In this document: positions 1 through 28,702 of the stretch, piece after piece | Numbering within the stretch: the stretch's first letter is position 1 | How the letters are laid out: every line of letters starts with the position of its first letter | Source of the DNA: an uncultured Oscillospiraceae bacterium | Lineage (GTDB): Bacteria; Bacillota; Clostridia; Oscillospirales; Oscillospiraceae | Assembly: GCA_947624465.1 (NCBI GenBank) | Contig: CANQKJ010000006.1 | Span: forward strand, 1 to 28,702 | Direction: 5' to 3' | Length of the DNA: 28,702 nucleotides | Position numbers and translations under genes: made by a program | The notes under the pieces: model-generated | The model's input: only the letters and a program-made list of their open reading frames with translations | Databases searched by the model: none | What the model was told of the DNA's origin: nothing

Positions 1-138
1 GCACCTGCTCAAAGGCACGGCCCGCCGCAAACATGGCGAAGCTGGAGGCGAAGGGCACCAGCCCCATGAAGGCCGCCCCGGCCGCCACCGCCGTAATGTT
101 CCCCTCGGCGATGCCGCAGTTGAAATGCCGGTCCGAAT
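1..138 (-). pseudogene. Transketolase C-terminal subunit, partial and 5'-truncated
   Basis: Read on the minus strand, this stretch encodes [12 protein letters not shown] followed by a glycine/alanine-rich run and [16 protein letters not shown], which is the GIAE and FAxFxxGRAxEQ signature of the pyrimidine-binding domain of transketolase (C-terminal half in split two-subunit enzymes). The family joins ThDP chemistry to two-carbon transfer in the pentose phosphate pathway. The similarity stops at about 138: upstream codons read HYSDR and then sequence without transketolase character, although this domain normally has over 60 residues before the GIAE motif. The rest runs off the left edge. I call it a fragment cut by a rearrangement; the family call is firm, the exact breakpoint is uncertain by about 15 bases. 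Confidence 0.7.
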
Positions 139-563
139 AATGTGGACTTATGCGTAGTCTACAAAACCTGCCGAGAGTTGCTAAGGGCTACGTCAGACCA
201 AGGCTCTCCCATTCTAACAGCTTTGGCAATGATACGGAAAAAGGCACGGCTGGCTGCCGTGCCCTTAACCGTAAATATACTGACTGTGATATCCATTGAC
301 AGCCTAGATGGAATGATCATACCCCCACCTGAGTGGGAAGATCGTCACCACAGAGCATATCGCGGAGATTGCAAAGGGCCGCGATTACCGGCCCGATTTT
401 AATCGCCAGAAAGGAATGTACGAGGCATGGCGAAAAGTTGTGTCCCTACAGTTCTTTTTTGCCCCATAAATAGATCACATATGGAGGAAGCAGAAAATGG
501 CCAGAAGGCAGATGCCCAGATGCGCCACATTTTTGCCTGACAGGGGCTGGGACAGTTCAGCCG
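139..563. other. Scar-like intergenic region without a convincing intact gene
   Basis: Between the truncated transketolase and the GH2 promoter I see no credible intact gene. An open stretch at 317-469 (plus strand) encodes LSGKIVTTEHIAEIAKGRDY and then FNRQKGMYEAWRKVV before a stop; its composition looks protein-like and it may be the C-terminal tail of a lost gene, but I cannot assign a family. The region also carries a minus-strand terminator (238-263). The most likely reading is a deletion scar at the border of an accessory region. Confidence 0.4.
238..263 (-). terminator. Rho-independent terminator, minus strand
   Basis: GGCACGGC at 243-250 pairs perfectly with GCCGTGCC at 256-263 around a 5-base loop. 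On the minus strand the stem is followed directly by five T residues (complement of 238-242). No intact minus-strand gene remains upstream of it, so it probably belonged to a gene lost from this border region. Confidence 0.6.
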
Positions 564-593
564 ATTGCGCGGTAAATCAACAAATTGCGCTGT
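564..593 (+). promoter_or_regulatory. Direct-repeat operator, predicted LytTR regulator site (copy 1)
   Basis: ATTGCGCGGT (564-573) and ATTGCGCTGT (584-593) are direct repeats with a 20-base period, five bases upstream of a -35-like element. Nearly the same arrangement occurs at 8594-8623. Paired direct repeats about two helical turns apart just upstream of -35 are typical of LytTR-family (AgrA/ComE-like) response regulator sites, and a LytTR regulator lies at 6584. Assignment to that regulator is inferred. Confidence 0.55.
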
Positions 594-598
594 TCCTA

Positions 599-627
599 TT
601 GTATAAAATCGCCCCATATAATATATT
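599..627 (+). promoter_or_regulatory. Promoter of the GH2/uronate operon
   Basis: TTGTAT (599-604) and TATATT (622-627) are separated by 17 bases. A TATAAT overlaps at 617-622, so the exact -10 hexamer is not certain. The element lies in an AT-rich island immediately after the direct-repeat operator, and the same spacing is kept at the second operator copy (-35 at 8629, -10 at 8652). Transcription would run about 180 bases before the GH2 start. Confidence 0.5.
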
Positions 628-696
628 TTAATTAACATATTAGTATATATTGGTGAGTTTATAAACACAGGCATTTCCTTGCACAAAACATTTGAG

Positions 697-727
697 CTGG
701 GGGCCAGTTCAAAATACTGGCTCCCAG
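697..727 (+). other. Leader hairpin before the GH2 gene
   Basis: CTGGGGGCCAGT pairs with ACTGGCTCCCAG with one mismatch (G opposite T), giving a stem of about 12 positions with a short AT-rich loop. It is not followed by a T-run, so it is unlikely to be a simple terminator. It lies in the untranslated leader and might stabilise the mRNA or mark a processing point. No function can be assigned from sequence alone. Confidence 0.4.
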
Positions 728-810
728 TAAACTTATTTAACATGTCGGTTGTTTTCCTGACGCACGGATATACGGGCATTTTTCTAACAAAGAGGGAAGG
801 AAACAGAACT

Positions 811-2733
811 TTGAGAAGAATGATCAAACTGAACGAGGGCTGGCAGTTCACCAGCCCTGACGGCAGCGAGCAGGCGGTAGACATCCCCCACACCTGGAAC
901 GCGGTGGACGGACAGGACGGCGGCAACGACTACTGGCGGGGCACCTGCCGCTACCGCAGAACTTTCCCCAGGCCGGACTTCGACCCCCAGGCCCAGCGGG
1001 TCTACCTGGAGTTCCGGGGGGTCAACGCCTCCGCCGCCGTCACCCTCAACGGCAGAGAGGTCATGACCCACGACGGTGGCTACTCCACCTTCCGGGCCGA
1101 CGTCACCGATGTGCTGGCGGACACCAACGACCTGTCCGTGGCGGTGGACAACTCCGTCAACGACCGGGTCTATCCCCAGAAGGCCGACTTTACCTTCTAC
1201 GGCGGCATCTACCGGGACGTGTGGCTCATCGTGGTGGATAAGGACCACTTCGACCTGGACTTCTGGGGCGGTCCGGGCATCAAGGTCACCCCCACCGTGT
1301 CCGGCAAAGACGGCACCGTCCGGGTGGAGACCTTCCACAACGCCGAGGGCGCCGGCGTGGCTGTCCGGCTGGTGGACGCAGAGGGCGCGGTGGCGGCCCG
1401 GGGCGAGGGGACCGACGTCACCCTCACCATCCCCAACGTCCATCTCTGGGACGGGGTGAAGGATCCCTACCTGTACTCCTGCGAGGCCGACCTCATCGTG
1501 GGCGGGCAGGCGGTGGATCAGATCAGCACCCCCTTCGGCGTGCGCTCCTTCCATGTGGATCCGGACAAGGGCTTCTTCCTCAACGGGCGCCCCTACCCCC
1601 TCCGCGGCGTCTCCCGCCACCAGGACTGGAAGGGCATCGGCAACGCCATCACCAAAGCGCACCACGACAAAGACATGGAGCTCATCCGGGAGATGGGGGT
1701 CAACACCATCCGCCTGGCCCACTACCAGCACGACCAGTATTTCTATGACCTCTGCGACAAATACGGCATGATCGTCTGGGCGGAGATCCCCTATATCTCG
1801 GAGCACATGCCCAACGGCCGGGAGAACACCATCACCCAGATGAAGGAGCTCATCGTCCAGAACTACAACCACCCCTCCATCGTCACCTGGGGCCTGTCCA
1901 ACGAGATCACCATCTCCACCAAGGACAAGGCCGACATGCTGGATAACCACCGTGTGCTGAACGACCTGGTACATCAGATGGATCCCACCCGGCCCACCAC
2001 CCTGGCCTGCTACGCCATGTGCGGGCTCTTCAACAAGGTGGCCCACATCAGCGACCTGGTGAGCTGGAACCTGTACCTGGGCTGGTATGTGCCGGGGCTG
2101 TTCCTCAACGACCTGTGGATCGACTTCTTCCACTGGAAGTACCCAAAGCGCCCTCTGGGCTACTCGGAGTACGGCTGCGAAGCCATGACCAACCTCCACT
2201 CCTCCCACCCGAAGCGGGAGGATCAGACGGAGGAGTACCAGTGCGTGTACCACGAGTACCTGCTGAACTGCTTCGCCAAGCGGCCCTTTATGTGGGCCAC
2301 CCATGTGTGGAACATGTTCGACTTCGCCGCCGACGCCCGGGACCAGGGCGGCGAGCCGGGGATGAACCACAAGGGACTGGTGACCTTCGACCGGAAGATC
2401 AAGAAGGACAGCTTCTATCTCTACAAGGCCTGGTGGAGCGAGGACCCCTTTGTCCACATCTGCTCCAAGCGGTACGCGGAGCGGAACGAGGCCACCACTG
2501 CCGTGAAGGTCTACTCCAACCGGAAGGCCGTGGCCCTGTACGCCAACGGGGAGAAGGTGGGCGAGCAGGCCGGCGAGCACGTGTTCACCTTCCGGGTGCC
2601 GCTCAGCGGCGAGGTGAAGCTGGAGGCCCGGAGCGGGGAGCTGACCGACGAGGCCGTCATCCGCTATGTGGACAGGCCCAACCCCGACTACATCCTGAAA
2701 AAGGGCGAGGGCAAGGGCCAGAACTGGGTATAA
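811..2733 (+). CDS. Glycoside hydrolase family 2, beta-glucuronidase-like
   Basis: The 640-residue protein has the GH2 order: jelly-roll sugar-binding domain, immunoglobulin-like domain and TIM barrel. GVSRHQD opens the barrel; the acid/base is predicted as E365 in GLSNEI and the nucleophile as E453 in YSEYGCE. MNHKGLV carries the NxK pattern that binds the glucuronate carboxylate in beta-glucuronidases, although some clostridial GH2 beta-galactosidases have similar NDKG sequences, so specificity is not proven. No signal peptide is seen, so it should act in the cytoplasm. I chose TTG 811 because AGGGAAGG ends 10 bases upstream; ATG 820 is the alternative, and an upstream in-frame ATG at 679 has no ribosome site. 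The symporter, uxuA and SDR downstream support glucuronide use. Confidence 0.85.
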   Translation: MRRMIKLNEGWQFTSPDGSEQAVDIPHTWNAVDGQDGGNDYWRGTCRYRRTFPRPDFDPQAQRVYLEFRGVNASAAVTLNGREVMTHDGGYSTFRADVTDVLADTNDLSVAVDNSVNDRVYPQKADFTFYGGIYRDVWLIVVDKDHFDLDFWGGPGIKVTPTVSGKDGTVRVETFHNAEGAGVAVRLVDAEGAVAARGEGTDVTLTIPNVHLWDGVKDPYLYSCEADLIVGGQAVDQISTPFGVRSFHVDPDKGFFLNGRPYPLRGVSRHQDWKGIGNAITKAHHDKDMELIREMGVNTIRLAHYQHDQYFYDLCDKYGMIVWAEIPYISEHMPNGRENTITQMKELIVQNYNHPSIVTWGLSNEITISTKDKADMLDNHRVLNDLVHQMDPTRPTTLACYAMCGLFNKVAHISDLVSWNLYLGWYVPGLFLNDLWIDFFHWKYPKRPLGYSEYGCEAMTNLHSSHPKREDQTEEYQCVYHEYLLNCFAKRPFMWATHVWNMFDFAADARDQGGEPGMNHKGLVTFDRKIKKDSFYLYKAWWSEDPFVHICSKRYAERNEATTAVKVYSNRKAVALYANGEKVGEQAGEHVFTFRVPLSGEVKLEARSGELTDEAVIRYVDRPNPDYILKKGEGKGQNWV

Positions 2734-2752
2734 GAGAGAGGGAGGAGTCAAG

Positions 2753-4372
2753 ATGGCAAACAACGAAAACCCGGCGGGCGCTGTGACCAACCGGGCAAAA
2801 ATGTATCAGCTGGCGCTGTTCCCCATGAACAACGGCGCCACCAACGTCTACTTTGTGCTGATCCTGGCCTATGTGGCCCAGTTCGGCGACAACATCCTGC
2901 ACCTGGGCATCTTCGCCTCGCTGATGGTCACCGTCATGCGGGTGTGCGACGCCGTCACCGACCCCATCATCGGCGCGATGATGGACCGCACCAGCACCCC
3001 CATCGGCAAGTTCCGTCCATTCATGATCATCGGCTCCGCCATCATGGCGGTGTCGGTCATCGCTCTTTACATCCTGACCCCCTTCATCCCGGAGAGCATG
3101 ATGTGGCTGCGCTATGTGGCCTTCGTGGTGATCTACTTCATCTGGGTTATCGGCTACACCTTCCAGACCTCGGTGACCCGCGCCGGCCAGACGGTGCTCA
3201 CCAACGACCCCAACCAGCGGCCCATGTTCACCATCTTCAACACCATCGGCTCCCTGCTGGGCATGGGCGTGATGCAGTTCCTCATCCCCCAGGTCAAGGC
3301 CGCGTTCGACGTGTATAAGGTGGACGCCGCGGGGAACTTCATCCTGGACGAGGCGGGGAAAAAGATCCTCGATGTCTCCGGGATCGCCAACCCCGTGGTG
3401 TGGCGCATCATCACCCCCGTGGGCATCGTCATCTCCGTGGCTCTCACCGCCCTGGCCATCATCGGCATCGCGGCCAAGGACAAGCCGGAGTTCTACGGCA
3501 TCGGCGGCGCCCAGGAGAAGGTGAAGCTCTCCGAGTACGTGGAGATCATCAAGAACAACAAGCCCATGCAGCGGCTGATGGTGGCCGGCGGCGGCTGCAA
3601 GCTGGCCCTGGCCATCGCCACCAATACCACGGTGCTGCTGGCGCTGTACGGCATCGTGATGGGCAATTACAACGCCCTGTACCTGCCCATGATGGTGCTG
3701 GGCTATGTGTGCGCGGTGCCGTTCTTCCTGCTGTCCATGCGGACCTCCCAGAAGAAGGGCCAGCGGGCCTCTCTGATCCGCTATGTCTCCGTGGCCCTGA
3801 TCTGCTATGTGGGCGTGCTGGCCCTGCTGCTGATCAACTCCCACGGCAATCCCGCGACTACCCTGTCCTTCCCGTTCAACGGCGGCGGCGCCATCAATCT
3901 GTACACCATCCTGTTCATCGTGTTCTTCGGCATCGGCTACGGCGCGTACTACGCCACGGCGGATATGCCCATCCCCATGGTGGCCGACTGTTCCGACTAC
4001 GAGACCTACCGCTCCGGCAAGTACATCCCCGGCATCATGGGGACGCTGTTCTCCCTGGTGGATAAGCTGGTGTCCTCCCTGGCCCAGTCACTGGTGGCCA
4101 TCATCTTCCTGATCGCCACCGGGGTGAACACGCTGCCCAACGACGCCACACCCTACTCCACCGGCATCAAGGTGGCGGTGATCGTCATGTTCTGCGTGAT
4201 CCCCATGATCGCCTGGGCGGCCACGCTGATCGCCATGAAGGGCTATTCCCTCACCGGCGAGAAGATGAAGGAGATCCAGGCTGTGAACGCCCAGCGGAAG
4301 GAAGCCGTGACCCAGGGCGCCAGCCTGGACGAGGCCATGAAGAAGTACCCCTGCACCCCGGACAAGCAGTAA
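2753..4372 (+). CDS. GPH-family sugar (glucuronide):cation symporter
   Basis: This 539-residue multi-spanning membrane protein has the hallmark GPH (glycoside-pentoside-hexuronide) motif DAVTDPIIGAMMDRT (from about residue 66) followed by GKFRP, the loop between helices 2 and 3. Hydrophobic segments continue to about residue 500, with a charged C-terminal tail ending in an EAMKKYPC sequence. It starts 19 bases after the GH2 stop with GGAGGAG ahead of ATG. It is longer than MelB/UidB-type members (about 460), due mainly to an extra loop near residues 180-210 (VYKVDAAGNF... region). Family membership is clear; transport of a glucuronide is inferred from the neighbours. Confidence 0.88.
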   Translation: MANNENPAGAVTNRAKMYQLALFPMNNGATNVYFVLILAYVAQFGDNILHLGIFASLMVTVMRVCDAVTDPIIGAMMDRTSTPIGKFRPFMIIGSAIMAVSVIALYILTPFIPESMMWLRYVAFVVIYFIWVIGYTFQTSVTRAGQTVLTNDPNQRPMFTIFNTIGSLLGMGVMQFLIPQVKAAFDVYKVDAAGNFILDEAGKKILDVSGIANPVVWRIITPVGIVISVALTALAIIGIAAKDKPEFYGIGGAQEKVKLSEYVEIIKNNKPMQRLMVAGGGCKLALAIATNTTVLLALYGIVMGNYNALYLPMMVLGYVCAVPFFLLSMRTSQKKGQRASLIRYVSVALICYVGVLALLLINSHGNPATTLSFPFNGGGAINLYTILFIVFFGIGYGAYYATADMPIPMVADCSDYETYRSGKYIPGIMGTLFSLVDKLVSSLAQSLVAIIFLIATGVNTLPNDATPYSTGIKVAVIVMFCVIPMIAWAATLIAMKGYSLTGEKMKEIQAVNAQRKEAVTQGASLDEAMKKYPCTPDKQ

Positions 4373-4381
4373 AGCAGATTC

Positions 4382-4419
4382 AAACGGCGCCGCCCCTCAC
4401 CGTGCGGCGGTGCCGTTTT
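4382..4419 (+). terminator. Intercistronic hairpin, weak terminator or attenuator
   Basis: AAACGGC/GCCGTTT (4382-4388 with 4412-4418) and GCCGC/GCGGC (4389-4393 with 4404-4408) form a 12-pair stem interrupted by a 3-base bulge, followed by only four T residues. It sits between the symporter and uxuA and could cause partial termination or protect the mRNA end, lowering or separating uxuA expression. Confidence 0.5.
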
Positions 4420-4450
4420 CAATCAGACCGAACGACAAGGAGGTATCACA

Positions 4451-5548
4451 ATGAAAATGACCTGGCGCTGGTACGGCGAAGGCAACGACCAGATCAAGCT
4501 GTCCGATATCCGGCAGATCCCCGGCGTGGAGGGGATCGTGTGGGCCCTCCACGACAAGATGCCCGGCGAGGTGTGGCAGCCGGAGGAGATCAAGGTGGTC
4601 GTGGATCAGATCAAGGCCGCCGGCTTCAACGCCGACGTGGTGGAATCGGTCAACGTCCACGACGACATCAAAATCGGCCTGCCCACCCGGGATCAGCACA
4701 TCGAGAACTACAAGCAGACCATCCGCAACCTGGCGCCCTTTGGGGTAAAGGTGATCTGTTACAACTTCATGCCCGTGTTTGACTGGACCCGCACCGACCT
4801 GTTCCACCCGGTGGGGGACGGCTCCACCGCGTTGTACTACGAGGCGTCCAAGATCCACGAAGATCCCAAGGAGATGGCAGATTACGTCATGTCCTTTACT
4901 GAGAAGTACCACATGACCTTCCCCGGCTGGGAGCCGGAGCGGATGGCCAGGCTGGACGAGTTGTTCAAGGCCTATGCCCCTGTCACCAAGGAGAAGCTGT
5001 GGGAGAACTTCAAGTACTTCCTGGAGGCGATCATGCCCACCTGCCGGGAGTGCGATATCAAGATGGCCGTCCATATGGACGATCCCCCGTGGGACATCTT
5101 CGGGCTGCCCCGCCTGCTGGTGAACGGGGAGGCCATCGACCGCTTCCTCAGCATGGTGGACGACCCGTATAACTGCCTGACGCTGTGCTCCGGCAGCCTG
5201 AACGCCGACCCCCACAACAACGTGGCCGACATCGTGCGCAAACACTGTGACCGTATCGCCTTCGCCCACATCCGCAACGTCAAGCACTTCCCCAACGGCG
5301 ACTTCTCCGAGGCCTCCCACCGGGACTGCGACGGCGACACCGGCATTCTGGACATCCTCAAGGCGTATCACGACTGCGGGTTTGACGGATATATCCGCCC
5401 GGATCACGGCCGCCATCTGTGGAACGAGGGCCCCGGCACCGTCCGGCCCGGGTACGGCCTGTATGACCGAGCCCTCGGCGTGATGTACATGATGGGCGTC
5501 TGGGATATGCTGGATAAACTTGACGGCGAGAAGGCCCAAAGCTGCTGA
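4451..5548 (+). CDS. uxuA: Mannonate dehydratase
   Basis: The protein (365 residues) converts D-mannonate to 2-keto-3-deoxygluconate in the hexuronate pathway. It opens with MTWRWYGEGND and keeps GVEGIVWALHD, both typical of UxuA. Candidate metal ligands are H208 (AVHMDD), C246 (LTLCSGS), H273 (FAHIRN) and D318 (RPDHG); their spacing closely matches the Mn-binding His-Cys-His-Asp set reported for streptococcal UxuA. Length fits the Gram-positive form. AAGGAGG lies 7 bases ahead of ATG. Its position directly before an SDR oxidoreductase and behind a GH2/symporter pair places it in a glucuronide catabolic operon. Confidence 0.95.
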   Translation: MKMTWRWYGEGNDQIKLSDIRQIPGVEGIVWALHDKMPGEVWQPEEIKVVVDQIKAAGFNADVVESVNVHDDIKIGLPTRDQHIENYKQTIRNLAPFGVKVICYNFMPVFDWTRTDLFHPVGDGSTALYYEASKIHEDPKEMADYVMSFTEKYHMTFPGWEPERMARLDELFKAYAPVTKEKLWENFKYFLEAIMPTCRECDIKMAVHMDDPPWDIFGLPRLLVNGEAIDRFLSMVDDPYNCLTLCSGSLNADPHNNVADIVRKHCDRIAFAHIRNVKHFPNGDFSEASHRDCDGDTGILDILKAYHDCGFDGYIRPDHGRHLWNEGPGTVRPGYGLYDRALGVMYMMGVWDMLDKLDGEKAQSC

Positions 5549-5566
5549 ACTAAGGAGGAAACCACT

Positions 5567-6421
5567 ATGGAAAAGAACGTTTTGAACACCGATCTGACCG
5601 GGAAAGTAGCCGTTGTCACCGGGGCGGGCGGCGTGCTGTGCTCCGCTTTCGCCAAGGTGCTGGCCCGGGCCGGCGCGAAAGTGGCCCTGCTGGACCTGAA
5701 CGAGAAGGCCGCCCAGGGCTTTGCCGACGAGATCGCTGCCGAGGGCGGTGTGGCAAAAGCCTACGCCTGCAACGTGCTGGACAAAGATGTGTGCTATGCC
5801 GTGGCCGACGCGGTGTGCTCCGACCTGGGTCCCTGCGACATCCTCATCAACGGAGCCGGCGGCAACAATCCCCGGGCCTCCACCGACAAGGAGTACTTCG
5901 AGGTGGGGGACATCGAGGCCGACACCAAGAGCTTCTTCGACCTGGATAAGAGCGGGGTGGAGTTCGTGTTTAACCTGAATTTCATCGGTACCCTGCTGCC
6001 CACCCAGGCCTTCGCCCGGCAGATGATCGGCCGGGCGGGCTGCAATATCCTGAACATCAGTTCCATGAACGCCTACACCCCTCTGACCAAGATCCCCGCC
6101 TACTCCGGGGCCAAGGCCGCCGTCAGCAACTTCACCCAGTGGCTGGCCGTCCATTTCTCCAAGGTGGGCATCCGGGTGAACGCCATCGCTCCCGGCTTCT
6201 TCTCCACCAAGCAGAACGCCGCCCTGCTGTTCAACCCCGACGGCACCCCCACCGCCCGCACGGGCAAGATCCTGGCCGCCACCCCCATGGGCCGCTTCGG
6301 CGACACCGAGAAGGAACTGGCCGGGGCGGTGCTGTTCCTGTTGAACAACGAGGCCGCCAGTTTCATCACCGGCGTGTGCATCCCCATCGACGGCGGTTTC
6401 TCCGCCTACTCCGGGGTGTGA
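5567..6421 (+). CDS. SDR oxidoreductase, probable fructuronate reductase (D-mannonate oxidoreductase)
   Basis: This is a 284-residue classical short-chain dehydrogenase. The Rossmann nucleotide motif is TGAGGVLCSA near residue 19, NGAGG stands for the NNAG motif, the catalytic Ser is in NISSMNAY, and Y179/K183 form YSGAK. The C-terminus has the usual IPIDGGFSAYSG ending. In Firmicutes, SDR proteins of this type next to uxuA reduce D-fructuronate to D-mannonate with NAD(P)H, replacing the unrelated UxuB fold of enterobacteria. TAAGGAGG precedes the ATG, 18 bases after uxuA, so the genes are coupled in one operon. Substrate is inferred from context. Confidence 0.87.
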   Translation: MEKNVLNTDLTGKVAVVTGAGGVLCSAFAKVLARAGAKVALLDLNEKAAQGFADEIAAEGGVAKAYACNVLDKDVCYAVADAVCSDLGPCDILINGAGGNNPRASTDKEYFEVGDIEADTKSFFDLDKSGVEFVFNLNFIGTLLPTQAFARQMIGRAGCNILNISSMNAYTPLTKIPAYSGAKAAVSNFTQWLAVHFSKVGIRVNAIAPGFFSTKQNAALLFNPDGTPTARTGKILAATPMGRFGDTEKELAGAVLFLLNNEAASFITGVCIPIDGGFSAYSGV

Positions 6422-6437
6422 GGAGGGCCTGCCATGG

Positions 6438-6509
6438 CGGAAGGAAGCTGTGGCCCAGGGCGCCAGCTTGGACGAGGCCATGTCCTCCATCACCGACGAA
6501 ACTATGTGA
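6438..6509 (+). pseudogene. Relic of a second GPH transporter C-terminus
   Basis: In frame from 6438 the DNA encodes RKEAVAQGASLDEAMSSITD and stops at 6507-6509. The first 15 residues match the symporter C-terminus (RKEAVTQGASLDEAM, about 4293-4340) at both DNA and protein level, with a different tail. It lacks everything upstream, so a duplicated or deleted paralogous transporter gene probably once stood here. The similarity starts within a few bases of the SDR stop region, marking a recombination joint. Confidence 0.65.
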
Positions 6510-6583
6510 TTAAACGCGCAAAGACTTTGAAAGCATGTCTGGTGTGAATGGACATGATAAGGGACGGAAAGGAGGGAAAGCGT

Positions 6584-7297
6584 ATGCTGAGGATCGGGAT
6601 ATTGGAGGATGAAAAGGCGCAGAGCGACAAATTGATCGGCTTCTTAGAGAGATATAAGTCAAAGCACAACGGCTTTTCCTATACGGCGAAGGTTTTTGAC
6701 ACAGGGAGTAAGCTGATTGGCAGCTATAAGCGGAATTTTGATCTGCTGTTTATGGATATTCGTCTGCCGGATATGCTTGGCATCGACGCCGCGCGGGAGA
6801 TACGAAAGTCGGATAAAAACGTGATGATTGTATTTGTGACAAACCTGGCGCAGTATGCCATAGACGGCTATGAAGTGAACGCCTTTGACTATATCCTTAA
6901 GCCGCTCATGTATGGTCCCTTTGAACCGAAGTTCACCCGGATCCTGAATGTCTTGTCCCGGACCAGTCCGGAAAAGTGGCTGACGTTGAAGACAAAACAG
7001 GAAACATTCCTGATCAAGATCGATTCCATCATCTATGTTGAGGTAAGCGGGCACGACTTGATCTTTCACACCGTCGAGAAAGAATATCGTGTCTGGGGAA
7101 CGCTGTCAAAAATCGAGCAGGATCTGAGTGGGGCGGCCTTTTCCCGCTGCAACGCCTGTTATCTCGTCAATCTCAGATATGTAGAACAAGTCAAGGGGTA
7201 TTTTGTCAAGGTGAGAGGACACGAGCTCAATATCAGCAGAAACCGCCGTAAGGATTTTTTGGAGGACCTTGCACGATACAAGGGAGGTAGTTTCTGA
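6584..7297 (+). CDS. LytTR-family response regulator
   Basis: The 237-residue protein has an N-terminal receiver domain: acidic pocket ILEDE, predicted phospho-acceptor D58 in FMDIRLPD, and K106 in ILKPL. A LytTR DNA-binding domain follows (about residues 130-235), with FLIKIDSIIYVEV, and FSRCNACYLVNLRYVE and NISRNRRKDF. Such AgrA-like regulators bind paired direct repeats and usually activate. ATG 6584 is preferred over ATG 6548 because AAAGGAGGG lies just upstream. The gene overlaps the kinase start by one base. Its likely operators are the direct repeats at 564-593 and 8594-8623. Confidence 0.93.
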   Translation: MLRIGILEDEKAQSDKLIGFLERYKSKHNGFSYTAKVFDTGSKLIGSYKRNFDLLFMDIRLPDMLGIDAAREIRKSDKNVMIVFVTNLAQYAIDGYEVNAFDYILKPLMYGPFEPKFTRILNVLSRTSPEKWLTLKTKQETFLIKIDSIIYVEVSGHDLIFHTVEKEYRVWGTLSKIEQDLSGAAFSRCNACYLVNLRYVEQVKGYFVKVRGHELNISRNRRKDFLEDLARYKGGSF

Positions 7298-8586
7298 TGT
7301 ATAACACGCCGGAATGGTATTCAAGTCTCAGAGATGTGGGGATGCTGTGGCAGGCATTAGGTGGGGTGACGATTTTTTGGACATCTCTGCCCAAAAGGGA
7401 CCATTCCCGCCTGCGCTCTGCGCTTTTCTGGATCCTGGGCGGCGGCCTGCTTTGGGTCTCACGACGCTTTGGCTGGCTTTTCCTGGAGAGCGGCACCAAT
7501 GTCTATCTTGTTTATTTTTTCTCCGTCATTTATGTCGTCGTGTGTTGCAAGTCCTCGGTCTGGGTAGCGCTGACGGTCGGATCAAGCGGGTTCCTTGCCC
7601 AACAGATCTGCGGCAGCCTGGAGCTTGCGCTGCGCAGTATCCCCGCGATAGGCGCCGCCTTTGATTATAGCAGCGCTATCGTTGTACTGGATATCGTCTT
7701 TTTCTCTGCCGGATATTATCTCATCTGGAGGGTATTTCACGGCAGAAGTTTAAGCGGGAATGAGAATATATCGGCTTTGCAGATGGGCAGTTTCTCGACG
7801 CTTGCCCTGATCTTCAGCCTCGGTTTTTATACGCTCAACCAATATGTCAGAGGCTGGGCCAGCCTGACCACCATTGAATTGACTGTAAACTCGTTTTATA
7901 ACGCCATCGGCAGTGTGCTCCTTCTCGTGATGCAGTATGAACTGATCAGGCAGCAGAGGCTGAATATCGAGCTCCAGGCCATGAGGGCGATACTGCGCAC
8001 CCAGGAGGACCAGTGGCGGCAGAGCAAAGAACGAACGGAACTGGTAAACGAAAAGTATCACGACCTCAAAAAAATCGTGAACAGTTTCCGCAGCGACCTT
8101 GACGCCGGGATGATTCAAAAACTGAACGAGGCAATTGAGGCATACGACGACAAGGTGGATACCGGCAACAGCGCAGCGGATGTGGTGCTCACGGAGGCAA
8201 GAGAGCTGTGCAGAGGACAGGGGATCCAGTTTACCTGTTATGTGAATGGGCCCGACCTGGACTTTATGGAGGACCTGGAAATTTACACATTTTTGAAAAA
8301 TGCCGTTGACAATGCCGTGGAGGCGGTCGAAAAGCTCCCAGAAGGCAAGGAGAGATTCATTTCCCTGACAGCACGGAGCGAAGATGGGATCATCATCCTG
8401 CATGAGGAAAATCCCTGCGGAGACGTCATCTTTGAAAACGGACTCCCAAAGACTCAGCAGGACTCCGATTACCACGGATTTGGCATGAAGAGCATGATGA
8501 GGATCGCCAATAAATACGGCGGTGCGCTTACTGCCAGCGCCAGAAATGGCATCTTCTATCTTGACGCCATTTTCATGCCGGAATAG
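7297..8586 (+). CDS. GHKL-domain sensor histidine kinase (AgrC-like)
   Basis: This 429-residue kinase starts with several hydrophobic helices (about residues 10-210), then a coiled-coil dimerisation segment with KYHDLKK (H255 as likely phospho-acceptor), and a GHKL ATPase domain: N-box FLKNAVDNAVEA (N335, N339) and G-box GFGMKSM near residue 393. The layout matches AgrC/VirS-type sensors (HPK10) that detect peptides or other ligands in the membrane. No peptide pheromone gene is visible next to it, so the signal may be a substrate-derived molecule. Its ATG shares one base with the regulator stop (TGATG-like overlap), indicating translational coupling. Confidence 0.92.
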   Translation: MYNTPEWYSSLRDVGMLWQALGGVTIFWTSLPKRDHSRLRSALFWILGGGLLWVSRRFGWLFLESGTNVYLVYFFSVIYVVVCCKSSVWVALTVGSSGFLAQQICGSLELALRSIPAIGAAFDYSSAIVVLDIVFFSAGYYLIWRVFHGRSLSGNENISALQMGSFSTLALIFSLGFYTLNQYVRGWASLTTIELTVNSFYNAIGSVLLLVMQYELIRQQRLNIELQAMRAILRTQEDQWRQSKERTELVNEKYHDLKKIVNSFRSDLDAGMIQKLNEAIEAYDDKVDTGNSAADVVLTEARELCRGQGIQFTCYVNGPDLDFMEDLEIYTFLKNAVDNAVEAVEKLPEGKERFISLTARSEDGIIILHEENPCGDVIFENGLPKTQQDSDYHGFGMKSMMRIANKYGGALTASARNGIFYLDAIFMPE

Positions 8587-8593
8587 AGTGCTA

Positions 8594-8623
8594 TTTACGC
8601 GGTTAAACCACAAATTACGCTGT
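8594..8623 (+). promoter_or_regulatory. Direct-repeat operator, predicted LytTR regulator site (copy 2)
   Basis: TTTACGCGGT (8594-8603) and ATTACGCTGT (8614-8623) repeat with a 20-base period, as at 564-593; the spacer ACAAATT segment is also conserved. It lies directly after the kinase stop and five bases before a -35-like element, so the two-component system is predicted to drive the esterase/GH3 genes that follow. Confidence 0.55.
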
Positions 8624-8650
8624 TTCCGTTGTGCGGGAACAGCGTTTTTT
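8616..8650 (+). terminator. Rho-independent terminator of the two-component operon, overlapping the next promoter
   Basis: ACGCTGTTTCCG (8617-8628) pairs with CGGGAACAGCGT (8634-8645) with one T-G wobble around the loop TTGTG, followed by a T-run (8645-8650). The stem's left arm is also the second operator half-site and the loop contains the -35 hexamer, so termination and downstream initiation share the same bases. Confidence 0.75.
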
Positions 8651-8657
8651 GTATATT
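8629..8657 (+). promoter_or_regulatory. Promoter of the first esterase lipoprotein
   Basis: TTGTGC (8629-8634) and TATATT (8652-8657) have a 17-base spacer. The -35 and -10 positions relative to the direct repeats are identical to those before the GH2 operon, and the bases after the -10 (TTTTC/A AAT) are also similar. The poor -35 fits activator dependence. Confidence 0.5.
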
Positions 8658-8721
8658 TTCAATAACAGGCTTTCGGGCCTATATCATGAGGAAACGGAAA
8701 AGAGAAAAAGGAGGGTATTAC

Positions 8722-9777
8722 ATGAAAAAAGCTGCGATTTCTTTTGGGCTGGCGCTCTGTCTGCTGGCGTGCTGCATCGGCCTTTCTGGGTGCAGCGCCG
8801 GGAGTCAGAAGCCTAGTGAAACGCCGTCTCATACCCACAATTTCGTGAATGGAGTATGCCCGGAGGACGGCGTCTATGAGACAGACTTTATCCTGAGAGG
8901 GCGCGTTTCAGAGGAATTGAAGACGGCTCCCGCCAATGTCGGTACAATTGAGGAGATCACCTATACGACGCGGTCCTATTATCTTGAATCTTTGCCCGAA
9001 AACGAAGGGAAAGAGATCGAGCTGACAAAAACCGCCGAGGTATACCTCCCCTACGGATACGACGCCTCCCAGAAATACAATGTGATGTATCTCCTGCACG
9101 GCACAGGCGAGGATGAGAAGTGCTGGCTGACCTTCAAAGGCAAGGATGTCATCAATGTTCTGGAAAACATGGTGGCACAGCATCTCTGCGAGCCGGTCAT
9201 CATTGTCACGCCCACCTGGTACTCTCCTGAAACGCCTTATACAACGCAGAAGGAGTACAATGCCGACCCCGATCCCGACGGCTGGACGAGCAAGTTTGCG
9301 GCCGAATTGAGAAATGATTTGATCCCTGCGGTGGAGGGAAAGTATTCCACTTATGCGGAAGGTGACACGTCCAGCGCCAAGTTGACCGAGACCCGGGATC
9401 ACCGCGCGTTCTGCGGCGTCTCCCGCGGCAGCATGACGGTTATGAAATCCGGCCTTATGCAGAATCTGGACTATATCGCCAACTTTGGCAACTTCTCCGG
9501 CGTTTGGACAGAGGTGAGCGAACTGAAGGAGGCGTTGACGTCCCCCGATTATGCCTCCTATGACATCAACTTCTGGTATAACGGCACCGGCGATGCCGAC
9601 ACTGTGGGCGGAGCGAACGAGTCTCACGTGGCATTCTACAAGAGCGCGATGGAGGAACTCCCCGGCAAGTTCACTGACGGCATGAATTCCGTTATGATCT
9701 ACAAAAAGTCGTCCGGGCACGATTATAACGCCTGGTTGGCGGATTTCTACAACGCGATGTTGAAATTCTATCAGTGA
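8722..9777 (+). CDS. Secreted esterase-like lipoprotein 1 (CE1/esterase D fold)
   Basis: The 351-residue protein has a lipoprotein signal peptide with lipobox LSGC, so it should be anchored outside the membrane. The mature part is an alpha/beta-hydrolase of the PF00756 esterase type (feruloyl/acetyl-xylan esterase, tributyrin esterase): VYLPYGYD, LLHGTGED (oxyanion region), nucleophile S234 in GVSRGS and catalytic H333 in SGHDY. It contains a short spacer with THNFVNGVCPEDG after the lipobox. ATG 8722 is chosen because AAAGGAGGG precedes it; longer forms lack this. It is paralogous to the genes at 13665 and 14738 (shared TRDHRAF and Y/VSRG blocks). The substrate is unknown; removal of acyl or feruloyl groups from a plant polymer is plausible. 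Confidence 0.85.
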   Translation: MKKAAISFGLALCLLACCIGLSGCSAGSQKPSETPSHTHNFVNGVCPEDGVYETDFILRGRVSEELKTAPANVGTIEEITYTTRSYYLESLPENEGKEIELTKTAEVYLPYGYDASQKYNVMYLLHGTGEDEKCWLTFKGKDVINVLENMVAQHLCEPVIIVTPTWYSPETPYTTQKEYNADPDPDGWTSKFAAELRNDLIPAVEGKYSTYAEGDTSSAKLTETRDHRAFCGVSRGSMTVMKSGLMQNLDYIANFGNFSGVWTEVSELKEALTSPDYASYDINFWYNGTGDADTVGGANESHVAFYKSAMEELPGKFTDGMNSVMIYKKSSGHDYNAWLADFYNAMLKFYQ

Positions 9778-9793
9778 AAAGGAGTGGTGGGAA

Positions 9794-12700
9794 GTGAAGA
9801 AAAAACTGTCGAAATTATGGCTTTCTCTTCTGTGCATTACCCTGTGTCTGGCGATCCTGCTGACTGTCGGCGTGTTCGTGGAAAAGCGGTTCCAGGATAC
9901 GATAAACTGGGCGCTGGGCATCAAGGAGACGACCACCACCGGCACCGGTGCCGTGCTGTTTTCCTCGGAGTTCACCAAAAAAGACGCCGCCGGGAACGTT
10001 CTGCTGAATGAAGCGGGCAGGGAGGTCTATGATGACGAGGCTCTGATGCAGGAGGGCGACAGAGTCTGCAAGGAAGTCGCCAAAGAGGGCATTGTCCTGC
10101 TGAAAAACAGTAATGCCGCGCTGCCGCTGGAACCGAACGCCTCTGTCGCCCTGTTCGGCACGGCGTCCAAGTCGGTGGTGACCTCCGGTACGGGTTCCGG
10201 TCAGACCGGCGGCAACGGCGCCACGTTTGCCTCTGCCCTAAAAGAATCCGGCTTCAATCTGAATGAGGCGAGCCAGGAGTTTTACAAAAACGGGGCGGGC
10301 AAGGACTATAACAGTTCCGTCCCCCCCATGACCGGAACGGAGCCCTTTACCATCGGCGAGGTCCCCTGGGATGTCTTTTCCTCCGACGCCTCCTTTGCGG
10401 AGATGACGAAGTGCGATGTGGCCGTCGTCGTGTTCGCGAGAAATTCGGGCGAGGGCTATGATATCTGCTCCGGTGTCTCCAAAGTCGGCCCCGAGGACAA
10501 AGAGATCATCTGCACTGACGCTCTGACAAAAGAGGAAGGCAGCAAGACCGGCAACAACTATCTGGAACTGAACAAGGCGGAAAGAGACCTTTTGAAAGGC
10601 CTGAAGGCGCTGAAAGACGAGGGCAAGATCAAGAAGATTGTCGTCCTGCTGAATACCAGCAACGCTATGCAGATCGACTTTTTGAGCGACGCGGTTGACG
10701 ACGTCTACGGCGTTGACGCGGCTCTGTGGATCGGCGCGACCGGCCAGTCCGGCGTCGAGGTCATCGGAGATATTTTGAACGGCACAGTCAATCCCTCCGG
10801 CAAGCTGGCGGATACGTACTGCTACGATATCCTCCGGGAACCCTCCATCTATAACTTTGGCACCAATGTCTATGGTCAGTGGACGGAGGGCGGTTATGCC
10901 GCGAAATCCGCGCAGGAGTCGGAGGACGCCAACCTCTGCCAGAAGTTCTATAACGTTTATCGTGAAGGCATTTATGTCGGTTACCGTTACTATGAGACTC
11001 GCTACGAGGACTATGTCCTTGGCAACACGGACAGCTTTGCCTATTCCGATATCGTGGCCCGCTCCTTTGGCGAGGGCCTGTCTTATACCCAGTTTGAGTA
11101 TTCAGGGTTCCAGGTGGCTGAAGAGGACGGCCGGTTCCAGGTGACGGTCACGGTCAAGAACGCCGGTGAGGCCGCCGGCAAGGAAGTCGTCCAGGTGTAT
11201 GCCCAGACGCCCTATTCGCAGTACGCCCAGGACAACGGGATCGAAAAGGCGTCGGTCCAATTGGTGGGCTTTGAGAAGACGGATCTGCTCCAGCCCGGTG
11301 ACTCTCAGACAGTGACGGTTTCTTTTGAGAAGCGCCAGCTGGCCACCTACGACGCTGTGACCGCAAAGACCTATATCATGGATGACGGCGATTATTACAT
11401 CACAGTCGCCGAGGGCGCGCACGATGCGGTGAACCACATCCTGACAGAGAAGCAGGCGGACAAGTCCAAAATAGTGCTGTCAAAGACGACATACAACACG
11501 AATGAGAGCCTGGTCTATAAATTCGTGCAGGATACGGTGGATACCACCACCTATGCGACTTCCGCTGAGACGGGCGCCGCGATCACCAATCACTTCGACG
11601 AAGCCGACATCAACTTGTTTGATAATGGTTCCCAGACCGTCAGCTATGTGACTCGCAAGGACTGGAGGGGATCCTTTGACGATACGTCTATCGAGACCAT
11701 GCTTCAGAGCAAAGTCGCGCTCGATATAAATGACGCCATCTATCAGGGCTTAGTCAACGAACAGTTTACAAAGCCTGAGGATGCCTCGCAGGCGAAAATG
11801 CCCACTATGAAGGCGGAGAACGGGCTGGTTCTGGCTGACTTTGTGGGAGTTGATCGCGACGGCACCATAGAAAAGTACAATAAAACGTGGACCTTTGAAG
11901 ATCTGCTCGATCAGATGTCTTTTGCTGAGATGCGGAGCCTGGTGCTGCTGGGGCAGCACAACACGAAGAGCGTTCCGTCTATTGCAAAGCCTGCTACCAG
12001 CGACCAGAACGGTCCCTGCGGATTCGCCTCTACCTTTGTCTCCGGCGGCGCGGGCACCGCGTTCCCCAGTTCGACGCTGAGAGCGACCACATGGAATAAA
12101 GCGGTAGCGCACAGGGTCGGCGAAATCATCGGCGAAGACGGCTTGCACTCCGGCTCTAACGGCCTGTACGGCCCTGGCGCCAATATCCACAGAAATGCGT
12201 TCTGCGGGAGAAACTATGAGTATTATTCTGAAGATCCGGTCCTGTCCTCCCAGATCGGGACCGAGGAGTGCGTCGGGATCCAGTCAAAGGGCGTCATTGT
12301 TTACGAGAAGCACTTTGCTCTGAACGATTCCGAGTCCCACCGTGAGGGCGTCGGCAACTGGGCCAATGAGCAGGCCATTCGCGAGATCTATCTGGAGGCG
12401 TTCAAGGGCATCCTCTCCAAGGACGGAGGCAATGCCCATGCCATTATGACGGGCTTTAACCGCCTTGGTACGACGTGGACGGGTGACAGTGTCGATCTGA
12501 TCGAGGGGGTTGCCCGAGGCGAATGGGGATTCGACGGATTTTCCTGCACGGATATGGATAACGGACCTACCGCATATATGTATGCGCCCCGCGCTATTTG
12601 CACGGGCACCGATATCTACGACGGCCCCGATAACCCATCCCATCCCAGAACGCCGCAGCTCAACGAGTATAAGGATGACGCCTATGTTGTCACCTGCATG

Positions 12701-12922
12701 AGAGAGTCCGCCGCGAGGATTATCTATGCCGTCGGCCAGTCCTCTGCGATGAATGGGATCGGATCCGATACGAAAATCGTGTCGGTCATGCCCTGGTATC
12801 TGGTACTGACGATTACTCTGGCCGCCGTTATGGGCGTTCTGGCCATTAGTTCCGCGGTCATGCTGGTGCTGGATAAGAAGGGGATCCTTCCCGTATCAAA
12901 AAAACGTAAAAAAACGGAATAA
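9794..12922 (+). CDS. Membrane-anchored GH3 glycosidase with inverted domain order
   Basis: In this 1042-residue protein the usual GH3 C-terminal domain comes first (AKEGIVLLKN, residues about 75-390), followed by a fibronectin-III-like domain (about 445-530, with LVGFEK and QTVTVSF), a linker, and then the catalytic TIM-barrel domain (about 690-980). In the barrel, K839-H840 of EKHFAL bind substrate and D920 in SCTDMDN is the predicted nucleophile. Inverted GH3 enzymes are known from rumen Firmicutes. A hydrophobic helix at residues 7-30 and another at about 995-1020 followed by KKRKK suggest anchoring at both ends, with the enzyme outside. GTG 9794 follows GGAGTGG and lies 16 bases after the esterase stop. 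Activity could be beta-glucosidase or beta-xylosidase. Confidence 0.88.
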   Translation: MKKKLSKLWLSLLCITLCLAILLTVGVFVEKRFQDTINWALGIKETTTTGTGAVLFSSEFTKKDAAGNVLLNEAGREVYDDEALMQEGDRVCKEVAKEGIVLLKNSNAALPLEPNASVALFGTASKSVVTSGTGSGQTGGNGATFASALKESGFNLNEASQEFYKNGAGKDYNSSVPPMTGTEPFTIGEVPWDVFSSDASFAEMTKCDVAVVVFARNSGEGYDICSGVSKVGPEDKEIICTDALTKEEGSKTGNNYLELNKAERDLLKGLKALKDEGKIKKIVVLLNTSNAMQIDFLSDAVDDVYGVDAALWIGATGQSGVEVIGDILNGTVNPSGKLADTYCYDILREPSIYNFGTNVYGQWTEGGYAAKSAQESEDANLCQKFYNVYREGIYVGYRYYETRYEDYVLGNTDSFAYSDIVARSFGEGLSYTQFEYSGFQVAEEDGRFQVTVTVKNAGEAAGKEVVQVYAQTPYSQYAQDNGIEKASVQLVGFEKTDLLQPGDSQTVTVSFEKRQLATYDAVTAKTYIMDDGDYYITVAEGAHDAVNHILTEKQADKSKIVLSKTTYNTNESLVYKFVQDTVDTTTYATSAETGAAITNHFDEADINLFDNGSQTVSYVTRKDWRGSFDDTSIETMLQSKVALDINDAIYQGLVNEQFTKPEDASQAKMPTMKAENGLVLADFVGVDRDGTIEKYNKTWTFEDLLDQMSFAEMRSLVLLGQHNTKSVPSIAKPATSDQNGPCGFASTFVSGGAGTAFPSSTLRATTWNKAVAHRVGEIIGEDGLHSGSNGLYGPGANIHRNAFCGRNYEYYSEDPVLSSQIGTEECVGIQSKGVIVYEKHFALNDSESHREGVGNWANEQAIREIYLEAFKGILSKDGGNAHAIMTGFNRLGTTWTGDSVDLIEGVARGEWGFDGFSCTDMDNGPTAYMYAPRAICTGTDIYDGPDNPSHPRTPQLNEYKDDAYVVTCMRESAARIIYAVGQSSAMNGIGSDTKIVSVMPWYLVLTITLAAVMGVLAISSAVMLVLDKKGILPVSKKRKKTE

Positions 12923-13029
12923 GAACCGCTCTTAACGAGAGGTGCTTATATAGTGTCTGTATCGGTTATGGTGGTTAGCCGAGAGACCCAACCCATCAAC
13001 ATTCCATTAATATGAAAGGAAAATATAGT

Positions 13030-13506
13030 ATGAAAAAGTATAAGATTTTTGCCCTGATCGCTGCCATGGCTTTCTGCTTTGTCGCTCTGGCTGGGTGCCA
13101 GGCGAAGACGCCCGATGTACAGACCTATACCCGCTCCTATGCCTATTATGAGGATGGCCGCCAGGGCGATGTGATTGACGGTGTGGTCTGCGACCTGACT
13201 TTCGTCTCCGATAAGGAATATCTCTACACCGAGACGACTGTTATCGCGCACATCGACGCCGGCATCCAGGTGACCAACTGGACTTATACCCTGCGGGGCA
13301 CCTACACAGTCGGCACAGTCGATGAAGATGAAATGACCAAGGAGATCACCCTTTCCGCTCCCGTCAGCGGGGCCAAGGTGATGAACGGGGCTCTGACTAC
13401 GGCGGAAGAGGACCCGGAGATCCTGTCTTACCAATTCCCCCTGAATGTTGTGATCAACTATTCCGCCAACACCTTCGTTGATCCCGCCGAGACCCCTGCG
13501 GGCTGA
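13030..13506 (+). CDS. Small lipoprotein of unknown function
   Basis: The 158-residue protein has a clear lipoprotein signal (KKYKIFALIAAMAF, lipobox LAGC) and a mature domain rich in alternating beta-strand patterns with many Tyr/Thr residues. I recognise no family. ATG 13030 is preferred because AAAGGAAAA lies 8 or so bases upstream, whereas ATG 13012 has no ribosome site. It stands between the GH3 gene and two esterase lipoproteins and is followed by a strong terminator, so it may be the last gene of the first transcription unit. A substrate-binding or chaperone-like role at the cell surface is only a guess. Confidence 0.75.
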   Translation: MKKYKIFALIAAMAFCFVALAGCQAKTPDVQTYTRSYAYYEDGRQGDVIDGVVCDLTFVSDKEYLYTETTVIAHIDAGIQVTNWTYTLRGTYTVGTVDEDEMTKEITLSAPVSGAKVMNGALTTAEEDPEILSYQFPLNVVINYSANTFVDPAETPAG

Positions 13507-13576
13507 TGATCGATCCTGAGGAGGAGTAAAACCCCACCATTTGCTCCCCCGGGGAAAGCTTCACATGACCACCGTC

Positions 13577-13607
13577 AAAAAGGGCAAATCGAGTGTTTGC
13601 CCTTTTT
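13577..13607 (+). terminator. Rho-independent terminator after the small lipoprotein
   Basis: AAAAAGGGCAAA (13577-13588) pairs with TTTGCCCTTTTT (13596-13607) around a 7-base loop, giving a perfect stem with a T-run. It separates the GH3/lipoprotein unit from the esterase pair downstream; the A-rich left arm means it may work in both directions. Confidence 0.85.
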
Positions 13608-13621
13608 GATTTTCTACGGGT

Positions 13622-13640
13622 CCCCGATGCTCCGTCGGGG
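13622..13640 (+). other. Short hairpin just before an esterase ribosome site
   Basis: CCCCGA (13622-13627) pairs with TCGGGG (13635-13640), loop of 7 bases. It ends about 10 bases before the GGAGG of the gene at 13665. It may protect a processed 5' end or affect initiation; no regulatory family is recognised. Confidence 0.35.
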
Positions 13641-13664
13641 CAGAAACCAGGAGGAAAAAACAAT

Positions 13665-14687
13665 ATGAAAAGACTACTTAGAACGTTCGCTGTAGTTTTA
13701 GCGATGATAATGCTTTTGGCCGGGTGCGGAACAACGCCGCCAAAGCCGTCGGCAGCGGCGCCGCAGGCGCCGGAGGGCTTTACCGCATTTACCTATCCGG
13801 CGGGCAAGTATTTTACTTATGAAACAACGTGGCTGAGGCTTCCCAGCGCTTACAAAGAAGAGGCGGAAAAGAAGGGGACCGTCGAAGATCTCACATACAC
13901 TACCGACGTTTACGGTGACGGCGTCACCTATGAAAAGCATGTCTACGTCTATTTGCCGTATTGTTATGACCCGGCGGATAAGGACACAAAATACAATGTC
14001 GTCTATTTCCAGCACGGAGACGGGCAGCACAATAAGACGGTGTTTACGCAGCAGGAATACAATCTGCTGGACAATCTCTTTGCAAACGGCGATATCGATC
14101 CGGTCATAATTGCCTTTACGACTTTTTACATGTATGAGGACAGCGAAGACTTGGCGGGAGACGGCCGCAGCGGCGATCTGCCGAACCTGTTCTACAAAGA
14201 GGTAACAGAATCCATCCTTCCTGCCGTCGAGACAAAGTACAACACCTATCTGACCGGTACCACAAAGGAAGATTTCATCGCAACAAGGGATCATCGCGCC
14301 TTCACCGGCTATTCCAGAGGAAGCTGCGCCACTTGGAATATGTTCCACAATGCCTTTGAATACTTCCGTTACTATGCGCCGATGAGCCACGCCTGTGTCC
14401 CAGAGGAGGGAAGGGAGTGGGAGAGCGATGCGGACATGATCCGCTACCTGGAGGAACCGATCATCGCGAACCCAGACATGAAATTCTTCATTTACACCTG
14501 CAAGGGTACTGCGGAAAACGTTGAGAAGCAGACACAGATGGTCGAAACGCTGCTTACAAGCGACAAATTTTCCTATGGCTATGACAAAGAGACAAACAAT
14601 ATTGCCATTACGATTTCGAACATGAATCACAGCGACCGTTACGTTCCGTACTACTATTACCACTCTCTGAACACGTTCTTCAAATGA
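13665..14687 (+). CDS. Secreted esterase-like lipoprotein 2 (CE1/esterase D fold)
   Basis: This 340-residue lipoprotein (lipobox LAGC) has an alpha/beta-hydrolase domain with VYLPYCYD, YFQHGDG (oxyanion region), nucleophile S217 in GYSRGS and catalytic H322 in MNHSD. Between these lies the paralogue block TRDHRAF. ATG 13665 is supported by AGGAGG nine bases upstream; an earlier in-frame start would run through the terminator hairpin. The sequence after SRGS (WNMFHNAFEYF, YYAPMSHAC) resembles GH10/CE1 xylan feruloyl esterases of rumen clostridia. It belongs to a unit with the next gene and is closer to it than to the first esterase. Substrate not determinable. Confidence 0.85.
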   Translation: MKRLLRTFAVVLAMIMLLAGCGTTPPKPSAAAPQAPEGFTAFTYPAGKYFTYETTWLRLPSAYKEEAEKKGTVEDLTYTTDVYGDGVTYEKHVYVYLPYCYDPADKDTKYNVVYFQHGDGQHNKTVFTQQEYNLLDNLFANGDIDPVIIAFTTFYMYEDSEDLAGDGRSGDLPNLFYKEVTESILPAVETKYNTYLTGTTKEDFIATRDHRAFTGYSRGSCATWNMFHNAFEYFRYYAPMSHACVPEEGREWESDADMIRYLEEPIIANPDMKFFIYTCKGTAENVEKQTQMVETLLTSDKFSYGYDKETNNIAITISNMNHSDRYVPYYYYHSLNTFFK

Positions 14688-14737
14688 TCCGGGCTGCAAA
14701 GGGATCATATGATAAAACTTGTAAAGGAGATGGAGTT

Positions 14738-15844
14738 TTGGCTCACAACAAACTGATCTCTACCACGATTACCGCGGCCCTGTGTATATCGCTGCTCTCC
14801 GCATGCACTTCGAACGGCGGAACGCCAAGGGAAACCGAACGCCCCGTGGCTTCCAATTCTCCGGCAGACAGCCAGACAGCGCAGATGCCTTCAAAGCCGC
14901 CACGGGAGGACATCGAGATCATCACCACGGAGCCGGGAGAAGTGATCAAGGCTGGCACGACGTTTGAGAAATGTAATCTTCTGGACGATGGGACCGACCA
15001 GAAAGGTACGTTCGAGCGGGTCGATTACACCACCGATGCGTATGAGGACGGCGTGACCTATGAGAAATACTGTAATGTGTATCTTCCCTACGGATATGAC
15101 CCGAAGGGGGAGGTGAAATACGACGTCGTCTATTTTATACACGGTAACAAAAACGATCCAGGGGTGCTGACCGCCGATATCCTGAAAAGTAAGCTCGACA
15201 GCCTGTTCGCTACCGGCAAGGTCCCGCCGGTCATCCTTGTGTTCCCCACCTATTACATGGATGCGGAAGGGGACGCCGTGGAGCGGCAAAGGACGGGATT
15301 GGTCCCCGCGGGAGACGGGAACTGGGAAGGTCTGCCCGCGAATTTTTACCTTGAGATCATCGAAGATGTGATTCCGGCGGTCGAGCCCAAATATGCCGTT
15401 TATACGGAGTCTTTCGATGAGGAGGGCCTGATTGCCTCCCGGGACCACCGATGCTTTTCCGGCTACTCCCGCGGCGGTATGTGCACTTGGTACATGTTCC
15501 ACAACGCACTGCCCTATTTTAAGTGGTATTCTCCCATGAGCGCCAACTGCATGGCGGGGGAGACAATGGGGGCGGAAGTTACGAATGAAGAGGCTTACCG
15601 CTACCTGAAAGAGGCGGCGGACGAGCATCCAGACCTTGATTTCTTTATCTATGCGGCAAGCGGCAGAGACAACGATGCCCCCGTGCTCCGCACGCAGATG
15701 GCGTATTTTGAGCAGCAGGAACTGTTCTCCTATGGAGACGATCCGACTGAAAATAACTTGTTCTACACCCTCTCTGACTTTGCCCATTCGGACACCAAGG
15801 TCCCCTTCTATTATTACAACACGCTGCAGGTCATTTTCCAATAA
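14738..15844 (+). CDS. Secreted esterase-like lipoprotein 3 (CE1/esterase D fold)
   Basis: The 368-residue paralogue has a lipobox (LLSAC), a Pro/Ser/Thr spacer, then the hydrolase domain: VYLPYGYD, YFIHGNKND, nucleophile S244 in GYSRGG and predicted H350 in FAHSD. TTG 14738 is chosen because AAAGGAG lies 8 bases upstream and the signal peptide then begins properly (MAHNKLISTT); the upstream ATG 14684 would overlap the previous gene by 4 bases and place 18 polar residues before the signal. The block WYMFHNALPYF/SPMSANC parallels esterase 2. Three paralogues in one locus suggest acyl groups at different positions or chain types on one heavily decorated substrate. Confidence 0.85.
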   Translation: MAHNKLISTTITAALCISLLSACTSNGGTPRETERPVASNSPADSQTAQMPSKPPREDIEIITTEPGEVIKAGTTFEKCNLLDDGTDQKGTFERVDYTTDAYEDGVTYEKYCNVYLPYGYDPKGEVKYDVVYFIHGNKNDPGVLTADILKSKLDSLFATGKVPPVILVFPTYYMDAEGDAVERQRTGLVPAGDGNWEGLPANFYLEIIEDVIPAVEPKYAVYTESFDEEGLIASRDHRCFSGYSRGGMCTWYMFHNALPYFKWYSPMSANCMAGETMGAEVTNEEAYRYLKEAADEHPDLDFFIYAASGRDNDAPVLRTQMAYFEQQELFSYGDDPTENNLFYTLSDFAHSDTKVPFYYYNTLQVIFQ

Positions 15845-16165
15845 CGATGCCCTTTCTACATGGGTATTCTGCAACTGCGCACGTGCGGCATGTTCGACAT
15901 TAGAACGATTGGAGTCAGCTGCTCCTCGGATAGTTTTATTCTCCTCCTTTCCAAATGGCAAGGACCGGGTCTTCCGACCCGGCCCTTGCCGCACTACATG
16001 ATCGGGAACGAATCGCTTCCTGTGTATCTCCAAGAGTGGGGCTTTATGATACTCTTCCTTTTCTGAGACTAGTATAGACCTGCTGAAGGCCAAATGACTG
16101 TGTCAGCAGGGTCCTCATCCTTTTGGCGTCGACAAAGATATTAACCAAATCCAGCGAAGGCTTTT
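15845..16165. other. Intergenic region with two strong hairpins
   Basis: No credible gene is seen. The stem 15957-15970 with 15977-15990 (GGCAAGGACCGGGT, one mismatch, 6-base loop) is strong but lacks a T-run; it may still end esterase transcription or protect the 3' end. A second inverted repeat, CCTGCTGA (16079-16086) with TCAGCAGG (16103-16110), lies just upstream of the repeated element end. Confidence 0.45.
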
Positions 16166-16322
16166 TGACCCTTATTTGTACCCTTACCGCAGCGGGATCG
16201 GCCAACACCACTTAACAAATAATAAAATGTGAATTGTTTACAAGGCCGCTTTTTTCAACGAGCCAGGGATTTGGCGGCACGAATAGACAACAGGTAAAAT
16301 ATGTATTTTGCAATTCAAATCC
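16166..16322 (+). repeat. Mobile-element end, copy A (junction with galT)
   Basis: This segment matches 18571-18727 along its whole length with scattered differences (shared blocks: TGACCCTTATTTGTACCCTT, GGATCGGCCAACACCACTT, ATTTGGCGGCACGAA, CAGGTAAAAT, TTGCAATTC). It starts with two ACCCTTA units 5 bases apart, which look like integrase arm sites. The match ends at TTCAAATCC (16314-16322), where galT begins. The pattern is that of an integrated element's end with its recombination core. Confidence 0.65.
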
Positions 16323-17510
16323 CTGTACGCCCAGTCCCCAAAAACGGCTACCGACTGGTACTACGAGTTCTCTCAGGACACCAACTACATCCGTCGGGAC
16401 CGCATCGCCAAGGATGTGAAGTGGATCGCCCCCACGGAGTACGGCGATCTGGACATCACCATCAACCTGTCCAAGCCGGAGAAGGACCCCAAGGCCATCG
16501 CGGCGGCCAAGAACCTGCCCGCCTCCGCCTACCCCCGGTGCCAGCTCTGCGCCGAGAACGAGGGCTACGCCGGCCGGGTCAACCACCCTGCCCGGCAGAA
16601 CCACCGGGTGGTGCCCATCACCATCAACGGCTCGCCCTGGTTCCTGCAATACTCCCCTTACGTCTACTACAACGAACACTGCATCTGCTTCAACCGGGAG
16701 CATGTGCCCATGAAGATCGACCGGGCCTGCTTCGGCAAGCTGCTGGACTTCGTGGGCCAGTTCCCCCACTACTTCGTGGACTCCAACGCCGACCTGCCCA
16801 TCGTGGGCGGCTCTATCCTGGCCCACGACCACTTCCAGGGCGGGCGCTACACCTTCGCCATGGAGAAGGCCCCGGTGGAGACCCCGGTGACCTTCCCAGG
16901 CTATGAGGACGTGGCCGCCGGCGTCGTCAAGTGGCCCATGTCGGTGATCCGCCTCACGGCGGACGACCCCGCCCGCTTAGTCAATCTGGCGGACAGGATC
17001 TTGACCGCCTGGCGCGGCTATACCGACGAGAGCGCGTTCATCTTCGCGGAGACCGACGGCGATCCCCACAACACCATCACCCCCATCGCCCGCCGCCGGG
17101 GGGAGAAGTTCGAGTTGGACCTGGTGCTGCGGAACAACATCACCACGCCGGAGCACCCCCTGGGGGTCTACCACCCCCACGCGGAGCTGCACCACATCAA
17201 AAAGGAGAACATCGGCCTCATTGAGGTGATGGGCCTGGCCGTCCTCCCGGCGCGGCTGAAAGCCGAACTGGTGGCTGTGGCCGACGCCCTGGTGTCCGGC
17301 GCGGACCTCCGCTCCAATGAGCTGACGGAAAAACACGCCGACTGGGCGGAGGGCTTCGCCCCCAACTACGCCATCACCCGGGAAAACGCCCTGGGCATCG
17401 TGGAGAAGGAGACGGGGCTTGTGTTCGCCAAGGTACTGGAGCACGCCGGCGTGTACGCCCGGAACGATGAGGGCAAGGCCGCCTTCCTGCGGTTTATCGA
17501 CACGATTTAA
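16308..17510 (+). pseudogene. galT: Galactose-1-phosphate uridylyltransferase (class II), N-terminally truncated
   Basis: The frame reads from FKSLYAQSPKTATDW to the C-terminus of Firmicutes-type GalT (about 400 residues present; intact proteins have roughly 490-510). It retains the active-site motif SILAHDHFQGG, KWPMSVIRL and the FAETDGDPHNT block, so the catalytic core is intact, but about 100 N-terminal residues are missing. The cut coincides exactly with the end of the repeated element (16310-16322). TTG 16308 could give a product, yet only a weak AGGTA precedes it. GalT exchanges UDP between glucose-1-P and galactose-1-P in the Leloir pathway; loss of the N-terminus probably inactivates or silences it. 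Confidence 0.85.
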
Positions 17511-17576
17511 CGCAATGGTAGGGTTGCACCCTATGTGCGCCGAGACTGCCCTAAGCTCACCCCATTGAGACTGCCG

Positions 17577-17613
17577 ACAGCAAGAGCCGCCCGTCGAAAG
17601 GCGGCTCTTGCTA
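17577..17613 (+). terminator. Rho-independent terminator after galT
   Basis: AGCAAGAGCCGCC pairs with GGCGGCTCTTGCT around a CGTCGAAA loop, giving a 13-pair perfect stem. The T-rich tail is weak (ATAAGCATTTTTC), but the stem is strong enough for termination and marks the native end of the galT transcript. Confidence 0.75.
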
Positions 17614-17666
17614 TAAGCATTTTTCAATAGTGATATTTAGCAAATCTCTAATAGAATCAACTTTGA

Positions 17667-17695
17667 TTGACGATTATATTTTGTGGTGTTATAAT
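17667..17695 (+). promoter_or_regulatory. Sigma-A promoter of the GNAT gene
   Basis: TTGACG (17667-17672) and TATAAT (17690-17695) are 17 bases apart, a near-consensus promoter. Transcription would begin near 17702, and the GGGGTGATGAA ribosome site with ATG 17712 follows at once, so the mRNA leader would be only about 10 bases. Confidence 0.75.
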
Positions 17696-17711
17696 CATAA
17701 GGGGTGATGAA

Positions 17712-18245
17712 ATGCTGTTTGTGCCGTATGTTATCCGAAATGAGGATGGAAATGTCATTTCGGTTGAGATCGAACCTGCATCTCCGGCGGATTTGTTGGT
17801 CACTCACGGGGATCCGGTTTGGCAGACGGATTGGGAATCTGGATATCTGTCGGACCCTGCTGTGGACAAATACGCGATGAAGACGCATGAAGGGGAACTC
17901 ATTGCGCTGGCAGCATACCAGATTGCAGGAAGGAAAGCATATGTGTATATCCTTTATGCGGAGAGTGCGCCCCACAGCAACCCAACGATGACAGAAACGT
18001 CTAAGAGAAAATATTATGGGATTGGAGCGGCATTGATTGCATTCGGGATCAAGTATTCCATTGATAATGGCTGCCGCGGAGATGTGGTATTTGAAGCAAA
18101 AACAGACGAGTTGGCAAGGCATTACGAGGAGGATTTTGGAGCGAGGCGGATCCCCAGCGTAACCAGCGGCGGTCCCAAGCGGTTTATGCTGGCGGATGAA
18201 GACGCATGGGCCCTGTTCTCCAAGTATTTATCAGAGGAGGAATAG
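17712..18245 (+). CDS. GNAT-fold acetyltransferase-like protein
   Basis: The 177-residue protein has a GNAT-like core: KRKYYGIGAALIAFGIKYS (residues 98-116) matches the acetyl-CoA pyrophosphate-binding loop (R/Q-x-x-G-x-G/A) and its helix, followed by a VVFEAKT strand and a helix with LARHYEEDFGARRI. GNAT enzymes transfer an acyl group from CoA to amines; some mobile-element members are tRNA-modifying toxins, but those usually pair with an RHH antitoxin upstream, which is absent. ATG 17712 is set by GGGGTGA and the promoter at 17667; longer versions start before the predicted transcript. The next gene begins 2 bases after its stop, so they form a pair. Target unknown. Confidence 0.7.
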   Translation: MLFVPYVIRNEDGNVISVEIEPASPADLLVTHGDPVWQTDWESGYLSDPAVDKYAMKTHEGELIALAAYQIAGRKAYVYILYAESAPHSNPTMTETSKRKYYGIGAALIAFGIKYSIDNGCRGDVVFEAKTDELARHYEEDFGARRIPSVTSGGPKRFMLADEDAWALFSKYLSEEE

Positions 18246-18247
18246 AC

Positions 18248-18511
18248 ATGGAACGCATTACGAGCGGACAGGTTGCCATTGATGATTTGGCGGAGCAGGC
18301 CGGAGGTTATTTCGCATTGCCGACAGAAGAAAATATAGCCTATACAGATTTGCTGTTTGACATCTGCGAGAAATTCAGGATCCATTACTACTCTGCTACT
18401 CCCAAAGAGCGGCAGTTTGTGGAAGAAGTCACGCGAGTGACCTATGAGCGGGAGCGGGCGGCCAAGCTGGGCCTGCCGCTGTCTGATATCCGCCCCGCGT
18501 TTGCATCGTAA
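18248..18511 (+). CDS. Small protein of unknown function, paired with the GNAT gene
   Basis: The 87-residue, largely helical protein (MERITSGQVAIDDLAEQAGG ... ERERAAKLGLPLSD) follows the GNAT gene after 2 bases, with GAGGAGG in the end of that gene as its ribosome site. I recognise no family and see no DNA-binding helix-turn-helix or RHH signature. Size and coupling fit a partner or antidote of the GNAT protein, but this is inference. It is the last gene before the element end at 18571. Confidence 0.7.
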   Translation: MERITSGQVAIDDLAEQAGGYFALPTEENIAYTDLLFDICEKFRIHYYSATPKERQFVEEVTRVTYERERAAKLGLPLSDIRPAFAS

Positions 18512-18570
18512 AGGCAGCTTTGGCCTGTACAACAGAGATGTGCAGAAAAGAATGGCTTTAGGTGGTTGTC

Positions 18571-18727
18571 TGACCCTTATTTGTACCCTTACCGCGACAG
18601 GATCGGCCAACACCACTTGACACAAGACAAAATACGGATTGTTTGTGAGTGCGCTATTTTCAACGGGCCAGGCATTTGGCGGCACGAACAGATATCAGGT
18701 AAAATGTGTATCTTGCAATTCGAATCC
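18571..18727 (+). repeat. Mobile-element end, copy B (junction with tRNA-Trp)
   Basis: This is the second copy of the segment at 16166-16322 in the same orientation. The shared part again starts at TGACCCTTATTTGTACCC and ends in CTTGCAATTCGAATCC. Here the core TTCGAATCC runs on into a tRNA 3' end rather than galT, which marks it as an attachment-site junction of an element using a tRNA gene. Confidence 0.7.
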
Positions 18728-18741
18728 TTCTGCCCCTGCCA
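18719..18741 (+). other. 3' end of tRNA-Trp, attachment-site core
   Basis: TTCGAAT is a T-loop, CCTTC the 3' side of the T-stem, TGCCCCT the 3' acceptor strand, G the discriminator and CCA the encoded tail. An acceptor 5' strand AGGGGCA with discriminator G fits bacterial tRNA-Trp. The bases before it do not pair with CCTTC, so only the 3' part of the tRNA is here; this is how a tyrosine-integrase element leaves the duplicated core at one end. The intact tRNA should lie beyond the element. Confidence 0.7.
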
Positions 18742-18743
18742 CT

Positions 18744-18776
18744 AAAAGCTCCGAAGTCACATGACTTCGGAGCTTT
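18744..18776 (+). terminator. Rho-independent terminator after the tRNA-Trp end
   Basis: AAAAGCTCCGAAGT pairs perfectly with ACTTCGGAGCTTTT around CACATG and continues as a T-run. It starts two bases after CCA and is the natural terminator of the tRNA-Trp transcription unit, supporting the idea that DNA right of 18741 was originally adjacent to that tRNA. Confidence 0.8.
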
Positions 18777-19024
18777 TTCGGTACTATTTCGGCGGGATGG
18801 TTTTTGGGAGACCGAGTCTGATGCCCGAATGACGCTCAAATCGTGCTGTCTGGCGTCAACGATCCCGCCCTGTTCCGTCGGGTACAGCACCAAAATAGCA
18901 TCAAAGTTTCGCTCCCCAGGCCGGCGGCTGTGCCAGCTTGGGGAGCTTCTTCTTTGATCATGTGTCTCAATTTTTGGGCTGTCAAATGGCGTGACTGTTT
19001 TAGGCAGGGGTGTTTTTGCACGGC
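18777..19024. other. Non-coding segment between tRNA terminator and integrase
   Basis: I see no convincing gene here; open frames crossing it are low in conserved features. A nested inverted repeat (ATCAAAG 18899-18905 with CTTTGAT 18952-18958, inside it GCTCCCCA 18911-18918 with TGGGGAGC 18939-18946) forms a long hairpin and may terminate the integrase transcript coming from the right. Confidence 0.5.
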
Positions 19025-20239
19025 TCACAGCTCAAACCCCGCCGTGATTCCGGCCAGACGAGCGGTATCTTTACGCACATAGTAGAGTTCGGTAATCTCA
19101 GAGGTGGAGTGGCCCAAGAGGTCCGCCACCTGGCGGGGTGATAGGGCTTTCATGGAACCGTCGGGCTGTTTGACTCCATTCACCAGGTTGGTGGCGAAGG
19201 TGTGTCGAAGGCTGTGCAGACCTTTCTGCTCGATTCCGGCTGCCTCCAGGATTCGATAGTACCGCTTGCGGAAGTTCACTGGCTTGGTGTAGTTCCCCTG
19301 CTCGTCTGAAATCAACGGTGCGTTCTCTCCGAAGTACCGTTCTGCTCTCAGCTCCAAGATGGCGTTGACTGCCGCTTGGTTCAAGGGCACGTCCCGTTTG
19401 CTGGAGGCGGTCTTGAGTTTGCCCACCTTCATCTCCATGCCACCAGCGGCATCGGTGCCGTTGCGCTTGGCGATTTCTTTCACGCCCCGTTGAAGGTGGA
19501 TGACTCTCCGCTCCAGATCGATGTCGCTGTTCAGCAGTCCCAGCACCTCACAGGTGCGGAGGCCGGTGTTCAGCATCAGGATGTAGGCGGCGGATTGCTG
19601 ATAAATGCGTTTGCCGTTGCTCCACTTCCGCACAGCTTCAGCTTTGAACCGCTCGATTTCAGAGGGGGAGAAGGTTGTGACCGTTTCGAAGGTCGGCAGA
19701 TTCTCCTTGCCTTGGGCGGCGAGGAAGTTCGCCCGCTTGATCATGGGGGCCGCTGGCATAGGGTTCTTCGTGATGAGTTCCTGCTGGGTGAGGTAGCGGA
19801 AGTAATCGGTGAGGAGATTGTGGACCTTTTTCACGGTAGTGTAGGCGAAGCCTTTGGCCATCCAGTGATTGAGCGTCGCTTTCACGTCCGCCGAGGTGAC
19901 GTCGCCCACTACCTTGTCCCCCAGCAGAGGGTAAATCAGATGGCTGGCGGTCCATTCCAGGCGGTCATAGGTGGTACGCTCCACCGAGGGGAATTTGAAC
20001 ACCTGGAGCCAGTTTTTCATGCTGTCCTCTAGTTTTGCCTTGGACTCGTCCGATGCGGCGATTCGCTGTTTGAAGTCCGCGATGTACTCGGTGATCTTGG
20101 CTTTGACTTCCGGCTTGGAGGTTCCGCAGAAGGATTTGCGCTTGCGCTCTCCTTGCTCATCAAGATACCAGACCACGCCGTTCCAGCGTCCGTCGGTGCG
20201 CTTGAATACGTTGCCGTTGGTCAGGAGTTTCTTTTGCAT
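19025..20239 (-). CDS. int: Tyrosine recombinase (integrase)
   Basis: This 404-residue integrase has an N-terminal arm-binding domain (NGNVFKRTDGRW), a core-binding SAM-like domain (about residues 60-170) and a catalytic domain with R228 in NTGLRTCEVLGL, H342/R345 in LHSLRHTF and Y387 in ELYYVR, following the LGHSTSEIT block. It catalyses strand exchange for integration and excision. It overlaps the small gene upstream by 19 bases and starts at ATG 20239 behind AGGTGAAG. The gene lies about 280 bases from the tRNA-Trp end, the usual place of such an integrase. It may be the enzyme acting at the TTCRAATCC cores, though the element side relative to the tRNA end leaves that open. Confidence 0.93.
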   Translation of the reverse strand: MQKKLLTNGNVFKRTDGRWNGVVWYLDEQGERKRKSFCGTSKPEVKAKITEYIADFKQRIAASDESKAKLEDSMKNWLQVFKFPSVERTTYDRLEWTASHLIYPLLGDKVVGDVTSADVKATLNHWMAKGFAYTTVKKVHNLLTDYFRYLTQQELITKNPMPAAPMIKRANFLAAQGKENLPTFETVTTFSPSEIERFKAEAVRKWSNGKRIYQQSAAYILMLNTGLRTCEVLGLLNSDIDLERRVIHLQRGVKEIAKRNGTDAAGGMEMKVGKLKTASSKRDVPLNQAAVNAILELRAERYFGENAPLISDEQGNYTKPVNFRKRYYRILEAAGIEQKGLHSLRHTFATNLVNGVKQPDGSMKALSPRQVADLLGHSTSEITELYYVRKDTARLAGITAGFEL

Positions 20240-20544
20240 GATGCTTCACCTGCCTTTTGCTTTGCGTGTTCCGCATTTTCATCGTCGAAGGAATAGGGCG
20301 GAATCTCACTCAGTTCCTGCTCGATCCCTCTTGCCAGACGGATGCCAGAGAGGAAGCTGTCCAGGGAGGTCTGGTCTCGCAGGTCGTCCTCCAAGTCCAG
20401 CAGGTGGAGCAGCAAGACCCGTTGGCTTTTACCCAGTTGTCTGCGTAGTTTCGTGAGGATTCTGTCTCGCTTACGCTGTATCCTCATCGCTTCGGGTGAC
20501 ACTGTGGTGAACCGTTCGTGCAGGGCTCTCAGGTATTCTGGCAT
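20221..20544 (-). CDS. Small helical protein coupled to the integrase
   Basis: The 107-residue product (MPEYLRALHERFTTVSPEAM ...) is rich in Arg, Leu and Glu, with likely coiled-coil segments (RKRDRILTKLRRQLGKSQ). ATG 20544 is chosen since AAGGAGG lies 7 bases upstream; the GTG at 20568 sits ahead of that ribosome site. Its end overlaps the integrase start by 19 bases, so the two are translated together. It may be a directionality factor or integrase partner, but I recognise no Xis or HTH signature. The leader carries a conserved hairpin (20577-20602). Confidence 0.72.
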   Translation of the reverse strand: MPEYLRALHERFTTVSPEAMRIQRKRDRILTKLRRQLGKSQRVLLLHLLDLEDDLRDQTSLDSFLSGIRLARGIEQELSEIPPYSFDDENAEHAKQKAGEASCKRNS

Positions 20545-20560
20545 AGCGGTCGCCTCCTTC

Positions 20561-20602
20561 AGCGACACACAATACCACCCCTGGCCGGGAATAGCCAGGG
20601 GT
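20561..20602 (-). repeat. Leader hairpin repeat, copy 1
   Basis: ACCCCTGGC (20577-20585) pairs with GCCAGGGGT (20594-20602). With the adjoining GCGACA(C/T)A(C/T)AATACC it matches 23570-23610. On the minus strand the hairpin lies in the 5' leader, about 15 bases before the AAGGAGG of the small gene; it could be an operator, attenuator or protein-binding RNA element. Confidence 0.6.
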
Positions 20603-20678
20603 AAAACGCAGAGTTAGTAAACTGTTATCATTTGTTTGTGGATGACGATGTGCCATTTTTCATTGCCTGGGGCCGCAG

Positions 20679-20791
20679 TGTCACGCTTTAGGGTTCCACA
20701 GTCCTTGATTTTCTAAGGCCCAAAACCGTGAAACGGGAGGGGACTGTGTATTTACCTTACCGCCTTGAAAAACGGACTTACAAGCGTGACA
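20679..20791 (-). ncRNA. Predicted structured RNA, tandem unit 1
   Basis: The 113-base unit is closed by TGTCACGCTT (20679-20688) and AAGCGTGACA (20782-20791), a perfect 10-pair stem. Inside, CACAGTCC pairs with GGACTGTG, and CCTT..AAGG and CCGT..ACGG form small hairpins. Unit 2 keeps the inner sequences but has a different closing stem that still pairs fully. The CCG hairpin in unit 2 pairs better if the minus strand is transcribed (T-G wobble), so I favour that strand weakly. No known RNA class is recognised. Confidence 0.5.
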
Positions 20792-20803
20792 TGGGGTCCC
20801 TGC

Positions 20804-20922
20804 TTTCTACGCATTTCGGTGCTTCGCAGCCCTTGATCCTCTAAGGCTCAAAACCGCGAAACGGCAGGGCCCTGTATAGTTACCTTACCCCCCCTCAAAA
20901 GCGGTTTCTATATGCGTAGAAA
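20804..20922 (-). ncRNA. Predicted structured RNA, tandem unit 2
   Basis: The 119-base unit is closed by TTTCTACGCAT (20804-20814) and ATGCGTAGAAA (20912-20922), 11 perfect pairs. It shares with unit 1 the blocks CCTTGATYYTCTAAGGCYCA, AAAACCGYGAAACGG and TTACCTTACC. The two closing stems have unrelated sequences but equal position, which is compensatory change expected for conserved structure. It begins 12 bases after unit 1. Confidence 0.5.
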
Positions 20923-20943
20923 ACTCATTTTCCAAAAGGCGAA

Positions 20944-20968
20944 CCGCTCCATTTCACGGATGGAGCGG
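20944..20968 (-). terminator. Terminator of the stalk-domain gene, minus strand
   Basis: CCGCTCCAT (20944-20952) pairs perfectly with ATGGAGCGG (20960-20968), loop of 7 bases, about 20 bases after the stop codon of the gene at 20988. On the minus strand it is followed by a weak T-stretch. Confidence 0.6.
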
Positions 20969-20987
20969 CTCCCGATTTCTTGCGAGG

Positions 20988-21839
20988 TCAGGTCACATAG
21001 ACCTGGTACTCGGTGTGGTTATACACCCCATCCTTGTACAGATCCCACGCTTCCACCGAGTATGTCCCTGGTGGGCAGGAGTTGAACAGCTTGGTCAGTT
21101 CGCTGTCCCGCCACGGCCAGAAGGACCAGGCACCGGCGTCGTCCGGGATGGTCAAGCTGATGCGGACGTAGGGAGTGCCTTTGGAGCCGTAGCGCAGTTT
21201 GCCCCCGCTGCTGGTCTCAGGGTTTGTTCCCGCGAGATTCATCAGCGTGTACTGCATCCGGCGGGTCTCATAGAGATTGCGGACGAAGAGGTAGTCCGCG
21301 TTAGAGCGGGCAAAGTGCCGTGCTTCAGGCGCAGGCAGGTCCACGCTGGGGAAGCTGGACCAGTCACAGGTCGGCGTGGGCAGAGGGGGCAACGGCCCCT
21401 CTGCGAACATATTGGCGTCCCAGCGGCTCACGTCCTTGATGGTGTAGAGGGTACCATCGTCACACGGGATCACGTCGCCCGCTTTTGGAACGTACTGGCT
21501 GCCGTCCGACGGCAGAGTCACGGTACCTTGCGGTTTTGCGGCCTCTCCTTTCTGACTGACCGGCGCCACGCCGGTGTAGGGCTTGTCCGTTTCGATCTGG
21601 ACCGTGCCGTCCCAGTAGACATTGAACCCAACCTTGGCCCCGATGTCCCGGAGCCGGACGTAGTTCTCGTCGTTGATCATATAGGCGGTGAGTTCCGTCC
21701 GCTGGCCGTCGATGTAGACGGCGCAGTTGCTCCGGGTGGCGGTGAGCCGTGCGGCGGCGGCCTGGGCACCGCTGGTGAGCGTTACCCCGGCGAGGACGCC
21801 GGCCAGTACGAGCAGCAGATTTCTGATACGGATTTTCAT
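20988..21839 (-). CDS. Secreted copper-amine-oxidase-like (stalk) domain protein
   Basis: The 283-residue protein starts with a Sec signal peptide (MKIRIRNLLLVLAGVLAGVT, cleavage near AQAA). Residues about 35-90 form a copper amine oxidase N-terminal-like domain: VYIDGQRTELTAYMIND, NYVRLRDIGAKVGFNVYWDG, a module common in exported Firmicutes proteins. The rest has no family I can name (contains CPPGTYSVEAWDLYKDG). It has its own AGGAGG before ATG 21839 and a terminator, so it is a separate unit. As cargo on a mobilizable element it may act at the cell surface, but function is unknown. Confidence 0.8.
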   Translation of the reverse strand: MKIRIRNLLLVLAGVLAGVTLTSGAQAAAARLTATRSNCAVYIDGQRTELTAYMINDENYVRLRDIGAKVGFNVYWDGTVQIETDKPYTGVAPVSQKGEAAKPQGTVTLPSDGSQYVPKAGDVIPCDDGTLYTIKDVSRWDANMFAEGPLPPLPTPTCDWSSFPSVDLPAPEARHFARSNADYLFVRNLYETRRMQYTLMNLAGTNPETSSGGKLRYGSKGTPYVRISLTIPDDAGAWSFWPWRDSELTKLFNSCPPGTYSVEAWDLYKDGVYNHTEYQVYVT

Positions 21840-21885
21840 AAGAGTGGCCTCCTTCTGGTATTGTTTTGGCGCTTTCGCAACGCAA

Positions 21886-21945
21886 ACACTACCAACAATC
21901 AGAGGGAATAGCCAGAGCTTTTCAGCGGAGTTATCACTTTATTAA
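21886..21945 (-). repeat. Leader repeat, diverged copy 2
   Basis: The segment GGGAATAGCCAG followed by GCGGAGTTA resembles the leader at 20587-20616 (GGGAATAGCCAG ... GCAGAGTTA). The hairpin arm is altered so the stem is lost. It lies upstream of the stalk-domain gene, as copy 1 lies upstream of the integrase unit. Confidence 0.4.
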
Positions 21946-21974
21946 CAGTTGAAATCTCCGTCTGCCAGAGTTTT

Positions 21975-22934
21975 TTACCACATCATCGTCATTCCGAATC
22001 CATGCTGCTGCTCGTATTCCTCATCGTCATCCACCATGTACTGGGCGTGTTCCAGCTTGTGCCCCATGGCCAGCAGCTTCTCCACCTCTTTGTCGCTGTG
22101 GTGGATCGTCTCCAGATGGAAGCGATCATTGTCCCCGATAGCCAGCGCGTCCAGGATGGACGCGATCTCTGAGACGATATCGTCGACGGTGATCTCCGGG
22201 TCATAATATCGACGGTCCTCCAGATAATCACACCCGCCCATCTCGAAGTAGTTCTCCATGTTTTCCCGGAGCAGCGTGTCATCGAACAGCTTGTTGTCCC
22301 GGCAGCGGAAGTTTTCCGGCGTGGTATAGGTGATATATTTTTGATTGGGCTCCCACTTCACACCATAGCCCCAGGCGTTCATCGTCTCGATGAATTCCTC
22401 CCGCGTCCTGGTCTGCTTCATCGCCTCGCGGATTACGAAGCGGAGATCCTTTTTCCACTTTGGGATGCGCCTGCGGTCCGCCTTCGTCTCGGTGACGGAC
22501 AATCCATACTTCAGACACAACTGATTGGAGTACTCCTTGACCATCTGCATCTCTCTGGCGCTCTGATGATACTTCTTCCCATTCTCGAAGTTCACCGAGT
22601 TCAGGATGATGTGGTTGTGGATGTGAGCGGTGTTCATATGGGTGGCGACGAGACATTGATAGCCCTTGAAGTACTCCGCCAGCTTCACGCCGATCTCGTG
22701 AGCCGTCTCGAAGTCCAGGGGGTCGTCGGGAGAGAAGGACTGGACGATGTGGTAGTAGGCGCGGCCGTCGGTCTTGTCGAAGAGTTTTTTCACCGCCTCG
22801 AACTCATCGAGCGCTGTTTCCGCCACGCAGTTCACGCCGGAGATCAAACTGTCCACCGTCTTTTCCCGGTTGGTGACGTAGTCCAGGATACCCTTCAGGC
22901 CCCGCGAGACAGCAATGAATTTAACGCTTGCCAT
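21975..22934 (-). CDS. MOB-family relaxase
   Basis: The 319-residue protein is a relaxase/mobilisation nuclease (PF03432-like, VirD2/MobP type). The HUH metal-binding site is H99, H104, H106, H108 in THMNTAHIHNHIIL; the catalytic Tyr is probably Y19 in LDYVTNREKT near the N-terminus. It nicks oriT and stays bound to the 5' end for transfer. It is short compared with usual 400-600-residue relaxases, lacking a long C-terminal extension. Its start overlaps the mobC end by 40 bases and has GGAGGTG upstream. No coupling protein or type IV secretion genes are seen, so transfer would depend on a helper. Confidence 0.9.
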   Translation of the reverse strand: MASVKFIAVSRGLKGILDYVTNREKTVDSLISGVNCVAETALDEFEAVKKLFDKTDGRAYYHIVQSFSPDDPLDFETAHEIGVKLAEYFKGYQCLVATHMNTAHIHNHIILNSVNFENGKKYHQSAREMQMVKEYSNQLCLKYGLSVTETKADRRRIPKWKKDLRFVIREAMKQTRTREEFIETMNAWGYGVKWEPNQKYITYTTPENFRCRDNKLFDDTLLRENMENYFEMGGCDYLEDRRYYDPEITVDDIVSEIASILDALAIGDNDRFHLETIHHSDKEVEKLLAMGHKLEHAQYMVDDDEEYEQQHGFGMTMMW

Positions 22935-23203
22935 GTCTGTCGATACACCTCCAGGAAGGGTTTGAGATCCACGAAGGAGATCCGTCTTTGTCTCGCCAGC
23001 ACCACCAACTGGTTGAGGTTGTTCCCCTGACGACGCAGCTCGGTGGTGAGTTCACGGAGCGGCGCGGTCTCGATGACGGTCTGGTCCAGGGCGGCTTTGC
23101 GGACGAACTCGCTGGTGGTCTTCCCCGCCCTCTTAGCCCGTCGCTCGATCTGTTCCTTTTCCCAGGGAGCCACCCGCAGGTGGATGTATTCGGATTTAGA
23201 CAC
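22895..23203 (-). CDS. mobC: Relaxosome accessory protein MobC
   Basis: The 102-residue protein has an N-terminal RHH-like DNA-binding segment (EYIHLRVAPWEKEQIERRAK ... TTSEFVRKAAL) and the MobC signature region GNNLNQLVVLARQ. MobC proteins open the DNA at oriT and guide the relaxase. GTG 23203 follows AGGTGA. The 40-base overlap with the relaxase indicates translational coupling. The 500 bases upstream are hairpin-rich and are the expected place of oriT. Confidence 0.9.
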   Translation of the reverse strand: MSKSEYIHLRVAPWEKEQIERRAKRAGKTTSEFVRKAALDQTVIETAPLRELTTELRRQGNNLNQLVVLARQRRISFVDLKPFLEVYRQTWQALNSLLSRGA

Positions 23204-23418
23204 AGTTGATCACCTGCCAGAATCTTTCGTCCCCCTCGGAGAGCAGGGGGTTCCTCAAAGGGGGACTGGTCCCCCTTTGAAGCCGCGCCGCCGGAGGCGG
23301 TAACAGCACTTCCGCAGAAGTGCTCGCGGCGGAAAGGGGTGCGGGCTTGCCCGCTACTGCGTCGGGGCGCGGCGGCGGGCAAGGCCCGCCAGCCGTGACA
23401 CGAACGCGAAACTTGTCA

Positions 23419-23439
23419 TTCCCGAAACGGGAATTTTTT
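23419..23439 (+). terminator. Small rho-independent terminator-like hairpin
   Basis: TTCCCG (23419-23424) pairs with CGGGAA (23428-23433) around AAA and is followed by six T residues on the plus strand. It would stop plus-strand readthrough or act as part of the transfer origin region; no plus-strand gene precedes it. Confidence 0.45.
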
Positions 23440-23499
23440 GCCCTGGCCGCCCCCTCTGCCCTGCCCTGAAACCGGGGGCACATTTTTGTGAAATCCAGT

Positions 23500-23556
23500 G
23501 GGATGGGCACGGATGCCATCCCACTGGCAGGCGGGCCTCAAATCGGCTTACAGGGG
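23500..23556 (+). repeat. Direct repeat bracketing the HipA/TOTE cargo, left copy
   Basis: About 49 of 56 bases match 28380-28436 in the same orientation (shared GGATGGGCAC, GATGCCA, CGGGCCTCAAATCGGC). This copy includes most of the perfect 12-pair hairpin at 23495-23527. The two copies enclose the HipA-like and primase-helicase genes. Confidence 0.7.
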
Positions 23557-23569
23557 CCTTTTCTCGTAG

Positions 23570-23610
23570 CGACATATAATACCACCCCTGGCTGGAAACA
23601 GCCAGGGGTG
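23570..23610 (-). repeat. Leader hairpin repeat, copy 3
   Basis: CACCCCTGGC (23583-23592) pairs with GCCAGGGGTG (23601-23610); with flanking GCGACATATAATACC it matches copy 1 (20561-20602). It lies about 370 bases upstream of mobC on the minus strand. Conservation across different genes suggests a common regulatory element of this mobile element. Confidence 0.55.
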
Positions 23611-23703
23611 TCAGGCAGAGCTGTCAAATTGACACAATTTTAGAAACGGCGCTGGGAAACATACTTCTCAAGAAAGTGACGGAGAATATGACTTGCATTG
23701 AAA

Positions 23704-24936
23704 TTACATATCCAATTTCATGCCATAGTCTGCGGCAATATCGAGTTCCAGATCTTGTGATCGGTTGTCAATTTGATATGCCTGCTCATGCGCAAGTTCT
23801 ATCAAACGCTTGGCACGTAAGCCGGTTGAAGTACAAATGGCGGCTGTTCTGGCCGGTTCCATATACTCGCCCGCCTGATCGAGTATGCCGCGTATTTCAT
23901 CCTCAAGTCCATACAGACAGTCGGGATCGACCCAGTCAAAAGAGGTCACCAGTTTTAACTGTTCCTCATGGATACGCTTGAAAGGTTTGCACTCCACTCC
24001 TTTGCCGGCAAGGATCGCGCTGGAGAGCTTATCGTAACCAAGGGATGAGCCGCTGTCAAAAATCGGGGCGGCGCCCAGCCATTCCAGTGTGTTTGCATCC
24101 CGAACCAACCCAAAGTTGTTTTGGTGACGATCCTCATTTGCGATCAAATAATCCAGCGTGATCATCTGGTCAAGGCTGTGGACTATATCCGGGATGCCCA
24201 GCGCGTTACAGCAGTTCACATAATGCCGGTAGAGAGAGGTGCTGTTATCTCGTTTCATCGTCTGCATGACCCGCCAGGCGCTGACCAACTCTGTATCGGG
24301 CGTAATAAAATCTTCGCAGACACTGTAAGGTATATCTTCGTCCCATATCAGCGTGTAGGGGACATGGGGGATCCCAAGCCGCCGGGCCACAGCCGACGCG
24401 ATCACTTCATTAAACGGCTGCTGCATATATGGCGCGCTTCCCGCTTTTAAGAGGCATCGCTTTCCGTTAACGATTTTCCACCTCTTTTTCAGAAATCCAT
24501 CGGAGGTGTTATCAGGAGAGCGGAAGTCAAAACCATCCATCCTTGCCGCTTTTCCCAATAGAACGTCACCGATGTCTTCTGAGAACGGGTTGGTGAAAAA
24601 GTTGACCTGTTTCCATTGAAGGCCGCTGCCTTTCGGCTTGACCCAATACTGATCCGAAAGGCTTAGGCCGAAACACCTGGTGAGCAGCATTTGTGTATTA
24701 TCCAGTTTTAATACTTCCAGCGCTCTTTGAACACCAGAACGGCTGGCAGGGATGGAGCGGTCGATCCACCATGTATTTAGGGCGGCTCGATCTGCGATGC
24801 TGCCTTTTTTTACTGAGATCCCAACGGGGAGGTGTTCCAAGCGGAAGGCAGCGCCCACCCTTTGTATCGCTCCGGTCGCCTCATCCAGTGTCATTTCGAT
24901 TACTGGGATCTCTTTGTGCATCAGAGTATAATCCAC
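23704..24936 (-). CDS. Orphan HipA-like kinase
   Basis: The 410-residue protein has the HipA_C kinase fold: NEVIASAVARRLG helix, catalytic loop IANEDRHQNNFG (D269) and metal-binding PIFDSGSSLG (D294). HipA kinases phosphorylate targets such as glutamyl-tRNA synthetase and stop growth; they usually pair with a HipB helix-turn-helix antitoxin. No HipB is next to it, and no HipA_N-like "couple_hipA" domain is evident; the N-terminus (DYTLMHKEIPVIEM) is of another type. I chose GTG 24936 behind GGGGGTGG; upstream in-frame ATG codons lie across the promoter. It is transcribed divergently from the primase-helicase gene. A regulatory or defence role is inferred. Confidence 0.82.
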   Translation of the reverse strand: MDYTLMHKEIPVIEMTLDEATGAIQRVGAAFRLEHLPVGISVKKGSIADRAALNTWWIDRSIPASRSGVQRALEVLKLDNTQMLLTRCFGLSLSDQYWVKPKGSGLQWKQVNFFTNPFSEDIGDVLLGKAARMDGFDFRSPDNTSDGFLKKRWKIVNGKRCLLKAGSAPYMQQPFNEVIASAVARRLGIPHVPYTLIWDEDIPYSVCEDFITPDTELVSAWRVMQTMKRDNSTSLYRHYVNCCNALGIPDIVHSLDQMITLDYLIANEDRHQNNFGLVRDANTLEWLGAAPIFDSGSSLGYDKLSSAILAGKGVECKPFKRIHEEQLKLVTSFDWVDPDCLYGLEDEIRGILDQAGEYMEPARTAAICTSTGLRAKRLIELAHEQAYQIDNRSQDLELDIAADYGMKLDM

Positions 24937-24962
24937 TGCGGCCACCCCCGGTCTGTGTCTGC

Positions 24963-24992
24963 AGTATATCATGATTCCAGGTAAGAAATCAA
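24963..24992 (-). promoter_or_regulatory. Promoter of the HipA-like gene
   Basis: On the minus strand TTGATT (24992-24987) and TATACT (24968-24963) are 18 bases apart. The predicted transcript starts shortly before GTG 24936, giving a short leader and supporting that start. Confidence 0.6.
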
Positions 24993-25109
24993 TCAATTTA
25001 TGCGGCGCATTGCTATAATTGCAAAAGCTAAGACACAAAACGATACCGTCCGGCGGCCGTCGGTGCGCTTGAATATGCTGCCGTTGGATTGAAAAAAGCT
25101 ATACTCCAT
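24993..25109 (-). pseudogene. Relic of a second integrase N-terminus
   Basis: A short frame starting at ATG 25109 reads SNGSIFKRTDGRR, nearly the same as the integrase start TNGNVFKRTDGRW; the DNA also matches (TTCAAGCGCACCGACGG shared, minus strand). After RTDGR the similarity ends and the frame closes at 24993. It is in the same orientation as the integrase, 5 kb away. It is best read as what is left of an older integrase or of an insertion of the cargo genes into one; expression as a 38-residue peptide is possible but not supported. Confidence 0.65.
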
Positions 25110-25117
25110 GCTACAAT
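25089..25117 (+). promoter_or_regulatory. Promoter of the primase-helicase gene
   Basis: TTGAAA (25089-25094) and TACAAT (25112-25117) have a 17-base spacer. It lies over the first bases of the integrase relic and 25 bases before the GTG start at 25143. Confidence 0.65.
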
Positions 25118-25142
25118 TCGCTTGGAATTGAGGTGACGGAGT

Positions 25143-28052
25143 GTGGACTGGGAATCCCGATGCAGAGAGCTGCAACAGCGCGTCTTGGAACTGGAAAAAG
25201 AGAACCGTGAACTCCGGGAAAAGCTGGGGCTGGCTGGCAGGGGGCATTTGCCTGCCGCACAGCCTATGACATCAGAGGCGGCGGGTAATGTCCTGACCTC
25301 CGCCGTCCCCGGTATCGATCAGCGCAGCGGGACGGATGACAAGGTTCGGCTGTTTCGCTCCATCTTCCGGGGGCGGGAGGACGCCTATGCCCGGCGGTGG
25401 TATAGCGTCAAAAGCGGAAAGAGCGGTTATTCCCCTGTATGCGCCAACGAGTGGAAGGAGGGCGTGTGCCCCAAGCCACGTGCTTCCTGCGCACAGTGCG
25501 ATCAGCGGGTCTTGGTACCGCTCAGTGACAAAGCGATCTATGACCATCTCAGCGGCAGAGACGGATATGGCAGGGATGTGGCAGGCATCTATCCCATCCT
25601 GGAGGATGAAACCTGTTGGTTCTTGGCAATCGATCTGGATGACGCGGGTTGGCAGGAGAGTGTGTCGTCTTTGCGAAGTGTTTGCCAAGAGTGGTCCGTA
25701 CCTTGCGGTGTGGAGCGCTCTCGGAGCGGAGAGGGCGCCCATCTCTGGATACTTTTCGCGGAGCCGATTTCATGCGCGACGGCCCGAAAGTTAGGGGCCC
25801 TACTGTTGACGGCGGCCATGGAGCGGGATGGGAAACTGAAGCTCGAAGCGTATGACAGAATGTTTCCCTGCCAGGACACCCTGCCCAAAGGCGGCTTTGG
25901 CAATCTGATCGCGCTTCCGCTCCAGGGACTGGCGCGCAAGAGCGGAAACAGCGTGTTTGTGGATGATGCGTGTTCCCCCTATCCCGATCAGTGGGCATAT
26001 CTGGCGGGGATGGAAAAGATGACTGCCCAATCGTTGGACAACCTGCTTCGGATCCACAGCAGGGATGCGGTGCTGGGTGAGTTGTATGAGAGCGAGGCGG
26101 AACCGGCGCTCAAACCTTGGGAGAAACGCAAACGGAGGCCGATAACCGCCATGGATTTCTGCGGCGTTCAGCAGATCACGAGGGCAAATATGCTGTTTCT
26201 TCCGTTGCCAGGTTTTTCTCCACGGGTCCGGAATCGCCTCATGCGGCTGGCCGCCTTTCAGAACCCCGAGTTCTATCGGGCACAGGCCATGCGTCTGCCA
26301 GTTTACAATAAGCCCCGGATCGTGAGTACGGCGGAGGAGCGGAACGGCTACCTGGCACTGCCGCGAGGCTGTGAGTCTAAGCTACTGGAACTGCTGGAGG
26401 GAATCGGCGTTTCCTCTGAGATCACGGACAGGACTTTTTCCGGGAAACCCCTGCACGCCCGTTTCTTAGGTGAATTGCGGGAGGATCAACAGCCGGCGGC
26501 GGACGCATTGTTGGGACACGACACGGGTGTGCTCTCTGCCACCACTGCGTTCGGCAAGACCGTGGTGGCCGCCTATCTGATTGCCCAGCGAAAAGTCAAC
26601 ACGCTGATCCTGGTCCATACTCAATCCCTGCTGGACCAGTGGAAGCGGGCGCTGGCACAGTTCCTCGCCATTGACGAGGCGTTGCCCGAATTGCCCAAAA
26701 AACGCGGCAGGAAACGGCAGCGATCCGTTATCGGACAGTTGGGTGGAACGAAAAACAGCCTGGAAGGGTTTGTGGACGTGGCCATCATGCAGTCCCTGAT
26801 TTCAGGCGGCGAGGTGCGGGAGTTGGTCAAGGACTACGGCATGGTCATCGCGGACGAGTGCCACCATGTGTCCGCAGTGAGTTTCGAGCGCATTCTGAAA
26901 GAGGTGAACGCCCGGTATGTCTATGGCCTGACGGCCACGCCCACCAGGAAGGATGGACACCATCCCATCATCTATCTCCAGTGTGGGCCGATTCGATATC
27001 AGGTAGACGCCAAGGTACAGGCAGAGAAGCGGAGCTTTTCCCATGCGGTAGTCCCACGATTCACCACATTTGCCCGGCCTTTGACAGAAGATAAACCGTG
27101 GACCATCACCGACGCCTACCGGGCGATGCAGACGGATAAGGCGCGGAACGCGCAGATCGTTGCGGACGTGACAGCGGCTGTGGCCGCTGGGCGGACGCCA
27201 CTGGTACTGACGGAGCGGTACGACCACGCGAAGCTGCTCCACGCAATGCTCGCGGAACAGGGAAGACGGGTAGTGCTGCTGTCAGGACACGGCACCGCCA
27301 GGGAGAAGCGGGAACTGCTGGCAGAACTGGCGCAGATCCCGCCGGAGGAGCCGCTGGTCCTGGTGGCCACCGGACGATATGTGGGAGAGGGCTTCGACCT
27401 GCCCAGGCTGGATACGCTGATGTTGACCATGCCCATCTCCTGGAAGGGCACTCTGGCCCAGTACGCTGGTCGGCTCCACCGGGAGTACGCCGGGAAACGG
27501 GAAGTGCTTATCTACGACTATGTGGACCTGCGGGTCCCTATGCTGGAGCGGATGTATCAGAGGCGGCTCTCGGGATACGCCGCCATCGGCTACAGCGTCC
27601 GCGGAGATGCGGACAGGCCGGTGGAGGGCAACCGGATCTTCAGCCAGGAGGATTATTTGCCCGCCTTCGCGGAGGACGCACAGCAGGCGGAGAAAAGTAT
27701 TGTGGTGGTCAGTCCCTACTTACAGGTGGGCCAAGTGAAGCGTTTCCTCTCTTGGCTGCCTCAAGGCATTGAGGTCCAGGTTGTCACGGGGGATGAGAGC
27801 TGCTTCAAGCCAGAGACAGAGCGGAAGGTCCGGGCGGCAGCATCCCTGTTGGAGGAGCGGGGCGTACTGGTGCGCCGCGTCCCTAAACAGTATCAACGGC
27901 TCGCTGTGATCGACCGGCAGACACTGTGGTACGGAGGGATCAATTTTCTTGGCTTTGAGCGTGGCGGCAATGGTTCTATGCGGTTGTGCAGTCCGGAGCT
28001 GGCGAGAGAGTTGCTAAGGATGTTGAATGAAAACAACAGGAATGCAGATTGA
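25143..28052 (+). CDS. TOTE-type primase-helicase with PLD-like C-terminus
   Basis: This 969-residue protein starts with a coiled coil (residues 3-30), then an archaeo-eukaryotic-type primase domain (about 70-300) with FLAIDLDD (D164, D166) and RSGEGAHLWI. An SF2 helicase follows: Walker A TTAFGKT (K472), DECH box (D571), TATPTR, and QYAGRLHRE. The C-terminal part (about 850-960) is a PLD-like domain with VVVSPYL and QRLAVIDRQTLWYGGINFLG. Such proteins are known from TOTE conflict systems on mobile elements. At the PLD HxK position it has Y917-Q-R, so the nuclease site looks altered. GTG 25143 follows GAGGTGACGGAG. It is divergent from the HipA-like gene. DNA priming/repair or defence are both possible roles. 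Confidence 0.85.
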   Translation: MDWESRCRELQQRVLELEKENRELREKLGLAGRGHLPAAQPMTSEAAGNVLTSAVPGIDQRSGTDDKVRLFRSIFRGREDAYARRWYSVKSGKSGYSPVCANEWKEGVCPKPRASCAQCDQRVLVPLSDKAIYDHLSGRDGYGRDVAGIYPILEDETCWFLAIDLDDAGWQESVSSLRSVCQEWSVPCGVERSRSGEGAHLWILFAEPISCATARKLGALLLTAAMERDGKLKLEAYDRMFPCQDTLPKGGFGNLIALPLQGLARKSGNSVFVDDACSPYPDQWAYLAGMEKMTAQSLDNLLRIHSRDAVLGELYESEAEPALKPWEKRKRRPITAMDFCGVQQITRANMLFLPLPGFSPRVRNRLMRLAAFQNPEFYRAQAMRLPVYNKPRIVSTAEERNGYLALPRGCESKLLELLEGIGVSSEITDRTFSGKPLHARFLGELREDQQPAADALLGHDTGVLSATTAFGKTVVAAYLIAQRKVNTLILVHTQSLLDQWKRALAQFLAIDEALPELPKKRGRKRQRSVIGQLGGTKNSLEGFVDVAIMQSLISGGEVRELVKDYGMVIADECHHVSAVSFERILKEVNARYVYGLTATPTRKDGHHPIIYLQCGPIRYQVDAKVQAEKRSFSHAVVPRFTTFARPLTEDKPWTITDAYRAMQTDKARNAQIVADVTAAVAAGRTPLVLTERYDHAKLLHAMLAEQGRRVVLLSGHGTAREKRELLAELAQIPPEEPLVLVATGRYVGEGFDLPRLDTLMLTMPISWKGTLAQYAGRLHREYAGKREVLIYDYVDLRVPMLERMYQRRLSGYAAIGYSVRGDADRPVEGNRIFSQEDYLPAFAEDAQQAEKSIVVVSPYLQVGQVKRFLSWLPQGIEVQVVTGDESCFKPETERKVRAAASLLEERGVLVRRVPKQYQRLAVIDRQTLWYGGINFLGFERGGNGSMRLCSPELARELLRMLNENNRNAD

Positions 28053-28495
28053 GGCAGAGGACACAAGGGTATCGATTTATCTTGACTCTTTGGAACCGAC
28101 CATCTTCTACGCTGTGCGCAAACCTGCGGGCGGCGCGGGTTTGCGGGGTGACCGACCACCTGGCACAGCACAGAGGGCTGAAAACCGACCACCTCTTGCA
28201 AGTTCCCCGACCCGCGTTGCGGGGCGCTGTTGAGCGGCAGGCGGGCGCCAAAGCGACCACCTGCTTTTATCCTGCACCTCTTTCGTCCCCTCTGCATTGC
28301 TCTCATTTGGTGAAAACGCCGGAGGAAATCGGGGCGAGGACAGCCTTGAAAAGCGGGCGAGTTTCGGGGCAGATCGTCGGGGATGGGCACAGATGCCACC
28401 CCACTGACAGACGGGCCTCAAATCGGCTCAACGGGGCAAACAGGGGGTGAAGCGGATGGGGGCTGGCCTTGCGCTTTTTATCGGCAGAGGATGGA
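28053..28495. other. Non-coding region after the primase-helicase gene
   Basis: No gene is convincing here. It contains four copies of CGACCA(C/T)CT at 28097, 28153, 28186 and 28254 and the right copy of the 56-base repeat (28380-28436). Base composition and hairpins resemble the oriT candidate region at 23204-23703. Confidence 0.45.
28380..28436 (+). repeat. Direct repeat bracketing the HipA/TOTE cargo, right copy
   Basis: It matches 23500-23556 at about 49 of 56 positions. The hairpin is partly kept here (TGG/CCA and GGGG/CCCC arms with a mismatch), suggesting that the structure matters or that the copy is older. Confidence 0.65.
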
Positions 28496-28702
28496 TTACG
28501 CGGGGAGCAGATCGGCGACGGAGCCTTTTCTTTGTTCCCATGAGTATTGTTCGTCCGCAACTGTGGGAGGGGGGCCCTCCAACAGATGGAGGGCCGGCAG
28601 ATCCAGCACGAGGTATCTGTTGCTGGTCTGGCGGCTTTCGCCGCTCTCGCTTTGCTGTCTGCGGACAGCAAAGGCTGGCAGGTGGAAGAAAAACTGGCGG
28701 CC
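28496..28702 (-). CDS. Possible C-terminus of an unknown protein at the right edge
   Basis: On the minus strand the frame is open from the right edge and ends at a stop at 28496-28498; the 68 residues include RYLVLDLPALHLLEG and DEQYSWEQRKGSVADLLPA, which look protein-like. A plus-strand frame with ATG 28586 (MEGRQIQHEVSVAGLAAFAA) is also open to the edge, so the strand is not certain. A hairpin GGCCCTCC/GGAGGGCC (28573-28595) lies within. I recognise no family in either frame. Confidence 0.3.
   Translation of the reverse strand, partial: GRQFFFHLPAFAVRRQQSESGESRQTSNRYLVLDLPALHLLEGPPPTVADEQYSWEQRKGSVADLLPA

Follow-up and report, generated by a model that had tools for sequence, protein, structure and literature searches.

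The 28,702 nucleotides analysed here (the window), from contig CANQKJ010000006.1 of an uncultured Oscillospiraceae bacterium, quite likely contain, to judge from their sequence, a single regulon that a LytTR/GHKL two-component system controls through two operator-promoters. Two features are new here: the second operator-promoter is predicted to be merged with the terminator of the operon that encodes the regulator, with its -35 in the hairpin loop, and a glucuronide operon seems to have changed its regulator and its operator together. Gut bacterial glucuronidases free drugs and hormones from conjugates, and to our knowledge what turns them on in Clostridia has been little studied. LytTR-GHKL systems are familiar mainly from quorum sensing and virulence; the loci described below suggest that they recur as local regulators at glucuronide and GH3 loci and that their operator can be read. 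The analysis proposes a regulon open to direct test and a motif rule suitable for scans. It also offers a compact terminator-promoter element and a candidate example of an operon whose regulator and operator were both replaced.

Two operator-promoters of one layout

Each site (Table 1) consists of a pair of repeats with a period of 20, the proximal half-site lying 10 bp from the -35, and every spacing is equal between site 1 (560-627) and site 2 (8590-8657). The preliminary description had reported repeats of this period at identical spacing from a TTGTxx -35 and a TATATT -10, and this holds at both sites. It had also placed the sites about 8 kb apart in otherwise unrelated DNA, which agrees with our comparison: the two sites match at 31/43 positions of the operator stretch (561-603), against 13/60 in the 60 bp upstream and 16/60 in the 60 bp from 633. 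From the -10 onward (TATATTTTnAnTAACA), 14/16 bases are alike by eye. The LytTR/GHKL system does lie between the sites, as was claimed, but they bracket the entire GH2-GPH-UxuA-SDR-LytTR-GHKL stretch and not merely the two-component system. We also applied a mechanical rule that asks for 9-mer repeats with at least 7/9 bases in common at period 20 or 21, then 9-11 bp, a -35, 16-18 bp and a -10. Sites 1 and 2 are its sole hits in the window (28.7 kb), and the opposite strand has no hit.

Table 1. Features of the window discussed in the text
Feature	Positions	Strand	Remarks
Site 1 operator	560-568, 580-588	+	9-bp direct half-sites GCCGATTGC and ACAAATTGC, 11-bp gap
Site 1 promoter	599-627	+	-35 TTGTAT 599-604, 17-bp spacer, -10 TATATT 622-627; without hairpin
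GH2 beta-glucuronidase-like enzyme	811-2733	+	start TTG 811 or ATG 820, judged from orthologue alignment starts
GPH-family (MFS_2) glycoside/hexuronide symporter	2753-4372	+
UxuA mannonate dehydratase	4451-5548	+
SDR-type mannonate oxidoreductase	5567-6421	+
GPH transporter gene, 3'-end remnant	6437-6482	+	93% identical to 4294-4339
Response regulator, receiver and LytTR DNA-binding domain	6584-7297	+	start ATG 6584 judged from relatives; ORF opens 6548
GHKL sensor histidine kinase	7297-8586	+	two hydrophobic segments above threshold, N-terminal half
Site 2 operator	8590-8598, 8610-8618	+	9-bp direct half-sites GCTATTTAC and ACAAATTAC, 11-bp gap
Predicted intrinsic terminator	8617-8651	+	stem-loop 8617-8645, then T-run; would end the upstream (regulator) operon
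Site 2 promoter	8629-8657	+	-35 TTGTGC 8629-8634, 17-bp spacer, -10 TATATT 8652-8657
Est1, lipoprotein esterase	8722-9777	+	nearest solved relatives are CE1 feruloyl esterases
GH3 enzyme	9794-12922	+	domain order C-Fn3-N, hydrophobic segments at both ends
Small lipoprotein	13030-13506	+	without Pfam family
Est2, lipoprotein esterase	13593-14687	+
Est3, lipoprotein esterase	14684-15844	+

In layout, both promoters match those that LytTR proteins activate, and their repeats are putative operators. In the available part of a study of LytTR promoters, 9-mer direct repeats stand 11-13 bp apart with a bias to 10 bp 5' of the -35 (PMC6193735); both window sites show the 9-11-9 arrangement and the 10-bp distance. 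The same text gives repeat to -35 distances of 4-11 bp for S. mutans, with 10 bp the usual value elsewhere, and describes the streptococcal HdrRM and BrsRM systems as having repeats mostly 12 bp apart and positive autoregulation. The window operators differ from these in their period of 20 (11-bp gap) and in their half-sites, which diverge from the published LytTR half-sites, while the ACCACTT type found before 14 GH2 orthologues resembles the BrsR half-site (ACCACTTAT, against the ACCACTTAC type before glucuronidase orthologues). HdrRM and BrsRM, as far as that text goes, also pair the regulator with a membrane inhibitor and act on targets including bacteriocin and competence genes, whereas the window has a receiver-LytTR protein, a GHKL kinase and predicted carbohydrate targets (PMC6193735).

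Genes of the window and the proposed regulon

The GH2 enzyme matches PF02836, PF02837 and PF00703 and carries NHK as its version of the NxK glucuronate motif of GH2 beta-glucuronidases; its activity is predicted. Its open reading frame is listed from 679, and we chose the start at which most orthologues begin aligning. Compared with the gut beta-glucuronidases 6mvg, 6mvh and 6mvf, which are FMN-binding enzymes, it shares the GH2 fold over ~640 residues; the NxK motif is present in the alignments to 6mvg and 6mvh (GMNHKGL aligns with 6mvg), and the window protein stops where the 6mvg alignment stops (residue 675 of 777), without the remainder. It scores 563 bits against the NCBIfam beta-glucuronidase LacZ4 equivalog, below the cut-off of 950.

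GC at third codon positions is 0.89-0.93 for the genes from GH2 to SDR and for GalT, and 0.62-0.72 from the LytTR gene to Est3. The transporter remnant at 6437-6482 lies where the glucuronide genes meet the regulator block. The leader at 140-810 is AT-rich like that block (0.453 GC). Next to the leader, at the contig start, is an apparently broken neighbour gene (by eye).

The regulator genes lie between the two promoters. The kinase may sense a ligand that a decorated substrate (ester-linked, glucuronidated) carries or releases, and the phosphorylated LytTR protein would bind the paired half-sites and recruit RNA polymerase 10 bp downstream at a weak -35. Site 1 would drive GH2-GPH-UxuA-SDR and then, by read-through, the regulator genes, forming a positive loop; read-through is suggested because no terminator-like signal is listed on the + strand over 2283-8617, and the transcript would end at the hairpin 8617-8645. 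From site 2 the same LytTR protein would act on the surface genes Est1-GH3-lipoprotein-Est2-Est3. A promoter listing that also misses sites 1 and 2 gives no promoter-like site on the + strand over 1-8365 and, within the kinase gene, a weak one each at 8365 and 8561, with a total no higher than in shuffles. The idea of one regulon joining extracellular processing to intracellular glucuronide use, put forward in the preliminary description, is partly supported, by repeats of LytTR layout at both promoters; the exact operator sequence has no match in the relatives searched.

Glucuronidase loci in related genomes

A LytTR-GHKL system lies upstream of GH2 in 13/18 orthologue loci, and at one more (L081) the kinase alone is visible, at the contig edge. 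LytTR-type repeats stand directly 5' of the GH2 orthologue at 16/18 loci by eye and at 12/18 by the mechanical rule, with the same layout as the window sites and a different half-site sequence. Loss of the repeats upstream of orthologous genes had been named in advance as evidence against the regulon, and it is not what we see. When 18 GH2-upstream regions were compared by repeat period, 13 reached 9/12 at period 21, and each remaining period between 12 and 33 gave 0-3 such regions. These regions are the window and 17 orthologues, with L026, L027 and L039 left out and L076 placed in a post-kinase set of 15 regions; their starts were set by hand from the ends of homology, that of L078 being shifted by 46 bases. 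The glucuronidase operator of genus g21 (GCAGTTTACGCGGT type) occurs once each in G220 and G342 and in none of the other seven g21 genomes, so that no two-site regulon for this type was found among the nine.

Such repeats are missing before GH2 at L075, the closest glucuronidase locus (87%, same genus), which by eye has an apparent divergent AraC-type regulator. This unrelated arrangement, together with the AT-rich leader and its broken-looking neighbour, would suit a reading in which site 1 is an unused relic copied with an incoming block, and the operon answers to another promoter (180-nt leader) or another regulator. We consider this unlikely. The upstream and spacer sequence has fully diverged while the -35, the -10, the half-sites and the lengths of the gaps are preserved, which fits selection, and glucuronidase operons elsewhere are preceded by LytTR-type repeats.

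The regulator and its relatives

The regulator carries PF00072 and PF04397 (6584-7297), and the adjacent gene PF14501 (7297-8586), so that the pair is a two-component system. It had been called AgrA-like, a label that does not stand: it scores 46.5 bits against the NCBIfam AgrA model, far below the cut-off of 400. Nor does it belong to the LytR equivalog (75.9 bits, cut-off 375) or to a LytTR Regulatory System, in which a membrane inhibitor takes the place of a kinase, as its partner has a GHKL ATPase domain. AgrA's own partner, AgrC, is a GHKL kinase with a peptide signal (quorum sensing). In the available part of the staphylococcal account, AgrA shares with the window a LytTR response regulator and direct repeats 5' of the promoter, and its promoter spacers are 18 and 20 bp against 17 bp in the window (PMC4227749).

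Among the genomes searched, the window regulator has no orthologue above 53% identity, and a related-locus search with it yielded no more than two loci, both remote (27 and 29% identity). In the regulator tree it groups with 11 rows, 10 of which have GH3 nearby (support 99/98), while 11/12 regulators of glucuronidase operons fall in another clade (99/98). The tree omits L026, from which no protein was extracted, and has a row shortened by a frame change (L078) and two long branches (L025 and L076); its triadGH3 label includes L039, where the 20 kb examined hold no GH3 match. Placement in another LytTR clade and the low third-position GC of the block together suggest that the operon's regulator and operator changed together. 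A lower-GC block of regulator, esterases and GH3 may have joined a resident glucuronide operon, which would then have passed to the block's operator, replacing the older LytTR clade that serves such operons elsewhere.

The window's own genome has 7 LytTR matches. Among these are five other regulators that align with this one over most of its length at 37-41% identity, one of them with an in-frame stop, so a different LytTR protein, or several in cross-regulation, might use the sites. This seems quite improbable to us, as the sites occur around this system only and one paralogous locus, L024, has different repeats beside it (GCAGTTTG at 20/21 bp).

Uniqueness of the sites

The preliminary description had proposed a motif search of this genome and of its relatives. 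With a degenerate 31-mer and up to 3 mismatches, sites 1 and 2 are the only matches in the 2.09 Mb genome (a fragmented assembly, 78% complete), both with 0 mismatches and with no near misses; the reversed pattern has 0 matches. Thus in its own genome the motif occurs at two places only, both at these promoters. In relatives, the operator sequence has no match in 41 other genomes of the genus or 399 others of the family, and the architecture alone recurs.

In block shuffles the mechanical rule found a site in 42/4000 trials for bases 1-811 and in 2/4000 for bases 8587-8722. Other tests were weaker. By repeat score alone, site 2 stands apart from shuffles (p 0.01) and site 1 is not distinct (p 0.13). 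A single 14-mer half-repeat with up to 3 mismatches gives 7 window matches against 3.3 expected, which is not significant. Two-copy short repeats are frequently accidental, and these values for the 14-mer and for site 1 are what chance and ordinary promoter composition could produce, but we reject chance as hardly credible given two zero-mismatch matches to one 31-mer that is unique in the genome, the equal spacings, and the recurrence of the architecture before orthologous genes.

A promoter probably built into a terminator

The hairpin at 8617-8645 (13 pairs, -25.5 kcal/mol, z -6.6) is GC-rich and followed by a T-run, as expected of an intrinsic terminator. The -35 of site 2 sits in its loop, the 17-bp spacer is formed by the 3' arm and the T-run, and the -10 follows directly after the T-run. 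No fold was found at site 1, and an Rfam scan of the window gave no match. The fusion was seen again at related loci, with seven cases near GH3 by one rule of our own, which asked for 8 pairs in background hairpins and 6 in the regions; five of the seven (L148, L149, L150, L152 and L154) are near-copies of one element. Two fusions, at L028 and L041, pass by eye only.

We give roughly even chances to a fuller reading, in which GH3-linked LytTR-GHKL systems carry a compound element (the 10-bp gap as 5' arm, the -35 as loop, the spacer as 3' arm and T-run), and in the window a second, hairpin-free copy of the promoter took over a glucuronide operon that another LytTR clade had served, with a joint switch of regulator and operator. 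If so, about 60 bp would both end the regulator transcript and start a target under that same regulator.

LytTR systems beside GH3 genes

Carbohydrate loci had been thought an unusual place for such a regulator. LytTR domains are in fact often linked to GH3 in this lineage, and the linkage itself has been known since 2010: in the part of that report available, LytTR regulators of Butyrivibrio proteoclasticus each lie near a secreted GH3 that carries a transmembrane helix at its C-terminus (PMC2914790). The window likewise links a LytTR regulator with an extracellular GH3 that has a membrane segment at its C-terminus, and adds a putative operator, a glucuronide operon and a proposed shared regulon, which that part does not describe. 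Roseburia polysaccharide utilization loci likewise combine GH genes, a transporter and a LytTR two-component system; the Gram-positive locus Ros-7, with ABC and GPH transporters, RR[LytTR] and HK, differs in its predicted substrate, arabinoxylan, and has no operator described in the available text (PMC5320581).

Within the genus, GH3 genes often have a LytTR system beside them. In 15 genus genomes past a 95% completeness filter, own genome included, 75/138 GH3 matches have a LytTR domain no more than 8 kb away, against ~10 expected (138 of 139 matches, the second fragment of one gene being dropped). Period-21 repeats follow the kinase gene at 20/56 loci near GH3 and at 1/26 systems far from it; these are the loci with a kinase-like frame and enough sequence among all 60 non-own near loci and a random 40 of the 78 non-own far loci. 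A strict scan gave 14 forward against 8 reverse-strand sites near GH3 (not de-duplicated) and 1 against 9 far from it, with modest power at this scale. A different scan, for repeats alike at 13 of 15 bases, is overly stringent and misses the window's own sites.

The small lipoprotein at 13030-13506 has a relative (31%) beside GH3 in the paralogous locus L027 of its own genome. Four related loci have two operators each, found by the mechanical rule at L030 and L031, and at L041 and L044 by eye for the first and by the rule for the second; 5/8 of these operators precede a called lipoprotein frame.

A shared operator-promoter

The two sites consist of direct repeats followed by -35 and -10 elements (see table). 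The preliminary description gave the repeats a 20-base period, which is borne out at both sites, and the likeness that it saw between them is real, with equal gaps of 11, 10 and 17 bp. Identity is 31/43 in the operator stretch, as against 13/60 upstream and 16/60 from position 633 on. A mechanical rule (9-mer repeats at least 7/9 alike, period 20 or 21, 9-11 bp to the -35, 16-18 bp to the -10) recovered exactly these two sites within the window and gave no match on its opposite strand. Scored on the repeats alone, only site 2 stands above shuffles (p 0.01, against p 0.13 for site 1).

Features of the window
Feature	Position	Strand	Details
Transketolase C-terminal gene (by eye)	1-138	-	contig begins inside; abrupt end near 139
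Site 1	560-627	+	GCCGATTGC-11-ACAAATTGC-10-TTGTAT-17-TATATT
Site 2	8590-8657	+	GCTATTTAC-11-ACAAATTAC-10-TTGTGC-17-TATATT
173-bp direct repeat, 82% identical	16159-16331 and 18564-18736		one copy at GalT gene start, one ~1 kb behind GalT
Tyrosine integrase	19025-20239	-	
MobA/VirD2-type relaxase	21975-22934	-	
HipA-like C-terminal domain protein	23704-25038	-	
969-aa TOTE conflict-system type protein	25143-28052		AEP-TOTE primase, ResIII/DEAD helicase, weak PLD-like matches

The assembly (2.09 Mb, 278 contigs, 78% complete) contains the window as the whole of its contig C6. Across the whole assembly, a degenerate 31-mer with at most 3 mismatches matches sites 1 and 2 only, and the 15-mer ACAAATTRCGCTGTT with at most 2 mismatches matches these sites plus, as its sole further place, the reverse arm of the hairpin at site 2; the reversed 15-mer, as a control, has one match. 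In a study of LytTR promoters (PMC6193735), direct repeats are mostly 12 bp apart, with a minority at 11 or 13, and strongly tend to end 10 bp before the -35; each window site, with 11 bp between its repeats and 10 bp to its -35, fits that description. Most likely, the common operator-promoter marks a LytTR regulon that couples glucuronide use with the surface esterase/GH3 genes. The placing of LytTR-type operators ahead of glucuronidase operons would be new, and we found no description of LytTR control of glucuronidase loci in the titles and abstract starts listed by searches of an open-licence library.

Genes served by the sites

Behind site 1 are genes for a glucuronidase-type GH2 (closest solved chains 6mvg and 6mvh, NxK motif retained), a GPH symporter, UxuA and an SDR mannonate oxidoreductase. 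The 180-nt GH2 leader has a stable 13-pair hairpin at 696-728 that lacks a proper T-run, and Rfam has no match anywhere in the window. Behind site 2 are Est1, whose relatives are CE1 feruloyl esterases, a GH3, a small lipoprotein, and two more esterases. The domains of the GH3 are in the order C-Fn3-N, and the protein has hydrophobic segments at its two ends; lipobox-type signal peptides were seen by eye on the esterases and the small protein.

The gene pair ahead of site 2 encodes a receiver-LytTR regulator and a GHKL kinase; NCBIfam cut-offs rule out AgrA or LytR as the regulator's identity. The pair is probably part of the predicted site 1 transcript, because on the + strand scans gave no terminator-like signal from 2283 to 8617 and, with a promoter scan that misses sites 1 and 2 too, no promoter-like signal before 8365. 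That promoter scan placed weak + strand sites at 8365 and 8561 within the kinase gene, its overall number being not above shuffles.

Repeats before related glucuronidase genes

With an E-value limit of 1e-150, 58/400 family genomes have GH2 matches, and the best 18 places besides the window's own served as the orthologue set. A LytTR-GHKL pair lies upstream of GH2 in 13 of these 18 loci, mostly in the order LytTR-GHKL-GH2-GH3-GPH; among the 13, L081, at a contig edge, has the kinase only, and in L076 the pair is ~7 kb upstream with other genes intervening. A single regulon had been taken to imply repeats before orthologous genes, and this held in architecture, not in sequence, because the orthologues have repeats (16/18 by eye, immediately 5' of GH2; 12/18 by the mechanical rule) without the window's operator sequence; searches of 41 further genomes of the genus and 399 of the family did not find that sequence. 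The tandem repeats are ACCACTT-type in 14 loci and GCAGTTT-type, with no adjoining regulator, in L091 and L092; those of L076 stand at the operon head rather than directly before GH2, and L075 has none. Over 17 orthologue regions and the window, period 21 gives the highest best-repeat scores (13/18 regions score at least 9/12, against 0-3 for other periods), and 11/18 single regions are above shuffles at p 0.05.

The closest glucuronidase relative (87%) is that of L075, in genome G030, where a divergent AraC-type gene was seen by eye; perhaps this is another regulator exchange at this operon. In L087, from another genus (genome G386), the SDR gene shares 92.6% identity with that of the window and the neighbouring UxuA gene 45%, which points to a mosaic history of the operon.

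LytTR-GH3 linkage and operators in other loci

The regulator class had been considered odd for such a role, and it is less unusual here than was claimed. In 15 genus genomes, 75/138 GH3_C matches have a LytTR domain no more than 8 kb away, compared with 9.9 expected; conversely, 65/145 LytTR domains have a GH3 at such a distance. A 2010 report on Butyrivibrio proteoclasticus is a precedent, describing three LytTR regulators, each near a GH3 that is secreted and has a transmembrane helix at its C-terminus (PMC2914790).

Over 35 sequences (561 kb; the window, 16 regulator loci and 18 GH2 loci), the mechanical rule gave 24 forward sites, compared with 0-2 in five block-shuffle sets, and 13 unmerged rows on the reverse strand. 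A second sample comprised all 60 non-own GH3-near LytTR loci, with 14 forward sites in 11 of them, and 40/78 other LytTR loci, with 1 site in 1. Reverse-strand counts, not de-duplicated, were 8 near and 9 far, and shuffles gave 0 and 2; taken alone the total excess near GH3 is thus modest, and the weightier evidence is that sites cluster where the kinase gene has ended. Eight of the 14 near sites are at positions 4136-4273, the kinase gene end. Period-21 repeats (at least 9/12) within 200 bp after the kinase gene occur in 20/56 near and 1/26 far loci, against 0-12 near loci for the other periods tested (14-29).

The combination of one regulator and two operators at the same locus has parallels: L030 and L031 have two each by the same rule, and L041 and L044 have a second by rule and a first by eye. 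Five of these eight sites precede a called lipoprotein frame, two such frames being alpha/beta hydrolases. Unlike these four loci, the window has one of its operators before a glucuronide operon.

Origin of the regulator block

Searches of 42 genus and 400 family genomes gave no orthologue of the window regulator with more than 53% identity. In a tree of 28 regulators, 11/12 glucuronidase-operon regulators form a separate clade (99/98), that of L076 standing apart on a long branch, and the window's groups (99/98) with 11 from the other set of loci, 10 with GH3 nearby and one (L039) with none found. GC3 is 0.89-0.93 in GH2-SDR and GalT and 0.62-0.72 from LytTR to Est3, a block set off by codon composition. 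The junction carries 46 bp left over from the end of a transporter gene, with 93% identity to the resident transporter. In the simplest account, the regulator-esterase-GH3 block would have been added to a glucuronide operon already in place and would have taken over its control, operator included; a chimaeric contig would account for the junction as well. This apparent joint change of regulator and operator would also be new.

A putative terminator-promoter fusion

Site 2 lies in a predicted hairpin (-25.5 kcal/mol, z -6.6), and site 1 showed no folding in the same analysis. The 10-bp gap forms the 5' arm, the loop lies beneath the -35, and the 17-bp spacer supplies the 3' arm and T-run, followed by the -10. 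By rule, such fusions occur in 7/20 terminator-bearing near regions (of 56), 0/5 far (of 26) and 0/67 background hairpins; 5/7 near cases are close copies of a single element. In the first set, 5/14 regions have a fusion (the window; L032, the same place as L151; L042; L044; and L025), and L028 and L041 have fusions with weaker -10 elements by eye. The fused terminator-promoter is a putative element, recurrent in related loci and apparently new; a literature search on promoter-terminator overlap brought up a single paper, which to judge from its title and abstract start deals with something else.

Other features of the contig

The 46-residue piece of the transketolase-like gene has no Pfam match. 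The integrase and relaxase genes (19025-22934) point to a mobile element near the operon.
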